From positions 2,046,001-2,110,000 of the forward strand of contig NZ_PTJC01000005.1 of the NCBI RefSeq assembly GCF_002934605.1: a stretch of 64,000 bases of DNA, given 5' to 3'. The position numbers and the translations under genes were made by a program. Positions 1 to 64,000 of this stretch are shown one piece after another (position 1 is the first letter of the stretch; every line of letters starts with the position of its first letter). Under the pieces are notes generated by a model that was not told the origin of the DNA, made no database searches, and saw only the letters and a list, made by a program, of their open reading frames with translations. The DNA comes from Neolewinella xylanilytica (GTDB lineage: Bacteria; Bacteroidota; Bacteroidia; Chitinophagales; Saprospiraceae).

Positions 1-1
1 C

Positions 2-1012
2 GGGCAGGATTCCGTACTGGAAACCAACCGATGGTCGCGGGAGCGGGCCGCCGAGTGGTACGCCGAACAGGACTGGCTCACCGGCGCCAACTTCAATCCC
101 AGCACGGCCATCAACCAGCTGGAAATGTGGCAGGAGGCCACCTTCGACCCGGAGACCATCGACCGGGAACTGGGCTACGCCGAGGGCATCGGTTTCAATA
201 CCATGCGCGTGTACCTGCACAGCCTGGCGTATAAAGCCGATCCGGAGGGGTTCAAAGAGCGGATGGATACCTACCTGGGCCTGGCGGACCAGCACGGGAT
301 CCGGACCATGTTCGTCATCTTCGACGACGTATGGGGCAAGACCCCGGAAATCGGGGAGCAACCCGACCCCGTACCGGGTACCCACAACTCGGGCTGGATG
401 CAGGACCCCGGTGACCCGGCTTCGAAAAATCCGGAGAACTTTCCGGCCCTCGAGACCTACGTGAAGGACATCATCACCACTTTCAAAGACGACGAGCGGG
501 TGCTCATGTGGGACCTGTACAACGAGCCGGGCAACAGCGGTAAACTGACTACCTCGATGCCGCTGCTCAAAGCCGTCTTTACCTGGGCGCGGGAGGTCAA
601 TCCGAGCCAGCCGCTCACCGTCGGTCTATGGGCCTGGGACTTCCAGGAGCTGAACACCTTTCAGGCTCAGCACTCCGACATCCTGACCTACCACCAGTAC
701 GAGGGGCCGCGGGAGCACCAGCTGACCATCAATATGCTCAAGACCCACGGTCGGCCGATGATCTGCACTGAATACATGGCCCGCACCCGTAACAGCCGCT
801 TTTGGAACATCCTGCCGATGCTGAAGGAGGAGAATATTGGGGCCATCAACTGGGGACTCGTCGCCGGCAAATCCAATACGATCTACGCCTGGAACATGCC
901 CATCGAGGACGGCAGCGAGCCGAACGAGTGGTTCCACGATGTCTTCCGGCCGGACGGGACGCCTTACCGGCAGGACGAGGCGGATTTGATTCGGCGGCTG
1001 AACGAGGAATAG
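2..1012 (+). CDS. Clan-A (GH5-like) glycoside hydrolase, 5' truncated by window edge
   Basis: The open frame runs from the first bases of the window, so the N-terminus is missing; an ATG at 125 is internal because the frame upstream reads as sensible protein (WYAEQDWLTGANFNPS). The protein looks like a cellulase-family TIM-barrel hydrolase: the DLYNEPG motif carries the likely acid/base Glu and CTEYMAR carries the likely nucleophile Glu, with WMQDPG and AWNMPIEDGS loops between and after them. Such enzymes are usually secreted retaining glycosidases acting on beta-glycans; the substrate cannot be read from sequence. It is followed by a repeat-filled gap and a GH43 lipoprotein on the same strand, suggesting a carbohydrate-utilisation cluster that extends to the left of the window. 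Assignment to the fold is secure; the exact GH family is inference. Confidence 0.8.
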   Translation, partial: GQDSVLETNRWSRERAAEWYAEQDWLTGANFNPSTAINQLEMWQEATFDPETIDRELGYAEGIGFNTMRVYLHSLAYKADPEGFKERMDTYLGLADQHGIRTMFVIFDDVWGKTPEIGEQPDPVPGTHNSGWMQDPGDPASKNPENFPALETYVKDIITTFKDDERVLMWDLYNEPGNSGKLTTSMPLLKAVFTWAREVNPSQPLTVGLWAWDFQELNTFQAQHSDILTYHQYEGPREHQLTINMLKTHGRPMICTEYMARTRNSRFWNILPMLKEENIGAINWGLVAGKSNTIYAWNMPIEDGSEPNEWFHDVFRPDGTPYRQDEADLIRRLNEE

Positions 1013-1035
1013 CCGACACCAGCCGTCCGCCCAGC

Positions 1036-1340
1036 GTAGCTGGTCTGCCGGCGGGTCTTTATAAATAGTTCCCCGCATTCGGCAGACGAGCTCCGTTGCA
1101 CTCCGCTCGGCGGACGAATGCCGGTGGTGTAGCTGGTCTGCCGGCGGGTCGTCGCGATAAAGTATTTCCTCGGGCATTCGGCAGACGAGCTCCGTTGCAC
1201 TCCGCTCGGCGGACGAATGCCGGTGGTGTAGGTGGTCTGCCGGCGGGTCTCTGAAAAAGCCCTTCCCCTGCATTCGGCAGACGAGCTCCGCTGCACTGCG
1301 CTCGGCGGACGAACGCCCTGCGCCCGGCGGATGAATGCGC
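1036..1340. repeat. Three-copy tandem repeat (~93-99 bp unit) containing an imperfect hairpin
   Basis: Units begin near 1036, 1129 and 1228 with TAGCTGGTCTGCCGGCGGG or a close variant. Each then has a short variable segment of about 20-25 bases and a block running from CATTCGGCAGACGAGC to CTCGGCGGACGAATG. These two ends are imperfectly complementary (CATTCG plus CGAGC pair), so every unit can form a stem-loop. The third copy is slightly diverged and followed by a partial extra end (CGGCGGATGAATG). The array fills the gap between two glycosidase genes. Open frames across it are repeat artefacts. Confidence 0.85.
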
Positions 1341-1346
1341 CCGTAC

Positions 1347-1354
1347 TATCTTTC
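1347..1354 (+). promoter_or_regulatory. Possible -7 promoter box for the GH43 gene
   Basis: TATCTTTC resembles the Bacteroidota -7 element TAnnTTTG and ends 23 bases before the GH43 start codon. No clear -33 TTTG is seen because the upstream bases belong to the repeat array. Confidence 0.35.
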
Positions 1355-1377
1355 CCGTAAACAACCACCGCTCTCCT

Positions 1378-2412
1378 ATGCTACGCCCAGTTTGCTTTTT
1401 TGGCTTGATCTGTTTACTCGCCGGTTGCCGCTCCGCGGAGGGCGGGGGCGGGGAAGCCGTAGGTGATGCCCTATCCGGCAACCCGATCTTTCCCGGCTGG
1501 TACGCCGACCCCGAGGGGGTGGTCTTCGGCGACGAATACTGGATCTTTCCAACCTATTCCGCGGCCTACCGTGATCAGCTGCACCTCGACGCCTTCTCTT
1601 CACCGGATCTCGTGAACTGGACGAAGCACGAGCGCATCCTCGATACCACTATCGTGCCCTGGGTACGGCAGGCCATGTGGGCACCAGCCGCCATCGAGAA
1701 AGACGGACGCTATTACCTTTTCTTCGCGGGCAACGACGTGCAGCGGCCCAGCCGGCCGGGCTGGAACCCAGACAATGACATCGACCACTATGGCGGGATC
1801 GGCGTAGCGGTGTCCGATGCGCCCGGCGGGCCTTACACCGATCACATCGGCGGACCCCTGATCGATACCTTCTACCAGGACGCCCAACCCATCGATCAAT
1901 TCGTATACCGCGATACGGACGGCACCCACTACATCTACTACGGTGGCTGGGGACACTGTAACATCGGCAAGTTGAACGATGATTTTACGGGCTTCATCCC
2001 TTGGGAAGACGGCGAGCTGTTTCACGAGATTACGCCGGAGAACTACGTTGAGGGGCCTTTTCTCTTCCTGCGCGACGGGACCTATTACCTGATGTGGTCG
2101 GAGGGCGGTTGGACGAATAGCACCTATAAAGTGGCCTACGGTATGGCGGACAGTCCGCTGGGGCCCTTCGACAGGGTGGGGACGATCCTGGAGGCCGATA
2201 CCACCGTGGCGACCGGGGCCGGTCACAACAGCGCCATCCGGGTGCCCGGTACCGACGACTGGTACATGGTCTACCACCGGCGGCCGATACCGAACGAGGG
2301 CCGGGACCACCGGGTAACCTGCATCGACCGGATGTACTTTAATGAAGACGGCACGATACAGCCGGTCGAAATGACCTTCGAGGGGGTAGCGGCCCGGCCG
2401 TTGGGTGATTAG
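1378..2412 (+). CDS. Glycoside hydrolase family 43 lipoprotein (arabinosidase/xylosidase-like)
   Basis: 344 residues. The N-terminus is a lipoprotein signal with lipobox LLAGC (Cys17), so the enzyme is probably tethered to a membrane. The mature part starts with the GH43 five-bladed propeller signature NPIFPGWYADPEG, whose Asp is the expected general base. Further hallmarks are SSPDLVNWTKHERIL, WAPAAIEKDGRYYLFFAG and YVEGPFLFLRDGTYYLMWSEGGW, whose EGPF Glu is the expected general acid, and a late GAGHNSAIRVPGTDDWYMVYHRR block. Family members remove arabinose or xylose from plant or algal polysaccharides; the precise specificity is not determinable. It follows a clan-A hydrolase on the same strand. 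The start is the first ATG after a TATCTTTC box and gives a clean signal peptide. Confidence 0.9.
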   Translation: MLRPVCFFGLICLLAGCRSAEGGGGEAVGDALSGNPIFPGWYADPEGVVFGDEYWIFPTYSAAYRDQLHLDAFSSPDLVNWTKHERILDTTIVPWVRQAMWAPAAIEKDGRYYLFFAGNDVQRPSRPGWNPDNDIDHYGGIGVAVSDAPGGPYTDHIGGPLIDTFYQDAQPIDQFVYRDTDGTHYIYYGGWGHCNIGKLNDDFTGFIPWEDGELFHEITPENYVEGPFLFLRDGTYYLMWSEGGWTNSTYKVAYGMADSPLGPFDRVGTILEADTTVATGAGHNSAIRVPGTDDWYMVYHRRPIPNEGRDHRVTCIDRMYFNEDGTIQPVEMTFEGVAARPLGD

Positions 2413-2507
2413 TCGATGGGTAGACCGGGGGTGGTCAGGGGGTATCCGAGGGGTATTAAACTTCCGGTCGGCACCGCGGTTGCTTACCCAATCACATTCC
2501 GTTTTCG

Positions 2508-3539
2508 ATGAAACATGGCACCTGCGTCCTCGCCCTTCTGCTGCTTAGTTTAGGGAGTTGCAATAATACCGACCCGAACGAGTATCTGGCGGCCCACGGC
2601 CTGAGCGGAGAAGCGATGGGAAGCTATTACCGGATTACTTACCTCGGAGAAAGATTGGATGGGCTTGAGGCGAGCGTCGACAGCCTGCTGGATGCCTACA
2701 ACCTGGAGCTCTCACCGTGGGTGGCGGAGAGCACGATCAGCCGCTTCAACGCGAGCCCGGCGGGGGTATCCCTGGACGGTACCCTGCACTTTGCGCCCAA
2801 CCTGGACCTGGCCGGCGAGGTGGTGGACCGAACGGGCGGTGCCTACGATCCAACGGTGGCCCCGCTGGTCAACTACTGGGGCTTCGGCACGGGCGAGCAC
2901 CGCACTACGAATCAGGTGGACACCGCGGAACTAAATGCCATTCGAGAGAACGTCGGCTTTGACTTGGTCACGCTTAGCGGCGACTCGCTAACCAAAGTGC
3001 GGCCGGGCGTGCAACTGGACCTGAACGCCAGTGCCAAGGGCTACGGCGTCGACCTAATCTCGAAACTGCTCATCGACCGCGGCCGGCCCAACCACCTCGT
3101 GGACATCGGCGGGGAAATGCGGGGCGGCGGCACCAAAAACGGACGCCCGTGGCGGGTAGCCATTCGCCTGCCGGAGGAAAACGTCGAGCAGGTAAGCGCG
3201 GCGGGTACCCTGCCCCTGGCCGAGGGCCGCGCGCTGGCCACCAGTGGCAACTACCTGAACTACTACGAGGTGGACGGGGAGACCTACAGCCATACCATCA
3301 ATCCCAATACCGGTTACGTGGAGCGCAATGCCCTGCTGAGCGCGAGCGTGCTGGCCCCGGACTGCGCTACGGCGGACGCCTATGCCACGGCCTGCATGGT
3401 GCTCGGTCCGGAAGGGGCCATGCGCCTACTGGAGGGCATTGACGGGTTGGATGGCTACTTGCTGGTGCGGGCGGCGGACGGCGGTATGGAGGTGCGCGTT
3501 ACGCCGGGACTGCGGGAGCAGCTGGAGGAAGAACAGTAA
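2508..3539 (+). CDS. apbE: FAD:protein FMN transferase (ApbE family)
   Basis: 343 residues, a lipoprotein by its N-terminus (LGSC lipobox, Cys18). ApbE proteins covalently attach FMN to Thr/Ser of flavoproteins such as NqrB, NqrC and RnfG in the periplasm. Visible family motifs are GSYYRITY near the N-terminus, DPTVAPLVNYWGFG, the core LDLNASAKGYGVDLISKLL, the LVDIGGEMRGGG loop, ATSGNYLNYYEVDGETYSHT followed by INPNTGY (metal/FAD binding), and the late ATADAYATACMVLG helix. Length is typical. No Nqr or Rnf genes lie in the window, so the partner is elsewhere. Its 3' end lies head-to-head with a truncated serine-hydrolase remnant on the other strand. Confidence 0.93.
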   Translation: MKHGTCVLALLLLSLGSCNNTDPNEYLAAHGLSGEAMGSYYRITYLGERLDGLEASVDSLLDAYNLELSPWVAESTISRFNASPAGVSLDGTLHFAPNLDLAGEVVDRTGGAYDPTVAPLVNYWGFGTGEHRTTNQVDTAELNAIRENVGFDLVTLSGDSLTKVRPGVQLDLNASAKGYGVDLISKLLIDRGRPNHLVDIGGEMRGGGTKNGRPWRVAIRLPEENVEQVSAAGTLPLAEGRALATSGNYLNYYEVDGETYSHTINPNTGYVERNALLSASVLAPDCATADAYATACMVLGPEGAMRLLEGIDGLDGYLLVRAADGGMEVRVTPGLREQLEEEQ

Positions 3540-3540
3540 T

Positions 3541-3780
3541 CTTTCCGGGCGTAGCTCGCCGAGCGCCAACCGGGTTGGTCGCCCAACTCCGCGTATTCGG
3601 TGAGGGCGGGGACGAGCCCGCTGCTGGCGTTGTTGAAGAAAACCAGGCCACGGTTCTCCGCCGGCAGGATGGTGAAGTAGGCCCGGAAGCCGTTGTTGTG
3701 CCCCCAATGCCAGTACTGGTAGCCCCGCGCGGTGCGCTGGTAACCGAGGCCGGGGACCCAGGCGAGGGGTGGGTGGATTG
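3541..3780 (-). pseudogene. C-terminal remnant of a serine hydrolase (beta-lactamase/penicillin-binding-protein-like)
   Basis: On the minus strand one frame, with no ATG, reads IHPPLAWVPGLGYQRTARGY, then QYWHWGHNNGFRAYFTILPA, then ENRGLVFFNNASSGLVPALTEYAELGDQPGWR. The WGHNNGFRAYF and GLVFFNNASSG pattern is typical of the C-terminal third of class-C-beta-lactamase-like serine hydrolases (HxGxxxGF in place of KTG, then a G-x-VV-x-x-N strand). The catalytic SxxK half is absent: upstream (toward higher coordinates) the frame runs into the palindrome array and hits a stop. The downstream stop lies inside antisense apbE (about 3455). I read this as a gene truncated by deletion or by arrival of the repeat array. 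It has no visible start and is probably not expressed. Confidence 0.7.
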
Positions 3781-3796
3781 CACGGTTTTTTACTTC

Positions 3797-3914
3797 GCGG
3801 TCGGAGACCGCATTGTACTACCGCGGTCGGAGACCGCATCTTACTTCGCGGTCGGAGACCGCATCCTGCTGTCGCGGTCGGAGACCGCTTTGTACTGGCG
3901 CGGCCAGAGGCCGC
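3797..3914. repeat. Five-copy array of a 15-bp palindrome with ~26-bp spacing
   Basis: GCGGTCGGAGACCGC occurs at 3797, 3823, 3848 and 3874; a compensated variant, GCGGCCAGAGGCCGC, sits at 3900. Every copy is a perfect 6-bp stem with a 3-base loop, and the variant preserves pairing, which suggests that structure matters. Spacers of 10-11 bases vary (TACTTC, TACTAC, TGCTGT-like). The array begins where a serine-hydrolase remnant ends and stops one base before the ilvE stop codon, so it would form the 3' end of the ilvE transcript. Confidence 0.85.
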
Positions 3915-3915
3915 A

Positions 3916-4983
3916 TTATACTTTGACCAGCCAGTCGTGGGTATCCTCTACCTTTCCCACGCGCAGGCCGTCGATGTGGCGCTTGAGCATCGGTCCGATC
4001 TTGCGATCTTCGACGGGGGGCAGGGTCATGAGCTTGTCTTTGTATTGGAGCTCGGAGACGTGGCTCACTACCGCGGCGGTTCCGGCGCCGAACATTTCTT
4101 CCAGCTTTCCGGCGTCGGCGGCGGCGACGATCTCGTCGATGGTGATCTTCCGTTCGGTGACCTTGATGTTTTTGTCCTTCAGGATCTGGATGAACATCTT
4201 GCGGGTGATGCCGCGGAGGATAGCGCCGTCCGTTGCCGGGGTGATGACTTCACCGTCGATGACGAAAAAGATATTCATCGTGCCGACTTCGTGAATCTCG
4301 TTCTTATCCGGGCCGCCCATCCAGACGACCTGGTCGAAGCCCTTTTGGTTGGCCAGGTGAGCGGGTAGGAGACTACCAGCGTAGTTGCCCGCGGCCTTGG
4401 CTTCACCCGTTCCGCCGGGGACGGCGCGGACGTATTCCTGCTCGACCAACAGCCGTACGGGCTTGGCGTAGTAGGGGCCCACCGGGGCGGTGAAGATGCA
4501 GAAGCGGTAGGTTTCGCTGGGCCGTACGCCGATGAACTCGTCGGTAGCGTACATGTAGGGGCGGAGGTAAAGGGCACTGCCCTCCTGGGGGGGAATCCAG
4601 CCCTTCTCCAGGTCGACGAGCCGGCTGACGGCTTCCACGAAACGGTCTTCGGGATACTCGGCCATCATGAGGCGGCGGGCACTGGCGTTGAGGCGCTTGG
4701 CGTGTTCGTCGGGGCGCAGGAGCATGGGGGTGCCGTCTTCGTGGACGCTGGCCTTCATGCCTTCGAAGATGGCCTGTCCGTAGTGGAGAACCATGCTGGC
4801 CGGGTGCATCGTGAAGTGACCGAAGGGCACGATGCGATCGTCGGTCCATTCGCCATTGCGGTAGTCACTGACGAACATGTGATCGCTGAAGATCTTGCCG
4901 AAGGGCAGGTTGGTGAAGTCGACTTCGTCGAGGCGGGACTGCTGAACGCGCTCGACGCGAATGGTGCTGGTGGCCGTGGTCAT
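3916..4983 (-). CDS. ilvE: Branched-chain amino acid aminotransferase
   Basis: 355 residues, fold-type IV PLP enzyme that interconverts branched-chain amino acids and their 2-oxo acids with glutamate/2-oxoglutarate; cytosolic. The signature is clear: PFGHFTMHPASMVLHYGQAIFEGMKA, LRPDEHAKRLNASARRL, SALYLRPYMYATDEFIGVRPS, the PLP lysine region GEAKAAGNYAGSLLPAHLA, then GTMNIFFVIDG, ILRGITRKM and EMFGAGTAAVVSHVS. Length and order match the long (IlvE class II) type common in Bacteroidota. Translation starts at an ATG; no strong ribosome-binding site is seen. It is divergent from the 5093 gene, and its transcript would end in the palindrome array immediately after the stop. Confidence 0.95.
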   Translation of the reverse strand: MTTATSTIRVERVQQSRLDEVDFTNLPFGKIFSDHMFVSDYRNGEWTDDRIVPFGHFTMHPASMVLHYGQAIFEGMKASVHEDGTPMLLRPDEHAKRLNASARRLMMAEYPEDRFVEAVSRLVDLEKGWIPPQEGSALYLRPYMYATDEFIGVRPSETYRFCIFTAPVGPYYAKPVRLLVEQEYVRAVPGGTGEAKAAGNYAGSLLPAHLANQKGFDQVVWMGGPDKNEIHEVGTMNIFFVIDGEVITPATDGAILRGITRKMFIQILKDKNIKVTERKITIDEIVAAADAGKLEEMFGAGTAAVVSHVSELQYKDKLMTLPPVEDRKIGPMLKRHIDGLRVGKVEDTHDWLVKV

Positions 4984-5079
4984 CGGGGTACGAATTTGGT
5001 GTAAAGGTAGGGAAGGGAAAGGTACGATCTACTTTTCTGTTCCGTTGCGCGCGCATGGCAAAAACCAGTTGCCAGCCCG

Positions 5080-5087
5080 TATCTTCA
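5080..5087 (+). promoter_or_regulatory. -7-like box very close to a start codon
   Basis: TATCTTCA ends five bases before the ATG at 5093. If it acts as the Bacteroidota -7 element, transcription would begin at or almost at the start codon, giving a leaderless mRNA. The same arrangement occurs before the helicase (24321) and trpS (47150). Confidence 0.35.
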
Positions 5088-5092
5088 CGCCC

Positions 5093-5542
5093 ATGCTTCC
5101 TTTCCAACTGATCGGACAGCCGGAATACGGCGACGCCCTTCAACTGCTGGGCCCCGGCCGTGACCTTGAATTGCTCGTGCTGTACCACGGCGAACTCACC
5201 CGCCGTGCCTTTCTCGGGCGCATTCTCGCAGCGGCGGGCTACCAAGAACCGGGAAAGGAGCTGCACCTCCTCGAGTGGCCGGCTTCCGATGACCTCGACC
5301 TGGCGGGCCTGATACGGCGAACCGGAGCAACGAAGATCATTCTTTTTGGATACATTCCTCGCCGCCTGGGCCTGCATTTCGAGGTGGCCAATTACGTTCC
5401 TATCACCGTTGCCGGCATCACCTACCTCTTCGCCGACAGCCTCGAGTTCATCGAGCAAACCAAGGATTCGGGTGACAACCGTGCTGCCGGTTCGTTATGG
5501 GGAGCTATGAAAACCTCATTTTTGCGGCAGCCCCTTTCGTAA
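5093..5542 (+). CDS. Conserved-looking hypothetical protein, 149 residues
   Basis: I do not recognise a named family. The frame is open further upstream to 4961, but the ATG at 5093 is preferred because a TATCTTCA box sits just before it and the upstream stretch is low-complexity charged sequence. The protein begins MLPFQLIGQPEYGDALQLLG and contains VLYHGELTRRAFLGRILAAAGY, KIILFGYIPRRLGLHFEVANYVPITVAGITYLFADSLEFIE, and ends WGAMKTSFLRQPLS. The ITYLFADSLEFIE...LWGAMK ending has the look of a small cytosolic alpha/beta protein. It is divergent from ilvE and 34 bases upstream of a DoxX gene on the same strand, so the two may be co-transcribed. Existence is likely; function is unknown. Confidence 0.6.
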   Translation: MLPFQLIGQPEYGDALQLLGPGRDLELLVLYHGELTRRAFLGRILAAAGYQEPGKELHLLEWPASDDLDLAGLIRRTGATKIILFGYIPRRLGLHFEVANYVPITVAGITYLFADSLEFIEQTKDSGDNRAAGSLWGAMKTSFLRQPLS

Positions 5543-5576
5543 GCTTACATCGTAAATCACCTATTGTAACGTCCAT

Positions 5577-5981
5577 ATGAATAAAGGAAACATTGATATC
5601 GCCCTGTTTATCCTCCGCGTCTGGTTCGGCCTGGAAATGGCCTTCGCCCACGGTTGGGGTAAGATGCTCAAAGTCATCAACGGCAATTTTGAATTCGGCG
5701 ATCCCATCGGTGTAGGTCCCACCCTTAGCCTCATTCTGGCGGCGGGAGCGGAGTTTATCGGGGGCATTCTCATTGCGCTGGGGCTATTCACCCGCCTGGC
5801 GACGATTCCGTACATCATTACGATGTTGGTAGCTGCTTTGCTCGTCCACTACGCCGCCGGTGATCCCTGGGGCCGCATCGCCAATCCGCTGAACTACGCC
5901 GTGGTGGCTACGGCCATCCTGATTGCCGGCCCCGGGCGCTTGTCTTTGGACCATAAATTGTTTGTGGATAAGGTTAGATAG
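5577..5981 (+). CDS. DoxX family membrane protein
   Basis: 134 residues with four hydrophobic segments, typical of small DoxX/DoxD-like inner-membrane proteins: FILRVWFGLEMAFAHGWGKM, LSLILAAGAEFIGGILIALG, IPYIITMLVAALLVHYA and LNYAVVATAILIAGPG. The AHGWGKM motif after the first helix and the GAEFIGGILIALGLFTRLA signature are diagnostic. Biochemical roles of the family are varied (subunits of quinol oxidases, catechol-related redox proteins), so only family membership is claimed. It follows the 5093 gene closely on the same strand. Confidence 0.9.
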   Translation: MNKGNIDIALFILRVWFGLEMAFAHGWGKMLKVINGNFEFGDPIGVGPTLSLILAAGAEFIGGILIALGLFTRLATIPYIITMLVAALLVHYAAGDPWGRIANPLNYAVVATAILIAGPGRLSLDHKLFVDKVR

Positions 5982-6099
5982 CCTTCCCTGCGGTCGCGTA
6001 GGAGAAGTCCTTTTTAGGCTTTGCCAATCATCATTACTACGTGGATAACCCTTCTGCCGCGAGCGTTAGCGAGCCCCTACCACGAGCAAACCGAGTTCG

Positions 6100-7062
6100 C
6101 TACCTACCAAAAGCATAGCTCCCATCCACCGCCTTGCGGATATAATCGCCCCAGGTGAGGTTGTCCCGGCCGGGTTCTTGTTGTTGGGCGCGTTCGATGG
6201 CATAGTTGGCGGAGGTCTCGATGACCCATTCGAAGTTCTCCTCGCCGACGCTGAATTTGTCCGCATCGGGGGCGGGATTGCAGAAGTCGATGGCGTAGGG
6301 GATCCCGTCGCGCACGGCGAATTCCACGGTATTGAAGTCGTAGCCCAGCCAGTTATTGAGCTTCAGGACGTAATCGTGGATGGTATTCAGCAGTTCCTGG
6401 CTCACGTCGTGGTGCACTTTGTAGCGATTCAGGAACTCGTTGCGGGGCTCGTAGTGCATGATCTTCACGTGCTTTCGCCCGATACAGTAGCAGCGGAAGT
6501 AACTGGTGAAATCGATCGCCTCCTGGAGCATCATGACCAGCTGCCCGGTTTCCTGGTGGGCCTTCCAGAGCTGGTCCGGGTTGTCGAGTTTGTAGACGCT
6601 CTTCCAGCCACCACCGGCGTGAGGTTTCATGAATGCGGGCCAACCGATATAATTGAAGATGCTCTGCCAGTCGAGGGGGTAGCCCATGTTCGTGAAGCTC
6701 TCGTCGCTCGTGTCGTCCGGCAGGTCGTTGCTGGGCAGCAAAACGGTTTTGGGCACGGGCACCCCCGCCGGACCTACGGCCAGTACGTTGTTGAAAAACT
6801 TCTCGTCGGCGCTCCACCAGAACGGATTGTTGATGACGGCCGTGCCCGTGGCGGCGGCGTTCTTCAGCATGGCCCGGTAGAAAGGAACGTCCTGGCTGAT
6901 CCGGTCGATGATGACGGCGTATCCCGGATTCAGGCCCTGCCCTACCTTGTCGATCCTGACCGGCTCGGCACGGATGCCGTCCACGTTCTTGTCGTTAATA
7001 CGCTGGATCACGGCGGGTGGGAAGGAGCGTTCGCGTCCATAAAGGATACCGATCTTTTTCAT
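6100..7062 (-). CDS. ATP-grasp domain protein (RimK-like ligase family)
   Basis: 320 residues, no signal peptide, so cytosolic. It starts MKKIGILYGRERSFPPAVIQRIN, a small N-terminal pre-ATP-grasp domain, and continues with GTAVINNPFWWSADEKFFNN, GWPAFMKPHAGGGWKSVYKL (the glycine-rich ATP-binding loop with the expected Lys), LMLQEAIDF-like lid sequence (LVMMLQEAIDFTSYFRCYCIG) and FNTVEFAVRDGIPYAIDFCNPAPD, which supplies the acidic magnesium ligands (VEFA...IDFCNP). Members ligate a carboxylate to an amine; the substrate is not predictable. Such genes often neighbour glutamate-cysteine-ligase-like enzymes, but none is here. A 15-bp palindrome lies just before the start codon. Confidence 0.8.
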   Translation of the reverse strand: MKKIGILYGRERSFPPAVIQRINDKNVDGIRAEPVRIDKVGQGLNPGYAVIIDRISQDVPFYRAMLKNAAATGTAVINNPFWWSADEKFFNNVLAVGPAGVPVPKTVLLPSNDLPDDTSDESFTNMGYPLDWQSIFNYIGWPAFMKPHAGGGWKSVYKLDNPDQLWKAHQETGQLVMMLQEAIDFTSYFRCYCIGRKHVKIMHYEPRNEFLNRYKVHHDVSQELLNTIHDYVLKLNNWLGYDFNTVEFAVRDGIPYAIDFCNPAPDADKFSVGEENFEWVIETSANYAIERAQQQEPGRDNLTWGDYIRKAVDGSYAFGR

Positions 7063-7068
7063 AGGGCA

Positions 7069-7083
7069 AGCATAATTTATGCT
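7069..7083. promoter_or_regulatory. 15-bp palindrome before the ATP-grasp gene
   Basis: AGCATAATTTATGCT is a perfect palindrome around a central T and lies six bases upstream of the ATP-grasp start codon on the minus strand. It could be an operator or part of the promoter; there is no further evidence. Confidence 0.3.
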
Positions 7084-7219
7084 GGCATAAAGCGCGGCCG
7101 CGGCAAATGTTTACGGCGCCGGAGCGCGGGTGCCAGGCCAATTAACTACCGATAGGCTGACGCCCGGTATTTATCCGTCCCGAGAACTGCTATCTTTCCT
7201 CCACCTAATCACTTGCTTT

Positions 7220-8701
7220 ATGCGGCTATCCGGCCTGGCCTTTTGTGCCCTCCTTACCTGTTGCCTGTCGGCACAATCGGAATATCGTTTTTTTCAGCCC
7301 GGAGAGCAGTATTTATACCTCGACGAAAGCTTCACCTTCCCGCAGCAACTGCACCGGACCCAATTTTACGGTATTCGGGTCGATAGCCTCGGGTGCGAGG
7401 AATTATACGCTTCGCTTTCGCCAAGCGAACGCGATCCCCGGAATTGTATTCGACGCTTGCCTTCTCCGTTCGGTTACGCCGTCTGCCAATCCGCGGATAG
7501 CACCGTATTCGATTTTCGGGAATTGGGACGCATGGTGATCCATCAACGGGCGCTTCCGGATAGTAGTTGGGTAGCGCTGGAAAACGATGACCGTACGGTG
7601 CGGGCTACCGTCGTGAGCGTGGTGCAGCGCCAGGCCCTCGGTTCCACGGATTCCCTCAAGGTCATCGCCCTGGTCGACGCTTCGGGGGATACCCTTTCCC
7701 GTATGGTGCTCAGCCGACAGTATGGATTGGTGGAATCCCCCTTTCTCTACGACGTTGCGGGTAATTCACCGCGGTTGTCTTTGGTCGGGACCACCCAGGA
7801 GCAATTGGGACTGCAACTTCCCACCACCAGTGCATACGGGTCCGTAACGGTGGGGAACACCTACCATATCGAGTCCATCAAGCCGCAACCCAACCCCGGT
7901 CCGAACGATTTTGATCGATACGATCTGCACCAACAAGAAACCCATACGGTACTTTCGGTCGACTCGATCGTTGACGGGATAACGTACTTCACGACGTCGG
8001 GCGACTTCCTGCGCTTTGTCGCCCGGACGGATGGTTCGGAGCCTTCCCGAGATTCCGTATTGGTTCGCGATACGGTCCGGCAGCTGATGTATAGCTATCC
8101 CCGGGAGCTGGTCGACCTGCAACCCGGAGCAAGAACCCTTATCGATACGGTGGATGGTCAAGCCATGTATCGGGTCCGTTCCCTTTTTCTCGGCCCCTGT
8201 GGGCTGCTTAGTACCCGCTTGACGTACGAGGCATATTTTCCCGAAGGAGATTCGTTATGCGGCTCCAATAGTGTGAACCTGGACGGGGGAGAGCCCGGAA
8301 TCGTGTATACCCCCGGAATCCCGTTCCGCATCGATACCCTGACGTACAACGTGTCGCCGGTCTTTCGACATTTCCGCTACATGAATACCACGCTGCTCGA
8401 ATGCGGTACGGCCTACGATTTTACCGATGTTACGGTCCCTACCCACAACTTGTATATCCCACTCGTCGATCTGAAACTGTACCCCAATCCGGCGAGCGAG
8501 GGTTTCACGGTAGAAATGCCCGGGGCCGGTGGTTCGTACGAGCTCCGGCTTTACACCCTTTCCGGAGCAACCGTAGGCTCCTATTCCGTAAAGACGGGTA
8601 AAACGTACGTACCCCTGCCCCGATTGACGGCTGGCGTGTACACGGCGGTGATCGTCGGGCACGACGGACCGGTAGCACGAGGGCGGGTAGTTATTCTTTG
8701 A
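7220..8701 (+). CDS. Secreted protein with type IX secretion C-terminal sorting domain
   Basis: 493 residues from the ATG at 7220, which gives a good signal peptide (MRLSGLAFCALLTCCLSAQS); the frame is open upstream to 7130 but that part is not signal-like. The body has no domain I recognise; it contains repeated beta-rich segments, many Ser/Asp residues and several Cys. The last ~80 residues are a type A Por secretion sorting domain: LYPNPASEGFTVEMPG, YELRLYTLSGATVGSYSVK, LPRLTAGVYTAVIVG and a C-terminal VARGRVVIL strand. This predicts export by the Sec pathway and the type IX system to the cell surface or medium. A TATCTTTC box lies about 20 bases upstream of the start. It converges with the Gmad2 lipoprotein gene. 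Confidence 0.8.
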   Translation: MRLSGLAFCALLTCCLSAQSEYRFFQPGEQYLYLDESFTFPQQLHRTQFYGIRVDSLGCEELYASLSPSERDPRNCIRRLPSPFGYAVCQSADSTVFDFRELGRMVIHQRALPDSSWVALENDDRTVRATVVSVVQRQALGSTDSLKVIALVDASGDTLSRMVLSRQYGLVESPFLYDVAGNSPRLSLVGTTQEQLGLQLPTTSAYGSVTVGNTYHIESIKPQPNPGPNDFDRYDLHQQETHTVLSVDSIVDGITYFTTSGDFLRFVARTDGSEPSRDSVLVRDTVRQLMYSYPRELVDLQPGARTLIDTVDGQAMYRVRSLFLGPCGLLSTRLTYEAYFPEGDSLCGSNSVNLDGGEPGIVYTPGIPFRIDTLTYNVSPVFRHFRYMNTTLLECGTAYDFTDVTVPTHNLYIPLVDLKLYPNPASEGFTVEMPGAGGSYELRLYTLSGATVGSYSVKTGKTYVPLPRLTAGVYTAVIVGHDGPVARGRVVIL

Positions 8702-8721
8702 GCGCCAGTAGATACGGCACT

Positions 8722-9210
8722 TTACCGCGGCTGAAATCTTACGGGAAGCCGGTAGCTGCGGGCATTTTCCGGCAAGCCCGAAGGATTGGCCCGCTCGAAA
8801 ACCAGGTACCCGGTTTCGGATTTGGGCGGAGCAAACTCCAGGCTTCCGGTGAAGGGAACCCAGTCCTCCGTCATCCAGTCGGATCCGGCTTGCGCCCGCC
8901 CACTCCCCAGTGTAGTCCCGTCTTGGTCCTCCATACGAACGGGGAAATCGGCTTCGAAATAATAGTAGCCCCGTGCCATCCCCCCAAACCGAAGCGGGGA
9001 AGTCACAACCTGGTGGGGTGACGGTTCCTCCACACGGATGAGTGAATCGATCGAACGACTGTCGGTAGAGTCGGGTGATGAATCCACCGCGGAGCTCTGA
9101 CGAATGAGGGGATCCTGCTGGGTAGCTTCGGGCGGGGGCGGTCCGCAAGTGACGGTCCCAATTACGATAGCGGCGGTAAAGGACAGCGAATAAATCCCTA
9201 CGTATCGCAT
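8722..9210 (-). CDS. Gmad2 immunoglobulin-like domain lipoprotein
   Basis: 162 residues from the internal ATG giving MRYVGIYSLSFTAAIVIGTVTC; the longer frame to 9252 would place an odd hydrophilic stretch before the signal. The Cys after GTVT makes it a probable lipoprotein. A low-complexity Ser/Asp linker follows, then a roughly 90-residue Ig-like domain matching Gmad2: SPLRFGGMARGYYYFEADFPV, LGSGRAQAGSDWMTEDWVPFTGSLEF, and GYLVFERANPSGLPENARSYRLPVRF. Gmad2 domains occur in spore-germination and cell-surface proteins as binding modules; the ligand is unknown. It lies downstream of the TonB-dependent receptor on the same strand with a 48-bp gap and may share its transcript. Confidence 0.75.
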   Translation of the reverse strand: MRYVGIYSLSFTAAIVIGTVTCGPPPPEATQQDPLIRQSSAVDSSPDSTDSRSIDSLIRVEEPSPHQVVTSPLRFGGMARGYYYFEADFPVRMEDQDGTTLGSGRAQAGSDWMTEDWVPFTGSLEFAPPKSETGYLVFERANPSGLPENARSYRLPVRFQPR

Positions 9211-9258
9211 CGGATGAGGCTGTAGCGGATCATCGGGGTTGGGGAATGGCAAGCCTTA

Positions 9259-11712
9259 CTAGAAGTCACCGTCTGCACCGTCGCCGCCACCGCGCTGGCC
9301 GCCATCCCGGCGATTCTCACGGCCGAGGTTGTTGAGGCTGTACTGGAAACCGATGTAGGCGATGCGGCTTTCCCGCTGGAACTCGCTGGTGGTGGTGATG
9401 CCGCCGGTCTCCGTGACGAAGCGGTACTGCCGCTGGTTAAAGACATCCGATACCCGAAAGGTGAGGGCCCCGCGGTCGTTCAGGATCTCCTTCCGGAAGC
9501 CGACGTCTAGGCTCTGGATCGCTTCGATGCGGCCCTGGGGACGTACACCGGGGCTGCGGTAGAAGTAGGTGAACTGCGTCTGGATGCCCCAGGGAAGTTC
9601 GTAGCTGCCCTGTACGTTTCCGCTGAACAGATAGCCGTTTTGGTCGATGTTTTCGTCCTGGTTGTTGCCGATGATCTCGCTGCGGTAGCCGTTGGCGCTG
9701 AAGGTCAGGTCCAGTTTTTCCGTCGGGCGGTAAGTGCTGATGATCTCGATGCCGTAGTCGCGCCCCCGGTCGAGGTTGTCGCGGGTGCTCAGGCTAATTC
9801 CCCCCGGTTGGATGCGGGTGATCTGACTGATGATGTCGTTGAGTTGCCGGTAATAGACGCCGGCGGTAATGGTACTCGCACCGAATTGTTGCTGGACGTT
9901 CAGTTCGAAACTGTTGATCAGCTCGGGAAGCAGGAAAGGGTTGCCGGCCCGCAGGTTGAAGGGATCGCCGCGGTCGACGAAGGGGTTGAGGGCCCAGGCG
10001 CGCGGCCGCTCGATGCGCCGGCTGTAGCTCGCCTGTAGGGTGGTTTGTTCGGTGAAGGCGTAGCCGGCGTAGATGCTGGGGTAGACCTTGAAGTAATTGT
10101 TCTCGAAGGTTTCGGGATTGGGTTCCAGGAGCCGGCTGGTCGTATAGGCTTGCTCGGCCCGGAGTCCGGCGTTGAAGGTGATCTTATCGATTTTACCGCC
10201 GAAGGTGGCGTAAATGGCGTGGACGTCTTCCTCGTAGGCGAAGAGGTTGCTGAGGCTGTCTACTTTCTGAAAGTCACCGGCCGTGAAAGTCTGGAATTCG
10301 GCATCCTCCTCCAGGCGTTCGAAGGTGGAGCGCCAGCCGGTAGTCAGTTTGAACTCTCCGAAGGTCTGTTCGTAATCCAGTTGGGCGAGCACCCGGTCCC
10401 TTCCTTCCAGCGTAGGGGAGCGCTGCCGCTCCGTTCCGATCTCCGTGTTGAAGGCGTCGACGATGATCTCGTCGTAATTCTCGATTTCGTTCTCGTCGTT
10501 GTTGCTGTACTGCAACTGTCCGCTCAGGCGGCGGCCCTCCTTGGCGAAGCTAGTGTTGTAATTCAGCTGAATCTCGTAGTCGGTTTCCTCGTTGGGTTCG
10601 GTTTCGTTCCGCGTACTGGTTCGGTCGAGGCCGCCTTCGCTGTTGAAGAAGTCCGTGGTACGCAAGTTGCTGTTGTCGCCCCATTCCAACTGGTAGTTGG
10701 CCTGCACGCCGATTACCCCGCGTTCACCGATACCGTATTCGGTACCCAGCTTCATCATCGTCGACTTCCGTACCCGGTCGCCGTCGAAGTTGAAGCGGCG
10801 GCTGAAAAGGGAGTCACCAAGCGTACCGTCCTGGTCGCGGAAACCCTGGAAATAGCGTTCGTCGTAGCGACCACTAATACCGGCGAATGAGTTGAATTTT
10901 CCCTTGCGCCAGTTTAGGTCCAGGTTGCCATCGAATTTGTTATTCGTCCCCACGTTGAGGTTGGTAGACAGGTTGAATCCATCGTCTTCCTTCTTCTTCA
11001 GGATAATGTTGATGATGCCCGCAGTACCCTCCGGATCGTAGGCCGCTCCCGGGTTGGTGATCACCTCTACTCTTTCGATACTGGACGCACTCAGCGATTG
11101 TAGGTAGGTAGCTGGATCGGAACCAACGATACCGCTCGGTTTGCCGTTGATGAGGAAGCGCACGCCACCACTGCCTCGCAGGCTGACGTTCCCCTCGAGG
11201 TCTACCGTAATGCTGGGAATTTGACGGAGGAGGTCCGCCGCGGATCCGCCGGCCGCTGCTACGCTTTTTTCCACGTTAAAGGACTTGCGGTCTAAGCCGA
11301 GCTCCATAATGGGCCGCTCGGCGGTTACGACTACCTCGTCCAGATCCGTAGCACCACCCGCGCCCAGATTAATTTGACCCACTTCTAAAAAACGTTCGGA
11401 ATTGTTAAGCTCCAGCATCATTTCTTCATCCTCATAGCCGATAAAGCTTACTTCCAGCCGGTAATCGCCGTAAGGAAGGTCGGTCAGGGTAAAATTGCCG
11501 TCGATATCACTGGTGGTGCCGCTCACCATCTCCCCGTTTTGAACATTATAAACGGCAATATTCGCGAAGCCGACGGGCTGATCGTTGCCCGAATCCAGGA
11601 GCTTGCCGCCCACCCCCCCGGTATTGGGAGCTAACTCGGGGCGGGGGCTTTCATTTTGGGCGTAAACGCAGGAGCAAAGAAATAAAAGGAGGGTAAAAAA
11701 TGTCGACTTCAT
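9259..11712 (-). CDS. TonB-dependent receptor-like outer membrane beta-barrel protein
   Basis: 817 residues from the ATG that gives MKSTFFTLLLFLCSCVYAQ; an earlier ATG at 11757 would add 15 residues before the signal. After the signal comes a CarboxypepD_reg domain (GKLLDSGNDQPVGFANIAVY...TSDIDGNFTLTDLPYGDYRLEVSFIGYE), then a plug with DLDEVVVTAERPIMELGLDRKSFNVEKS and SLRGSGGVRFLINGKPSGIVGSDP, and a long beta-barrel rich in alternating aromatic strands. The absence of a classic substrate partner and the overall shape fit the outer-membrane beta-barrel group (OMP_b-brl) rather than SusC. The C-terminus is unusual: after the last strand there is a Gly/Arg/Asp-rich tail (REN...RDGGQRGGGDGADGDF). 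Confidence 0.88.
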   Translation of the reverse strand: MKSTFFTLLLFLCSCVYAQNESPRPELAPNTGGVGGKLLDSGNDQPVGFANIAVYNVQNGEMVSGTTSDIDGNFTLTDLPYGDYRLEVSFIGYEDEEMMLELNNSERFLEVGQINLGAGGATDLDEVVVTAERPIMELGLDRKSFNVEKSVAAAGGSAADLLRQIPSITVDLEGNVSLRGSGGVRFLINGKPSGIVGSDPATYLQSLSASSIERVEVITNPGAAYDPEGTAGIINIILKKKEDDGFNLSTNLNVGTNNKFDGNLDLNWRKGKFNSFAGISGRYDERYFQGFRDQDGTLGDSLFSRRFNFDGDRVRKSTMMKLGTEYGIGERGVIGVQANYQLEWGDNSNLRTTDFFNSEGGLDRTSTRNETEPNEETDYEIQLNYNTSFAKEGRRLSGQLQYSNNDENEIENYDEIIVDAFNTEIGTERQRSPTLEGRDRVLAQLDYEQTFGEFKLTTGWRSTFERLEEDAEFQTFTAGDFQKVDSLSNLFAYEEDVHAIYATFGGKIDKITFNAGLRAEQAYTTSRLLEPNPETFENNYFKVYPSIYAGYAFTEQTTLQASYSRRIERPRAWALNPFVDRGDPFNLRAGNPFLLPELINSFELNVQQQFGASTITAGVYYRQLNDIISQITRIQPGGISLSTRDNLDRGRDYGIEIISTYRPTEKLDLTFSANGYRSEIIGNNQDENIDQNGYLFSGNVQGSYELPWGIQTQFTYFYRSPGVRPQGRIEAIQSLDVGFRKEILNDRGALTFRVSDVFNQRQYRFVTETGGITTTSEFQRESRIAYIGFQYSLNNLGRENRRDGGQRGGGDGADGDF

Positions 11713-11992
11713 GGGGTGCGGGGTATATTCACTTACTCCAACGTAGGTAGCTAGCATCCGTTCAGGAAAAGGATAGACCCCCCGCCCGCGATCGTCGAAA
11801 GAATCGCCCTAAGTATAGATTAGGGTGGTTTCGCGATCAACAAACGACCCGCGTGGGGCATACATCGGCAGTTCCGGAAAGCGGATTCCGGGCCGATGCG
11901 CACCCGGATACCAGCCGCCTGGACCTGCCCGGTACCCACTGCTGAAGCACCCGGCTGCGAACTCCCTCCCCGCGCCGGGGTTACGTATCCGT

Positions 11993-12520
11993 ATGGCAAT
12001 TACCGATTCTTCCACGCTGAATGCGCTATTCACCCAGCCGGCCGCCGCACTTACGGGGACCGACCTGCAAATACACCTTCCGCTGACGCGCGTCCTGCTC
12101 AATGAAATCCTCGCGGCCCGACCCGCCAACACCCCGATACGCGAATTGCTGATTGATCCGAATGACCGCAATCGGTTCCGGGTTCACCTCACCGCCGAAG
12201 CGCCCATCGTAGGCACGGTCTCGCGGCAGATTCGCTTGGCACCCGGTATGCCGGTCAGCTTTCCGGATCAGCCGTGGTTGGAGTTCCGCATCGAGGAAGG
12301 ATTGGGATTTTTCGACCGCTCACTCATCAGTGTTTTACAGGGGCAGATCGAAAAGCGATTGCCCCGCGGAATCGAGCTAACCAGCAAGAATCTGCGGATC
12401 CACGTACCAGCCCTCCTCGCCTACCTCGGGTACCAACAGCTAGCGCCCCTCATCGAGAGCCTGGAAATAAAAAGCGAAGCCAGCCGCCTCCTCGTAAACC
12501 TTCATCTAAAAGCCGAATAA
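11993..12520 (+). CDS. Hypothetical protein, 175 residues
   Basis: No family recognised. The frame is open from 11825, but the ATG at 11993 gives the first well-behaved sequence (MAITDSSTLNALFTQPAAAL). The protein has alternating amphipathic strands, LQIHLPLTRVLLNEILA, RFRVHLTAEAPIVGTVSRQIRLAPGMPV and LEFRIEEGLGFFDRSLISVLQGQIEKRLPRGIELTSKNLRIHV, and ends with LEIKSEASRLLVNLHLKAE. This pattern is reminiscent of lipid-binding DUF2993/LmeA-like folds, but that is weak inference. There is no signal peptide. It is four bases upstream of the 12525 gene, and both precede rpsU on the same strand. Confidence 0.6.
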   Translation: MAITDSSTLNALFTQPAAALTGTDLQIHLPLTRVLLNEILAARPANTPIRELLIDPNDRNRFRVHLTAEAPIVGTVSRQIRLAPGMPVSFPDQPWLEFRIEEGLGFFDRSLISVLQGQIEKRLPRGIELTSKNLRIHVPALLAYLGYQQLAPLIESLEIKSEASRLLVNLHLKAE

Positions 12521-12524
12521 GCCT

Positions 12525-12857
12525 ATGCATCCCGTATTGCAACATCTCATGGACACTAACTTTGCCGATCTCTCCGGTAGCCGGGTGGACGGTCGCATTG
12601 CCGTTACCGACGATCTCGTCAACCTCGGGCTGCACGAATTGGTAGCCGCTTTGACAAAGGCCTCTCCCGCTGCGAAGGCTGATGCACCTGCGAACGCGCC
12701 CGAAAACACCCCGACCCCCTACGCTTCCGACCCCGCACCTAAGTCCGCAACTCCCGACCCAAAAGCATTGTTACGTAAGCTACAGGTCGAAAAGTTACAA
12801 TACCGCACGGAAAGCGGCCGCACGATCCTCGAGATCGCTTGCGCGGTAGAAAAATAA
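12525..12857 (+). CDS. Hypothetical protein, 110 residues
   Basis: No family recognised. It starts four bases after the preceding stop, so the two genes are probably translated from one mRNA. The N-terminal ~45 residues (MHPVLQHLMDTNFADLSGSR, VTDDLVNLGLHELVAALTKA) look folded; the middle is a Pro/Ala/Asp-rich low-complexity linker; the C-terminal third (KALLRKLQVEKLQYRTESGRTILEIACAVEK) looks like a helix followed by a strand. It ends 41 bases before rpsU, and the rpsU promoter elements overlap its 3' end. Confidence 0.55.
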   Translation: MHPVLQHLMDTNFADLSGSRVDGRIAVTDDLVNLGLHELVAALTKASPAAKADAPANAPENTPTPYASDPAPKSATPDPKALLRKLQVEKLQYRTESGRTILEIACAVEK

Positions 12858-12869
12858 TTTGTATCTTTG
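12839..12869 (+). promoter_or_regulatory. Bacteroidota-type promoter of rpsU
   Basis: TTG at 12839-12841, 20 bases of spacer, then TATCTTTG at 12862-12869. This matches the TTTG-N19/21-TAnnTTTG consensus at all but one position. It would start transcription about 25 bases before the rpsU ATG, so rpsU can be expressed independently of the two genes in front. Confidence 0.7.
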
Positions 12870-12898
12870 CGCTCCAATTCTAAAAACAGTGACGCTGA

Positions 12899-13087
12899 AT
12901 GCTAATAATTAATGTACGTGAGGGCGAAAATATCGATCGCGCCCTGAAGCGCTATAAGCGCAAATCTATCAATACCCGCGTGATCCGCGAACTCCGCAAC
13001 CGTCGTGAGTTTACCAAGCCCAGCGTGAAGCGTCGGAAAGAGAAGTTGAAGGCGGAGTACCGTCTAGAGAAATACGGCGAGAAGTAA
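12899..13087 (+). CDS. rpsU: 30S ribosomal protein S21 (bS21)
   Basis: 62 residues: LIINVREGENIDRALKRYKRK, then INTRVIRELRNRREFTKPSVKRRKEKLKAEYRLEKYGEK. This is a full-length bS21 of the Bacteroidota type, binding 16S rRNA near the anti-Shine-Dalgarno sequence at the small-subunit platform. The short leader between the TATCTTTG promoter and the ATG shows no AGGAGG-like site, so an SD-dependent autoregulation like that reported for Flavobacterium is not visible here. Two hairpins follow the stop codon. Confidence 0.95.
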   Translation: MLIINVREGENIDRALKRYKRKSINTRVIRELRNRREFTKPSVKRRKEKLKAEYRLEKYGEK

Positions 13088-13099
13088 TCGCCAGCCCGT

Positions 13100-13159
13100 A
13101 AGGGGAAACCCCCTTCAGGACGTGAACGGCCGTCGGAGCAGCAGCTCCGGGGGCCGTTC
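13100..13159 (+). terminator. Two consecutive hairpins after rpsU (terminator or processing site)
   Basis: First stem AAGGGG (13100-13105) with CCCCTT (13110-13115). Second, larger stem GAACGGCC (13124-13131) with GGCCGTTC (13152-13159), continued inside by GGAGC/GCTCC around a four-base loop. No T tract follows, so intrinsic termination would be weak; RNA 3'-end stabilisation or a Rho-independent end without U-run are alternatives. Confidence 0.5.
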
Positions 13160-13200
13160 GTGGTTTGCAAACCATCTACCGGTACCTTCGTTACCTCCCC

Positions 13201-14766
13201 ATGACCGCCAACCCACCAAGCAACTTACGCCAACGAACGGAGCAGCTCCTGCGCGCACTCACGGATGGCCTTTACGAACGGGACCGGGCCATGGGCCTTT
13301 CGCTACTGACCGCGGTAGCCGGGGAGAGCATCTTCCTCCTCGGTCCGCCCGGTGTAGGGAAAAGCCTGATCGCCCGCCGGTTAAAGTACGCCTTTCGCGA
13401 CGGGGTGAGTTTCGAGTACCTAATGTCGAAGTTTTCTACGCCGGACGAGGTGTTCGGACCGATATCGATCAAGAAGCTTCGCGACGAGGATAAATACGAG
13501 CGGCTCACCGACCGCTACCTGCCCGGTGCCAACATCGTATTCCTGGATGAAATATGGAAGGCCGGTCCCGCCATCCAGAATGCCCTGCTGACCATACTCA
13601 ACGAGAAGATCTACCGCAATGGCGACCAGGATATGAAGGTCGACATCCGCGGGATCATCACGGCAAGTAACGAGCTTCCGCCCCGCAGCGCCAATTTGGC
13701 CCCAATCTGGGACCGCTTCCTGGTGCGTCTCGAGCTCGGTCGCATCAGCGAATACCAGAACTTCGTGAAGATGGTCGTCGATACCCGCGATGTCTACGAA
13801 GACAACATCCCGGATTCCACCAAACTTTCGGAAGCGGAACTGGATGAGTGGTCGGACCGCATCGATGGAATAGACGTACCGGCCGAGGTGCTGAATACGC
13901 TCCAGTTGCTCCTTTTCAAGGTCGAACGGTATAACGAGCAGCCCAACAACGCCCCACATCCCATTCTCATTTACGATCGCCGGTGGAAGAAAGCCGTACG
14001 GCTCCTGCGCGCCGCCGCCTTCCTGCACGGACGCACCGCCGTCAATCTGATGGACTGTTTCCTGCTCGAGCACTGTCTGTGGAATGCACCCGAGCAGCGG
14101 GAGATTATCCGGGAAATGATCGTCGATGCGGTGCGCAAGCACGGCTACAGCGTGGCGGTGAATCTTTCGGCGTTGAAAACGGAAGTGCGGGAATTCGAGG
14201 AAGACGTGCGGGAAGAAACGCGCATTCAGCACACCCGGGAGGAAGCGCAACTGCTTCCGGTGAAGGAAAGCTACTACGAGCTGGAGAAGGACCTGAGCCA
14301 GTTCCGGGGCGTACTGGTGTCCATCGATCAGTTCCGGGGGCTCAGCAACCAGGAATTTACCAGCGTGAATTTCTACGATGAGGACCTAAACCTGGTGAAC
14401 CGAATCCGGGGTCGTAAGGGGCCGCGGGAGCATACGATCGAAGTCAATTTTAACGGTACCGACACGACCTTCCGCCTAAAGACCCAGCTCACGGAACGCC
14501 GCGAGGTAATCCGCAAACAACCCCACCGCCTCCTGCGCGAATTCTGGGACGAACGGACCGCCCAGCTCGAGAGCTACGTCAAAAAGCAGTTGGATGCCAT
14601 CGAGGCGAACGGCCCTGACGAGCTCAGCGACATCGACGACCACCTGTTTGTCGACGGTGCATATGCCAAAGTGGTCCGGGCGAACCTCGATGAAGTGCGG
14701 GAAGCCCTGCAATCCCTTCTTTTACGCCTCGAGAAGATCCAGTTCGAATACGGGGCCGAAGTATAA
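13201..14766 (+). CDS. ravA: MoxR-family AAA+ ATPase, RavA type
   Basis: 521 residues from the ATG at 13201; the frame is open to 13165, but a TACCTTCG promoter-like box at 13183-13190 supports the later start. AAA+ motifs: Walker A GPPGVGKS (residues 48-55), FEYLMSKFSTPDEVFGPISIKKL, Walker B NIVFLDEIWKAG, sensor region IITASNELPP and an arginine finger region around IWDRFLVRLELGR. The C-terminal ~200 residues are a helical, charged extension like the RavA discontinuous triple-helical region (EEDVREETRIQHTREEAQLL). RavA normally works with the VWA protein ViaA as a chaperone of respiratory or iron-sulfur proteins. No ViaA gene follows here; the next gene is LutA-like. Gene symbol by family resemblance. 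Confidence 0.85.
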   Translation: MTANPPSNLRQRTEQLLRALTDGLYERDRAMGLSLLTAVAGESIFLLGPPGVGKSLIARRLKYAFRDGVSFEYLMSKFSTPDEVFGPISIKKLRDEDKYERLTDRYLPGANIVFLDEIWKAGPAIQNALLTILNEKIYRNGDQDMKVDIRGIITASNELPPRSANLAPIWDRFLVRLELGRISEYQNFVKMVVDTRDVYEDNIPDSTKLSEAELDEWSDRIDGIDVPAEVLNTLQLLLFKVERYNEQPNNAPHPILIYDRRWKKAVRLLRAAAFLHGRTAVNLMDCFLLEHCLWNAPEQREIIREMIVDAVRKHGYSVAVNLSALKTEVREFEEDVREETRIQHTREEAQLLPVKESYYELEKDLSQFRGVLVSIDQFRGLSNQEFTSVNFYDEDLNLVNRIRGRKGPREHTIEVNFNGTDTTFRLKTQLTERREVIRKQPHRLLREFWDERTAQLESYVKKQLDAIEANGPDELSDIDDHLFVDGAYAKVVRANLDEVREALQSLLLRLEKIQFEYGAEV

Positions 14767-14847
14767 GGCTGGCGGAGCGGACACGGCAGGATGGGGCGGT
14801 CGTCCGATCGCGGTACCTTTCCACCAAGCGCTATTCAAACTACGATC

Positions 14848-15594
14848 ATGACCGTTGGCCTCTTCATTCCGTGTTACATCGACCAGTTTTACCCTAGGGC
14901 GGGCATTGCTACCTACCAGTTGTTGGAGCGACTGGGCTGTACGGTGGTATACCCCCGGGAGCAGACTTGCTGCGGACAGCCCCTGGCGAACAGCGGCATG
15001 GAACAGGAGGCGCGTCCGATCTACGCGCATTTCGTTGAAACCTTCGACCGCTTCGACTACATCGTTTGTCCGTCGGGTAGTTGCGTATACCACGTGAACC
15101 ACCACTACGACGTATTGCCGGAATCGGAAGGGGTGACTTCCGTGCGGGAGCGGACCTTTGAGTTAGCCGATTTTTTGGTCAACGTGCTGGGCGTAAAGAC
15201 ACTGAATGCCTCCTTTAAGGGCAGGGTAGGTATCCATAATAGCTGTCATGGCCTCCGGGGACTGCGGCTCGGGGCGAGTTCGGAGCGGGTAGGGGCCGAT
15301 TTTAGCTATTACCGGTACTTGCTGAGTATGGTGGAGGGGGTGGAACTGGTTCCGCTCGACCGGGTCGATGAATGCTGCGGCTTCGGCGGAACGTTCAGCG
15401 TCAACCAACCGGAGCTGTCCGCTAAGATGGGTAAAGACCGTATCGCGGATCATTTGCGCCACGATGCCGAGGTGATCACTAGCGGGGATATGTCCTGCCT
15501 GATGCACATGGAAGGGTTGATCCGAAGGGAAGGACTTCCACTACGGGTGATGCACGTAGCGGAGATACTGAATAGTAACGGTACGCGGGAATAG
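14848..15594 (+). CDS. lutA: LutA/LldE-like (Fe-S) cysteine-rich domain protein
   Basis: 248 residues from the ATG at 14848 (MTVGLFIPCYIDQFYPRAGI). Two CCG (cysteine-rich) motifs, QTCCGQPLANSG and DECCGFGGTFSV, together with CPSGSC and NSCHGLRGL, bind iron-sulfur clusters. This is subunit A of the LutABC lactate-oxidation complex, which oxidises L-lactate to pyruvate. LutB and LutC are usually adjacent but are absent; the neighbours are RavA and a glycosyltransferase. In Bacteroidota a stand-alone LutA-like protein is possible, or the other subunits lie elsewhere. Full length for the family. Confidence 0.88.
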   Translation: MTVGLFIPCYIDQFYPRAGIATYQLLERLGCTVVYPREQTCCGQPLANSGMEQEARPIYAHFVETFDRFDYIVCPSGSCVYHVNHHYDVLPESEGVTSVRERTFELADFLVNVLGVKTLNASFKGRVGIHNSCHGLRGLRLGASSERVGADFSYYRYLLSMVEGVELVPLDRVDECCGFGGTFSVNQPELSAKMGKDRIADHLRHDAEVITSGDMSCLMHMEGLIRREGLPLRVMHVAEILNSNGTRE

Positions 15595-15671
15595 GGGAAG
15601 CCGTTACTGATCCCCTTTGCCAGATCAGGGGAGCGAAACCCGCTCATCGGCCGCCTATCGTGCTACTGTTC

Positions 15672-15679
15672 TATCTTTG
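15672..15679 (+). promoter_or_regulatory. -7 promoter box of the glycosyltransferase gene
   Basis: TATCTTTG is an exact match to TAnnTTTG, ending 20 bases before the TTG start codon. No TTTG is present at the expected -33 distance. Confidence 0.5.
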
Positions 15680-15699
15680 CCCGCTTAATTTACCTCCCC

Positions 15700-16413
15700 T
15701 TGAGCGACAGCCTGGTCATTATACCCACCTACAACGAGCGCGAAAATATTTCCCGTATGGTGGAGGTGGTATTCGGCTTGTCGCAGCCGTTCCACCTGTT
15801 GATCGTCGATGACGGATCGCCGGACGGTACGGGTGACGTCGTGCGCGGGTTGCAACGACGGTTCCCCGATCGGCTGCACTTGCTGGAGCGGACGGGTAAA
15901 CTCGGCTTAGGAACGGCCTACCTGGATGGTTTTCGCTGGGGATTGGCCCGCCCCGAGGGCTACCGGTACTTCTTCGAGATGGATGCCGATTTTAGTCATA
16001 CCCCGGCGGATTTGATTCGGCTGCGTGCCGCCTGCCACGACGGGGACGCGGACGTGGCCGTCGGTAGCCGCTATACCCAGGGGGGGAGCGTGGAGAACTG
16101 GCCGATGGACCGCATCTTTCTTTCCTATGGAGCCAGCCTGTACACCCGAATCGTAACCGGGATGCCGGTAAAAGACCCCACGGCGGGATTTATGTGCTAT
16201 TCCCGCCCGGTGCTGGAGGCGATGGACTTTTCTGAAATTCAGTGCATCGGATACGCTTTCCAGATCGAGATGAAATTCACCGCCCGGAAGCTCGGATTCA
16301 AGATCGTGGAAGTGCCCATCACCTTTACCGACCGGATCGCCGGTAACAGCAAGATGCATAAATCCATCATCAAGGAGGCGGTGCTGGGGGTGTTGCGGCT
16401 TCGCTGGCGGTAA
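15700..16413 (+). CDS. Polyprenol-phosphate mannosyltransferase-like GT2 enzyme
   Basis: 237 residues, starting at TTG (SDSLVIIPTYNERENISRMV) with no ATG nearby. GT-A fold motifs: IIPTYNERENI, LIVDDGSPDGTGD, TGKLGLGTAYLDGFRWGL, the metal-binding EMDADFSHTPADL, GSRYTQGGSVENWP, and KDPTAGFMCYSR. This is the soluble-type dolichyl/polyprenyl-phosphate-mannose synthase pattern, without the C-terminal transmembrane domain of some homologues. It transfers a sugar from a nucleotide donor to a polyprenyl phosphate at the cytoplasmic face of the inner membrane. The final ...LGVLRLRWR is typical. A palindrome that may terminate the transcript follows. Confidence 0.9.
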   Translation: MSDSLVIIPTYNERENISRMVEVVFGLSQPFHLLIVDDGSPDGTGDVVRGLQRRFPDRLHLLERTGKLGLGTAYLDGFRWGLARPEGYRYFFEMDADFSHTPADLIRLRAACHDGDADVAVGSRYTQGGSVENWPMDRIFLSYGASLYTRIVTGMPVKDPTAGFMCYSRPVLEAMDFSEIQCIGYAFQIEMKFTARKLGFKIVEVPITFTDRIAGNSKMHKSIIKEAVLGVLRLRWR

Positions 16414-16451
16414 CGCTAGGGTAGTTTTTAGAGGGTCGTCGGTACCGCGCG

Positions 16452-16478
16452 TCGTCGGACGACTAGGCGTCCGACGAG
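16452..16478. terminator. Palindromic element between convergent genes, candidate bidirectional terminator
   Basis: TCGTCGGACGA (16452-16462), a five-base loop, then CGTCCGACGA. The outer flanks GCGCG and CGCGC also pair at a distance. It lies between two convergent genes (ends 16413 and 16493), which fits a shared transcription end, although no T tract follows. The same inverted repeat occurs inside the VIT/VWA coding sequence at 26547-26587 and 26888-26910, so it is a dispersed repeat as well. Confidence 0.5.
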
Positions 16479-16492
16479 AAGTCGCGCGACCA

Positions 16493-18295
16493 CTATTCGC
16501 CCGCCCGAAGCCGTAACAGGGCCGCCCAATCGCCCTCGCCCGGAGGGACCAGCTCGACCAGGCCGTCGGCCGCGTCGACCCATTCTCCGGTGTCCAATAA
16601 TCCGCCGCCCTCCCGGGGATTGAACCAACTGACGGCGTATTCTCCCGTGGTTTCGGATAAATCGAGGGTGGCCGGTCGGCCGAAGGGAAGGTAAACGAGG
16701 TAGACTTCACCCGTCTTGGCAAAGCACCAGTCGGTATCGCTGCGGGTAAGTTCGTTGCGGGGCTCCATTTCCCAGAAGGGGAGGTGATCCTCGAAGAAGC
16801 GCCGGGCGTGGGCCGACCAGCGGTAAGCGCGATCGCGGCTGCGCCAATCTTCCAGGTTCAGGTCGTTGTGCGGGCTACGGGCACCGAAGTACCATTCCAC
16901 CCCGGCACCACCGGCCATGAGGTTTCCCCACAGCGTCAGGGCGCGTAGGCTATCCTGATTATTCGACGGGGCGGCGGCGTCGGGATCGATACCGCGGTGC
17001 CAGGGGCCAACCTCGTCGAGGGTCATGATCCACGGGGCACCCGCTTCGGCGGAGCGCTGGATCCACCGCTGGGTGACCGCGTTGGCGGAATAGGGATCGC
17101 CCAGCTGTAGTGACAGTCCGCCGAGTCGCTCCGTTCCCAATAGAGGTTCGTAAATCTTACTGAAGGCTTCTTCGCCGGGGTGGGTATGCAGCACCACGTA
17201 ATTGCCGTAGGGGTCGTGAACGGCAAACCAATCGATCACTTGACGCTGCTGGTCGGTGGATTGCCAGGAATCCGACCAGTCGTTGGGTCCGTTTTCCTCG
17301 CCCAGGTTCCAGGTTACCGCGCGGTGGTGACCGAAACGGGCAACGAGTTCGCGAAAGTAAAGCTGCCGTTGCGGGCCGGTATCGCCGCCGTCCAGCAGGG
17401 TTTCGTTTTCCGTTTCATTCAGGACGAAGTGCAGCATCATCCCGAGGCTGTCGGCGTGGTCGAATACCCGTTCCCACTGGGCCAGCTTGCTTACGTCGAA
17501 GCGGTAGCGCTCCTCGTGGTTGGTGTAGGGCCAAACGTCCTTCCCATCGCCGTTGATGTTGAGCGTCAGGAAGTAGATGCTATTGACGCCGGCTTCGTGG
17601 AGGTAATTGATGCCGCCCAGTATCCCCTTTCCCAGGCCGTCTTTCCAGGTAGGATCTCCCCGCCGCGCATCTCCCTCGTGAGCGGAGAAAGTATGTAACC
17701 CCTCCGTGCTGCTTTCACCCTCCCGAAATTCGTTACTATGACGGTACGTGGCGTCGAAGTCCTGGTACCCGAGCAAATTTTCCGGACTATCCACTCCGGT
17801 TTTGATGAAGTAATCACCGGATTCCGCCCAGCGCAGGTAACGGGGGTGGTCGCGGATCAGCTTCCCGCGTTCCCCGGCAGCCGCAGGCCCCACCAGGAAA
17901 GCACCTTCGTAGCGCTCCACCACCTTTCCCGCCTCGGGATCCGGGTTCATATAGATGCTGTCTCCCCGCACCAGGGTAGCCGTATACGTCCATTCTCCCT
18001 CGCGTTCCGGTCGGTAGCGCACTTGCCAGAGGTTGCCGGAGTCGGCACCGCTGTCGGCCGACCCCGTGGCCACGGCGTAGAAGCCCGGTACCGTAACTTG
18101 AAAATCGCCCTCCCTAAAAGTTACATCGAGGCGGTAGTTTACGAAAGGGTTATCGGCGGCGTCCTCGGAGGTTTCCGGCCCCGGAAAGTCCAGCGTCACC
18201 TTATCCCATTTGTCAACGTCGGGGTGGGTATAGGTAAGGGTACTACGGCAGTAGGTCAGCAGAACGGTAAATAAAAGCAGGGATACGATGCGCAT
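16493..18295 (-). CDS. DUF5060-type glycoside hydrolase lipoprotein with collagen-binding-like C-terminus
   Basis: 600 residues from the ATG giving MRIVSLLLFTVLLTYC, a lipoprotein signal (LTYC). Residues ~20-130 form a DUF5060 beta-sandwich (WDKVTLDFPGPETSE...NPFVNYRLDVTFREG...VPGFYA). A TIM-barrel glycosidase-like domain follows (YFIKTGVDSPENLLGYQDFD, NYLHEAGVNSIYFLTLNINGDG, LNETENETLLDGG, TWNLGEENGPNDW, IMTLDEVGPWHRG), where ENG and DEV supply plausible catalytic carboxylates. The last ~90 residues (WCFAKTGEVYLVYLPFGRPATLDL..., AVSWFNPREGG) match the putative collagen-binding domain often attached to these enzymes. The likely role is surface polysaccharide hydrolysis; the substrate is unknown. 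It is convergent with the GT2 gene. Confidence 0.85.
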   Translation of the reverse strand: MRIVSLLLFTVLLTYCRSTLTYTHPDVDKWDKVTLDFPGPETSEDAADNPFVNYRLDVTFREGDFQVTVPGFYAVATGSADSGADSGNLWQVRYRPEREGEWTYTATLVRGDSIYMNPDPEAGKVVERYEGAFLVGPAAAGERGKLIRDHPRYLRWAESGDYFIKTGVDSPENLLGYQDFDATYRHSNEFREGESSTEGLHTFSAHEGDARRGDPTWKDGLGKGILGGINYLHEAGVNSIYFLTLNINGDGKDVWPYTNHEERYRFDVSKLAQWERVFDHADSLGMMLHFVLNETENETLLDGGDTGPQRQLYFRELVARFGHHRAVTWNLGEENGPNDWSDSWQSTDQQRQVIDWFAVHDPYGNYVVLHTHPGEEAFSKIYEPLLGTERLGGLSLQLGDPYSANAVTQRWIQRSAEAGAPWIMTLDEVGPWHRGIDPDAAAPSNNQDSLRALTLWGNLMAGGAGVEWYFGARSPHNDLNLEDWRSRDRAYRWSAHARRFFEDHLPFWEMEPRNELTRSDTDWCFAKTGEVYLVYLPFGRPATLDLSETTGEYAVSWFNPREGGGLLDTGEWVDAADGLVELVPPGEGDWAALLRLRAGE

Positions 18296-18367
18296 GGTCG
18301 GCGGTCCGGGTGGGTACGTGGCGACCAAGGTAGTCCACGGCCCCGGAAAAGCGGGCGGAAGGTGACA

Positions 18368-20758
18368 TTAGTGTCCGGTGCTCGTAGTGAGCGGCTTACG
18401 CTTCATCACCTTTTTTCCTTCCTTTCGGTACATTTCCATCCACCGGTACATCTCCCACAGCATATGGAGAATACTTTCCTCGGCGGCGTAGCCATGATCT
18501 TCATAGGGCAACAAGCACAGGCGAGCGGTTTTTCCGAGGTTGTCCAGGGCCGTGAACATTCGTTTGGACTGGACCGGATAGGTGCCGCTGTTGCTATCTT
18601 CCTCCCCGTGGATGAGGAGCAGGGGGCTGTCGATCTTATCGGCGTGTACGAAAGGACTTAGCCGGACGTAAGTATCCGGTACCTGCCAGAAGGTGCGCTC
18701 TTCCGCCTGAAAACCAAAGGGAGTAAGGGTACGGTTAAAGGCGCCGCTACGGGCGATCCCGCCGGCGAAGAGGTTGGTATGCGCCAACAGGTGGGCGGTC
18801 ATGAATGCCCCGTAACTGTGTCCGCCAACGTAAATCCGGTTCGGATCGGCCACGCCCATTTCCACGAGCTTGTGGACCGCCGCGCGGGCGTTCATTCGCA
18901 CCTGCTCGATGAAGGTTTCGTTGGGTTCCTCATCTCCTTCGCCCACGATTGGCATGGCAAAATCGTCGAATACCGCATACCCCGCGGCGAGGAAGGGTAG
19001 GGGAGAGAGCGGAGAGACGCGTCGAAACTGGTGACTGCTGGTAAGCACCTGCCCCGCTTTGTCCGCATCCTTGTATTCCTGGGGATACGCCCACATCAGG
19101 ATCGGCAGCGGCGCGTCCTTTCCGGGATCGAAGCCTTCCGGGGTATGCAGTTCCCCACTTAGCTGAACCCCATCCGACCGCTGGTAGGTGACCAGTTCGT
19201 ACTGGCTGTTCCGGAGCTGGGGGTACGGATGGGGAAAGTCGGTGATCCGAAGTTCTTCGCCGGAGGTCAGGTGGCGAAGAAAAAAATTGGGTCGTTCGTT
19301 CGACTGTTCCCGCGCTAACAGAAAGCGATCGGGATCTTCGTCAAGGAAAAACAGGGGGCGTTCGAAATAGGGCGGTGTAGACTCCCACAGGCGTTTCCGC
19401 TCGTGGCTCGTTAGGTTGAAAGCGTCAACGAAGGGTTGGGGGCCTTCCGGGCTGTGCCCGTTGCCGATGAGGATAAGGGTTTCTCCAGCGTCACGGGTGA
19501 GGAGAATGCTGTGATCGCTCGGCAGAGAAACCGTGACCACGTTTCCGGGGTCATTGTAATTGTCTTCCCAGTTATGATCGAACAGCACTTCCGGTTCCCG
19601 TTGCGGATCATCGGGGAACCACCGCCGGGTGACTTGTCGACGGCTACTCCATTCCCAGTCAACGGCGATGGCCAGATCGCCACGTCCCCAGCGCAGCGCT
19701 CCGAAGCGAAGGGGAAGACGGATACTCTTCCGGGGTTCTCCGGTAAAGGGAGCTTCGAGGTAGAAAAGCTGTTCCCGGTAGTCTGCCTGCTTGCGGGGGT
19801 CACCGTCGTCGAGAGCCTCGGTCCAGTACAGCTGAGCCGGGTGATCGCTGCGCCAACTGTAACGCCGGGGTTCGGTGATGACCGCTCCGAAGGCCGGGGG
19901 CAGGTGCTCCACGATAGGGCGCCGCGCCAGCTCCCTTACTTCATTCCCTTCCCGGTCGAGGAGCAGCACTTTATCGGCAAATTTATCGTAGGGCACGTTG
20001 AAGCTGAACGGCTCAACGACGTAGGTGATGACGAACCATTTCCCGTTCGGACTATCCCCCAGGCCCGCGATGATGCCGGGTTCCGCCCATGCCGTTTCGT
20101 TACCGGTGTCCAGCCGATGCAGGTAAAGTTGGCTAGTGGCGTAATAGTGAAACAGGCGAACGTCATAGTCGCTCTGTAGCAGGTTGGTGTAGGTCCGGTT
20201 GGCCCCCTCCTTGCCGGAAGAGTCCTGCACCTTGGGGCCCGTCACCGTTTCCGAATCTACCGGTTTCTCCACCCCGGCGATTTGCCGTTTGATGAGAAAA
20301 CGGTCGTTCCCGATAAAATCGTAGGGTACGCCGCCCAGGCTGTTGTTGATATCGTTCCCGCCTACTCGTGTGCAGTTCAGGGTATCCCGCTCCGCGGTCC
20401 AGAGCTGGAGTCCGTGGCCCGTCACTTCACAGAACGCGATCCGAGACCCGTCGGGGGACCAGGAAAAGTAGCGAAACATGGCTCCGTCGGGAAGCCCGCG
20501 AAACGCAAGATCCGTGCCGGTAGACACTCGCTGCAAGCGTGGATTAAAGAATCCCCGGCTACCGTAGGGGGTGAAGTTGCTGGGGTTGATTTGCCGACCC
20601 GCGAGCTTCACCTTCGGTTCCTTCAGCTCATTGATACCGGGGTACATGGGCCGGTCGGCGATAATGATATAGTCGCGGTCCGGTCCGAAGAGCATCAGCG
20701 GATCCGGCTTCAAATTTACCAGATCGGCAATGGCATCGGGGGGACGTTGGTAGAGCAT
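18368..20758 (-). CDS. S9 family (prolyl oligopeptidase/glutamyl peptidase-like) serine peptidase lacking a signal peptide
   Basis: 796 residues. An N-terminal beta-propeller is followed by an alpha/beta-hydrolase domain with GGHSYGAFMTAHLLAHTNLF (Ser648), LLLIHGEEDSNSGTYPVQS (Asp721) and YEDHGYAAEES (His755). The GHSYGAFM and late NSGTYP pattern fits the S9D glutamyl-peptidase-like group. The start is fixed because a TAA codon lies directly before the ATG. The protein begins MLYQRPPDAIADLVN, a sequence that in the exported homologues I know comes right after the signal peptide; here the upstream DNA is an 8-bp tandem array. So this copy is either cytosolic or has lost its export signal. The upstream 21468 gene on the same strand may provide transcription. 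Confidence 0.9.
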   Translation of the reverse strand: MLYQRPPDAIADLVNLKPDPLMLFGPDRDYIIIADRPMYPGINELKEPKVKLAGRQINPSNFTPYGSRGFFNPRLQRVSTGTDLAFRGLPDGAMFRYFSWSPDGSRIAFCEVTGHGLQLWTAERDTLNCTRVGGNDINNSLGGVPYDFIGNDRFLIKRQIAGVEKPVDSETVTGPKVQDSSGKEGANRTYTNLLQSDYDVRLFHYYATSQLYLHRLDTGNETAWAEPGIIAGLGDSPNGKWFVITYVVEPFSFNVPYDKFADKVLLLDREGNEVRELARRPIVEHLPPAFGAVITEPRRYSWRSDHPAQLYWTEALDDGDPRKQADYREQLFYLEAPFTGEPRKSIRLPLRFGALRWGRGDLAIAVDWEWSSRRQVTRRWFPDDPQREPEVLFDHNWEDNYNDPGNVVTVSLPSDHSILLTRDAGETLILIGNGHSPEGPQPFVDAFNLTSHERKRLWESTPPYFERPLFFLDEDPDRFLLAREQSNERPNFFLRHLTSGEELRITDFPHPYPQLRNSQYELVTYQRSDGVQLSGELHTPEGFDPGKDAPLPILMWAYPQEYKDADKAGQVLTSSHQFRRVSPLSPLPFLAAGYAVFDDFAMPIVGEGDEEPNETFIEQVRMNARAAVHKLVEMGVADPNRIYVGGHSYGAFMTAHLLAHTNLFAGGIARSGAFNRTLTPFGFQAEERTFWQVPDTYVRLSPFVHADKIDSPLLLIHGEEDSNSGTYPVQSKRMFTALDNLGKTARLCLLPYEDHGYAAEESILHMLWEMYRWMEMYRKEGKKVMKRKPLTTSTGH

Positions 20759-20772
20759 TTAGGGAAGGGAGG

Positions 20773-21116
20773 TTAGTCTTAGTCGGGTAGTCTTTTAGTC
20801 TTTGAGTCGGGTAGTCTTTTAGTCTTTTAGTCTTTTAGTCTTTTAGTCGGGTAGTCTAGTAGGGCAGTGGAGGGCAAGGGTGGTAACGAATCACCTACGG
20901 GAGTAGCGGATGCGTCGAGCATATCACCCGAAAGACCGCTCCCGTGGTACTCCGATATCCGATAGGCGATGAAGGACGGGCGAGTCCAGCGTATGAAGGG
21001 CTATGAGCCGAACGAATCCGCCACACGAAAGGACGAACGCACCGGGATGCTGATGCTTGAAACGACCGATAGGCTAAAAGACTAACGAACTGCCAGCCTA
21101 AAAGACTACCAGACTC
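20773..21116. repeat. 8-bp tandem arrays (TTTTAGTC / GGGTAGTC) in inverted orientation around a ~200-bp spacer
   Basis: The left array (about 20773-20858) consists of 8-base units with a constant AGTC half and a variable half (TTTT, GGGT, TTTG). The spacer 20860-21070 has no convincing gene. At 21072-21112 short blocks of the complementary unit appear (CTAAAAGACTA twice), so the arms are inverted. The arrays run up to the start codon of the S9 peptidase on one side and end about five bases from the stop codon of the 21121 gene on the other. This fills the whole 362-bp gap. A similar element is at 42865-43120. Confidence 0.85.
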
Positions 21117-21120
21117 CCCC

Positions 21121-21468
21121 TCATTCCTCGTCGTAGCTAGCGTCCTGGGTGTCGATGACCATATTGGTGATCGTGTAGTCGCTGAACTTTTCGAAGTGGT
21201 TGAAGGCCAGATTGGATGGCCAGTTGCTTTCGTCTTCCACCCATTCGGATAGTAGATTCTCCAGAATGGTACGGTAGTTCTTTTCCAGCCATTCCTCGGC
21301 TTCGTCGATGTCACCGAAATCAGGCAGCAAATACACCGTGGTGAGGTCACTGGTGTCGTCAAAATCAATCTCATCTTCCGCGGTGGGGTCTTCGCGTATG
21401 GCCCAGCGCAGAAGCGCCTCGCTCGGGGTGACGATGAGGGCGTAGCGATTGATATCGTAAAGTTCCAT
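21121..21468 (-). CDS. Conserved hypothetical protein, 115 residues
   Basis: An acidic soluble protein starting MELYDINRYALIVTPSEALLRW. It contains VYLLPDFGDIDEAEEWLEKN, then ILENLLSEWVEDESNWPSN, FNHFEKFSDYTITNMVIDTQ and an acidic tail. I recognise this as a small family common in Bacteroidota (LLP...E...L...W..D...WP...F..F..WF......V.D) with no assigned function. No signal peptide and no Cys. The start is the only ATG that gives the conserved beginning. Its stop codon lies next to the 8-bp repeat element; the S9 peptidase is the next gene downstream. Confidence 0.75.
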   Translation of the reverse strand: MELYDINRYALIVTPSEALLRWAIREDPTAEDEIDFDDTSDLTTVYLLPDFGDIDEAEEWLEKNYRTILENLLSEWVEDESNWPSNLAFNHFEKFSDYTITNMVIDTQDASYDEE

Positions 21469-21534
21469 AGGCTTTCTCTTGTGTGGAAGTGTAAACGCCG
21501 GGTACCCCTTGAGAAGTTTACCCGGTGTTCGGCT

Positions 21535-22359
21535 CTATTCTTTGCAGCGCGGGTTCACGCCGAGTACGTAGTTCTTCACGACTTCGATCCGAGGGGCCGC
21601 TTCCGCTCCCGCGAATCCGCTGATGTCGGCATCGGCCAGCGCTTCGGCGGCGTAGTCGGTCAGTTGGGTGGCCAGCGGCAGGTAGCTCCAGTGCCACCGT
21701 TCTTCCTCGTAGCCATTGGGTCGCTCGCTTCCCTTGGCCGTATAGGGTTGGCAGAAGCCGTAGTCGGCGGCGTGGGCGGTGAGCCAGTCGTACACCTGTT
21801 TTCCTTCCCCCTCGTCAAAGTAGCCGTTGTTGAGTGCATTGAGGTCGATGTCGGTGCCCCAGTGGTGGCGACTGGTACCGGGCATGCTGGAGTAGCGGAG
21901 GATGGCCCGCGCGCGATCAGCGGGATCGGGGTACACCTCGTCTGCCTTCTCCGTGCCCTCCAGCAGCCGCTGGCCGTTCCATTTTGCTTCCCAGATCTGC
22001 TTTTGCCGGTCGAAATTGCGGGTGGCGGAAACGATCCGGAGGCGTACGCCGTCTTCCAGGGCGGCGGCGTGCATCCGCTGGAAGGCCGCGTAGGTAGCTT
22101 CGTGCAGCAGGTAGGGGTCCCCGTCGGTATAGGTGTCGGCGACCCGGACGAACGCCTCGTTCACCGCCGGGTCGAATTTTCCGGTCAGGTAGGTGTACAC
22201 GGGCAGACCGGCAATGCTGTCGGTAAGGGGGCGCCGGGGCGCGGGTGCCAGGCTATCGACGTTACCGGAGGGTGACGCAACTCGTTCACCCCCGGTCTCT
22301 CCGGACTCCGAGCAACTGAACAGGGGAAAGCAAAGTAGGAGGAGCAAGAAGTAACGCAT
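21535..22359 (-). CDS. M15 family D-alanyl-D-alanine carboxypeptidase lipoprotein (VanY-like)
   Basis: 274 residues. Lipoprotein signal MRYFLLLLLCFPLFSC (Cys16), then a Gly/Ser/Pro linker. The peptidase domain has the zinc motif SRHHWGTDIDLNAL (HxxGxDID type) and the second histidine motif ERWHWSYLP; LRIVSATRNFDRQKQIWEAKWNG is the usual preceding substrate-binding strand. These enzymes trim D-Ala from peptidoglycan peptides in the periplasm. Length and order are normal for M15B. The next genes upstream on this strand encode membrane, cytochrome and outer-membrane proteins, but gaps of about 100 bp argue against a single tight operon. Confidence 0.92.
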   Translation of the reverse strand: MRYFLLLLLCFPLFSCSESGETGGERVASPSGNVDSLAPAPRRPLTDSIAGLPVYTYLTGKFDPAVNEAFVRVADTYTDGDPYLLHEATYAAFQRMHAAALEDGVRLRIVSATRNFDRQKQIWEAKWNGQRLLEGTEKADEVYPDPADRARAILRYSSMPGTSRHHWGTDIDLNALNNGYFDEGEGKQVYDWLTAHAADYGFCQPYTAKGSERPNGYEEERWHWSYLPLATQLTDYAAEALADADISGFAGAEAAPRIEVVKNYVLGVNPRCKE

Positions 22360-22464
22360 CGCGCGAAGGTACTACCTGCTCGTGGGCTCGGCCGTGGAAG
22401 GGAGATTGCCCACGGATTCGCTACCCGCCGAGGCACCTCGGGGCTGCTGAAAACCCAGGGGCCG

Positions 22465-22872
22465 CTACCCTTCGGAACCAGCGCGCGGAGGCGCTACGAT
22501 GGCACTCAGTTTCATGAGAAAGTAAACCTCGAAGCCGGTAAAAACGAAGTACAGCCAGAAAAAAGGAAGAATGAACAGCTTGCTGCTCGGTTCGGCTACG
22601 ATCACGTAACCGACTACGAGCATGCCGCAGAGAAACATCTTGGCCATGGTGCCGGCCAGGAAAACGTTGCTGAATAACATGCGATTCTCCGCTCCCGCGC
22701 TCCGGCGCCCCAAAAAGAAAAGCGCGACGCAGACGCCCAGCAGAAGGACGAGCGTCACTACGGTGAAGGGGATGGCGTAATTAATGTCCATCAGCCAGTG
22801 GCAAAGGCCGATGCCGAGGACTGCCAGAAGGGTAGTGCCGGCCAACAGTACGAAAAAACGGGAGGTTTCCAT
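22465..22872 (-). CDS. Small integral membrane protein, function unknown
   Basis: 135 residues with four predicted membrane helices: FFVLLAGTTLLAVLGIGLCHW, AIPFTVVTLVLLLGVCVALFFLG, MFLCGMLVVGYVIVAE and LFILPFFWLYFVFTGFEVYFLM, with a short Arg-rich loop (GRRSAGAENRM) between helices two and three. The layout resembles AtpI-like/ATP-synthase-associated small proteins, but no diagnostic motif is present and no atp genes are nearby. It is 25 bases downstream of the cytochrome c stop on the same strand, so the two may be co-transcribed. Confidence 0.7.
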   Translation of the reverse strand: METSRFFVLLAGTTLLAVLGIGLCHWLMDINYAIPFTVVTLVLLLGVCVALFFLGRRSAGAENRMLFSNVFLAGTMAKMFLCGMLVVGYVIVAEPSSKLFILPFFWLYFVFTGFEVYFLMKLSAIVAPPRAGSEG

Positions 22873-22897
22873 GCCGCGAAGGTACGGAGCCGGCAGA

Positions 22898-23368
22898 CTA
22901 GCCCCGCGCCCGGGTTTCCACGAAGGCCAGGATGGCCGCTACGTCCTCATCGCTGAGGTTGGCATAATTCGACATGACCGACGGCCCCCACTCGGCCCAC
23001 AGCTCGGTAGCCCGGGGGTGGCCGCTCCCCAGCAGGCGTTGGCTGTTCTGCACCCAGCGGTAGAGGTCTTCCCGCGGATAGGCCGACCAGCGCGTGGTAA
23101 CCCCGGCGAGTGCCGGCGCGGTCATATCCCGTTGCATGTTGCTATCGTGGCAGGCGCCACAAGCGTTTTCCCGCCAAAGTGTCCATCCGCGCCGCGCCAG
23201 CGAATCACCCGCCAGGAAGTCGGTGTACATACTACCTCCATCGGTTAAAGGCGCGTCCTGTACAGGGTGATTCGTTTCCCCCAGCGCGTTGAGGCAAATA
23301 ATACATAAGGTAAACAGGATGCCGGTGGTGCCCAGGTAGAGAAGCCGCAAAGGAATGTAGGTACGCAT
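22898..23368 (-). CDS. Monoheme c-type cytochrome
   Basis: 156 residues from the ATG giving MRTYIPLRLLYLGTTGILFT, a membrane anchor or signal; an ATG at 23425 would add a hydrophilic stretch before it. The heme motif is CGACH (residues 70-74). Downstream, WGPSVMSNYANLSDEDVAAILAFVET carries the likely axial Met and the C-terminal helix of class I cytochromes. It probably acts as a periplasmic electron carrier anchored to the inner membrane. The neighbouring membrane protein gene follows 25 bases downstream. No terminal oxidase genes are visible, so the partner is unknown. Confidence 0.85.
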   Translation of the reverse strand: MRTYIPLRLLYLGTTGILFTLCIICLNALGETNHPVQDAPLTDGGSMYTDFLAGDSLARRGWTLWRENACGACHDSNMQRDMTAPALAGVTTRWSAYPREDLYRWVQNSQRLLGSGHPRATELWAEWGPSVMSNYANLSDEDVAAILAFVETRARG

Positions 23369-23455
23369 CGATCCGCTTTTTTCTAAGTTCGGTCCGGCGG
23401 AATCGTCGGTCAAGCTAGCGGCCAATGTTTAGACTTTTTCCAGATAGTAGGGTGG

Positions 23456-24016
23456 CTAGTCGTGGCGACCCCCGCCGATCCGCCAGCCCACGATGATGCC
23501 CATGCGCAGGTCGATGGCGGTAAGGGCACCGATGGCAGCGGCGTACTGGGCGTCGTTGTCGTTACCGCCGAAGGTAGCCGCGCGGCCTACGCCCAGGTTC
23601 AGTTCGAAGACGAAGCCCCCACCGGTTACCCATTTGTGGCCGGTTAGGATGCCGAGGGCGGCGCGGGCGGCATCCACCGACTCGTCCGTATCCCGATTCG
23701 TGCCGGTGAGCTGGCCGAGCTTGCCGTAGCCACCGACGTAGAAGCGGTCGAAACCCGCGCGAGGATTGAAGTAGTACCGAAATTCCGGGATTAGCCGAAG
23801 GTTGCGGTAGCGGTAGTCGTCTACCTCGTTAGCCAGCAGACCGAGGCTCGAGTAGGCCGCCCCGACCGAAAAGGCGGTTTGCTGGCCGAATGGGAACTCG
23901 GCGGCGACGTTTACCCCCCAGGTGATGGCCGACCCCGCGTTGATTTTGGCATCGACCTGGGCGGTCGCTGCGCCAAAAACGAAAAGGGAAAGCAGGAGGG
24001 TAAACAGGTGTTTCAT
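23456..24016 (-). CDS. Small outer-membrane beta-barrel protein
   Basis: 186 residues from the ATG at 24016, which gives a clear signal peptide (MKHLFTLLLSLFVFGAATAQ); the longer frame to 24175 lacks that property. The mature part alternates hydrophobic/aromatic strands and turns (GSAITWGVNVAAEFPFG, TAFSVGAAYSSLG, RNLRLIPEFRYYFNPRAG, FYVGGYGKLGQLTG, KWVTGGGFVFELNLGVGRAATFG) and ends with MGIIVGWRIGGGRHD. This is the porin/OmpW-like small barrel group common in Bacteroidota (DUF3575-like). Function not assigned. Confidence 0.75.
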   Translation of the reverse strand: MKHLFTLLLSLFVFGAATAQVDAKINAGSAITWGVNVAAEFPFGQQTAFSVGAAYSSLGLLANEVDDYRYRNLRLIPEFRYYFNPRAGFDRFYVGGYGKLGQLTGTNRDTDESVDAARAALGILTGHKWVTGGGFVFELNLGVGRAATFGGNDNDAQYAAAIGALTAIDLRMGIIVGWRIGGGRHD

Positions 24017-24144
24017 TACCGGGTGGTTAGTGAGTGAATGCCATGGTTTAGCGTAACGAAAGTAGGTAGCGGCACATTGTCGCAATTGAAGGGTGCGGGG
24101 GTTTAAGGGATAATTAGCTAGTCTTCTTATGGGGTCGTTAAAGT

Positions 24145-24300
24145 TCGTCCGGACACCCGCAGGTCCTACGGACACTCCGGGGTCCGGTGCTTTTCACCGG
24201 GAGCGATGCAGCACCTCGGCGGGTGGCGCGACGCGGGAGCGGGACCAGCGTGGGTACGGAACCCGGAAGCAGGCCCCGCCGGAATCGTCCGGACACCCGC
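24145..24300. repeat. 16-bp direct repeat bounding a 124-bp segment upstream of the helicase
   Basis: TCGTCCGGACACCCGC occurs at 24145-24160 and again at 24285-24300. The segment between contains a GTCCGG/CACCGG imperfect pair but no gene. The 304-bp gap between the outer-membrane gene and the helicase holds this repeat and the helicase promoter box; nothing else is visible. Confidence 0.6.
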
Positions 24301-24308
24301 CTGACCAT

Positions 24309-24316
24309 TACCTTCG
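24309..24316 (+). promoter_or_regulatory. -7-like box directly before the helicase start
   Basis: TACCTTCG ends four bases before the ATG at 24321, predicting a leaderless or near-leaderless transcript. The same TACCTTCGCGCCATG string precedes trpS. Confidence 0.45.
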
Positions 24317-24320
24317 CGCC

Positions 24321-25613
24321 ATGCCCCAAGCCCTGCAACTTTCGGAAGATTTTAATTACGCCCTGGAGCGGATGGAGGCCGGTGCGCACTTATTCATTAC
24401 CGGTCGAGCGGGAACGGGAAAATCCACCCTGCTCCAGATCTTTAAGCGCAGCACGCGGAAAAACGTGGTCGTGCTCGCTCCCACCGGCGTTGCCGCCCTG
24501 AACGTGAGCGGACAAACCATCCATTCTTTTTTCAACTTCCCGCCCCGGCTGCTCCAGTCGAAGGACGTTCGCCCCAACCGCCGGAATAAGCGCCTCTTCC
24601 TGAACCTGGAAACCCTGGTCATCGACGAGATCAGTATGGTGCGGGCCGACGTCATGGAGGCCATCGACCTGGGGCTGCGGATGAACCGTGACAGCGACCA
24701 GCCCTTCGGCGGAGTGCAGCTCATCCTCTTCGGCGACCTCTTCCAGCTGCCGCCGGTGGTGAGCAGTGACACGGAGCGGGAGTTTTTTTCGCTGCGTTAC
24801 GCCAGTCCGTACTTCTTCAGCGCCGATTGTCTGGACTACATCGACCTGGAGATGGTGGAATTGCAGCAAGTATACCGCCAGGATAGTCGGCACTTTTTAC
24901 GCCTGCTGGAGAGCATCCGCAATGCCACGATCGATTACGACGAGCTCGCCGACATCAACCAGCGCTGTCTACCCGACTTCGAGCCCGAAGAAGGGATGAA
25001 CTACCTGACCCTGGCCGCTCGCAACGCTACGGTGACGCGAATCAATGGCGGTGCCCTGGAGGCCCTCGATACCCCCGAGCACCTCTACACCGCCGAGGTG
25101 AAAGGAGACTTTCCGGACCGGCTCTTCCCCGTACCCCAGATCCTGCGCCTGAAGGAGGGGGCCCAGGTAATGACCCTTCGCAATGACGCCGACCGCCGCT
25201 ACGTGAACGGGACCATCGGCACGATCAGGCAATGCAAACCGAAGTCGGTCGTCATCGAGATCGTGGAAGAAGGCCGCCCCGTGGAGGTGGAAGTCGAGTA
25301 CGACGAGTGGGACATCATCCGCTACACCGCCGACGGCGCGGATCTTCGCAAGATCGCCACCGAGACATTGGGTACCTACCGCCAGCTGCCGGTCCGGCTA
25401 GCCTGGGCCGTCACCATCCACAAGGCGCAGGGCAAGACCTTCGACCGCATCATCATCGACCTGGGTAAGTCGGGCGCCTTCGAGCACGGTCAGACGTACG
25501 TCGCCCTCAGTCGGTGCCGCACCCTAGAAGGCATCGTACTGCGGCAGCCGCTGAGCTTGCGGGATGTGATGGTGGACCCGGAGGTGGTGCAGTTTTACGA
25601 GGGAAAACGCTAG
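24321..25613 (+). CDS. PIF1/RecD-like superfamily 1B helicase
   Basis: 430 residues from the ATG at 24321; the frame is open upstream to 24129 but that part is the repeat-bearing gap. Motifs: Walker A ITGRAGTGKSTLL (GRAGTGKS, residues 28-35), motif Ia VLAPTGVAALNVSGQTIHSFF, Walker B LVIDEISMVRADVMEAID, motif III LILFGDLFQLPPV, and the C-terminal UvrD-C2 type block LAWAVTIHKAQGKTFDRIIIDLG followed by YVALSRCRTLEGIVL. These are 5'-3' DNA helicases related to PIF1. Some Bacteroidota homologues carry an extra C-terminal HRDC or helicase-associated domain; this one stops soon after the helicase core, so it is the short form. Confidence 0.92.
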   Translation: MPQALQLSEDFNYALERMEAGAHLFITGRAGTGKSTLLQIFKRSTRKNVVVLAPTGVAALNVSGQTIHSFFNFPPRLLQSKDVRPNRRNKRLFLNLETLVIDEISMVRADVMEAIDLGLRMNRDSDQPFGGVQLILFGDLFQLPPVVSSDTEREFFSLRYASPYFFSADCLDYIDLEMVELQQVYRQDSRHFLRLLESIRNATIDYDELADINQRCLPDFEPEEGMNYLTLAARNATVTRINGGALEALDTPEHLYTAEVKGDFPDRLFPVPQILRLKEGAQVMTLRNDADRRYVNGTIGTIRQCKPKSVVIEIVEEGRPVEVEVEYDEWDIIRYTADGADLRKIATETLGTYRQLPVRLAWAVTIHKAQGKTFDRIIIDLGKSGAFEHGQTYVALSRCRTLEGIVLRQPLSLRDVMVDPEVVQFYEGKR

Positions 25614-25712
25614 CCACCCCCGAATTCTCGGGAAAACCCCGCGAATTCTAGATCGGCGATCCCGCGTCCCGCCATGGCCCCGAACATTGCCTTGTCACCA
25701 AAGAACAACGCA

Positions 25713-28700
25713 ATGAAATACTTCCTGCTATTCGTACTCCTCTGTCTGGGTTCCGGTTGGATCTTCGGGCAGTCGGACAGCCCCTACTTCCTGGTGGACG
25801 GATCGGAGGCCGCCTTTCCCCTCGAATCCACTACCGCCGACGTCGACATTGCCGGCGTGATCGCCAACGTAACCGTCGAGCAGGTTTACACCAATCGCGG
25901 TAGCCAGGCCATCGAAGCCACTTACGTGTTCCCTGCATCGACCGAAGCCGCCGTTCACGGTATGGAGATGTACATCGGCGATCGCCGCATCGAGGGGGTT
26001 GTGATGCGCAAGGCCGGGGCGAAGGCCACCTACGAAACCGCCAAAGCGGAAGGGAAGCGCAGCAGCCTGCTCGAGCAACACCGACCGAACGTCTTTCAGA
26101 TGCGCGTAGCCAATATCCTGCCGGGGGATACGGTCCGCGTACGCCTGCAGTACACCGAATTGCTGGTGCCGGCAGGTGGGACCTATCGATTCGTCTATCC
26201 AACGGTGGTGGGACCCCGCTTCACCGGTGAGGACGAGAAGGGCGAGGGCTTTGCCGGCCAGCCGTATTCCGCTTCGGGTACGCCCACGCGGTTTTCGCTC
26301 CAGCTTCACCTGGCCGCCGGTATGCCGATCGCCAGCCTGGAAAGCCCGACCCACCCGATTTTAATCACGCCGGCCGGTCCGAACGCCACCGATCTACGCC
26401 TCGACCCGGGGCTGACGGCACCCGGCAACCGCGATTTCGTCCTGGAATATCAGCTGGGGGGAGCCGGTATCCATACCGGCCTTTTGCTCTACGAAGGGGA
26501 GGAGGAAAACTACTTTCTCTACATGGCGCAGCCGCCGGTAGCCACCTCGTCGGACGACGATTCGTCCGACGAGGATTCGTCCGACGAGGTCCCCGCCCGG
26601 GAATTCGTCTTTATCGTTGACGTCAGCGGCTCCATGACCGGCTTTCCGCTGGACGTCACGAAGAAATTGATGGCCGATCTGGTAAGCGATCTGCGACCCC
26701 GCGATTATTTCAACATCCTACTCTTCGCCGGGGCCGCCGATACCTGGCGTTCGGCTTCCGCGCCCGCGACCCGCGAGAACCTGGCAGCCGCTACGGAATG
26801 GGTGGAGGGCGTCCGTGGCGGCGGTGGCACCGAACTGCTGGCTGCTTTACGGCAGGCCTATGCCTTGCCGGCGCCCGGGGAAAGCGGTCGGACGACTGCT
26901 CGTCCGACGAGTTCCGGTCCCGAAGCGCTCAGCCGAAATTTCGTGATCGTCACCGACGGCTACATTTCCGTAGAGCCCGAAGTTTTCGACCTCATCGATC
27001 AGCACCTGGACCGGGCTAACGTCTACACCTTCGGCATTGGCGGGAGCGTCAACCGCCACCTCATTGATGGCATGGCGCGCGTAGGTCGCGGCCGGCCGGC
27101 GGTGGTACTCGACGAAGCCGCTGCTGCTGTCGAGGCCAGACGCTTCCGGGAATACATCGCCAAACCGCTGCTGACCGATGTCCGACTGAGCTATGCCGGG
27201 TTCGACGTTTACGACCTTGAACCCCTATCGCTTCCCGACCTGGGATCCGAGCGCCCGCTGATTGTCTTCGGTAAGTACCGTGGAAAGCCGAAGGGCGAAC
27301 TCGTACTAAGCGGTAGTACCGGAGCCGGCGATCTGCTGACGACCTACCGGGTCCGGGATAGCCACGCCGATCCGCAACACGCGGCCCTGGCCTACCTCTG
27401 GGCCCGCCACCGGATCCAGCGATTGGACGACTACAATCAGCTCTCCCCGGACGATCAGCGGGTCGAGGAAGTTACCCGCCTCGGACTCGATCACAATTTG
27501 CTGACCCGCTACACCTCCTTCGTGGCGGTAGATAAAACGCCCGCAAGAGAACCAGGCACCGACCTGACCACCGTCAAGCAGCCCCTTCCGCTGCCGGCCG
27601 GCGTATCGGCCAACGCGGTCGGCTTTTCGTTGGGGGTTGCCGGTGTTTCCGGCCTGCCCACCCAATCTTCCGCGCTGCCCTGGTGGAGTTATGCGACCGT
27701 AGCCGCCGTGCTGGCCCTCTTCTTCGTCGGCTTTCGGAAGCTACGCTCGCTGAGTCCCCTGGTGCTCTTACTTCTCGTGTTTACCGCCTGCAAGCCTAAG
27801 CCGGATACCAGGGCCGAGACCGCGCTCATGCCCGAACGCGCTCCCGAAGTAGTGGAGCCGGTAGCCCCTACGTCCAACACGACGCATGAAAGCAAAGTGG
27901 CACCGATCACGACCCCCCCCGTAGCGACATCCCACACGGAGGAGTTCCTTGCCGCAACCAACGACATCACCTTCATCCTCGGCCGCGATCAATCGGATAA
28001 TCCCTACTTCGCCCGCGCCGAACGCTACTTCCGGGAACAGGGGGCGGAACGGATCGTCACCGGGCTGGAAAGCCTCGCCGCCGTGCGATACTACCTGGAT
28101 AGCCGCCGTCCGCGGGAAGGGTGGGGACGCATTCACCTGGTGGTCCACGGTAACCCCTGGTCGGGATTGGCCGTAGGCCGCACCGCCGCTGAGAAGCGCA
28201 CCACCGCCCAGCAGCTTTCGGAGTGGTCGCCCGCACCTTTATCCGGGATCAACGAGGCCACGCGGATCGTGCTCCACGGCTGCGGACTGGGTAGCGACCG
28301 GGACCTGCTGCGGGAGCTAAGTCGCGTATTCGGTGGCGAGCGGACCTTTCCGGAGGTAGAAGCGACGGAGCAGTTCACCCTGTTCCGGGAAGGACCCCGG
28401 GGCATGGAGCGGCACTACGCCGACGCCTACTTCCGGGCGCGTCCGCTGGGGGATTATCCGCTGCCGTCGGTGATGGCTGTCCGCTTCGGGCGAAAGTATC
28501 CCCACGTCGCGGTCGATTGGGAGGCCGCATTGTCGCGCGATCGCTTCACGGAAGCCCTGCTGCCCTACCTTTATCAGTTCAACGTACCGGTCGAGTGGCT
28601 GCACGTCCACCCGGAAGGCGGTGCCGTTTACCTGCCCGGGCGCGAGGCTGAACAAGCGGCATGGTTGGAAGGGGAAGAGGCGCTGATCCGCGAACTCGCC

Positions 28701-28877
28701 CGAATAGGACTGACCCACGCTGATTTCCGCTGGACTTTCGATCGTACCACCTACCGCCTGGCGGATGGAAGCCGGATCCCCGCCGCCCGGGCACTAGGAA
28801 CTTCGCGCCTATTCTGCGTGCTCGTGCCGGTCGATCAGGCACGAACCGTACGGCAGCGGTACTTTCGTGATGCATGA
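25713..28877 (+). CDS. VIT/VWA domain protein fused to a lipobox-like segment and a clan-CD (CHAT/DUF4347-like) C-terminal domain
   Basis: 1054 residues from the ATG giving MKYFLLFVLLCLGSGWIFGQ; an ATG at 25674 would add a hydrophilic lead. Domains: VIT (about 20-150; VEQVYTNRGSQAIEATYVFP), VWA (about 295-480; MIDAS DVSGSM at Asp303), a membrane helix (ALPWWSYATVAAVLALFFVGF, ~655-675), then LVLLLLVFTAC (Cys693), which looks exactly like a lipoprotein signal. The C-terminal ~300 residues contain HLVVHGNPW (His812) and RIVLHGCGLGSD (Cys857), a His/Cys arrangement like clan CD peptidases, CHAT and DUF4347 domains. Known VIT-VWA proteins are secreted adhesion or inter-alpha-trypsin-inhibitor-like proteins. 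The stop overlaps the next start (ATGA), so it is co-translated with a histidine kinase. Domain calls for the C-terminus are inference. Confidence 0.82.
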   Translation: MKYFLLFVLLCLGSGWIFGQSDSPYFLVDGSEAAFPLESTTADVDIAGVIANVTVEQVYTNRGSQAIEATYVFPASTEAAVHGMEMYIGDRRIEGVVMRKAGAKATYETAKAEGKRSSLLEQHRPNVFQMRVANILPGDTVRVRLQYTELLVPAGGTYRFVYPTVVGPRFTGEDEKGEGFAGQPYSASGTPTRFSLQLHLAAGMPIASLESPTHPILITPAGPNATDLRLDPGLTAPGNRDFVLEYQLGGAGIHTGLLLYEGEEENYFLYMAQPPVATSSDDDSSDEDSSDEVPAREFVFIVDVSGSMTGFPLDVTKKLMADLVSDLRPRDYFNILLFAGAADTWRSASAPATRENLAAATEWVEGVRGGGGTELLAALRQAYALPAPGESGRTTARPTSSGPEALSRNFVIVTDGYISVEPEVFDLIDQHLDRANVYTFGIGGSVNRHLIDGMARVGRGRPAVVLDEAAAAVEARRFREYIAKPLLTDVRLSYAGFDVYDLEPLSLPDLGSERPLIVFGKYRGKPKGELVLSGSTGAGDLLTTYRVRDSHADPQHAALAYLWARHRIQRLDDYNQLSPDDQRVEEVTRLGLDHNLLTRYTSFVAVDKTPAREPGTDLTTVKQPLPLPAGVSANAVGFSLGVAGVSGLPTQSSALPWWSYATVAAVLALFFVGFRKLRSLSPLVLLLLVFTACKPKPDTRAETALMPERAPEVVEPVAPTSNTTHESKVAPITTPPVATSHTEEFLAATNDITFILGRDQSDNPYFARAERYFREQGAERIVTGLESLAAVRYYLDSRRPREGWGRIHLVVHGNPWSGLAVGRTAAEKRTTAQQLSEWSPAPLSGINEATRIVLHGCGLGSDRDLLRELSRVFGGERTFPEVEATEQFTLFREGPRGMERHYADAYFRARPLGDYPLPSVMAVRFGRKYPHVAVDWEAALSRDRFTEALLPYLYQFNVPVEWLHVHPEGGAVYLPGREAEQAAWLEGEEALIRELARIGLTHADFRWTFDRTTYRLADGSRIPAARALGTSRLFCVLVPVDQARTVRQRYFRDA
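26547..26587. repeat. Palindromic repeat inside the VIT/VWA gene
   Basis: TCGTCGGACGA (26547-26557), four bases, TCGTCCGACGA (26562-26572), then a third half copy at 26577-26587. The insertion keeps frame and encodes the acidic stretch SSDDDSSDEDSSDE between the VIT and VWA domains. A second copy sits at 26888-26910 and a third between genes at 16452-16478. Confidence 0.75.
26888..26910. repeat. Second in-frame copy of the TCGTCGGACGA inverted repeat
   Basis: TCGGACGA (26888-26895), four bases, then TCGTCCGACGA (26900-26910). It lies in the VWA domain coding region, encoding part of the SGRTTARPTSSG loop. Confidence 0.65.
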
Positions 28878-31216
28878 TTTTTCGCATCCTGGCACTATTG
28901 TTTTCGGTCGGACTGGCCGCGCAGGAGTACGGCTACCGCCAGTACTCCACCGCGGCCGGTCTGCCCGATGCCCGGGTCGAGCGGGTCGTGGCCGATTCCC
29001 TGGGCTACGTCTACGCCCTGACGCCGCTGGGGTGGGTGCGCTTCGACGGGGAGCGGTTTACGGATATCGACCAACCTCCAGCAGGCGTGCGCGATGACAC
29101 CTGGCTGTCGGAACGGGAGCTGGAGACAATTCGCTACCGCTACCTCGAGGGATCGCCGTTTGCCAATACCGAGCTACTCGACCTTACCGAAGACCTGCAA
29201 GGCTACCGATGGCTGGCAACCGGTAATCAGGGGCTGTTGCGTCAGTTGCCTAGTAGCTTCGTTACTTATCCGGTGGAGGGGGCGGCGGTGACCGCCATCG
29301 GCACCTACCGGGATACCCTGTACATCGGCACCGATGGCCGGGGACTCTACCGACTGGTAAACGATACCCTCCAGCCCGTGGATATCGGAGCCGAACTGGA
29401 AGGGCTGCGCATCACCGCCCTGGCCGGTAGCGCGGACCACCTATTCCTAGGAACGGCCGGCAGGGGAGTGTTCGTGGTTAATCCGGACACGCTGGTGCAG
29501 ATCCGTCAGCGAAATGGGTTGCCCAGCAATTGGATCCGGCAGCTGGTCGCCGGCGATTCGATTCTCCGGGTGCTGACCGTAGCGGGCGAACTGGCGGAGG
29601 TGGTGGTTCGGGATTCATCCGTGGCCGTTCGGAGGGATTCGGTAAGCACCGAAGGGTCCACCCGGTATTCGCAGTTGCTGAACGGGCCGAACGACGTACC
29701 TCTCCTGATCCAGGCCGATCCAGCGGTAGTGCGGCAACTCCTCGAACCGGGCTTTCTGATCAGCGGAATCCCCGCAATAACGGGGGCGAGCCTGCGCCGG
29801 ACTACTCAACTCTGGCTCAGTGCCGAAGACCGGGGGGTCTACTTTACCGACTTGGAAGCAAGCCCTTTCCGCTTCGGCCGGGTCGATGAACGATTATTCG
29901 GGGACGCAGGGGCATTCCAATGCATTCTCGCCCTCGGGGAGCAGCGCGAAGTATGGGTAGGTATCGACCGGGGCGTGAGCCGCCTCAGCCTGGACCAGAA
30001 CGGTCAGCCGCTTTACGCTCGGCAGTACGGGTCGGGGGAGGGGTTTCCGGTGGCCGGGGCGGGACCGGCGGTCATCTTTGCTGATCCCGCGGGGAGGGTC
30101 TGGTTCGGTACCCAGGCCGGATTGGTGCGGTTCGTCGGACGGGGCCGCGAAGCTTTCCGGCAACCCCCACCAACAACCTTAGAGGGGATTACCCTTTTCT
30201 ACGACACCATTACTGCGGGCAAATCGGAATTTCAGGCCCGGGAAAACCACCTCGGATTTCGTTTTCGGGCGGTCGACCTGACTTATCCGGAACGGGTCCG
30301 CTATCGGTATCGACTATCGCCACTGGAACCCGACTGGTCTCCGGAAACGCGGGAGAACGCCGTAAGCTACGCCGGTCTGCCCGGAGGTACCTACACCTTT
30401 AGCGTAGCGGCCAGCACGGACGGGAACACTTGGGGGCCGCCGGCGACCTATGCCTTCACGATTGAAAGTCCGCTGTTACTCCAGCCCGCCGTCCTGATCG
30501 CCGGGGTCTTGCTGCTCAGCGGTATACTGGTCTTGGGCTTTTACGTTTACCACCGCCGGCTACTGAAGCAACAGTTGGCGATACGCGACGGTCTGCAGCG
30601 GCAAAACGACTTGCTCCGGCTGGAACAGCAGGCTAGGCAATTGCAAATGAACCCCCACTTTCTCTTCAATGCCCTCAACGGCATCCGGGGGTTGGTGGAC
30701 CGTACCGAAGCCCGCGAACAACTCAGTAGGTTTGCTGCCCTCATGCGGGGCATTCTGCACAATAGCCGACAGGAAACAATCACCCTCGCCGAAGAGCTGG
30801 CGACCCTCGAGCAGTACCTAAAAATGGAACAATTTTGCCAGCCGCGGCCCTTTACCTACCGCATCGAAACCGCCGAGGGCCTGGACCCGGAAGAAGTTGC
30901 CCTGCCGCCGATGCTCTTACAGCCCTTCGTAGAAAATGCGATCCTTCATGGCTTCGGTGGCCTGGATCGGGAGGGAAGCTTACTCCTTCGATTCTTTTTG
31001 CGCGGGCGCAGGTGCCACGTTGAAATCCAAGACAATGGTGTGGGCCGGCACGCAGCCGAAAAGCGGCGGGAAACCCGTAGTCCCGGTCACAAATCCGTAG
31101 CGGTCGGGATCACGCGCGACCGTATCCTCGCTATGGGTGGGCGGCTGACCATTACCGACGCGGTTCCCCACGGGACGCAGGTTCAACTTGAAATTCCCGT
31201 ATTCTATGCCTGGTAG
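28874..31216 (+). CDS. Two-component propeller sensor histidine kinase (LytS type)
   Basis: 780 residues, starting inside the previous stop codon (ATGA). A signal peptide (MIFRILALLFSVGLAAQ) is followed by a periplasmic two-component-regulator propeller (YRQYSTAAGLPDARVERVVADSLGYVYALT, GLPSNWIRQL, GRVWFGTQAGLVRF), then a Y_Y_Y domain (LGFRFRAVDLTYPERVRYRYRLSPLEPDW...YAGLPGGTYTFSVAAS), one membrane helix (PAVLIAGVLLLSGILVLGFYVY), and a LytS-type kinase: LQMNPHFLFNALNGIRGLVD (His595), PPMLLQPFVENAILHG (N box) and IQDNGVGRHAAEKRRE (G box). It probably senses an extracellular ligand and phosphorylates the LytTR regulator encoded next, whose start overlaps its 3' end. Residue numbers are from the start chosen. 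Confidence 0.93.
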   Translation: MIFRILALLFSVGLAAQEYGYRQYSTAAGLPDARVERVVADSLGYVYALTPLGWVRFDGERFTDIDQPPAGVRDDTWLSERELETIRYRYLEGSPFANTELLDLTEDLQGYRWLATGNQGLLRQLPSSFVTYPVEGAAVTAIGTYRDTLYIGTDGRGLYRLVNDTLQPVDIGAELEGLRITALAGSADHLFLGTAGRGVFVVNPDTLVQIRQRNGLPSNWIRQLVAGDSILRVLTVAGELAEVVVRDSSVAVRRDSVSTEGSTRYSQLLNGPNDVPLLIQADPAVVRQLLEPGFLISGIPAITGASLRRTTQLWLSAEDRGVYFTDLEASPFRFGRVDERLFGDAGAFQCILALGEQREVWVGIDRGVSRLSLDQNGQPLYARQYGSGEGFPVAGAGPAVIFADPAGRVWFGTQAGLVRFVGRGREAFRQPPPTTLEGITLFYDTITAGKSEFQARENHLGFRFRAVDLTYPERVRYRYRLSPLEPDWSPETRENAVSYAGLPGGTYTFSVAASTDGNTWGPPATYAFTIESPLLLQPAVLIAGVLLLSGILVLGFYVYHRRLLKQQLAIRDGLQRQNDLLRLEQQARQLQMNPHFLFNALNGIRGLVDRTEAREQLSRFAALMRGILHNSRQETITLAEELATLEQYLKMEQFCQPRPFTYRIETAEGLDPEEVALPPMLLQPFVENAILHGFGGLDREGSLLLRFFLRGRRCHVEIQDNGVGRHAAEKRRETRSPGHKSVAVGITRDRILAMGGRLTITDAVPHGTQVQLEIPVFYAW

Positions 31217-31958
31217 CGCCACCTATACCGCCGTCATTGTCGAGGATATGCTTCCGGCCCTGGAAAGCCTGCGCCGGGACCTGGCCGATTACTGCCCCGA
31301 GGTTAACGTGATCGGTACCGCCGGCGGGGTGGTGGAAGCGGCCAAACTGCTGCGAAAATCGCAACCCGATCTGCTTTTTTTGGACATTCTGCTCGGGGAC
31401 GGAACCAGTTTCGACCTCCTCGAGATCTTGCCGGAACTGACGGCCCGCTTGATCTTCGTGACCGCTTCGGATGAATTCGCCGTCCGGGCATTTCGCTTCG
31501 CCGCGGTGGATTATCTCCTTAAACCCGTGGAAGGGGCGCAACTTCGCGCGGCCGTGGACCGTGCCCTCGCTCAGATCGGCCCCGCCCCCGCCGGCCGACT
31601 GGACCTGCTGCGGGATACGCTGCGTAATCCCCAATCGCTACCGGACCGGCTTTCCTTACACACCGCCGATAATATCCTAGTCACCAAGATCGACGACATT
31701 ATCCGCTGCGAATCCGACAACAACAATACCCGCTTCATCGTCGAAGGACAGAAGCCAGTTTACGTGACCAAAACGCTCAAGCACTACGAGCGCCTGCTGA
31801 CCGAACATTCCTTCGTGCGGGTCCACCAATCGCATCTGGTCAACTTTCGCCACGTGATCGAATTTAAGAAAATAGACTCCGGCTATTTGCGACTCAGCAA
31901 CGGTGATGAAGTGCCGGTGGCCAGCCGCAAGCGTGCCGAGGTGGTAGCCCGACTATAG
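31206..31958 (+). CDS. LytTR response regulator
   Basis: 250 residues from the ATG at 31206; an upstream in-frame TTG at 31188 is possible, but the ATG leaves a normal receiver start (TAVIVEDMLPALESLRRDL). Receiver: phospho-acceptor Asp60 in DLLFLDILLGDG, conserved Thr/Ser in VTASDE and Lys in LLKPVEG. The C-terminal LytTR DNA-binding domain contains LSLHTADNILVTKIDDIIRCESDNNNTRF and FVRVHQSHLVNFRHVIEFKK, ending with VPVASRKRAEVVARL. It overlaps the kinase gene by 11 bases, so the VIT/VWA, kinase and regulator genes form one unit. Target promoters are not known. Confidence 0.93.
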   Translation: MPGSATYTAVIVEDMLPALESLRRDLADYCPEVNVIGTAGGVVEAAKLLRKSQPDLLFLDILLGDGTSFDLLEILPELTARLIFVTASDEFAVRAFRFAAVDYLLKPVEGAQLRAAVDRALAQIGPAPAGRLDLLRDTLRNPQSLPDRLSLHTADNILVTKIDDIIRCESDNNNTRFIVEGQKPVYVTKTLKHYERLLTEHSFVRVHQSHLVNFRHVIEFKKIDSGYLRLSNGDEVPVASRKRAEVVARL

Positions 31959-32104
31959 GCATGGTCCCGGGGTTGCGTGGAAGCACCATTGTCCGGGGGA
32001 TCCTGGATTGAGCGAAGGCGAAAGAAGCGCGGTTTGCCGGCCCCGCGATTCACCTGCGCACCGTCGCCCACTTCCCGATTTTTTACCAGAAGAGGGAAAA
32101 CGAA

Positions 32105-32137
32105 CCATGCTAATGCAACTCAATCGCATTAGCGTGG
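32105..32137. promoter_or_regulatory. 33-bp inverted repeat, candidate operator for the oxidoreductase gene
   Basis: CCATGCTAATGC (32105-32116), nine bases, GCATTAGCGTGG (32126-32137); 11 of 12 arm positions pair. It ends 22 bases before the start codon at 32160. The core TAATGC/GCATTA is the size of a dimeric repressor site; Fur-type or redox-responsive regulators are possible but not shown. The rest of the 201-bp gap (31959-32159) shows nothing else. Confidence 0.45.
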
Positions 32138-32159
32138 TTTTCCTGAAAAATCTCCTCAT

Positions 32160-33065
32160 ATGCAGCAGTCTTACGAAGTGATCATCATTGGTGGCAGCTA
32201 CGCCGGTCTTTCAGCGGCCCTGGCGTTGGGCCGGTCGCTGCGGCGTACGCTCGTGATCGATGCGGGCGATCCCTGCAATAAGTCCGCCCCGGCTTCCCAT
32301 AATTTTCTCACCCACGACGGGGCCGCGCCGGCGGAGATCGGCCGGATGGCGCGGGAAGAGGTGCTCCAGTACAAGACGGTCGCTTTCCTGGAGGATTCGG
32401 CTAGCGCGATTAGCGGGGCGGACGGTGACTTCCGGGTATCCACGCACGCTAACGGGAGCTTCCAGACTAAAAAGGTCGTTTTTGCCACGGGACTGCACGA
32501 CGAGCTGCCGGACATTCCCGGCGTACGGGAATGCTGGGGAAAAAGCGTCATCCACTGTCCCTACTGCCACGGCTACGAGGTGCGCCACCAGCCTACCGGC
32601 ATCCTGATGAATAGCGAGCATACCCTGCAGATGGTCAACCTGATCCGCAACTGGACGGAGCAGCTCACGCTATTCACCAACGGGCCGGCTACGATCGACC
32701 GGGATAAAGTGGCGGCCACCGGTACCCGGCTGGTCGAGCAGCCCATCGATCATCTGCTGCACGACGCCGGTCAGCTGCGGGGGATCTGCCTGACGGACGG
32801 CTCGGAAGTCGACCTGCGGGCGCTTTACCTCCACCCGGTCCTGACCCAGAAATGCCCCCTGCCCGCCGCGATGGGCTGCGAACTCGCCGACAACGGTACG
32901 CTGTGGGTGGACGAGTTCAGTATGACCACCGTTCCGGGCATCTACGCCGCAGGAGACTGTACCACCCATATGCGGGCCGTTTCTTACGCTACGGGCGGCG
33001 GTACGCTGGCGGGCGCCATGGTCAATCACGGACTGGTCATCGATCAATCGGCCGCCCGGGCCTAA
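32160..33065 (+). CDS. Thioredoxin-reductase-like FAD/NAD(P) oxidoreductase
   Basis: 301 residues, cytosolic. FAD-binding GGSYAGLSAALALGRS, the redox pair HCPYCHGYE (CxxC), the second Rossmann region with PTGILMNSEHTLQM, and the FAD C-terminal motif GIYAAGDCTTHMRAVSYATGGGTLAGAMVNHGL. The lack of a clean GxGxxA NADPH motif (GILMNSEHT) and the 'SAPASHNFLTHDG' segment place it in the TrxB-like branch that includes low-molecular-weight disulfide or unknown-substrate reductases, rather than proven thioredoxin reductase. An inverted repeat precedes it. A lipoprotein gene follows 12 bases downstream and is probably co-transcribed. Confidence 0.85.
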   Translation: MQQSYEVIIIGGSYAGLSAALALGRSLRRTLVIDAGDPCNKSAPASHNFLTHDGAAPAEIGRMAREEVLQYKTVAFLEDSASAISGADGDFRVSTHANGSFQTKKVVFATGLHDELPDIPGVRECWGKSVIHCPYCHGYEVRHQPTGILMNSEHTLQMVNLIRNWTEQLTLFTNGPATIDRDKVAATGTRLVEQPIDHLLHDAGQLRGICLTDGSEVDLRALYLHPVLTQKCPLPAAMGCELADNGTLWVDEFSMTTVPGIYAAGDCTTHMRAVSYATGGGTLAGAMVNHGLVIDQSAARA

Positions 33066-33077
33066 ACCACCAGCCAG

Positions 33078-33704
33078 ATGCACCCGATCGCGATCCTCCT
33101 AGTCGTCCTGACCTGCTGCGTCGTTGCCTGCGGCGAATCGAATCCGACCGATACCGACTCCGACTCCGGCCAGACCCCGGTTGCGGTCGATCCTACTACC
33201 TTGATCGTACCCGGTCGCCAGCTGGGCCGGGTGCCCGTCCACGCCCGCCCCGAGACCCTGGACAGCCTGCTCGGCGCCCCGTACCGGAGCGATTCGGGGG
33301 CGGGCACGACCGTGGCGTACTACCGCAGTCCGTTCCCCGGCGATACCACCACCCTCACGGCCATCCTGACCTTCGAGCCGGACGACAACATGCGCAAGGA
33401 ACTCCAGACCCTTCGCACCGCCTCACCGATGTACCGGGACAGCTTCGGCCTGGGCGTCGGCAGCGCGCGGGCGGATATCCTGCGCCGATACGCTCTCCGG
33501 AATCCGGTCGGCCGCTTCCCGGACGGTCGCGATTCCGTGGTGGTGTACCCGACGGGAACCGGGCTGACCTTCGAACTCGATCCGGCGGGTGTATGCAGAG
33601 GCCTTAGCGTGCACGCCACCGACCACCGCCCGACCGGGAATTATCGGCCGGATTATCCGGAGATGGCCACGGAGGAGGTCGCTCCGGATGAGGCAAGGGA
33701 ATAG
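33078..33704 (+). CDS. Hypothetical lipoprotein, 208 residues
   Basis: Signal MHPIAILLVVLTCCVVAC with lipobox VVAC. An acidic Asp/Ser linker follows (TDTDSDSG), then a compact domain: LIVPGRQLGRVPVHARPETLDSLLGAPYRSDSGAG, YYRSPFPGDTTTLTAILTFEPDD, YRDSFGLGVGSARADILRRYALR, and GLTFELDPAGVCRGLSVHATD. The G(V/I)GS-x-R-x-D-I-x-x-x-Y...F.F...G.C.G..V pattern suggests a small beta-rich domain repeated in many Bacteroidota lipoproteins, function unknown. Twelve bases downstream of the oxidoreductase gene. Confidence 0.7.
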   Translation: MHPIAILLVVLTCCVVACGESNPTDTDSDSGQTPVAVDPTTLIVPGRQLGRVPVHARPETLDSLLGAPYRSDSGAGTTVAYYRSPFPGDTTTLTAILTFEPDDNMRKELQTLRTASPMYRDSFGLGVGSARADILRRYALRNPVGRFPDGRDSVVVYPTGTGLTFELDPAGVCRGLSVHATDHRPTGNYRPDYPEMATEEVAPDEARE

Positions 33705-33717
33705 CGATGGCTGGTCC

Positions 33718-34242
33718 TTATCCCATCGTATTCGGTACCGACGCCCAAACCCGCTTCAGCACCCCCCGCTCGCCGATAGGGTCCTGCTCCGGTACCGGCA
33801 GGTCGTCCGGTTCGCGGTGCTCGGCCGCGCCGGTGATGAGATTCCAGCTGCGCCCGCCCGGGTAGGCACCGAAAACGCGGTAGTCGGTCTGGGAATAGCA
33901 GGCGTGACCGGTGCCGGCGGGGAGGACGATCGCGTCGCCCGCGGAAGCCTGCAAATCGTAGCCTTCCGGGCCGCCCAGCTGGACGGTACATCGTCCGCTG
34001 AGGAGAACCAATACTTCGTGGGTGTTGCTGTGGTAGTGGGGGTAGGGGTAAATACCGGCGATCCAGGTGTTGCCCCAGCCGCGGGTTTGCAATTGTTTGG
34101 CGACCCGGTCCTTGATGCCTGGCTTGTTGTCCGAGAAAGCGTTCGGGTAGATGATAACGGGCAGCCGGTTGTTGGGAATCCACTCCCAGGGTTGCAGGTA
34201 AATGAGGGTGGCGTTGTCCAGTTCTTTTATTTTGGTATCCAT
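33718..34242 (-). CDS. Cupin domain protein
   Basis: 174 residues from the ATG at 34242 (MDTKIKELDNATLIYLQPWE); the longer open frame upstream is antisense to the neighbouring gene. A cupin barrel is seen in GIYPYPHYHSNTHEVLVLLSGRCTVQLGG (metal-binding His/Glu cluster HYHSNTHE) and AGDAIVLPAGTGHACYSQTDYRVFGAYPGG. Cupins of this kind bind a divalent metal and may be enzymes or binding proteins; no specific function is assignable. It is convergent with the lipoprotein gene (13-bp gap) and divergent from the 34412 gene. Confidence 0.82.
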   Translation of the reverse strand: MDTKIKELDNATLIYLQPWEWIPNNRLPVIIYPNAFSDNKPGIKDRVAKQLQTRGWGNTWIAGIYPYPHYHSNTHEVLVLLSGRCTVQLGGPEGYDLQASAGDAIVLPAGTGHACYSQTDYRVFGAYPGGRSWNLITGAAEHREPDDLPVPEQDPIGERGVLKRVWASVPNTMG

Positions 34243-34411
34243 GTTGCTTCGGTTTGGGGCTAGGGATTGATAAAAGGTAGTGGGGGGCACCGGGGTTCGT
34301 CGCGCCACCTGGCACCCGCGCTCCGGCGCCAGTCTAGCTCTTCCGGACGAAGGCGGGGGATTAATCGACCAAGCGGTCAACCACCGGGGGCTCAACCGCT
34401 GTTTTCCTCCC

Positions 34412-35083
34412 ATGATTCTCTTGCTAATTATTTCCCTTTTGCTGGTCGCCATGATGGTGTATATGTTCAACCAGTGGAGCCGCAACCGCATGCCGTCCAA
34501 AAAGCAGCGCGCCCGGGTGGTGCGCGAGTTGAAGGCGGACATGGACACGTGGAGCTCGGACTTGGTAAAAATGAACAAGGAGGAGCTCGACCTCTTTAGC
34601 CTCACCCAGGACAAGCAGGTGGTCAAGCGAGGAACGGGCACCACCGCAAAGGGTACCTTCACTACGATCTTTCACGAGCCCGTGGTCAGCTACAGCTACC
34701 GCAAATACTTAGGTAAGCAGGTGAACGAACTGCTCTACGCCCGTACGGCCCAGCACGACTTCGTGTACTGGACCGAGAACGGCATTACGAGCCTCGAGAT
34801 TGACGATCAGCCCGTCGGCAAGATCGACAACAACGTGCTGCTCGGTCAGCGCACCGGGAAGGAACTAGCCCGCATTGAAGCCACCCCCCGCGAGAATTAC
34901 CTTCCCGTCAGCGTCGGCAACCGCGAGGTCGGTGCGCTGGCGAGCCGAGCCGCTAAGGCGGACGATCCGCTGAGTCAGCGGGCCTTCGAATTTATCCCGG
35001 ACGATTTGAACGATAAGGAGGAGCAGTTGCTGATGTCGTTGACGATGCGGGAGTTGGTTAGGCGGAGTGTGGTTGTTGGGTAA
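34412..35083 (+). CDS. Hypothetical membrane-anchored protein, 223 residues
   Basis: The start is the ATG at 34412 giving MILLLIISLLLVAMMVYMFNQW, a single N-terminal membrane helix, followed by a basic charged segment (RNRMPSKKQRARVVRELKADM). The rest is soluble: SYSYRKYLGKQVNELLYARTAQHDFVYWTENGITSLEIDDQPVGKIDNNVLLG, IEATPRENYLPVSVGNREVGAL and a C-terminal MRELVRRSVVVG. No family recognised. The final codons GTTGTTGGG and stop lead straight into the 7-bp repeat array, so the end of the gene may have been shaped by the repeat. Confidence 0.65.
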   Translation: MILLLIISLLLVAMMVYMFNQWSRNRMPSKKQRARVVRELKADMDTWSSDLVKMNKEELDLFSLTQDKQVVKRGTGTTAKGTFTTIFHEPVVSYSYRKYLGKQVNELLYARTAQHDFVYWTENGITSLEIDDQPVGKIDNNVLLGQRTGKELARIEATPRENYLPVSVGNREVGALASRAAKADDPLSQRAFEFIPDDLNDKEEQLLMSLTMRELVRRSVVVG

Positions 35084-35086
35084 GGG

Positions 35087-35235
35087 GGGATCGGTTGTCT
35101 GTTGTCAGGTATCGGTTGTCGGTTGTCTGTTGTTGGGTGTCAGTTGTCGGGTATCGGTTGTTGGGTGTGGGTTATTTGCTTTTGGGTGTGGGGTGTCATT
35201 TTTCGGGTGTCGGTTGTCGGGGAGGGTGCGGTATG
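35087..35235. repeat. Degenerate 7-bp tandem array (left arm)
   Basis: About twenty 7-base units such as GGTTGTC, TGTTGTC, AGGTATC, GGGTGTC, GGTTGTT and GGGTGTG. It begins at the stop of the 34412 gene and continues to the 3' end of the four-helix-bundle gene, whose last codons (KTTTD and TAA) have repeat-like sequence. The right arm at 35695-35729 is in inverted orientation. Confidence 0.8.
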
Positions 35236-35237
35236 AA

Positions 35238-35615
35238 TTAATCGGTTGTGGTCTTCCAGTTGGTTGAAACGTACTTCGTGAAACTGTAGAGTCGCTTGCC
35301 TAGCTCATCGTATTGGTAATATAGTTTGACGGCCTCCGCTTTGCGATCTGGATAAAGCTTCGCGATTTTACGTAAGTGATTGATCGTCTCCAGGTTGCTA
35401 GCGTAGGAAAAGGTGAGGAACCTGATAAAGTCCTTTTTGTAACGCCGTCTCCCGTATCCTTCTACAATATTGCTGTTGACGGAATCCGCCGATCTACGGA
35501 TTTGGCTCCCGAGTTCGTATTTCTCGTGTTTCGGCAGGCCCAACGAGAACTTGTGGGTAGCGAAAAACAGCTCTAAGGAAAGCTTGTACACTTCCAAATC
35601 AAGGTAGGATTTCAT
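35238..35615 (-). CDS. Four-helix-bundle protein (23S rRNA intervening-sequence protein family)
   Basis: 125 residues from the ATG giving MKSYLDLEVYKLSLELFF; an in-frame ATG at 35651 would add 12 residues. The family signature is strong: LEVYKLSLELFFATHKF, LGSQIRRSADSVNSNIVEGYGRRRYKKDFIRFLTFSYASNLETINHL and a final amphipathic helix LYYQYDELGKRLYSFTKYV. Homologues form small four-helix bundles that oligomerise; they occur in rRNA intervening sequences, as Avd-like accessory proteins of diversity-generating retroelements, and as orphan genes. No reverse transcriptase or rRNA is nearby. Codon and base composition are visibly more AT-rich than the neighbours, suggesting transfer. The gene sits between inverted 7-bp arrays. 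Confidence 0.9.
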   Translation of the reverse strand: MKSYLDLEVYKLSLELFFATHKFSLGLPKHEKYELGSQIRRSADSVNSNIVEGYGRRRYKKDFIRFLTFSYASNLETINHLRKIAKLYPDRKAEAVKLYYQYDELGKRLYSFTKYVSTNWKTTTD

Positions 35616-35635
35616 TTTCTCTAAGTGCAAGTGAG

Positions 35636-35700
35636 GTTTAATATTAAACAATAAGTGTGAGATTAAAAAATATTAAACAAATAATTTAAAAACCCACAAC
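35636..35700. other. AT-rich tract with a 14-bp palindrome upstream of the four-helix-bundle gene
   Basis: GTTTAATATTAAAC (35636-35649) is a perfect palindrome and AATATTAAAC recurs at 35670-35678. The whole stretch is almost pure A/T, in sharp contrast to the GC-rich surroundings, and lies directly upstream of the four-helix-bundle start on the minus strand. It may hold the promoter of that gene or mark an inserted segment. Confidence 0.6.
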
Positions 35701-35729
35701 CCACAACCCACAACCCACAACCCGACGAC
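35695..35729. repeat. 7-bp tandem array ACCCACA (right arm)
   Basis: Four perfect ACCCACA-phase units followed by ACCCGAC. The unit is the reverse complement of TGTGGGT, the type seen at the end of the left arm (GGGTGTGGGTT), so the two arms face each other across the four-helix-bundle gene. Confidence 0.75.
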
Positions 35730-35738
35730 CCCAACCAG

Positions 35739-35774
35739 AAAAAAAAGGGGCCATCATCCGAAGACGACGACCCC
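35739..35774 (-). terminator. Rho-independent terminator of icd
   Basis: On the minus strand GGGGTCGTCGTC, loop TTCG, GATGATGGCCCC, then eight T. The 12-bp stem pairs throughout (three G-U pairs) and closes on a C(UUCG)G tetraloop. It lies about 34 bases after the icd stop codon. Confidence 0.9.
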
Positions 35775-35807
35775 TAGGGTGAATCTAAAATCAGCTCAGA
35801 TTCGCTT

Positions 35808-37037
35808 CTACATGTTCGCGATGATCTCGTCGCCGAACTCGCTACACTTCAGGAGGGTGGCGCCGTCCATTTGGCGTTCGAAATCGTAGGTGACGCGCTT
35901 CTTGGAGATGGCGCCTTCGATGCCTTTGATGATGAGGTCGGCGGCTTCCGGCCAGCCCATGTAGCGGAACATCATCTCTCCGGAGAGGATGACGGAGCTG
36001 GGGTTGACCTTGTCCTGGCCGGCATACTTCGGGGCGGTACCGTGGGTAGCTTCGAAGATCGAAATGCCGGTGGTGTAGTTGATGTTGGCACCGGGAGCGA
36101 TGCCGATACCGCCTACCTGGGCGGCGAGGGCGTCGGAGATGTAGTCGCCGTTCAGGTTCAGGGTGGCGATGATGCCGTATTCCTTCGGGCGCAGGATGAT
36201 CTGCTGGAGCATGGCGTCGGCGATGACGTCCTTGATGACGATCTCCTTACCGGCGTCGGTTTTGAGTACGTGCCAGGGACCGCCGTCTAGCGGGGTGGCA
36301 CCGAAGTCCTTGGCGGCGGTTTCGTAGCCCCAGTCACGGAAGCTGCCCTCCGTGTACTTCATAATGTTTCCTTTGTGGACCAGCGTTACGCTATCCTTAT
36401 CGTTGTCGATCGCGTACTGGATGGCAGCCTTCACGAGGCGGCGGGTACCTTCCTGGCTGACGGGCTTGATACCGATGCCGGCCGTATCGGGGAAGCGAAC
36501 CTTGGCGTGCTTATCCGGGTAGTTTTCCTTGAGCCAGCCGAGAAACTTCTTGTTCTCCTCGGTGCCTTCGGCGAACTCGATGCCGGCGTAGATGTCTTCG
36601 GTGTTCTCCCGGAAGATGATCATGTCGACGTCCTGGGGATTCTTGACGGGGCTGGGTACGCCGGTGAAGTACTGTACCGGGCGAACGCAGGCGTATAGGT
36701 CCAGCTTCTGGCGCAGGGCCACGTTCAGGGAGCGGATACCGCCGCCGACGGGAGTCGTGAGGGGCCCCTTGATGGACACGAGATACTCCTCAATGGCGTC
36801 GAGGGTGGCTTGGGGCAGCCATTCGCCGGTCTGGTCCATGGCCTTTTGTCCGGCGAGGATTTCTTTCCAGACGATTTGCTTTTCGCCGTCATAGGCTTTT
36901 TCCACGGCGGCTTCGAGGACGCGGCTGGCGGCGGCCCAGATGTCGGGACCAATACCGTCGCCTTCGATGAAGGGTAGGATAGGGTCGTTAGGTACGTTTA
37001 ATTTGCCGTCGGTTATGGTGATTTTGGATCCGGTCAT
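35808..37037 (-). CDS. icd: Isocitrate dehydrogenase (NADP+)
   Basis: 409 residues, cytosolic TCA-cycle enzyme converting isocitrate to 2-oxoglutarate and CO2. Family landmarks: [21 protein letters not shown], the [32 protein letters not shown] substrate-binding block (Ser/Asn/Arg/Arg), [65 protein letters not shown] (metal Asp residues) and [29 protein letters not shown] with the NADP loop. This is the E. coli-type homodimeric enzyme at normal length. A strong terminator follows the stop; a TATTTTCG box lies upstream. Confidence 0.97.
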
Positions 37038-37085
37038 TGGATGTTCTCAGGTTTAAGTTGATGCGCCCTAAACAGGGCTGGCCGG

Positions 37086-37093
37086 CGAAAATA
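37086..37093 (-). promoter_or_regulatory. -7-like promoter box for icd
   Basis: On the minus strand TATTTTCG, close to TAnnTTTG, 48 bases before the icd start. No good -33 element at the expected distance. Confidence 0.3.
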
Positions 37094-37201
37094 GCGAATT
37101 GTCGCAGACTGTCTAGTCTAACTGGTCAATAAGGGTCGAGGTTTAATAACACATAACTACGGTTTGCATCGTTTAAGCTACACGAATACTCAACAGCCTA
37201 G

Positions 37202-38305
37202 ATGTCCATTTTTCGCGTTGCCGCCTGGTTACTAACGATCGGTATGATCATCACGCTGATCGTGGTGGGCAAAAGCTACCTGGTGCCCATTTTCGTTGCC
37301 CTGGTACTGTGGTATCTGGTGAACGCGCTCAACGATCAGTTTCGCCACCTTCCCTTCGTAGGTACCCGCCTCCCGAACGCCGTCACCCTGGGGATGTCGT
37401 TGGTGTTTATCGGCCTGGCGCTCTACGCCATTTCGGACATGATCGTCAATACCGTCAACGGCTTTATTCTGGAGAGCGGCATTTATCTACCCAAGATCGA
37501 AGCCCAGATCGCCCGGGCCTACGAGCGCCTCGGTATCGATCGCACCCCGCCCTCGGTATCCGACCTGGAGCTCGGCCAGCAGGTGCTCGGCAACTTCGCA
37601 CTGGTGCTGGCCGGCGTCACCAGCGCGGCCAAGGGAGTGGCATTGGTTCTGCTGTACGTGCTCTTCTTCCTGGTCGAGCAGCAGACGTTTCCCCGAAAAC
37701 TGGAAGCCCTGGGCCTGGATATGCGGGGCAGTACCCGCTTTACTCGCACCCTGGCCGAGATCAACTCCGCCATGCGGACCTACCTGGGGGTGAAAACCGT
37801 AACAAGTATTGCTACCGCGGTCCTTAGCTTCGTGATCTTCGTCGCTATCGGGCTGGATTACGCCCTTTTTTGGGCCTTCCTGATCTTTCTGTTCAACTTC
37901 GTACCCACCATCGGTTCCATCACGGCCACCGCCCTGCCGGCCCTGTTGGCGCTGGTCCAGTTCGATAACCTCACCCCCTTCCTGGTCGTGGTGCTGGGCG
38001 TTACGGGGGTGCAGATCCTCGTCGGCAACATCATCGAGCCACGACTCATGGGCAGTACGCTTAATATCAGTCCGCTGGTAGTCGTGCTGACCCTGATCCT
38101 CTGGTCCATGTTGTGGGGAATCGTCGGTATGCTGCTGAGCGTGCCCATTACGGTTGCCATCATCATCATCTGCGCCCAGTTCGAACAGACGCGCCCCATC
38201 GCGATCTTGCTGAGCCGTACCGGGGAGGTGAACACCAAAAAACTCAAGCGGGACCGACATACGGTGCCCACTCCGCAGGAAGAAGCCGTCGCCGATCCAA
38301 CTTAG
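37202..38305 (+). CDS. AI-2E family transporter (PerM/UPF0118)
   Basis: 367 residues, polytopic inner-membrane protein with about seven to eight helices. The N-terminal pair (AAWLLTIGMIITLIVVGKSYLVPIFVALVLWYLVNAL), an extracytoplasmic segment with a helical FILESGIYLPKIEAQIARAYERLG stretch, and the conserved C-terminal block FLFNFVPTIGSITATALPALLALVQ, GNIIEPRLMGSTLNISPLVVVLTLILWSMLWGIVGMLLSVPI are diagnostic. Members export small molecules or act as Na+/H+ antiporters; AI-2 transport is proven only for a few. Its stop codon overlaps the stop of the convergent gene by four bases. Confidence 0.92.
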   Translation: MSIFRVAAWLLTIGMIITLIVVGKSYLVPIFVALVLWYLVNALNDQFRHLPFVGTRLPNAVTLGMSLVFIGLALYAISDMIVNTVNGFILESGIYLPKIEAQIARAYERLGIDRTPPSVSDLELGQQVLGNFALVLAGVTSAAKGVALVLLYVLFFLVEQQTFPRKLEALGLDMRGSTRFTRTLAEINSAMRTYLGVKTVTSIATAVLSFVIFVAIGLDYALFWAFLIFLFNFVPTIGSITATALPALLALVQFDNLTPFLVVVLGVTGVQILVGNIIEPRLMGSTLNISPLVVVLTLILWSMLWGIVGMLLSVPITVAIIIICAQFEQTRPIAILLSRTGEVNTKKLKRDRHTVPTPQEEAVADPT

Positions 38306-40824
38306 TCCAGTTCTTCCGGCAGGGCGATATCCGACAGCGCGGTAGATTTCATGCCGCTCACCAGCCCCTTCCAGTAGCTGTTGAAGAAACTGCGAATCGG
38401 TTGGTGCTCGTGGTATATTTCACCCAACCGGAACTCCTCCCCCCGGCTGTTGCCGTCTTTCACCACTACTCCCGACAGTAGGTTCTTCAGCCAGGATAAG
38501 CCGCCGTCGACCAGCTTCACGTTCAGGTCGCGGTAGAGCATGGTCAGGGTGCCGCGGATCGTGTCCTGGTGCATGCGCGCATCATAGGTCAGCTTTTCGA
38601 TAACGCCTTCCTCGATGACCGCGCCGGCCGCTACCCGCATTAATGGATTGACCCGGGCCAGGTCGTAGGTGCCCAATTCGCCCCGTGCGGAATAACCCCG
38701 ACCGGGCTCCCGGCGGGACAGTCGGAACTCGGCGTGCAACGGCGTCGTCTCCTCAAACGTAGCATCGATTATGGCCAACACCGAATCGCTGCGGCAGATT
38801 TCGGTATCCAAATCCTCGAGCACGATCACCCCGTCCGTGAAGTGGATGGTTTTTGCATCCATTACCGAATCCACGACTCCGTAAGCGATATCCGTCGAGC
38901 GAAAGCGGGCCTTATTCAGTACGATGCGCATTCCCAACTTACGCAGGGCCTCTACCGGCATCGGCCGTTCGTTGCCGCTCACTTCGATGGCCAGGGATTC
39001 CACTACCCGCAGGCGAAAATCGCTGGCGGCCAGGGAGTCGATATGCATGACTTCGCCGCGCAACAGCCCGTCCCGGCGAATCCCCGCCATGCGCAGGTCG
39101 TCGAAGGAGAAATCCATATGGGTCTTTGCCAGTTCTCGTTCGAATAGTTCCGCTTTGCTCACCCGTGTCTGCCGTTGCAGGCTATCCATGGTGAGCAGGG
39201 CGGCCCGGCTGTCGTACGCGATTTGACTGAAGTAGTAATCGACGGGGAGCTCTTCGCTGCCGATCAGTCGGAGCTCCCGCATCCGGACGTTCCCTTCGCC
39301 CAGGGCCTCCGGCTCGAAAGGAACCGGAATGTCGCGCTGGTCCACGTAGAGGCCTTCTCCCTGCATGTCCTTCCGGCCGTCGGAGCCGTAGCGGCTAAAG
39401 GTGGCGTTTTCGAGGCGGGCGCGTCCGGCGGAGATGGGTGGCTGTACCTGGACGTCGTTGAGGGTAATTTGGGGCACGGAAAATTCGTAGTGACCGCCAT
39501 CCGCCCGGTACACCGCGGCCCGGGCCCCGTCGAGTACGGCTGATTCCAGTACGGCGGGGCGGTCGCCGAGGACTGCGGCCCGGTCGATGCCGGCTACGGT
39601 CAGTTTGTCGGTGGACCCGTTAACCTTGTCCCCTTCAACTTGCACGTTTTCCACCGTAGCCTCGCCGGACGCGCTGCGGTAGTTCAGGTTTTCGCCGCTG
39701 ATCGTTTGTTTATCCAGCATGACGGTGAAGGATGGGAGTACCAACTCCGTAGCGCCGAGTTCACCGGCCGCTAGCGGAAATTGGAGCCCTTGCTGTTGCA
39801 ATTCCAGTTGCCGGAGGATCACCGCGAGCCCTTTTTGGTTATCGAAGCTCAGGCTGTCGCTATCGACGGAAACCCGTTCCAAGGATAGGCTGTCGCGGTA
39901 CCTCAGTCCGCTGGCCGTCACGCCCCCCGCGTAGCTGGCCGTTCCGAAGTCTCCGGACAGCTCCAGGTCGATTTGGGGAAAGCGAATCGTGCCTACCCGC
40001 AGGGGGGAGGTTTGCGACGTATCACGGGAGTTTCCGGAAGTTGCCGGCACCTGCGCGCTGCCGCCCAAACTGCCGATGGAAAAGCTGTCCACCGATACGG
40101 TTTCCGAAAGATCGCCGGCGTTTAGGCCGGAAAGCACGAGGTCCTCGGCCCGAATGTCCGTTTCGGAGCCCCGGCGCAGCGTAAGCGCGGCAATGGCCAC
40201 GGATTCGGAGCCCGTGCCGTAACCGATACCGCTGGCCACGATGCGGAGATCATTGGTGGTATTGGCGTACACCGTGGAATCGGCACTCAACTGGAGGGAT
40301 CGGATTTCCGCCGGCCGCAGGGGGAAGTGAAGGGACTGTACCGAGAGTCCGAGGTCGACCAGCTGGACCTCCCGGCCACTGACGTCATCGGTGAAATCGA
40401 GATAGATGCTGTCCAGTTCGACTTCTACCAGTTCCAGCGCGAAAGAACTGCTGTCGTTGCTATTCCCGCTGCCGGTGCGCCGCAGATCGGCATCGAGACC
40501 GTGCAGGCGAAGGAGCTCGATTTCAATCGGGTCGGATCCGAAGAGGCTAAAGAGGTGCAGGCGGTCGACGGCCACGGTGCTGAGCCGGCCCCGGGCCGAG
40601 AAATTTGCCCGCTCCTGGTCGAAATTCACCTGGCGGGCCTCCAGCCGAAGGGGGAACAGACCGTAGGAATATTCTCCTACCGTGAGCTGATTGCCGCCTT
40701 CGTTGGCCGAAGCGATGGCCTGATCGATCCGGTGGTCAATGTACCAGCGCGCGCCGAGGTACAGGGCTACGGGAAGGAGGAAGAATAGGTACCACCAGTG
40801 CAAGCGGAAGGGGCGGACGGACAT
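38302..40824 (-). CDS. Large AsmA-like/DUF748-type envelope protein
   Basis: 840 residues from the ATG giving MSVRPFRLHWWYLFFLLPVALYLGARWYID, an N-terminal membrane anchor; the frame upstream to 40941 is not signal-like. The rest is a long repetitive beta-rich periplasmic domain with many 'DSLxLS/VDSFxIG' strands (VELDSIYLDFTDDVSG, LRLHGLDADLRRTG, ISAGRARLENATFSRYG, MRIVLNKARFRSTDIAYG). The C-terminus VNPLMRVAAGAVIEEGVIEKLTYDARMHQDTIRGTLTMLYRDLNVKL is the conserved DUF748/AsmA-type ending. Such proteins are proposed to bridge inner and outer membranes for phospholipid transport. The stop overlaps the AI-2E stop by four bases. Confidence 0.75.
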   Translation of the reverse strand: MSVRPFRLHWWYLFFLLPVALYLGARWYIDHRIDQAIASANEGGNQLTVGEYSYGLFPLRLEARQVNFDQERANFSARGRLSTVAVDRLHLFSLFGSDPIEIELLRLHGLDADLRRTGSGNSNDSSSFALELVEVELDSIYLDFTDDVSGREVQLVDLGLSVQSLHFPLRPAEIRSLQLSADSTVYANTTNDLRIVASGIGYGTGSESVAIAALTLRRGSETDIRAEDLVLSGLNAGDLSETVSVDSFSIGSLGGSAQVPATSGNSRDTSQTSPLRVGTIRFPQIDLELSGDFGTASYAGGVTASGLRYRDSLSLERVSVDSDSLSFDNQKGLAVILRQLELQQQGLQFPLAAGELGATELVLPSFTVMLDKQTISGENLNYRSASGEATVENVQVEGDKVNGSTDKLTVAGIDRAAVLGDRPAVLESAVLDGARAAVYRADGGHYEFSVPQITLNDVQVQPPISAGRARLENATFSRYGSDGRKDMQGEGLYVDQRDIPVPFEPEALGEGNVRMRELRLIGSEELPVDYYFSQIAYDSRAALLTMDSLQRQTRVSKAELFERELAKTHMDFSFDDLRMAGIRRDGLLRGEVMHIDSLAASDFRLRVVESLAIEVSGNERPMPVEALRKLGMRIVLNKARFRSTDIAYGVVDSVMDAKTIHFTDGVIVLEDLDTEICRSDSVLAIIDATFEETTPLHAEFRLSRREPGRGYSARGELGTYDLARVNPLMRVAAGAVIEEGVIEKLTYDARMHQDTIRGTLTMLYRDLNVKLVDGGLSWLKNLLSGVVVKDGNSRGEEFRLGEIYHEHQPIRSFFNSYWKGLVSGMKSTALSDIALPEELD

Positions 40825-40945
40825 AGGCGAGCGGGCAAGAAGCGAAGACTTTGGATAAAGCGCAGCCCGTTGGCGAATGTTTGGGCGCCGGGGCGCAGGT
40901 GCAGCGATCGGAACGCAATCTACCCGGTAAACGATAAACAAATTG

Positions 40946-40977
40946 TTTGATAATATTCTACGGATTTCGTATGTTTG
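40946..40977 (+). promoter_or_regulatory. Canonical Bacteroidota promoter of parE
   Basis: TTTG (40946-40949), 20 bases, TATGTTTG (40970-40977): a full match to TTTG-N19/21-TAnnTTTG. It ends 23 bases before the parE ATG. Confidence 0.8.
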
Positions 40978-41000
40978 CGCACTAAGATCAGTAGCGTTCC

Positions 41001-42863
41001 ATGGCAGAAACCACTTATACGGAAGATAACATCCGCTCCCTCGACTGGAAGGAGCACATCCGCATGCGGCCCGGCATGTACATCGGCAAACTGGGCGATG
41101 GTTCCAGCCCCGATGACGGGATCTATATTCTGCTTAAGGAGGTAATCGACAACTCCATAGACGAGTACGTGATGGGGCACGGCCGGCAGATCGACGTGAC
41201 GATTGAGGATGGCACCGTACGTATCCGCGACTACGGGCGGGGCATTCCACTCGGAAAGGTCGTCGACGTCGTATCGAAGATCAACACCGGCGGTAAGTAC
41301 GACAGCAAGGCCTTCAAGAAGGCGGTAGGACTGAACGGCGTCGGCCTCAAGGCCACCAACGCCCTTTCCGACGACTTCCGGGTCTACGCCGTCCGGGAGG
41401 GCAAGCTCAAGCAGGCCGACTTCTCCCAGGGAAACCTGGTGAAGGACCACAAGGCGACTAAAACGGAGGAAACGGACGGTACTTACGTGAGCTTCGTTCC
41501 CGATAGCTCCATCTTCAAGAAATACCGCTTCCGCAATGACTTCGTAGAGAATCAGCTCTGGAATTACGCTTACCTCAACGCGGGACTGAAGATCAACTTC
41601 AACGGCAAGACGCTGGTGTCGAAGAACGGTCTTCGCGACTTGCTGGAGCGGAAGACCAACGTGGAGCAGCTGCGGTACGACATCATCCACCTGAAGGATA
41701 CCGACATCGAGGTGGCCATTACCCACGGCAACGCTTACGGGGAAAATTACTTCAGTTTCGTCAACGGTCAGTTCACCACCCAGGGCGGTACCCACCTGAC
41801 CGCCTTCCGCCAGGCGTTGGTCGAGACGGTGCAGAAGCACTACAATAAGAACTACGACCGCAAGGATATCCTGGCCAGTGTGATCGCGGCCATCGCGATC
41901 AAGGTGGAGGAACCGGTCTTTGAATCCCAGACCAAGACCAAGCTCGGTAGCACCGATATGGGACCACAGGGGCCAACCGTCCAGACATTCCTCCGGAATT
42001 TCCTGATGGAGAAGCTGGACAATTTTCTACACAAGAATCCTACCATCGCCCAGTCGCTGGAGAAGCGGATTAAGCAAAGCGAACGGGAGCGCAAGGAGAT
42101 CGCCGGCATCAAGAAACTGGCCAACCAGCGCGCGAAAAAAGCGAACCTTCACAACAAGAAGCTCCGCGACTGCCGCGTCCACTTCAGCGACAATGCCAAG
42201 ACGAAAGACGAGGAGACCCGTTTGGCGACGACCATCTTCATTACCGAGGGTGATTCGGCGAGCGGCTCGATTACGGTTGCCCGCGACGTACAGACCCAGG
42301 CGGTCTTCTCGCTCCGGGGTAAGCCGTTGAACTGTTTCGGCCTAACGAAGAAGGTAGTCTACGAGAACGAGGAATTCAATCTCCTCCAGCACGCCCTCAA
42401 CATCGAAGACGACGTCGACGAAATTCGGTACAACCGGGTGGTGATCGCCACCGACGCCGACGTGGACGGGATGCACATCCGCCTGCTGTTGCTCACCTTC
42501 TTCCTGCAGTTCTTCCCCGATATGGTCGAGAAGGGGCACCTATACATCCTGGAGACACCGCTCTTCCGGGTTCGGGACAAGCAGAAAACCTACTACTGCT
42601 ACAGCGAGGAGGAAAAGCAGGACGCCGTCCGTAAGCTGCGCGGCAAGGCGGAGATCACCCGATTCAAAGGACTCGGCGAGATTTCGCCCAACGAGTTCAA
42701 GGACTTCATCGGAGAGGGCATTCGCCTGGAACCCGTCGTCATGGCCGCCAATACCAACATCGATGATTTACTGAGCTACTACATGGGTAAGAATACGCCT
42801 TCCCGCCAGAACTTCATCATCGATAACCTGCGGGTGGAGCGGGATGAGGAAGAGGTGGTGTAG
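41001..42863 (+). CDS. parE: DNA topoisomerase IV subunit B
   Basis: 620 residues, ATPase subunit of a type IIA topoisomerase that decatenates chromosomes. GHKL ATPase motifs: [46 protein letters not shown]; transducer region with the QTKTKLGS loop; TOPRIM motifs [21 protein letters not shown] and [23 protein letters not shown]-terminal [16 protein letters not shown]. The ~620-residue length and the [22 protein letters not shown] start separate it from GyrB of the phylum, which is longer. parC does not follow; an 8-bp repeat element and UspA do. An excellent promoter precedes it. Confidence 0.93.
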
Positions 42864-42864
42864 T

Positions 42865-43120
42865 TCTTTAGTCGGGTAGTTTGTTAGTTCTTTAGTCGGG
42901 TAGTCGGGTAGTCGGGTAGTCTTTTAGTCGGGTAGTTAGTTTGTCTTATTGAGGGGCAGATCTTGTAGTCGGGAAATTTGTCATCGGGAGTGAACACGCT
43001 GGTTTTCAGGCGGTTGCCGACTAAAAGACTAAAAGACTAAAAGACTAAAAGACTAAAAGACTAAAAGACTAAAAGACTAAAAGACTAAAAGACTAAAAGA
43101 CCAAAAGACTAAAAGACTAA
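42865..43120. repeat. 8-bp tandem arrays in inverted orientation, right arm supplies a stop codon
   Basis: The left arm (42865-42940) has TAGTC-containing 8-mers (TTCTTTAGTC, GGGTAGTC, TTTTAGTC). After a ~75-bp spacer the right arm (43019-43120) has twelve GACTAAAA units in perfect phase (one is GACCAAAA) and a partial unit. The CTA of that last unit (43117-43119) is the stop codon of the minus-strand UspA gene, and the left arm begins one base after the parE stop. The element therefore fills the whole intergenic gap. In single strands the arms could pair into a long hairpin. Confidence 0.9.
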
Positions 43121-43941
43121 GCATTCAAGTGAAAGACCAGAACCGGAACCTCCGGATGCAGCACCATCTGCTTGGTAGCGCTCTTATGGAAGAGATTTTC
43201 CCAGAAGCCGCGGTGTTCGGTGACCATAACGGCCAGGTGGACGGGATTGGCGCGTAGATAATTGACGAGGCCTTCGCGGACGGTATCACCTGTGACTTCG
43301 ACGATCTCGAAGGCGAATTCGGGGTCCGGGTTATTGAAAAGGGGGGCAAAGAGCTTCTCGCGCTCGCGGCGGTTATCGCCGTCATCCTGGTTGACGTGGA
43401 CGAAATGGATCCGGGCACGGAATAGATCGTTAAAGTCCATGAGCTTCAACACGGCTTTTCGGCTTAGGCTCAGGCTGTTGCTAGCGTAGAGGATGTGGCG
43501 GTAATCGTCGAAGCGGGCACCCTGGGGAACGAGCAATACCGGGCAGTGTGCCTTTTGGGCTACCTCGGAGGAGATACTACCGAACACCGATTCTAATACG
43601 TCACTATCTCCGGTTGCACCGAGTATGACCAGGTCGTAGCGCTTACTCTCGTCAACGATCTTGTCGGCGGGAAATCCAAGCATGAGTTCGCTGCGGCGGC
43701 GTACTTCGGGGTGGGGCGTCCGCATCTTCAAAAATTCGCCCAGCGCGTCTTCCCGGGCGTCCATCAATTCCCCCACGGGGGCGGCGGATAGCGCTTCACC
43801 GGCGGCAACGGTCTGGGGAGTAAAGACATGGATGACGTGGATGTCTCGAATGCCGATCGAGGCACAAAAAGCTTCTGCGTAGCGCAGGGCAGCGGCGGAG
43901 CCTTTGCTGAAATCGATGGAGACTAGGACGTTCTTTATCAT
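43117..43941 (-). CDS. Universal stress protein with two UspA domains
   Basis: 274 residues from the ATG giving MIKNVLVSIDFSKGSAAALRYAEAFC; the longer frame to 44001 is not conserved-looking. Domain 1 (1-~145) has the ATP-binding signature LVILGATGDSDVLESVFGSISSEVAQKAHCPVLLVP (GxxG-x9-GS). Domain 2 (~150-274) is diverged: ILYASNSLSLSRKAVLKLMD...IHFVHVNQDD...HLAVMVTEHRGFWENLFHKSATKQMVLHPEVPVLVFHLNA, lacking the Gly-rich loop. This tandem type is common in Bacteroidota and stays in the cytosol. The stop codon is contributed by the GACTAAAA array. A TATCTTTC box is present upstream on the minus strand. Confidence 0.9.
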   Translation of the reverse strand: MIKNVLVSIDFSKGSAAALRYAEAFCASIGIRDIHVIHVFTPQTVAAGEALSAAPVGELMDAREDALGEFLKMRTPHPEVRRRSELMLGFPADKIVDESKRYDLVILGATGDSDVLESVFGSISSEVAQKAHCPVLLVPQGARFDDYRHILYASNSLSLSRKAVLKLMDFNDLFRARIHFVHVNQDDGDNRREREKLFAPLFNNPDPEFAFEIVEVTGDTVREGLVNYLRANPVHLAVMVTEHRGFWENLFHKSATKQMVLHPEVPVLVFHLNA

Positions 43942-44042
43942 GTTCGTACACAGTAAGTAGGGCGAAAGATAACCGGACGGTTCCACTTCCCGGCAATCCA
44001 TTCCCGCTTTAGGCTGTTATCATCCGGATTGCTACTTCCCCC

Positions 44043-45245
44043 ATGCCCGTATCCTGCCCGTCCATTCGTCCGCCTACCCCCCGCATCGGTACCGAGTGGC
44101 AGAAGGTACCCGGCGCGGCCGGTTGGCGGCTCAAGCACTTTCGTACGCCGGCAGACTGGACCGACTGGGCCCGCGATTTTTCCGAAGGGAGTATTTGGAT
44201 GAGCGCGTCTTACCTAAAGTTCCTCCACGAGCACCCGCAGGGAATGGACAGTGAGGCAATCGCCTTGCGGCACGACGACTATGACCGTCCGATATTGCTA
44301 TCCGTGCAGTCGACTGGATTCCGCCTTGCCGATCAGGTTCGGGCCAGTATATCCGGTGGGGAATGGACAAGCCGGGTGTGGCGGCGCGTCCTCGGCCAAA
44401 TTCCGTTGCGCATTAAGGTAATCGGGCAACTGCTGGTCTCCGGACCGTTCGGAGGTACCGGCCTGGACGCCCTGCCACCGGATCAGGCGGTCGATGTATT
44501 GGAAGCCACTGGACGGTACCTGATGCAGACGGGCAGCGGATTTATGGGACTGGTGATCAAGGATCTGTTTCCGAAAGACCACCCGGTTACAAGCGGATTG
44601 GAGGCGCGGGGATTTGCGCCGCTCGGGGTTGACCCGGTCATGTGCCTGGACCTGACTGCCTTTGCTAGCTTTTCCGATTACCTGGGTGGGCTGTCCAGCA
44701 AATACCGGGTTCGGTACCGGCGGGCACGCAAAAAACTTGCTGGGTTAGAACGACGACGGCTGTCGAAGGAGGAAGTGCTTACCAAGCTATCGTTGATCCA
44801 CGATCTGCACCGGGAAACGGCGGGTGGGGCGGATTTTAGTTTGGTCGAGGTATCGAGGGAATATTTCGTCTGGTTGCGGGAACGGGCGGACTTCCATGGT
44901 TATTTCGACGGCGAGGAACTGGTAGGCTTTACTACCGGAATGGTAAGCGGAGAAACCTATCACGCTCATTTTTTAGGGATGCGCGAGGCGTATAAATTCA
45001 GCCATCATCTCTACCATAATATGCTCTTTGACTTGCTGAAGGATGCTCTGCTCGCGCGATCGGTCGTGCTGGACTATGGGCGGACGGCCCTGGAAATTAA
45101 GAGTTCCTTGGGCGCCCGGGCTGAATACTGGGCGGTGGTGGCGCGGGGCCGCCACGGTTGGATGAGCCGCTGGGTCGGACCGCTTACCCGGCTCCTTCAC
45201 CGGCCCCCGAATTGGGAAGCGCGTAGCCCCTTTAAGGGAGGTTGA
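44043..45245 (+). CDS. GNAT/FemAB-like acetyltransferase-fold protein
   Basis: 400 residues, no signal peptide. The central and C-terminal parts resemble the Acetyltransf_6 / peptidoglycan-bridge (FemAB-like) group: FSDYLGGLSSKYRVRYRRARKKLAGLERRRLSKEEV, LHRETAGGADFSLVEVSREYFVWL, FHGYFDGEELVGFTTGMVSGETYHAHFLGMREAYKFSHHLYHNMLFDLLKDAL, and LDYGRTALEIKSSLGARAEYW. Members move an acyl or aminoacyl group from a CoA or tRNA donor; the acceptor is unknown here. It is divergent from UspA. The start ATG lies after a weak purine-poor leader. Confidence 0.7.
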   Translation: MPVSCPSIRPPTPRIGTEWQKVPGAAGWRLKHFRTPADWTDWARDFSEGSIWMSASYLKFLHEHPQGMDSEAIALRHDDYDRPILLSVQSTGFRLADQVRASISGGEWTSRVWRRVLGQIPLRIKVIGQLLVSGPFGGTGLDALPPDQAVDVLEATGRYLMQTGSGFMGLVIKDLFPKDHPVTSGLEARGFAPLGVDPVMCLDLTAFASFSDYLGGLSSKYRVRYRRARKKLAGLERRRLSKEEVLTKLSLIHDLHRETAGGADFSLVEVSREYFVWLRERADFHGYFDGEELVGFTTGMVSGETYHAHFLGMREAYKFSHHLYHNMLFDLLKDALLARSVVLDYGRTALEIKSSLGARAEYWAVVARGRHGWMSRWVGPLTRLLHRPPNWEARSPFKGG

Positions 45246-45293
45246 TGGTTGCGTTAAATTTGCATCATTTGGTGGTTGTCAAGACAACCCACG
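45231..45293 (+). promoter_or_regulatory. Possible promoter plus early hairpin in the 45246-45425 gap
   Basis: TTTA (45231-45234), 20 bases, TAAATTTG (45255-45262) fits the Bacteroidota consensus with one mismatch. A GTGGTTGTC / GACAACCCAC hairpin follows at about 45272-45293. The transcript would carry a leader of about 160 bases to the 45426 gene, or be a short RNA. Weak evidence. Confidence 0.3.
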
Positions 45294-45425
45294 GGCGATA
45301 AAAGGGGTTCCATAGGATAGTTGATCACGCGAAATATTCAGTAGGTAAAATTTGCCTTGAACGCAATTTTATCCTATTTTCCACGTCGGTAGTTCACTGC
45401 CCGTAAGCCAAATAGACATCGTAAA

Positions 45426-45656
45426 ATGAGCACCAGAAAGAACCTGAAGTACAAGTACCTGAAGACCAAAATTGCTCTCAGTCAAACCGTTCAGCAACTT
45501 CTGGAGATCAACCGAAAGCGAAAGTTCTTTCGCGAGGATCCTAAACGGGAAACACAGCTCAACGAGGAATTGAAAGTTCTTAACGCGACCGCCGAAATTC
45601 AGGCCCGTACCCTGAAAAGCTACGAGGAAAGCCTGGAAAAGCTCGAGCGGGCATAA
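45426..45656 (+). CDS. Small coiled-coil protein, 76 residues
   Basis: MSTRKNLKYKYLKTKIALSQ followed by a continuous charged helix (TVQQLLEINRKRKFFREDPK, LNEELKVLNATAEIQARTLKSYEESLEKLERA). It is predicted to be almost entirely alpha-helical/coiled coil, with no Cys and no signal peptide. Codon choice fits a real gene and the start follows a 180-bp gap that contains promoter-like boxes. No family recognised; possibly a regulatory or structural small protein. Confidence 0.55.
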   Translation: MSTRKNLKYKYLKTKIALSQTVQQLLEINRKRKFFREDPKRETQLNEELKVLNATAEIQARTLKSYEESLEKLERA

Positions 45657-45778
45657 GCCCGTCACCGCCGGAGCATTCTTAAGAATTTTCACGCTCGTTA
45701 AACAATCGATAAAGCGGCGTTTAGTTCGGATTTAATGGGTTGGTATCCAGACCTTTGGCATAATCAATATGCCCGGTC

Positions 45779-46216
45779 ATGCGGTACGCCTCCCTTTTCC
45801 TTTTCCCCATCGTGGTGCTTCTCGGTGCTTGCTCGATTGAAGATCGTATCGAACGCCGCGAGGATAGATTGCTTGGCACGTGGCAGATCGATAAAGCTAC
45901 CTTCAAAGATGACAATGCCCTTTTCGGGAGCAACGTAACCAACGAATTCCGGGGCGACGTGGTCACTTTTTTTCCTGATTATACGCTCTTGTACCAAACC
46001 GGAGTGGGAACCCTCTTCGACGGCTACTGGGCCATCTCCGCCGTTCGCGACCTGGACGACGATACCGAATTTACGCTGGACGCCGACTTCTTTGACTTTA
46101 CAGGCCGACCGGATTTCCAGTGGCTGGGGACGATCAACCGGCTAACCGGCAACTCGCTCAACATAACCGTGTTCGAGCGGGGTGGGGTACTTCAGCTGCG
46201 GTGGGATAAGCTGTGA
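45779..46216 (+). CDS. Lipocalin-like hypothetical lipoprotein
   Basis: 145 residues with lipoprotein signal MRYASLFLFPIVVLLGAC (Cys18). The mature protein starts IEDRIERREDRLLGTWQIDKATF, then VTFFPDYTLLYQTGVGTLFDGYW, DDDTEFTLDADFFDFTGRPDFQW and NSLNITVFERGGVLQLRWDKL: the 'LLGTW.i......FF.dgT......G.y' layout of lipocalin-like/DUF4923-type lipoproteins in Bacteroidota. Function unknown; outer-membrane tethered by inference. Its last 25 bases overlap the 3' end of the convergent BASS transporter gene. Confidence 0.72.
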   Translation: MRYASLFLFPIVVLLGACSIEDRIERREDRLLGTWQIDKATFKDDNALFGSNVTNEFRGDVVTFFPDYTLLYQTGVGTLFDGYWAISAVRDLDDDTEFTLDADFFDFTGRPDFQWLGTINRLTGNSLNITVFERGGVLQLRWDKL

Positions 46217-47094
46217 TCGCGGCGGCGGTCGGCACGTTCTACGTAGACGATCTGCCCGGCAACGAAGATGTTCTGAAACAGGATGTAGAGCATCGGGCCG
46301 AGAACGACGAGTGGGTTGATGTATTCCAGTGCGATCCAGATGGACAGCATAGTGTTCTTACGACCGAATGCCAGGCTGCCTTCGACGGTGTAGCCGGGCG
46401 GACTGATGCGTCCGCCCACGGCGAAGTTGAACGACATCAGCACGGCTACCGCGCCAGCAGCTACGACCAGGAACAGGGTAGGGGTATCGTCGGCGGAGCG
46501 CAGGTAATGGGAGAGGCTCCCCGAAGCGACGGTGATGTTGCTCAGGAATAAGCCAAAGCCGTAGGGCGCTACTCGGCGGAGAAAAGAGCGGGCGGTTCCG
46601 CCGTAACGCCGCACCAATTGCCCAAGGACGAGTGGTACGACAATCGTACTCCCGATGGTCAGGATGAGGCGCCCGAGCGCGGCTACGGAAAGTTCCACTC
46701 CCAGTAGCCAGGGAAGGACTACGGGAACGGTGAGGGCAAAAACGCCGTGAGTGACCATGATCGCTCCCACCATGTAACCTGCGCTCCGGCGCATAAGCTC
46801 CGCAAGCACCGGCGTGATTACGGCCGTCGGGGCCAGGCCCATTAGCATAAGCGTAAGCCCCATATCCGGGTCGTACAACCGCCCCGAGAAATACGCCGCG
46901 AGCCCGACAGGGGGAAGCAGGAGCGCGATCCAGATCTGTTTTCGGCTGAAGATGCTGCTGTCGATGCGAATATTCAGAAAAGAAAAGAACAGTAGGGCCA
47001 TCAGGAAAGGACGCAGCGTGAAGGTGTACGCGTCCAACTGGGGCAGGAAGAGGCCGGCCGCCAGGGCAATCAGGATGAGGATGGATTTGGTCAT
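46192..47094 (-). CDS. Bile acid:sodium symporter (BASS) family transporter
   Basis: 300 residues, ~9-10 transmembrane helices. Features of the family: ILILIALAAGLFLPQLDAYTFTLRPFLMALLFFSFLNIRID, LGLAPTAVITPVLAELMRRSAGYMVGAIMVTHGVFALTVPVVLPWLLG, and the C-terminal half FAVGGRISPPGYTVEGSLAFGRKNTMLSIWIALEYINPLVVLGPMLYILFQN, including the G-R-K-N-T motif seen near the ion-binding crossover helix. Substrates in the family include bile acids, pyruvate, pantothenate and arsenite; none can be chosen. The hydrophilic C-terminal tail (VERADRRRDHSLSHRS) is encoded by DNA shared with the convergent gene. Confidence 0.82.
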   Translation of the reverse strand: MTKSILILIALAAGLFLPQLDAYTFTLRPFLMALLFFSFLNIRIDSSIFSRKQIWIALLLPPVGLAAYFSGRLYDPDMGLTLMLMGLAPTAVITPVLAELMRRSAGYMVGAIMVTHGVFALTVPVVLPWLLGVELSVAALGRLILTIGSTIVVPLVLGQLVRRYGGTARSFLRRVAPYGFGLFLSNITVASGSLSHYLRSADDTPTLFLVVAAGAVAVLMSFNFAVGGRISPPGYTVEGSLAFGRKNTMLSIWIALEYINPLVVLGPMLYILFQNIFVAGQIVYVERADRRRDHSLSHRS

Positions 47095-47137
47095 GGAGAA
47101 GCGGCTACCGGCACGGGCAAACCTACAGCTAATGTTT

Positions 47138-47145
47138 TACCTTCG
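47138..47145 (+). promoter_or_regulatory. -7-like box directly before trpS
   Basis: TACCTTCG ends four bases before the trpS ATG, as in front of the helicase at 24321. Predicts a leaderless mRNA. Confidence 0.45.
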
Positions 47146-47149
47146 CGCC

Positions 47150-48136
47150 ATGTCCAACCGCCAGACCATCCTATCCGGTATCCAGCCCACCGGCAAGCTG
47201 CATTTCGGGCGCTACTTCGGGGCCGTTGAAAATTGGAAGCGCCTCCAAGAAACGTACGACTGCCTCTACATGGTGGTGAACTACCACGCCATGACCATGC
47301 CCTTCACCGCTAAGAAGCTGGCGGAGAACTCCTGGGAGCTTTGTTTCAACTTGCTGGCTTGCGGGATTAAGGTCGAGAACCTCTTCATCCAGAGCCTCGT
47401 TCCGGAGCATACGGAGTTGAACTGGATACTTAACTGCTTCAGCAGCTACGGGCAACTTACCCGGATGACCCAGTTCAAGGACAAGGGAGCGCAGAACGAA
47501 GACTTTGTCAGTGCGGGCCTGTTGACTTACCCCGTACTACAAGCCGCCGACATCCTGATATATAAGGCCGGGGTGGTACCGGTCGGGAAAGACCAGGAGC
47601 AACACCTGGAGCTCACGCGGGACATCGCCCAGCGATTCAACAACTTCGCGGAAAAGGAATTTTTTCCGATACCGGAGGCACTCTATACCCAGGTGCCGAA
47701 GGTGATGTCGACGGCCGATCCTACCCGTAAAATGAGTGCCAGCCTGGGGGATAAGCACAACATTGACGTGTTCGCCGACGAAGCCCGAATCCGGAAGCAG
47801 GTTCGCTCCGCGGTAACCGACACCGGTGAGGAAAGCGGGGATATGTCTCCCGGTGTGGCTAACCTCTTCAGTTTGTTGGCGGCGTCCGGGCGGAAGGAGG
47901 CGCACGATTCCCTGTTAGTGGACTACGAAGCGGGAAACCTGAAGTACGCCGATCTGAAGGAAGCCGTGGCCGACGGACTCGTAGCGATTGCCGGTCGGGT
48001 GCAAGAGAATCTTCGGGAACTGAAGCGCGACCGGCGGGGGGTAAAGGATCAAATCAAACAAAGCAGCTTCGAGATCCGCAAGCGGGCCCAGGAAACCGTG
48101 AAGGAGGTGAAAGCGATCTGTGGTTTGGTGAAGTGA
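47150..48136 (+). CDS. trpS: Tryptophanyl-tRNA synthetase
   Basis: 328 residues from the ATG at 47150 (MSNRQTILSGIQPTGKLHFG); the frame is open far upstream antisense to the BASS gene, but the conserved start and the promoter-like box fix this ATG. Class Ic synthetase that charges tRNA-Trp in the cytosol. Motifs: SGIQPTGKLHFGRYFGAVENW (HIGH-type, LHFG), VVNYHAMTM, LTYPVLQAADILIYKAGVVPVGKDQEQHLELTRDIAQRFN, and KMSAS (KMSKS variant) in DPTRKMSASLGDKHNI. Length is normal. Nothing else in an operon; the next gene is convergent. Confidence 0.96.
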   Translation: MSNRQTILSGIQPTGKLHFGRYFGAVENWKRLQETYDCLYMVVNYHAMTMPFTAKKLAENSWELCFNLLACGIKVENLFIQSLVPEHTELNWILNCFSSYGQLTRMTQFKDKGAQNEDFVSAGLLTYPVLQAADILIYKAGVVPVGKDQEQHLELTRDIAQRFNNFAEKEFFPIPEALYTQVPKVMSTADPTRKMSASLGDKHNIDVFADEARIRKQVRSAVTDTGEESGDMSPGVANLFSLLAASGRKEAHDSLLVDYEAGNLKYADLKEAVADGLVAIAGRVQENLRELKRDRRGVKDQIKQSSFEIRKRAQETVKEVKAICGLVK

Positions 48137-48142
48137 TTCGGC

Positions 48143-49456
48143 CTACACGCCGAAAGCGTCCAGTAGGAAGCACCCGGCCAGGCCGATAACGCTGACCAGC
48201 GTTTCCATTACGGTCCAGCTACGGAGCGTTTGGGTAACCGACAGCCCGAAGTATTCCTTGAAGAGCCAGAAGCCGGTGTCGTTCACGTGGCTACAAGTGA
48301 GGCTTCCGGCGCCCGTGGCGAGTACGAGTAGCTCGGGCGAGACCTGTCCGGTACCCGCCAGGGGCAAGGCAATTCCCGCCGCGGTGATCGCCGCTACCGT
48401 AGCCGAACCAAGGGTGATCCGTAGTGCGGCCGCGATCATCCAGGCGATGAGCAGGGGGTGCGCATTAAAGTTTTCGAGGGTGGTGACGATGTATTCGCTC
48501 GTTCCGCTGTCCACCAGGACCTGTTTGAACGCACCGCCACCGGCGATAATCAACAGCACGGCAGCCATGGGAGCCAGCTGTGCCCCCACCCGCGACATGA
48601 GGTGACCGATCGACTGTCCGGTCCGGGAACCGAGTACGGCCATGGCAACGATCACGCCGACCAGCAGCGCAACCGTGGCATCACCGAGTACCAGCAGAAT
48701 GGCGGATCCGGCAATTTCCTCGTTCAGGGATTTCAGGGCGGCCACCCCTCCGAGCAGGAATACCGGTAGTAGGGCGCACAGTAGGCTCGGCAGGAACCCT
48801 GGCCGGTGGGAAGGGATTTCGGCATCATCTAAGGCCGCGGCGCCAATGGTCTGCGGCATGCCCGCCAGGGTTCGGGAGAAAAGCGGTCCGGCAATGATCA
48901 CGGAAGGAACCGCCAAGATCAGGCCGTAAAGCAGGGTTTTACCCAGGTCCGCCCCGTAGGTGTCGGCAATCAATACCGGCGCGGGGTGAGGGGGTAGAAA
49001 GCCGTGGGTCACCGAAAGGCTAGCCACGGAGGCTACCGCTACCATAGCCAGGGGAAGGCCCGTCTTCTTCGCCGTGGCGAAAATGATCGGCGCCATCATG
49101 ACGAACCCGACGGAATAGAATAGGGGAATACCGATTAGGAACCCGACCAGGCAGAGCCCCCAAACGACCGAATACCCCCGTTGGCTACCGACGAGCCGGT
49201 CCGTAATTTCCTGCGCTGCTCCGGTCTCGGCAATGACCCCGCCCAGGGCTGCCCCCAGACCGAGGATGAGCGCCAAACCACCCAGGGTATCTCCGACCCC
49301 CGCCGTAACGGAAGTCAGGGCATCAGCGGCGGGCATCCCAAGGAGCAGGCCCGCCGCAATGGCCACCAGGATGAGGGCGATAAAGGGGTGCCACTTTAAA
49401 AAGACGATGAGGACGAGCAGGCCGACAACGGCCAACAGGGTAATAATGATCGGCAT
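48143..49456 (-). CDS. Gluconate:H+ symporter family permease (GntP-like)
   Basis: 437 residues, about 12 membrane helices. GntP family hallmarks: FIALILVAIAAGLLLGMPAADALTSVTAGVGDTLGGLALILGLGAALGGVIAETGAAQEIT, GFLIGIPLFYSVGFVMMAPIIFATAKKTGLPL, THGFLPPHPAPVLIADTYGADLGKTLLYGL, GAFKQVLVDSG and GSLTCSHVNDTGFWLFKEYFGLSVTQTLRSWTVMET. It imports gluconate or related sugar acids with protons. No gluconate kinase lies nearby. It is convergent with trpS, with only six bases between the stops. Confidence 0.93.
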   Translation of the reverse strand: MPIIITLLAVVGLLVLIVFLKWHPFIALILVAIAAGLLLGMPAADALTSVTAGVGDTLGGLALILGLGAALGGVIAETGAAQEITDRLVGSQRGYSVVWGLCLVGFLIGIPLFYSVGFVMMAPIIFATAKKTGLPLAMVAVASVASLSVTHGFLPPHPAPVLIADTYGADLGKTLLYGLILAVPSVIIAGPLFSRTLAGMPQTIGAAALDDAEIPSHRPGFLPSLLCALLPVFLLGGVAALKSLNEEIAGSAILLVLGDATVALLVGVIVAMAVLGSRTGQSIGHLMSRVGAQLAPMAAVLLIIAGGGAFKQVLVDSGTSEYIVTTLENFNAHPLLIAWMIAAALRITLGSATVAAITAAGIALPLAGTGQVSPELLVLATGAGSLTCSHVNDTGFWLFKEYFGLSVTQTLRSWTVMETLVSVIGLAGCFLLDAFGV

Positions 49457-49501
49457 ACGGCCAAGATAGCTTATCCTGACTTGCGGCAGCTCGACGAATG
49501 G

Positions 49502-51547
49502 CTAACGGGTGAAGAGCCCCAGCAGAATCAGCCCCGGTCGGTCGGCGCTCTCTACTTCGAGTCGAAGCAGGTGAGGGCCTTCGACCCGGTTGTCGTATTC
49601 GATCATCGGATAGGGATCCGGATCCTGGTCTCGCCGCACGATGTTTAGCTCCGCATCGGCCAGGTAGATGTCCAGGTCCTTTACGGAATCCGAACCGGTT
49701 GCGGCCAGGAAATTTCGGCCCGGGGCTAGATCCAGGTTGCTGAGGGTGGTTCCCTGGCCCCCGTCGAGCAGGTAGCCGTAGACGCACCAGTTACTGCGGC
49801 CCGAGCCGAAACGCTGTGCTCCTCCCGCCGCGCGGACCGCCCCGGAAGCCGCCCCGAACTGGGTGCTAACCCTTCGGTACTCGCGGTCGGACAGGGACTT
49901 TCCGTTCGAACTCAGTATACCGAGCGCGACGAAGGTCGTCGCCGTCGTACTATCCGGTAGGTGGAGTTGCAGCGTGAACCTGCCCGTCTCGACCGGGGTG
50001 AATTCCACGATCGGCGTCCCGTCCAGTTTATCGTCATCGGCCAGCAGGCTGTCTCGCGGATCCCTCAGGTACAGGTCGAGGTCGTTATCCCGCACTTCCG
50101 AGGATGCGATGAACGCGTACTCCCGGCCGGCCTCGAGCGTGACTTCGAGGGAAACCGTCTGCCCGGCTTCCAGCTCGGCAGCCGCCAGGCAAAGTCCGGG
50201 GCGCCATTCTTTTCCCGACAGCGCAACCATCAGATTGCACTTACCGTAAAGGCCATCGAGGGTCCGCACCATTCGGTCGGCGGATTCCCAAGACTGGGCC
50301 GAAAGCGGAAGGGCAAAGAGAAGCAGCATCAGGAGCCGGCTGATGAGGGCCGCAGTACGTTTGCCGGAACCCCGGTGTAGGTCCCGGTAGGCCAGTTGGG
50401 AGCGGGAGGCGGACTGCCGGCTGGCGGGATCGGTCAGTTCGGTCCAGACCGATTCCAGTTCTTTCGGACTTTCCACGCAAAACGCCCCGCCCCGGTCCCG
50501 GGCCGCTACCGCCTCGGGAAATTTATGGTACTTCGGCCCGAACAGCACCGGCAGCCCGTAGCTTAGCGGTTCGAGCGTATTGTGGAGTCCGCTTCCGAAG
50601 GCGCCACCGACGTAAGCGACATCGCCGTAGCGGTACGCCCGACTCAAGATACCGATCGTATCGAGCAACAAGACCCGGCGGTTCCCGGCCGCTTCGGTGT
50701 AACGTTCCGCGCCGAAGCGGCTTTGCCAGTTGGCGAGTTCGCCGGCATCGAGCTGGTGGGGAGCCAGTACTAGTTTCCACCGGTCGCGGAAGCGGGGCCA
50801 GGCGCTGGCAATGAGTTCGACGTCCGGTGGCCAGACCGAGCCGGCGAAGAGGACGGGCCCGTCGGCACAAAATGCCTCCAACCGCTCGTCGGCGAAGGGA
50901 GTCTCGGCGAGGGCCACCGTGCGGTCGAGCCTCGGGTCACCCGTGACGGTTACGTTATCGTAGCCGACCTTCGTCAATAGTGCCGCGTCCCGGGGTGTTT
51001 GTACCGCGAAATGGGTGAAGCAGGCCAGCATCTCGCGCCAGGCTGATCCGAACCACCGAAAGAAGGGCTGGCCGGGGCGAAAGCTCCCGGCAATGAGGAA
51101 TGTTGGCACGTTTGCGTGCCGTAAACCGGTCAGGTAAGCGTGCCAGAATTCGTACTTCACAAAGACGGCCAGCCGTGGTCGAACCAGTTCCAGCCAGTCC
51201 ATTGCGTTTTCCTTCCCGTCGGGTGGTAGGTAGGTGACCACTTCGGCCAGTCCGGTATCCTTACATCGCTCGTAGCCACTCGGACTAAAGAAGCTGACCA
51301 CCACGGCCCATTCGGGGTGTCGCTCCCGCAACTCCATCAACACCGGGCGGCCCTGCTCGAACTCGCCGAGACTGGCGGCATGCAGCCAGAGTACGGGCCG
51401 GCCCTGCCGGTGGAGCCGGAGAATCGCTTCCCGCTCCAGGTGCTGACGTCCTTTGACCCAAGCCAAGGCTTGCCGGTGACCGATCCGCGCCGCCAGGCGG
51501 ATACCCAAGTGGTACGTGCCCACCCCCGTGCGGTAGAGCCACCGCAA
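49502..51547 (-). CDS. waaA: Kdo transferase (WaaA) fused to a secreted PPC-like protein
   Basis: 681 residues, start codon TTG directly after the upstream stop (TGATTG). Residues 1-~405 are 3-deoxy-D-manno-octulosonic acid transferase: RPVLWLHAASLGEFEQGRPV (GEF with the catalytic Glu62), VVSFFSPSGYE, VFVKYEFWHAYL, FLIAGSFRPGQPFFRWF, LFAGSVWPPD, YVGGAFGSGLHNTLEPLSYGLPVLFGP. This would add Kdo to lipid A at the inner membrane. From residue 405 comes LLMLLLFALPLSAQS, a typical signal peptide, then a beta-rich region with two PPC-like repeats (VSLEVTLEAGREYAFIASSE, LDLYLRDPRDSLLADDD...; LDIYLADAELNIVRRDQDPD). The fusion is continuous in frame. An internal ATG at 50329 could also start a separate secreted protein, so the DNA may express both. 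Confidence 0.85.
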   Translation of the reverse strand: MRWLYRTGVGTYHLGIRLAARIGHRQALAWVKGRQHLEREAILRLHRQGRPVLWLHAASLGEFEQGRPVLMELRERHPEWAVVVSFFSPSGYERCKDTGLAEVVTYLPPDGKENAMDWLELVRPRLAVFVKYEFWHAYLTGLRHANVPTFLIAGSFRPGQPFFRWFGSAWREMLACFTHFAVQTPRDAALLTKVGYDNVTVTGDPRLDRTVALAETPFADERLEAFCADGPVLFAGSVWPPDVELIASAWPRFRDRWKLVLAPHQLDAGELANWQSRFGAERYTEAAGNRRVLLLDTIGILSRAYRYGDVAYVGGAFGSGLHNTLEPLSYGLPVLFGPKYHKFPEAVAARDRGGAFCVESPKELESVWTELTDPASRQSASRSQLAYRDLHRGSGKRTAALISRLLMLLLFALPLSAQSWESADRMVRTLDGLYGKCNLMVALSGKEWRPGLCLAAAELEAGQTVSLEVTLEAGREYAFIASSEVRDNDLDLYLRDPRDSLLADDDKLDGTPIVEFTPVETGRFTLQLHLPDSTTATTFVALGILSSNGKSLSDREYRRVSTQFGAASGAVRAAGGAQRFGSGRSNWCVYGYLLDGGQGTTLSNLDLAPGRNFLAATGSDSVKDLDIYLADAELNIVRRDQDPDPYPMIEYDNRVEGPHLLRLEVESADRPGLILLGLFTR

Positions 51548-52297
51548 TCAGTAAAAAATTGCTTCTCCCGCGCCGAGGTAGATAGGAATGATTAAGCCTA
51601 CCCGAAGACCCAGCACGATATCGCTGCGCCCCGCACCGGGCGGCGGCGAGCCGAGGGCGATGTCGTACGACCGCAGGGACCGCGTAAAGCCGGCTAGCAA
51701 CTCTCCGCCGACGTAAAAATTCAGTCGCCGGTTCAGCGCCAGTTGCTGGTAACCCACGAACTGGTAAATGGCCGGTCCGCCAGCCAGACGGTCGTATCCC
51801 GCCTGCACCGCCGGATCGAGTTGGGGAACGTACTGCACGGGGTCCTCCTGGAATCGGATACGACTAAAGAAGTAGCCGATGGCCGTAGTCGTCTTTAGCC
51901 CCGCCCGGGAATTCGAGCCAAGGGGAAAGGTATAGCCGAAACGAGGCCCAAGGAAAAGGTGGCGTTGACGCAGCTCCACCTGGGCCGGTTGGCGTTGATT
52001 GCCGATCAGGAATCCGCCATCGGTACGTAAACCGGCGAGAACGTCTTCCCGCACCGTACTGCCGAACCCGAATCTCGCCATCACGCCGATTTGCCAGTTT
52101 TTCCGGTCAGGCAGGAAGTCCACGCCCCCATCCACCGCGAAGCCTCCCCCGAAACGGTCGGCCAGATCTCCCGCCGTGACAAAGGGGCCGTAACCAAAGG
52201 AGAACAGGAGTGCTCGATCCAGATTTACGGTTCCTGCAAGGTCCTGCGCGCCCAGCGTGGAGGAGATCATTAAGATCGCGATGAGCAAGTTGCGCAT
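51548..52297 (-). CDS. Hypothetical outer-membrane protein, 249 residues
   Basis: The start is chosen at ATG 52297, which overlaps the preceding TGA by one base (TGATG); a GTG one codon earlier is also in frame. Signal MRNLLIAILMISSTLGAQ. The mature part has beta-barrel-like alternation: RALLFSFGYGPFVTAGDLADRFGGGFAVDGGVDFLPD, WQIGVMARFGFGSTV, RHLFLGPRFGYTFPLGS, AIGYFFSRIRF, and a C-terminal LGLRVGLIIPIYLGAGEAIFY. No named family. Its stop abuts the TTG start of the waaA fusion, and it is coupled to the TM2 gene upstream, so the three genes are one operon, apparently of envelope function. Confidence 0.72.
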   Translation of the reverse strand: MRNLLIAILMISSTLGAQDLAGTVNLDRALLFSFGYGPFVTAGDLADRFGGGFAVDGGVDFLPDRKNWQIGVMARFGFGSTVREDVLAGLRTDGGFLIGNQRQPAQVELRQRHLFLGPRFGYTFPLGSNSRAGLKTTTAIGYFFSRIRFQEDPVQYVPQLDPAVQAGYDRLAGGPAIYQFVGYQQLALNRRLNFYVGGELLAGFTRSLRSYDIALGSPPPGAGRSDIVLGLRVGLIIPIYLGAGEAIFY

Positions 52298-53112
52298 CAC
52301 CGCAGCTTTTGCCGTTGGTTCTGGTATTCTAGTTGCGTCAGGATGCCGGCTTCCCGCAACTCCCGCAGCCGGTTGATCTGCTCCAGGAGGTCGTGGTGGG
52401 CAACGAAATCTTCCTGGTGATTCGGGATTTCATCCGTCGAGGTATCGTGGCCGGATTCCAGGTTGAGGTCCAGCAGATTCAGGCGGCGGTAGTTGTTGTT
52501 GCGGAAGGTCCGGTACGCCTCGGTTTCGCGGAGATCGGTCAGCGCGGGGTGGGTTTCGATGCGTTCCGGTTTCGGCAGGTCGTACGTCACGGCCAGTTCG
52601 AGGGCGCGGATGGCGGGATCGACGTGATTCATCAGCGCGTGACAGCAGGCGATGTTGAAGTGGGCAACCGGGTCGGAAGGGGCCTGCTCAAGGGCCTCTT
52701 CGAAGGCTTCCACGGCCAGATCATAATCACCCGAGCGGTAATATTTGACTCCCTCCGCTTTGAGGGAACGCAGGTTGGGCGGTCGTTTGCGGGTAGACTG
52801 GATGGTGGGGCGGCGGCTACTTTTCGGGTAGGTGTAGCCGGGAGCTACCAGCGCCTGGGGATCGTACTTGGCCGCCCATCGCTCGTAGGGAGTCGCCCAG
52901 AAAACGATGGCCGTGATCAGGGGGGCTAACACCATGCCAACCATAAGGAAGGGGAGGGGCATTTCCGGGCCCTCCTCCGCTAGTAGGGCGACGATGGCCC
53001 AAAAACCGACGAACTGGGCCGCGCCACGCCACCACTGGCCCAGGTAAAACCGGTGGACCCCGAAGACTCCCAGGAAGAAGGCGAAAAAGCCGGCTAGATC
53101 TTTCTTAAGCAT
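52297..53112 (-). CDS. TM2-domain protein with TPR and SHOCT-like C-terminus
   Basis: 271 residues from the ATG giving MLKKDLAGFFAFFLGVFGVHRFYLGQW; an earlier ATG at 53157 adds 15 basic residues. The N-terminus is a TM2 domain: two helices around GVHRFYLGQWWRGAAQFVGFWAIVALL and MVLAPLITAIVFWATPYERW. The middle has tetratricopeptide-like helices (KYYRSGDYDLAVEAFEEALEQAPSDPVAHFNIACCHALMNHVDPAIRALELAVTYDL). The C-terminus LLEQINRLRELREAGILTQLEYQNQRQKL is a SHOCT-like short domain. Together these suggest a membrane-anchored protein-interaction scaffold; function unknown. The stop overlaps the next start, indicating coupled translation. Confidence 0.78.
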   Translation of the reverse strand: MLKKDLAGFFAFFLGVFGVHRFYLGQWWRGAAQFVGFWAIVALLAEEGPEMPLPFLMVGMVLAPLITAIVFWATPYERWAAKYDPQALVAPGYTYPKSSRRPTIQSTRKRPPNLRSLKAEGVKYYRSGDYDLAVEAFEEALEQAPSDPVAHFNIACCHALMNHVDPAIRALELAVTYDLPKPERIETHPALTDLRETEAYRTFRNNNYRRLNLLDLNLESGHDTSTDEIPNHQEDFVAHHDLLEQINRLRELREAGILTQLEYQNQRQKLR

Positions 53113-53205
53113 GTGACGGCGGCGTGGAATTTCCGGCAAGGTCGTCAGCCGGTGCATACCTAACGCACGATAATCTACGAGGGTTGGGTTAGCATCGTCG
53201 GGTAA

Positions 53206-53787
53206 TTACAAGCGCTTGCGCTTTCGCCGACTCAGCTCGTTGTATTCCTTGATCATGGCGGGCAGATCGCGGTACCGATAGCCCCGCTTACCGATTTTAC
53301 CGGCCAGACCCGGGCTGGTGGGGCGAAAAAAATTCCGCAATTGCCGTTTATATCCGCCACGGGGTACGGCGATGAACTCCCCCCGCCCGTATTCGAGATA
53401 ATACTCCGGCGGCGGTTCGGTGAATACCCGCAGCATGCTGTCGTCTACCCACCGGCCGCCCCCCCGGGGCAACCGGTAGAGACTTACCGCCCGACCGCTA
53501 ACGTCCTCCTGTAGGAAGTACCACATCCCCTCGTGGCGGCGGCTTACGAACCGCAGGGGCTCACCGTTGTAATTAAAGCCGAACCCACTGACCAGAAAGG
53601 GGTGTATCGTGTATTCGTCTCCGAAGTCGTTGGTGAAGGTAATGAGGTTGCCCCCCGGCGCGTAGGCCAGCACGTTGAGGTATCCCGTGAGCTGAAACCC
53701 GTCCTTCGTAAGCAAAAACCCGCGGTAGGCATCGGCGGAGAGGGTGCCGGAAACTAGCAAAAATGCTAACAGGTAGAGCTGGCGCAT
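53206..53787 (-). CDS. Hypothetical secreted protein, 193 residues
   Basis: Signal MRQLYLLAFLLVSGTLSADA. The mature protein is DGFQLTGYLNVLAYAPGGNLITFTNDFGDEYTIHPFLVSGFGF, WYFLQEDVSGRAVSLYRLP, YYLEYGRGEFIAVPRGGYKRQLRNFFRPTSPGLAGKIGKRGYRYRDLPAMIKEYNELSRRKRKRL. It resembles the small periplasmic/outer-membrane-associated proteins of Bacteroidota that contain a 'G.i.......Y.eY..G....v' core and end in a basic helix, but I cannot name the family. Upstream of the TM2 gene by about 90 bases on the same strand. Confidence 0.65.
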   Translation of the reverse strand: MRQLYLLAFLLVSGTLSADAYRGFLLTKDGFQLTGYLNVLAYAPGGNLITFTNDFGDEYTIHPFLVSGFGFNYNGEPLRFVSRRHEGMWYFLQEDVSGRAVSLYRLPRGGGRWVDDSMLRVFTEPPPEYYLEYGRGEFIAVPRGGYKRQLRNFFRPTSPGLAGKIGKRGYRYRDLPAMIKEYNELSRRKRKRL

Positions 53788-53857
53788 ATGCTATTGATTT
53801 GTGTCTCAAAATAGCAAAATATGGGTGATCGTTCTACCGGCCGCGAAAGATCGTCGG

Positions 53858-54379
53858 CTATTGGCTAACTAAGGGTTTTACTGCGGCTTCGAGGTCCGGC
53901 ATACTCCGGAAAGGGCGCCGGTACACGTAGCGTAGTCCCTGCCGGTAGATCAGGGTGGTTGGCAGGGATCCGTCCCACTTTTCATCCAGCGCCCGCTTCC
54001 ATTCGGCTCCCTCGTCCGTCAAAACCACCGCAGGCAGATCGATGCCTTTTGCACTCAGATAGGCGGGGATCCGTTCGATGGCCGCCACTTCCGTATCCAG
54101 GCTCACCAGGATGACCTGAAGGGTTTGGTCGCGGTGGTCCTCGGCCAGTGCCTGCAGCAACGGCAGTTCCTCCAGGCATGGTCGGCACCAGGTGGCCCAG
54201 AAGTTGATGAGGTAGGTGGTATCGTTCCGCTGGGCGAACAGGGGGGCTACCGCGCTGTATTCGGCGTAAACTTTGGGCGCGGACGCAGGAGCAACGATCG
54301 TCGAAACGGAGGGTGGGGGTTCCGAAGACCCGCAGCCAACGAGCGTAACCAAACAATAGAATATAAGGACAGGGCGCAT
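53858..54379 (-). CDS. TlpA-like thioredoxin-fold lipoprotein
   Basis: 173 residues. Lipoprotein signal MRPVLIFYCLVTLVGC (Cys16). Thioredoxin fold: YLINFWATWCRPCLEELPLLQALA (catalytic CRPC), QVILVSLDTEVAAIERIPAYLS, and the cis-Pro region DGSLPTTLIYRQGLRYVYRRPF. TlpA/ResA-type proteins reduce or isomerise disulfides in the periplasm, for example during cytochrome maturation. The neighbours on this strand are an unknown secreted protein downstream and a PAP2 phosphatase upstream. Confidence 0.9.
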   Translation of the reverse strand: MRPVLIFYCLVTLVGCGSSEPPPSVSTIVAPASAPKVYAEYSAVAPLFAQRNDTTYLINFWATWCRPCLEELPLLQALAEDHRDQTLQVILVSLDTEVAAIERIPAYLSAKGIDLPAVVLTDEGAEWKRALDEKWDGSLPTTLIYRQGLRYVYRRPFRSMPDLEAAVKPLVSQ

Positions 54380-54424
54380 AAGGTTACCGTTCGCTTTCAG
54401 TAAAGGTTTCCTGCGTCGGTCGGT

Positions 54425-55228
54425 TCACCCGAGCCGGACCGTCAGGAGAATACCCGAACCGCCCGGAACGACCGTCCACCTGCGCTCGGCGCCCCCTTTC
54501 CGGTGCAGCAGGGGCACCCCGTAGCCGATGATGGCTCCGAGGCCGTAGCCCGCCACGACATCGCTGGGAAAATGCTGGCCGGCCCGCACCCGCAAGTAGC
54601 CGCCCAGGGCGGGAAGGGTGGCCGAGGCGATCCAGACGTAGGTTCTGAGCTCGCTCTCCGGGTGGTAATCCGCGAATACCCGCGCTACGAAGAAGCTGGC
54701 CGCGGCCGTCGTACTGGTATGGTTCGACAGGAACGAGCTGCGGTCGTAGGCGGTTACGGCTAAGTCCGGGGCTAATCCGCCTTCGTAGAGGTAGGGGCGC
54801 GGGCGCTTCACGGTTCCTTTTACGATGTCGGTGAATCCCTGATTCAGCAGGATGGTTTCGGCAAACAGAACGGCCAGGGTACGGGCATCCTTGGCCATCC
54901 GTTGATCCGCGAGCAGCAGCGCGGGCATCACCAGCGAACCGTAGGCGACGATATCGGAGGCCGTGGCTGCGCCGTCGGAATCGTGCCGTAAGGCCGACCC
55001 GTCAAAGGGTGGAACGCCGGGTAGTTCCAGGTCGCGTAATAGGACGTCGTCGGTAGCGTGATTCAGGAAATATCCACCCGCCGCAGCTCCCGCTCCGACC
55101 AGCGTGATACCCAATTCCCGCTTCAGGGTCAATTGGTACGGGCCTGCTTGTAGTTGCTGACCGGATAGGGTACCGCTAAGGAGGATAACTTGTAGCCAGA
55201 CGAGGTAACGCAAAATGGATTGGTGCAC
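54425..55228 (-). CDS. PAP2 superfamily phosphatase, GTG start
   Basis: 267 residues, starting at GTG (HQSILRYLVWLQVILLSGTLSGQQ), a signal peptide. The acid-phosphatase motifs are in order: KGTVKRPRPYLYEGG (motif 1, KxxxxxxRP), SFLSNHTSTTAAASFFVARVF (motif 2, SNH instead of the more usual SGH) and RVRAGQHFPSDVVAGYGLG (motif 3, RxxxxxHxxxD). Such enzymes dephosphorylate lipid phosphates such as undecaprenyl pyrophosphate or phosphatidic acid in the periplasm. Motif 2 has Asn in place of Gly, which is common in the branch of PAP2 proteins found in Bacteroidota outer membranes. Overall length normal. Confidence 0.9.
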   Translation of the reverse strand: MHQSILRYLVWLQVILLSGTLSGQQLQAGPYQLTLKRELGITLVGAGAAAGGYFLNHATDDVLLRDLELPGVPPFDGSALRHDSDGAATASDIVAYGSLVMPALLLADQRMAKDARTLAVLFAETILLNQGFTDIVKGTVKRPRPYLYEGGLAPDLAVTAYDRSSFLSNHTSTTAAASFFVARVFADYHPESELRTYVWIASATLPALGGYLRVRAGQHFPSDVVAGYGLGAIIGYGVPLLHRKGGAERRWTVVPGGSGILLTVRLG

Positions 55229-55238
55229 GGGGAATGGG

Positions 55239-55895
55239 TTATCGGGCGATCGGCCAGTATTCCGGCAGGGGAGCGGTAACCGAGATCGGCGCGTCCGATT
55301 CCGGGTCCGGGAAGGTTAGGCTGTATGCGTGCAGGGCGATTTGATTATCTCCCAGTATGCGCTTCGAACCGTAGGCTACATCACCCATTATGGGTGCTCC
55401 CGCCGCGGCCAATTGGGCGCGAATCTGGTGAAACCTTCCCGTCAGCGGGGTAATCTCGTACTCGTAGAGTGCGTCCCGGTGCTGCACGAGCCGGTATTCG
55501 AGCGTGGCCTCCTTGCCATCGGGTACGGGGCGGGTGTTCGCTACGGCCAGCTTATTGGTGGGGTTGCGAATCAGGTAGTGTCGCAGCTTTCCCTCCGGTT
55601 CGGGCAGGGCCACCGCAGTGACGGAGCGGTACGTTTTCCGGGTTCGGCCGCCGGCGAAGGCGCGGTTTAACCGTACCAGGGTCGACTTGCGCCTGGCTAG
55701 TACCAGTGCTCCGCTGGTGACCCGGTCGAGCCGGTGTACGATGCCTACGTAAGGAGCCTTGGTTGCGCCGGGGCGTTTCCACGTTTCCAGAGCCCGCGCT
55801 TCTACCGTGTCGTACTGAAAATGGCGTTCGGTGGCGATCCCCGCCGGTTTGTTGATGGCTACCCATCCGGAGCCCTCCTGTAAGATTGCTAGCAT
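55239..55895 (-). CDS. RluD-family pseudouridine synthase
   Basis: 218 residues from the ATG giving MLAILQEGSGWVAINKPAGI; an ATG at 55940 would add 15 hydrophobic residues and place the hairpin inside the coding region. Catalytic motif GIVHRLDRVTSGALVLAR (Asp57), then FAGGRTRKTYRSVT, TLEYRLVQ, YEYEITPLTGRFHQIRAQLAAAGAPIMGDVAYG and a final HAYSLTF. Converts uridine to pseudouridine in rRNA or tRNA. It lacks the N-terminal S4 domain of RluD, so it is the short form (RluA/TruC-like). The gene lies divergent from susC, with a perfect inverted repeat between them. Confidence 0.9.
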   Translation of the reverse strand: MLAILQEGSGWVAINKPAGIATERHFQYDTVEARALETWKRPGATKAPYVGIVHRLDRVTSGALVLARRKSTLVRLNRAFAGGRTRKTYRSVTAVALPEPEGKLRHYLIRNPTNKLAVANTRPVPDGKEATLEYRLVQHRDALYEYEITPLTGRFHQIRAQLAAAGAPIMGDVAYGSKRILGDNQIALHAYSLTFPDPESDAPISVTAPLPEYWPIAR

Positions 55896-55914
55896 CGGTG
55901 CAAGGTACAGGGTA

Positions 55915-55950
55915 GCCGAGATACTTGGTTGTTTATACAAGTATCTCGGC
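55915..55950. promoter_or_regulatory. Perfect 13-bp inverted repeat between rlu and susC
   Basis: GCCGAGATACTTG (55915-55927), ten-base loop, CAAGTATCTCGGC (55938-55950). It lies 20 bases upstream of the pseudouridine-synthase start on the minus strand and 135 bases upstream of susC. No T tract follows in either direction, so an operator or a 5'-UTR hairpin is more likely than a terminator. In the remaining gap a TTG-N20-AAATTTTG arrangement (55994-56024) is a weak candidate susC promoter. Confidence 0.55.
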
Positions 55951-56084
55951 CGAGGTAGAAAGTTGTTCGGGGCTTGTCATTTAAACAATTAAGTTGTAGT
56001 ATTGAGAAGGAATATGAAATTTTGATCGGCTATCGCGGGTCGGTCCAGTGATAAATGCTTTACTCACTAAATCAACTTTAGATC

Positions 56085-59000
56085 ATGCAAAAGTTATTTC
56101 TATTGCTGCTGCTAAGCGGCCTAACCGGCATGTCGGCAGCCTCCGGTCCACCGATTGGCTCCGATTGGTTTCCGGTCACCGGGACGGTCACCGACGAAAG
56201 CGGGATGCCGCTGATCGGCGCCACCGTGCTCGAGGAGGGCACCACCAACGGCACGGTGACCGACATTGACGGGACCTTTAGTATTGACGTGCAAACCGAC
56301 GATCCCCACCTCGTAATTACCTACACGGGGTATGAAAGCCAGATCGTGCAGGTCGGTAACGTGACCGAATTCGAAATCGTAATGACGGAAGACGCCGAGA
56401 CGCTGGAAGAGGTGGTTGTCGTCGGTTACGGTATTCAGAAAAAGCGGGACGTGACGGGGGCCATCGCCACGCTCGGTGCAGAGGAGCTGCAAAAGATCGC
56501 TACCCCCAGCGGAGCCGCGGCCATGCAGGGGCAAGTGAGCGGGGTGGACATCATCAGCGGCGGCGGCCGACCCGGCGCCAACCCGACTATCCGTATCCGC
56601 GGCCGGCGTTCGATCTCCGCCTCCAACGATCCGCTCTTCGTCATCGACGGCATACCGCAAACCAGCGGCACCAATGCTATCGCCGACATTAATCCCCAGG
56701 ACATCGAGTCCATGGAAATCCTGAAGGACGCCGCGGCCACGGCCGTTTACGGTAGCCGGGGATCCAATGGCGTGGTCATCGTAACTACGAAGCGGGGATC
56801 GGCCGGCCGGACCATCGTGAGTTACGACGGCTACTACGGGAGCACCAGTGCACTGAACACGGTGGACATGATGAACGGAGCGGAGTTTGCAGCTATGAAG
56901 CGCGAAAGCCAGCGCGAGGGTTGGAACGGTGCGATCCCGGCCGACGAAGAGGTGTTCCAGGATCCAACCGAGCTAGAGAGCATCGCCGCGGGGCGGAGCA
57001 CCGATTTCCAGGACCTGGTGATCAACAATGGTTGGCAGACCAACCACCAGCTGGGCGTACGCGGCGGTAACGAAAACACCCAGTTCAATATGTCACTGGG
57101 CTATTTCGACGAACAGGGCATTTTATCGAATATGGACTTCCGCCGGCTTACCGCTCGGGTCAACCTGGACCAGAACATCGGCAGCATCTTTCAGGCCGGC
57201 ATCAGTTTCACCGTCTCCAACTCGGTACAGAACTTCGGTTCCGACGCTACCATCGGGGAGGCCCTGGCCAACAACCCCCTAGGCGTGCCCTACAACGAAG
57301 ACGGATCGGTGCGTTTCCTGCCGACCAACGACGGTATCCGAACCAATCCCCTGGCAGAACTCGTGCCCAATGCCTACATCGACGAACGCCGGGTAACGCG
57401 CATCTTCGCGCCGATCTATGTGAAGGCCGACCTCCTTCCCGGCCTGGTATTTACGACCAACTTCGGACCCGATATTCGCTACTTCCGGCAGGGTGAATTC
57501 CGCGCCAGTGAAACCAACGATAATCGCGGCGGTCCGGCCGATGCCGAAGTAGGCAACAACCAGGATTTCGGGTATACCTGGGAAAACATCCTCAACTTTA
57601 ACCGCACGATTGGCGGTAACGACGAACTCGGACTGACCTTTCTGCAGTCCATCCAGAGCCTCCGCTACGAGCGGGCCTACGCTTCCGTACTGAACCTGCC
57701 CTACGAGCAGCAGCTATTCTACAACATTGGTACCGCCGAAGTAAAGGGCAACCTGGCCTCCGATCTCCGGGAATGGAAACTGGCTTCGTTCATGGGCCGC
57801 GCTAACTACTCGATCGATGGGAAGTACCTGTTCCAGGCGAGTCTCCGGGCCGACGGTTCCAGCCGTCTTGCCGAAGGCAACAAGTGGAATTACTTCCCGG
57901 GCGTCAGTATTGGCTGGCGGATCGGTGCGGAACCATTTATGCAGAATTTATCCTGGCTCAACGATTTTAAAATTCGGGCCAGCTACGGTGAAGTCGGCAA
58001 TACGGCCGTCGATCCCTACAGCACTCAGGGCGCCCTGCAACGCACCGTGTACGCCTGGGGCGGAGACCCGGCCTTCGGTTTCGCGCTCCGGGACATCCCC
58101 AACGACCAACTCAGCTGGGAAACCTCCAGAACCTTCAACGCCGGTATCGACCTGGACGTGCTGAACGGGCGCATCAACGGATCGATTGAGGTGTACCGAA
58201 CCAACACCGAAAATATCCTCCTGGCCCGCAACCTGCCACCGACTTCGGGCTACAGCAGCATACTCCAGAACGTGGGGTCCACCCGTACCACAGGTGCCGA
58301 ATTCGTATTAGGGGCCGGTATCCTTCAGAATCCGACCGGCCTGTCCTGGGATCTGGACTTCAACATCAGCGGCTACCGGGAGGAGATCATCGAGCTGGCC
58401 CTGGTCAACGATGAAGGCACCCCCATCGACGACATCGGAAACCAGTGGTTTATCGGCCAACCCCTGAACGTATTCTACGATTACCGGAAGATCGGCATTT
58501 ACCAGTCCAATGAAGTCGAACTGGCCGATGCCCGGGAAAACAAGGTGCCGGGAGAAATCAAACTGGAAGATATCGACGGCGACGGGGAAATTACCCCCGC
58601 CGACCGAGTGATTCTCGGATCCGACGTACCGGACTTTTTCGGTGGTATTACCAACCGCTTCAGCTACCGGGGAATCGACCTGTCGTTTTTCTTGTTCTTC
58701 CGTCAGGGACAAATGATCCAGAGTCGCTTCCACGAGGGAAACAACAGCCTCTTCGCGCGCTACAACAACCTGGACGTGGATTACTGGACGGTGGATAACC
58801 CCACCAATGCCAACCCCCGGCCCAATGAGAACCAGGAATTTCCCCGGAACGGATCGACGCTAACGTACTTCGACGGCAGCTTTGTCAAGCTCCGGAACGT
58901 ACAGTTAGGCTATAACCTTCCCGATAACCTGGTACAGCGTATCGGCCTGTCGCGCCTACGGGTCTACGTTTCCGGCCAGAACCTGTGGTACAGTGCGGCA

Positions 59001-59108
59001 TTCGACAGCTACGATCCCGAATTGCAGGATCCGGCCATCCGTGAGAACGGCGAAGACCTGATTCCGAGCACTAAAATCTTTATGGGCGGCCTGCGGGCAA
59101 CCTTCTAA
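56085..59108 (+). CDS. susC: SusC/RagA family TonB-linked outer-membrane transporter
   Basis: 1007 residues with signal MQKLFLLLLLSGLTGMSA. CarboxypepD_reg domain GTVTDESGMPLIGATVLEEGTTNGTVTDIDGTFSID, then TonB box/plug ETLEEVVVVGYGIQKKRDVTGAIATLGAEEL, plug RGRRSISASNDPLFVIDGIPQTSG and AAATAVYGSRGSNGVVIVTTKRG, and the 22-stranded barrel ending GLRATF. The plug signature is the SusC-specific one. It imports oligosaccharides or peptides captured by the partner SusD lipoprotein encoded 12 bases downstream. Nearby candidate substrate enzyme: the DUF1593 protein at 61155. No anti-sigma/ECF pair is adjacent. Confidence 0.96.
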   Translation: MQKLFLLLLLSGLTGMSAASGPPIGSDWFPVTGTVTDESGMPLIGATVLEEGTTNGTVTDIDGTFSIDVQTDDPHLVITYTGYESQIVQVGNVTEFEIVMTEDAETLEEVVVVGYGIQKKRDVTGAIATLGAEELQKIATPSGAAAMQGQVSGVDIISGGGRPGANPTIRIRGRRSISASNDPLFVIDGIPQTSGTNAIADINPQDIESMEILKDAAATAVYGSRGSNGVVIVTTKRGSAGRTIVSYDGYYGSTSALNTVDMMNGAEFAAMKRESQREGWNGAIPADEEVFQDPTELESIAAGRSTDFQDLVINNGWQTNHQLGVRGGNENTQFNMSLGYFDEQGILSNMDFRRLTARVNLDQNIGSIFQAGISFTVSNSVQNFGSDATIGEALANNPLGVPYNEDGSVRFLPTNDGIRTNPLAELVPNAYIDERRVTRIFAPIYVKADLLPGLVFTTNFGPDIRYFRQGEFRASETNDNRGGPADAEVGNNQDFGYTWENILNFNRTIGGNDELGLTFLQSIQSLRYERAYASVLNLPYEQQLFYNIGTAEVKGNLASDLREWKLASFMGRANYSIDGKYLFQASLRADGSSRLAEGNKWNYFPGVSIGWRIGAEPFMQNLSWLNDFKIRASYGEVGNTAVDPYSTQGALQRTVYAWGGDPAFGFALRDIPNDQLSWETSRTFNAGIDLDVLNGRINGSIEVYRTNTENILLARNLPPTSGYSSILQNVGSTRTTGAEFVLGAGILQNPTGLSWDLDFNISGYREEIIELALVNDEGTPIDDIGNQWFIGQPLNVFYDYRKIGIYQSNEVELADARENKVPGEIKLEDIDGDGEITPADRVILGSDVPDFFGGITNRFSYRGIDLSFFLFFRQGQMIQSRFHEGNNSLFARYNNLDVDYWTVDNPTNANPRPNENQEFPRNGSTLTYFDGSFVKLRNVQLGYNLPDNLVQRIGLSRLRVYVSGQNLWYSAAFDSYDPELQDPAIRENGEDLIPSTKIFMGGLRATF

Positions 59109-59119
59109 ACGAACTTGAC

Positions 59120-60808
59120 ATGAAACTCAACTATATTTTTCCTTCCCTTCTACTAACCGCCATCGGTTTCGGGGCCACCTCCTGTGAGCAATACCTCGAG
59201 GAGGAATTGGTCTCCGGAGTTTCCGCGGCTACCTATTACCCAACGGTCGCGGGGTTCGAAGACGCGGTCAAAGCCACCTATTCCTTCATGAAACCCTTCT
59301 ACGGGGTGGAACGGGGCTTCACCATGACGGTCTTCGGAACCGATACCTACACCAATGGCGCCGACGGTAGCTATAAAGGCTTCAATGCCTACGACGGTCG
59401 GCTCAATGGCGCCGACGCTTTTGTCCGCGATACCTGGCGCGACCTGTACCGCGGGGTCAATCAGGCCAACGCGGTCATCAACCGTTCCCAAACCCTCGAG
59501 GAATTGTCCGAGGAAGACAAGACCAACCGTTTAGCCGAGGTGCGTTTCCTTCGGGGCATGTATTACTTCGATCTGGTACGTATGTACGGGGACGTCCATC
59601 TGTCGCTCGAGGAAACGCAGGGGATCGAAGTGGAAGCCAACCGTACCCCCCAGTCGGAAATCTACGCTCAGGCCATCGTGCCCGATCTTGAATTCGCCAT
59701 CGCTAACCTTCCACCCAGTCAGGCGGAATACGGCCGGGCCACCAAACCGGCGGCGGAAATGCTGCTGGCCAAGGTGTTGCTGCGGCGCAGTTACACCAAC
59801 TTCGCCGAAAGTGGCGACGCCGCCCGGGCGGAAACGCTCTTCACCAACGTGATCGAGAACTATGATTTTCGCCTGCTGGACGATTACGCCGACCTCTGGA
59901 ACATCGATAATGAGCAGAACTCCGAAGTCGTGTTTGCCGTACAGAACAACAAAGGACAGGTGGACGAAGGACTGGACGGAAACGGAAACCGGGGTCACCT
60001 CTACTTCCTGTTCGAGTACGACGTACAGGCCGGCATGCTCCGCGATACCGAAAACGGTCGGCCATGGAAACGGTTCAAGCCAACCGACTACACTATGAGC
60101 CTCTGGGACCGGTCGGTCGATACCCGCTACGATAAGTCATTCAAACACGTATGGTACGCCAATAATGAGGCTACCATTCCCACCTGGACCGCTGCCGATG
60201 CCGCCGCTGGCTACGGCACGGAAGGCCAGCCCAAATTCGCAGTGGGCGATACCGCCGTGTTTATACCCGGACCGGGGATGGATGCGTACTGGACGCCGGA
60301 ACGGCAAGCGGCGGCCCCCTACCTCGTCTTTACTTCCGATGAGTACACCGAGCGCAATTTTCCGACACTGAAAAAATGGGTAGATCCCACCCGACCCAAC
60401 CGCCAGCACGAGCCAGGTCAGCGGGACATGATCCTCATGCGCCTGGGAGACGCCTATCTCCTGCGCGCCGAAGCCCGTCTGAAGCAGGGGGACACCGAGG
60501 GTGCCGCCGAGGATATCAATGTCATCCGCGTGCGCGGAGCCGTAGAGGGGATGGAGGAAGCCGTCATGATTACCGCAGCGGACGTTACCCTAGATTTTCT
60601 GCTAGACGAGCGGGGCCGTGAACTCGTGGGCGAAGGCCACCGCTGGTTCGACCTGACCCGTACGAATACGTTGGTCGAAAGGGTAAGGGAACACAATCCC
60701 ATCGGCGGGCCGAACATCCAGGATCATCACGTTCTGCGCCCGATCCCGCAGGATCAGATCGACCGGACTCAGGGTGGCTATCCCCAAAACCCGGGCTACC
60801 TGAACTAG
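59120..60808 (+). CDS. susD: RagB/SusD family nutrient-binding lipoprotein
   Basis: 562 residues; signal MKLNYIFPSLLLTAIGFGATSC (Cys22 lipobox). SusD core: YYPTVAGFEDAVKATYSFMK, RDTWRDLYRGVNQANAVINRSQTLEELSEEDKTNRLAEVRFLRGMYYFDLVRMYGDVHL (TPR scaffold), GRATKPAAEMLLAKVLLRR, ENYDFRLLDDYADLWNIDNEQNSEVVFAVQ, and the C-terminal MRLGDAYLLRAEARLKQGDTEGAAEDINVIRVRGAV and RGRELVGEGHRWFDLTRTN. It forms the lid on the SusC transporter at the cell surface. It is followed by a rho-independent terminator at 60978, which ends the susCD unit. Confidence 0.96.
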   Translation: MKLNYIFPSLLLTAIGFGATSCEQYLEEELVSGVSAATYYPTVAGFEDAVKATYSFMKPFYGVERGFTMTVFGTDTYTNGADGSYKGFNAYDGRLNGADAFVRDTWRDLYRGVNQANAVINRSQTLEELSEEDKTNRLAEVRFLRGMYYFDLVRMYGDVHLSLEETQGIEVEANRTPQSEIYAQAIVPDLEFAIANLPPSQAEYGRATKPAAEMLLAKVLLRRSYTNFAESGDAARAETLFTNVIENYDFRLLDDYADLWNIDNEQNSEVVFAVQNNKGQVDEGLDGNGNRGHLYFLFEYDVQAGMLRDTENGRPWKRFKPTDYTMSLWDRSVDTRYDKSFKHVWYANNEATIPTWTAADAAAGYGTEGQPKFAVGDTAVFIPGPGMDAYWTPERQAAAPYLVFTSDEYTERNFPTLKKWVDPTRPNRQHEPGQRDMILMRLGDAYLLRAEARLKQGDTEGAAEDINVIRVRGAVEGMEEAVMITAADVTLDFLLDERGRELVGEGHRWFDLTRTNTLVERVREHNPIGGPNIQDHHVLRPIPQDQIDRTQGGYPQNPGYLN

Positions 60809-60977
60809 GCAAGTGGAATTTTTATGTTGTTTAAACGCGTAAAGCCAACAATCGTGTAAACATTTCACCCAATCCTCACCTTTATCGAGCATCTGGTTCT
60901 CATTGCTACCAACTAGCGGTTACGTTACGCGTAGGTGAGAATCAATCGATTTAAGTGAGTGTCAAAATGAGTCTATC

Positions 60978-61022
60978 GAGAGCAGGGCTGCACGTGATGT
61001 GTTGCCTTGCTCTCCTTTTTTT
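60978..61022 (+). terminator. Rho-independent terminator after susD
   Basis: GAGAGCAGGGC (60978-60988) pairs with GCCTTGCTCTC (61004-61014), 10 of 11 positions, and is followed by a seven-T run. It lies 170 bases after the susD stop. A 36-codon ATG frame (60967-61077) overlaps it; see findings. The rest of the 346-bp gap (60809-61154) shows no gene. Confidence 0.7.
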
Positions 61023-61154
61023 CTATTCCATGCTTCCGATAGTCCCCGGTAAGGCCCTGCCTCCCGAATCGGCGTAGCGGCGGTATATTTCCACCCGCTT
61101 ACGAGCCGTCGATTTCCCGCGAAGCTCACCCATTCTGAAAATGCTCGATCAATC

Positions 61155-62657
61155 ATGCGCATCCTGCTTGCCCTGCTTCTTTTTTGTTTGCTTCCGCTGA
61201 CGCAACCGCTCGATGCCCAGGACGGCCGTCCGCGCACCATCGTAACCACCGACGGTGAAATCGATGACGTGGACTCCTTCGTCCGGCTGCTACTCTACGC
61301 CAATGAAATGGAGTTGCAGGGGCTGATCTACAGTAGCTCCATGTGGCACTACAAGGGCGATGGGGCGGGCACGACCATGGTTTCCGAAATGGACATGACC
61401 CGCGACATGTACGGCGAGCGAACCGATCTCCGCTGGCCGGGGGAATCGTGGATGCAGGAAATAATCGGTGATTACGCGGCCGTGTACGATACGCTCAGCA
61501 TCCACGCGGAAGGCTATCCTACGCCCGAATCGCTGCTCGCCTTGGTCAAGGTGGGCAACATTTCCTTTGAAGGGGAAATGGAGACCGACACCGAAGGGTC
61601 CGAGCACATCAAGGCGATCCTACTGGATGCCGATACTGCGAAAGTTTACCTGCAGGTTTGGGGTGGCACCAATACCATTGCCCGGGCCCTGAAGTCCATC
61701 GAGGAGGAGCACGGCGAATCGGATACCTGGGATGCGGTCTACCGTCGAGTAAGTGCCAAAGCCGTCATCTACGCCGTGATGGATCAGGATGCCACTTACC
61801 GGGACTACATCGCCAAAGCCTGGCCGGACATTGCCGTGCTCTATAACGCGGGGCAGTTCGGCGGATTAGCCTACAATTGGCAGCGTGCCGTACCCCGCCC
61901 CCTCCAGCACTGGATGGAAGGCCCCTTTATGCAACATCACGTGATCCTGAACCACGGTCCGCTACTGGCGAATTATTACAGTTACGGCGACGGCCGGCAA
62001 CAGGCGGGAGATCCCGAGCACATTCACGGAGATCCGAGCCGGCTCGATAGCGCCCAGTGGGGCAGTTTTAAACCCTACGACTTTATTTCGGAAGGAGACT
62101 CCCCGGCTTTCCTGCACCTGGTGAACGTGGGCCTGAACAGCCTCGCCCATCCCTCCTGGGGAGGTTGGGGCGGCCGGCTCGTGCCTTCGGACCAGGTTGC
62201 GAATCGGTGGGAGGACGGCGGGGCGGCCGCCGACTATAATCCGTTCAGCTCCCGCCGCGACAATGCCTACGCCCTTACTCGCTGGCTGCCGGCCCTGCAG
62301 CGCGACCTGGCCGCCCGGGCCGACTGGTGCGTAATGCCCTTCGACCAAGCTAACCATCCCCCCGCCGTAGATTCCGATGGCGCGACGCTCCGCACCGTTA
62401 GCCCCGGAGACAAGCTGACCCTCCGCGTGAACGCCACCGATCCTGACGGGGACGAATTGTTCTATCACTGGTTTCAGTACGGCGAGGTCGATTCGTATCC
62501 CGGCGAGGCCATGATCATCCTGGAAGGTCCCGAGTTGCGGGTGCTGGTTCCCCGGGACATGGAATCCGGTCAGACGCTTCACCTGATTGCGGAGGTCACC
62601 GATGGCGGTTCCCCGTCGCTTACGCGCTACGCGAGGGTGGTATTGGTTGCGGAGTAA
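61155..62657 (+). CDS. DUF1593 (nucleoside-hydrolase-like) secreted protein
   Basis: 500 residues; signal MRILLALLLFCLLPLTQPLDAQ. The N-terminal domain resembles nucleoside hydrolases (TTDGEIDDVDSFVRLLLYANEMELQGLIYSSSMWH; metal-binding Asp cluster DGEIDD) with the DUF1593 features VKVGNISFEGEMETDTEGSEHI and VYLQVWGGTNTIARALKSIEEEHGE, then YNAGQFGGLAYNWQRAVPRPLQHWMEGPFMQHHVILNHGPLLANYYSYGDG. The C-terminal ~100 residues are a beta-sandwich like the Sde0182-type cellulose-binding module (VDSDGATLRTVSPGDKLTLRVNATDPDGDELFYHWFQYGEVDSY). Presumably a periplasmic or surface glycan hydrolase acting with SusCD. The terminator before it suggests separate transcription. Confidence 0.85.
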   Translation: MRILLALLLFCLLPLTQPLDAQDGRPRTIVTTDGEIDDVDSFVRLLLYANEMELQGLIYSSSMWHYKGDGAGTTMVSEMDMTRDMYGERTDLRWPGESWMQEIIGDYAAVYDTLSIHAEGYPTPESLLALVKVGNISFEGEMETDTEGSEHIKAILLDADTAKVYLQVWGGTNTIARALKSIEEEHGESDTWDAVYRRVSAKAVIYAVMDQDATYRDYIAKAWPDIAVLYNAGQFGGLAYNWQRAVPRPLQHWMEGPFMQHHVILNHGPLLANYYSYGDGRQQAGDPEHIHGDPSRLDSAQWGSFKPYDFISEGDSPAFLHLVNVGLNSLAHPSWGGWGGRLVPSDQVANRWEDGGAAADYNPFSSRRDNAYALTRWLPALQRDLAARADWCVMPFDQANHPPAVDSDGATLRTVSPGDKLTLRVNATDPDGDELFYHWFQYGEVDSYPGEAMIILEGPELRVLVPRDMESGQTLHLIAEVTDGGSPSLTRYARVVLVAE

Positions 62658-62709
62658 TCGGTCGGGTCGTTCCCCGGGTAGGGGGCCTGCGCTCCGCCGC
62701 CCTAAGGCG

Positions 62710-63441
62710 TTACAGTTGGCGGTCTTCGATGATGGCCTTCAGGTCCCGACGGTAGGTATCGCTGACGGGGATGGTCGTTTCTCCGATCACGACCTCGTCC
62801 CGGTGTACCTCCTCGATCCACTTCATGGCGACGATGTAGGAGTGGTGTACCCGTACGAAATCGCCGGCGGGAAGCGTCTCCATTAGTTTTTTGAGGCTTT
62901 GTAGCGTCGTAATCCGTTTGGATAGGGTGTGGATCTTGACGTAATCTTTCAGCCCTTCGATGTGGGTGATTTCATCGAAGTTGATCCGCACGGACTTCGT
63001 TCCGTCCTTGACAAAAAAGAAAGGGGTGGCGCCGGGCGCGGGTGTAAGAGTGTTCGAAGGAGCCGTCGGCGGATCGCTACCCTCGGTCAAATCGTGGGAA
63101 ATGCGCTCCACGCACTTCAGGAAACGTTCGAAGGTAATGGGTTTGAGCAGGTAGTCGGTCACCTCCAGTTCGTAGCCTTCCAGGGCGTATTCGGAGTAGG
63201 CGGTAGTGAGTACGACCACCGGTTTTTTCTTCAGAACCTTAAGCAGGGAAGTACCGGTAAGCTCGGGCATCTGGACGTCGAGGAAGAGGATATCGGGCGG
63301 AGATTCCTGCAGTTGCTCCAGTGCTTGTAAGGGGTTGCCGAGGGAGGCCGTCAGGGTGAGGTTGGGTACCCGTTCGATATACTGTTCGAGGAGGCGGCGC
63401 GCCATGGGTTCATCGTCGACGACCAGACAGGTAAGATTCAT
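62710..63441 (-). CDS. LytTR response regulator
   Basis: 243 residues. Receiver domain: CLVVDDEPMARRLLEQYIE, Asp55 in DILFLDVQMPELTG, LTTAYSEYALEGYELEVTDYLLKPI (Lys). Linker of Ser/Thr/Pro (EGSDPPTAPSNTLTPAPGAT), then LytTR: FFFVKDGTKSVRINFDEITHIEGLKDYVKIHTLSKRI and GDFVRVHHSYIVAMKWIEEVHRDEVVIGETTIPVSDTYRRDLKAI. The start overlaps the last bases of the histidine kinase gene (ATGA), so they are one operon. It is convergent with the DUF1593 gene; the signal it responds to is not known. Confidence 0.93.
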   Translation of the reverse strand: MNLTCLVVDDEPMARRLLEQYIERVPNLTLTASLGNPLQALEQLQESPPDILFLDVQMPELTGTSLLKVLKKKPVVVLTTAYSEYALEGYELEVTDYLLKPITFERFLKCVERISHDLTEGSDPPTAPSNTLTPAPGATPFFFVKDGTKSVRINFDEITHIEGLKDYVKIHTLSKRITTLQSLKKLMETLPAGDFVRVHHSYIVAMKWIEEVHRDEVVIGETTIPVSDTYRRDLKAIIEDRQL

Positions 63442-64000
63442 GAAAGATCGAGTTTAAGGATGACCTCGTAGCGTTCGTCCATGTCGGAAATGCGGAGGTA
63501 GTGGTGGTCCGGGTAGGATAATTCCAGCCGGCGTTTGACGTTCTGTAAACCGATGCCCGACTTGTTTTTCAGCACTTTGCTGTCTTCGGCGAGCTTGCCG
63601 TTCGCGACCCGGTACTGGAGTTCGTTGCGCTCTACCTGAAGGTGAACGGTGATCCAGGGAGCGGTGGCCGAACTGCTTACGCCGTGTTTGAAGGCATTCT
63701 CCAAAAATGTGATCAAAATCAGGGGGGCGATGCGCACGCCGGAGGTTTTTCCGTCGACCTCGAAGGTGATCGGAACGGTCTCTTCCAGGCGCAGCCGCTC
63801 GAGGCTCAGGTAGTTTTCGATGTATTCGATTTCCCGTTCGAGGGGTACCTTCTCGTGGTTGCTCTCGTAGATCATGTACCGCATCATCCCGGACAGCTTG
63901 GCGATTACCTCCGGGGTGCGGCTGCTGTTGTTGACCGCGAGGTAGTAGAGGTTGTTGAGGGTGTTAAAGAGAAAGTGCGGATTGACCTGGGCCCGGAGAA
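63438..64000 (-). CDS. LytS-type sensor histidine kinase, truncated at the window edge
   Basis: Only the C-terminal ~187 residues are present; the protein continues past position 64000. Visible: AQVNPHFLFNTLNNLYYLAVNNSSRTPEVIAKLSGMMRYMIYES (phospho-acceptor His in NPHFLF), LEREIEYIENYLSLERLRLEETV, APLILITFLENAFKHGVSSS (N box), KNKSGIGLQNVKRRLELSYPD (G box). The ATG at 63887 is internal. It phosphorylates the LytTR regulator encoded next, whose start overlaps its stop. Sensor domain and membrane segments are outside the window. Confidence 0.92.
   Translation of the reverse strand, partial: LRAQVNPHFLFNTLNNLYYLAVNNSSRTPEVIAKLSGMMRYMIYESNHEKVPLEREIEYIENYLSLERLRLEETVPITFEVDGKTSGVRIAPLILITFLENAFKHGVSSSATAPWITVHLQVERNELQYRVANGKLAEDSKVLKNKSGIGLQNVKRRLELSYPDHHYLRISDMDERYEVILKLDLS

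Follow-up and report, generated by a model that had tools for sequence, protein, structure and literature searches.

A VIT-VWA protein fused to a conserved His-Cys domain of likely caspase-like fold in Neolewinella xylanilytica

A single open reading frame of the marine bacterium Neolewinella xylanilytica joins a VIT-VWA protein to a C-terminal part that is itself a real protein family, in which a His-Cys pair is conserved and whose members are encoded either in fusion with, beside, or apart from a VIT-VWA gene. We lean towards reading this C-terminal part as a clan-CD-like enzyme, tethered to the membrane and equipped with a His-Cys dyad, that acts together with the VIT-VWA protein and is often coupled to a two-component system; in this reading its family is undescribed and occurs in the order and in a few relatives. 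Neither a VIT-VWA/caspase-like pair nor the His-Cys family was found among the matches listed from the open-access literature of PubMed Central.

Architecture of the fusion gene

The DNA analysed, hereafter the window, is a 64,000-nt stretch of the forward strand of N. xylanilytica (assembly GCF_002934605.1, contig NZ_PTJC01000005.1, positions 2,046,001-2,110,000). Positions are numbered within the window and residues are counted from the ATG at 25713, upstream of which lies a further in-frame ATG at 25674 (Table 1). The encoded protein comprises, in order, the VIT and VWA domains, a hydrophobic segment, a second hydrophobic segment ending in FTAC, and some 360 residues containing His812 and Cys857; all elements of the layout given in the initial annotation (VIT/VWA, helix, LVLLLLVFTAC, HLVVHG and RIVLHGCGLG) were found where it had placed them. 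Downstream of the VWA domain no Pfam match exceeded its cut-off, the best being DUF4347 (PF14252) with 12.7 and 13.1 bits relative to a gathering threshold of 24.6.

Table 1. Features of the fusion gene and its downstream neighbours, in window coordinates
Feature	Position	Strand	Remarks
VIT-VWA / His-Cys fusion gene	25713..28877	+	1054 aa, single open frame, MKYFLL start
N-terminal hydrophobic segment, putative Sec signal	25713..25772	+	hydropathy above threshold at residues 3-19
VIT domain PF08487, residues 37-147	25821..26153	+	Pfam, E 1.5e-33
VWA domain PF13768, residues 297-461	26601..27095	+	Pfam, E 5.4e-16
GLPTQSS stem preceding first hydrophobic segment	27651..27671	+	GLP at same place in 6/8 fusions
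First hydrophobic segment, about residues 657-674	27681..27734	+	best 17-residue hydropathy 1.86 (threshold 1.9)
Basic RKLR, residues 675-678	27735-27746	+	directly after first hydrophobic segment
Second hydrophobic segment, LVLLLLVFTAC	27756..27791	+	lipobox-like, Cys693; hydropathy 1.98
His-Cys core, residues 746-895	27948..28397	+	predicted b-a-b-a-b(His)-a-b(Cys)-a-b
His812 codon, in HLVVHG	28146..28148	+	kept in 35/37 homologues
Cys857 codon, in RIVLHGCGLG	28281..28283	+	kept in 35/37 homologues
C-terminal part of family, residues 896-1054	28398..28874	+	conserved alignment columns
Sensor histidine kinase	28874..31216	+	Y_Y_Y, His_kinase; HATPase_c and Reg_prop just under cut-offs
LytTR response regulator	31206..31958	+	ORF from TTG 31188, first ATG 31206

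A frameshift or assembly artefact was rejected as the origin of the fusion, since open fused frames occur at eight loci and the window gene contains no in-frame ATG, GTG or TTG between the two hydrophobic segments. Start codons between these segments were checked as well, and the idea that the second half has a conserved start of its own was rejected; the window gene has a GTG inside the second segment, and the homologue L031 a TTG between the two. The second segment had been annotated as a lipoprotein signal, and a strict lipobox pattern was indeed found internally in six of the eight fusions, but at the N-terminus of only four of the 29 free-standing forms, a pattern that hints weakly at the His-Cys half being a lipoprotein.

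Distribution of the family and its VIT-VWA partners

In the order, 396 genomes yielded 37 homologues of the C-terminal domain, spread over 36 of them. Eight of these are fused to a VIT-VWA protein, 23 lie adjacent to a separate VIT-VWA gene and six have no such neighbour, in agreement with the proposal that two otherwise separate genes had fused; the search for relatives with separate halves, suggested at the time, thus yielded 23 examples. The counts exclude L039, a second entry for the L031 locus, and treat as adjacent a VIT-VWA gene split over two ORFs (L056) and partners lying 1.7 kb (L054) and 0.5 kb (L058) away. Four homologues, L045, L047, L059 and L061, carry both residues with no VIT-VWA neighbour; the contigs of the latter two start 1.3-1.4 kb upstream of the domain gene, and the genome of L059 encodes a VIT-VWA protein on another contig. 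VIT-VWA proteins of the same type were present without the His-Cys domain in 18 of 33 genomes.

A weak match (E 2e-4) covering part of the domain was seen in a congener, G246. Another match, in G774 (E 7.9e-4), was taken as chance, the ORF resembling a metallo-beta-lactamase by eye.

Conservation of the His-Cys pair

The pair singled out in the initial annotation is conserved, with His812 and Cys857 each present in 35 of the 37 homologues and lost jointly in the other two, L037 and L038; the median end branch among the homologues is 0.58, such that the pair has been kept over long branches. A third outlier, from genome G515 (L076), has Glu in place of His and lacks the Cys. All three proteins retain F754, A769, L795, G818 and W936. 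The loss in L037 and L038 is not limited to the dyad, because G757, D759 and N814 are altered and W962 and W1007 gapped. Each of the three has a kinase nearby and none has a VIT-VWA neighbour; the genome of L038 also carries the intact pair L054. Across 38 proteins, G515/L076 having been added for this comparison alone, a VIT-VWA partner accompanied 31 of 35 dyad-bearing proteins versus none of three dyad-less ones (post hoc; one-sided P 0.004, or 0.023 with sisters merged).

Coupling to kinase and regulator genes

Direct coupling to a sensor kinase, also proposed initially, is seen in the window as a 4-nt overlap between the end of the fusion gene (28877) and the kinase ATG (28874). At 15 of the 37 homologue loci a similar kinase is encoded downstream in the same orientation, no more than about 3.2 kb away, and it is accompanied by a LytTR regulator at 10 of the 37, the window's own included. 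Of the five fusions from the genus, three (L040, L041 and L042) showed no kinase within the stretch examined.

Profile and structure comparisons

The initial annotation had likened the core to clan CD proteases, CHAT and DUF4347 domains, of which the likeness to DUF4347 was upheld. When compared by hhalign, the family and DUF4347 aligned over 94 columns with probability 88.8, E 2.5e-6 and score 47.2 (as against no more than 19.4 in 60 column-shuffled controls and 12.2 in the reversed control), with HG placed on HG and GC on GC, and hence both His and Cys aligned. This supports a relationship at the level of sequence, albeit one seen between profiles: single-sequence Pfam matches to DUF4347 reached E 1 in four of the 37 members (best 0.015), no better than a chance-like match to an all-beta PulA domain (three of 37, best 0.017). 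Clostripain C11 (PF03415) scored 37.7, above 60 shuffles of at most 22.3, with a probability of 40 (62 for the core), in a comparison built on five C11 proteins only; the alignment covers the His half alone, at the C11 H-x-GW motif, leaving the Cys half unaligned, and C11 gave no match among the Pfam results of the 37 members.

Kinship to CHAT (PF12770), C14 (PF00656) and gingipain C25 (PF01364) was rejected by profile (hhalign probabilities of 0.3, 1.0 and 1.4, respectively), in a test that is insensitive, as among these families only CHAT and C14 gave a sizeable probability (41) with one another, and neither C11 nor DUF4347 found any of the three above 7. DUF4347 itself found C14, CHAT, C25 or C11 at only 0.1 to 5, so its link to the family is by itself no proof of clan CD membership. 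The profiles were built from loci chosen by an open-frame rule (30/30 for C25, DUF4347 and C14, 26/30 for CHAT). As none of 99 genomes of the class contained DUF4347 at E 1e-8, 296 genomes of the phylum were utilized instead, 32 of which had a match at 0.001. A profile search of the sequences of solved structures returned only ribosomal protein eS7 (E about 1).

An AlphaFold model of the core (pLDDT 67.5, pTM 0.71) places its elements in the order of the caspase/haemoglobinase fold, whose core has four parallel strands with helices; His immediately follows strand 3 and Cys comes shortly after strand 4, the positions by which this fold is defined (PMC4357240). Both models were built on two sequences that are 83-86% alike, a scan of genome contigs with one protein having returned one relative, and residues 896-1054 were modelled with low confidence. 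For neither model did Foldseek return anything at E 0.001 or below, nor a caspase or CHAT entry among the best 50 listed, and a comparison with viral structures was equally empty at that level. By VIA-align, caspase/CHAT entries made up 11 of the best 50 (top Z 6.1) and, in the other comparison, three of the best 50 (6.3), tying in Z with unrelated alpha/beta folds. The caspase-like fold foreseen at the outset is thus likely from the order of elements in the two-sequence model, whilst the fold matches do not set it apart.

Interpretation and alternatives

That the two halves are encoded by separate neighbouring genes in many relatives points to a module for surface processing and sensing that has not been described before. 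The N-terminal signal segment would place the VIT-VWA part outside the inner membrane, and the two hydrophobic segments with their basic loop would form a hairpin that brings the His-Cys domain to the same side; L048, a fusion with one hydrophobic segment only, counts against this topology. There the His-Cys domain may cut or mature its VIT-VWA partner, or the VWA domain may deliver a substrate to it, whilst the kinase next door could sense the state of the complex and drive the LytTR regulator. The two genes would have merged into one in this lineage.

An unlikely alternative, though the foremost of those considered, is a binding or signalling module with the kinase as its periplasmic partner, the His-Cys pair being kept incidentally and performing no chemistry. 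It would suit the three relatives that lack both residues and retain much of the domain and a nearby kinase, but not the persistence of both residues in 35 of 37 homologues over long branches, nor their joint loss. It is improbable that the core is some other three-layer alpha/beta domain (TIR-like, flavodoxin-like or receiver-like) outside clan CD: such folds dominate the Foldseek and VIA-align entries listed, at equal Z, yet the DUF4347 profile match with both residues, the match to the C11 His motif and the caspase-like order of strands, His and Cys speak against it. A role as a defence or cell-death effector, like that of many bacterial CHAT and caspase-like proteins, we regard as very remote, since the layout is membrane-tethered and probably exported, the domain is kept with VIT-VWA proteins and no CHAT or C14 profile matches it, notwithstanding the abundance of CHAT (39 of 41) and C14 (36 of 41) proteins in genomes sampled from the family.

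Also doubtful is a dedicated sortase or maturase of clan CD acting at the VIT-VWA stem in place of the sortase of the proteobacterial VIT-VWA system. In its favour, the fusion protein scored 393 bits to TIGR03788, the marine sortase target model, the sortase family PF04203 was found in none of the 36 domain-carrying genomes versus three of 14 controls, GLP precedes the hydrophobic segment in most fusions, and PorU is reported to act as a sortase in Bacteroidota (PMC8545088). Against it, the score lies under the equivalog cut-off of 551.65, which no protein exceeded in 198 genomes, and a C-terminal hydrophobic segment above threshold occurs in only three of the 23 free-standing partners, with L034 a fourth by eye; none of these four has GLP, and most of the 23 end in a different region. 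In its fuller form this proposal, which we hold to be unlikely, would have the caspase-fold sortase or maturase joined, in Lewinella-like bacteria, to the very protein it acts on, the fusion perhaps splitting at the Cys693 lipobox via the lipoprotein pathway, and a pseudoenzyme still serving the kinase once VIT-VWA was lost.

Returning to the favoured reading of an enzyme working with VIT-VWA, bacterial VIT-VWA proteins are to our knowledge largely unexplained. Here fusion and gene order tie one of them to a candidate enzyme with a conserved His-Cys pair and, in many cases, to a two-component system, which provides a partner, a dyad and an output that can each be tested. If the domain processes its partner, another caspase-type enzyme would have been recruited for surface-protein maturation in Bacteroidota, and relatives of DUF4347, which has no assigned function, would gain a suggested role.

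Comparison with known systems

DUF4347 shares with the family the strand-HG and strand-GC motifs, but is shorter and lacks the C-terminal part; an uncharacterised DUF4347 domain is carried by a type VI secretion (T6SS) candidate (PMC8262886). Clostripain C11 is alike in the region of the His motif and differs in the Cys half. In genome G667 an eCIS_core protein (L074, 7258-10650) contains a stretch akin to the His-Cys domain (E 2.7e-8 with the family profile, hhalign probability 96.5); this protein differs in its setting among contractile-injection genes (Pvc16_N, AAA and CIS_tube). PorU, a C25 protein of clan CD, and the gingipains are also cysteine enzymes at the Bacteroidota surface, but have no profile match to the His-Cys domain; two separate C25 proteins are encoded in the same genome as the fusion gene. 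In the dedicated sortase system of Proteobacteria, a TIGR03788 target is partnered by a sortase, a kinase and a regulator. Whilst the His-Cys domain is not a sortase by Pfam and a PF04203 sortase was found in none of the 36 genomes that carry it, the two systems are alike in setting a VIT-VWA protein beside a candidate cysteine enzyme, a kinase and a regulator.

The fusion gene and its neighbours

The features of the fusion gene, which joins a VIT-VWA half to a C-terminal His-Cys domain, are collected in the table. Pfam returned nothing above cut-off C-terminal of the VWA domain, and the best NCBIfam match of the protein was TIGR03788 (marine proteobacterial sortase target), which scored 393 bits and so fell below the cut-off of 551.65. 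The stop of the gene overlaps by 4 nt the ATG of a sensor kinase gene (Y_Y_Y / His_kinase), which overlaps in turn the next gene, encoding a LytTR-domain response regulator. Upstream lies a PIF1-type helicase gene (24129-25613), a 74-93% identical counterpart of which precedes the fusion in the homologous loci L031, L041 and L042. Elsewhere in the window were observed a bpMoxR ATPase of the MoxR-vWA-beta-propeller ternary type (13165-14766), an 879-residue ORF for which Pfam gave no match at 0.001 (38302-40941) and an ORF oddly pairing a KDO-transferase N-terminal domain with a sub-threshold C-terminal PPC match (49502-51547).

Features of the fusion gene and its product
Feature	Position	Strand	Details
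VIT-VWA / His-Cys fusion gene	25713-28877	+	1054 residues
VIT domain	residues 37-147		Pfam
VWA domain	residues 297-461		Pfam
GLPTQSS stem	after VWA, before first hydrophobic segment		
First hydrophobic segment	residues ~657-674		then basic RKLR
Second hydrophobic segment	ends at Cys693		ends FTAC
His812	within HLVVHG		
Cys857	within RIVLHGCGLG		

Distribution of the domain in fused and separate forms

The C-terminal part, searched against 396 genomes of the order, retrieved 37 matches in 36 genomes; 5 of the 17 genus genomes among the 396 were positive, and the window's own genome has a single copy. The family is real, and no description of it was found in the openly accessible literature searched. 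In the alignment of 37 homologues, L031 (Lewinella sp. IMCC34191) was used in place of the identical locus L039. The initial annotation had proposed a fusion of two otherwise separate proteins, and most relatives do carry the halves as separate genes: the domain adjoins a separate same-strand VIT-VWA gene in 23 cases, is fused in eight and has no such neighbour in six. The two genes overlapped or lay no more than 121 nt apart in 21 of the 23 adjacent cases. Free-standing VIT-VWA partners (e.g. at L043 and L058) have, beyond the VWA, a terminal region that by eye looks TonB/AgmX-like, in place of a hydrophobic segment.

On the tree the label 'fused' requires two changes, seven fusions forming one supported group (98/93) and the eighth, L048, grouping weakly (81/51) with the unfused L044. 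Genetically, the domain is linked to VIT-VWA proteins and often also to a two-component system; in this lineage it and its partner are joined in one gene. When the family profile was run against 395 genomes of the phylum, six matched, comprising three already known and the genomes G515, G667 and G774; the match in G667 was a distant segment, and that in G774 is likely due to chance. An eCIS_core protein of G667 (L074, 7258-10650), encoded among contractile-injection genes, bears a related segment that contains AHGNASG and RGCRIGRN.

Proposed membrane placement

The protein starts with a signal segment and further on has two hydrophobic segments separated by a basic loop; by the positive-inside rule this arrangement would place the VIT-VWA half and the His-Cys domain together on the outer side of the inner membrane. 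Both hydrophobic segments were present in seven of the eight fusions, each reaching a hydropathy of at least 1.8 over its best 17 residues, whilst the L048 fusion has a single one and does not fit this placement. An N-terminal segment with a hydropathy over 1.9 is present in 24 of the 29 free-standing homologues (over 1.6 in 27), in agreement with this outer placement. Because the strict lipobox pattern occurs in only 4/29 free-standing forms, against 6/8 fusions, the feature common to the family would, judging from sequence, be a membrane tether and not a lipid.

Conservation and loss of the His-Cys dyad

The proposed His-Cys pair was found to be conserved, His812 and Cys857 each being kept in 35 of 37 homologues at a spacing of 45 to 52 residues. 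Both residues are gone in the sister proteins L037 and L038, and likewise in the G515 protein (L076, 8601-9674), which was added after the 37-protein alignment. All three dyad-less proteins retain F754, A769, L795, G818 and W936; L037 and L038 are also altered at G757, D759 and N814, and gapped at W962 and W1007. A similar kinase lies downstream of all three, at distances of ~28, 770 and 1685 nt, and the flanking stretches examined (18 kb for G515) showed no VIT-VWA gene. Among the dyad-bearing proteins, 31 of 35 have VIT-VWA either fused or adjacent. Assessed post hoc on few cases, this association has a one-sided probability of 0.004, or 0.023 with the sisters counted once. The difference suggests a division of roles, the chemistry of the dyad being for the VIT-VWA partner and the remainder of the domain for the kinase.

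In the window the kinase gene overlaps the fusion gene, in line with the direct coupling to a sensor kinase of the initial annotation, and in 15 of the 37 homologues a similar kinase gene follows within ~3.2 kb downstream in the same orientation, sometimes with other genes between. Kinase and LytTR regulator were both present in 10/37, the window's own regulator included. In G515 the domain is followed by the kinase, one further gene and the regulator, and VIT-VWA is absent. Since no kinase was found beside L040, L041 and L042, three of the five genus fusions, the coupling is frequent but not obligatory.

Probable relationship to clan CD

An hhalign comparison of the family with 30 DUF4347 sequences gave a probability of 88.8 (E 2.5e-6, score 47.2, 94 columns), with the HG and the GC of the one aligned to those of the other; none of 60 column-shuffled versions scored above 19.4, and reversing the alignment gave 12.2. 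Probabilities against C25, CHAT and C14 were 1.4, 0.3 and 1.0, such that of the kinships initially claimed, that with DUF4347 gained support and that with CHAT did not. Five C11 clostripain proteins gave a score of 37.7 (60 shuffles, at most 22.3) and a probability of 40, or 62 for the core alone. This alignment stops short of the C11 Cys but covers the H-x-GW motif, which we take, in part from PMC4357240, to hold the C11 catalytic His. The DUF4347 link alone does not prove membership of clan CD, because DUF4347 itself matched C11, C14, C25 and CHAT at probabilities of only 0.1 to 5. Taken singly, members matched Pfam DUF4347 below threshold only: 4/37 did so at E up to 1 (best 0.015), which is not superior to the PulA all-beta result (3/37, best 0.017).

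AlphaFold models from two sequences were poor at full length (pLDDT 46.1) and fair for the 150-aa core (pLDDT 67.5, pTM 0.71), the latter having the order strand-helix-strand-helix-strand-His-helix-strand-Cys-helix-strand. PMC4357240 describes the first four strands and three helices of the caspase/haemoglobinase fold with His ending strand 3 and Cys ending strand 4. For neither model did Foldseek give a hit with an E-value of 0.001 or lower, and the best 50 rows listed included neither caspase nor CHAT chains; on viral structures a metacaspase-like fragment ranked 38. In VIA-align, caspases, Craspase and SAVED-CHAT occupied 11 of the best 50 rows for the core model (best Z 6.1), on a par with decarboxylase, receiver and cobalamin domains; for the full model caspase/CHAT-type chains occupied three of the best 50, one ranking top (Z 6.3). 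We consider it quite likely that the domain is kin to clan CD, and a clan-CD-like His-Cys core is probable; its chemistry and substrate we infer. CHAT proteins are abundant in the taxonomic family of the window's genome (39/41 sampled genomes, with as many as 26 matches in a single genome).

Comparison with the proteobacterial dedicated sortase system

None of the 36 domain-carrying genomes yielded sortase PF04203, against 3 of 14 control genomes, and GLP stands ahead of the first hydrophobic segment in six of the eight fusions, with LPVTG in L042; that the domain replaces a sortase is a minority reading. Among 198 genomes of the order, 33 encode a TIGR03788-like VIT-VWA protein (E up to 1e-60). 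For 18 of them the order-wide search gave no match to the domain, and a repeat over all 18 with the family profile gave none either. A C-terminal hydrophobic segment over threshold was seen in only 3 of the 23 VIT-VWA partners encoded as separate genes, and by eye in a fourth (L034). The layout here, with a VIT-VWA protein, a Cys-enzyme candidate, a kinase and a regulator, resembles that of the proteobacterial system.
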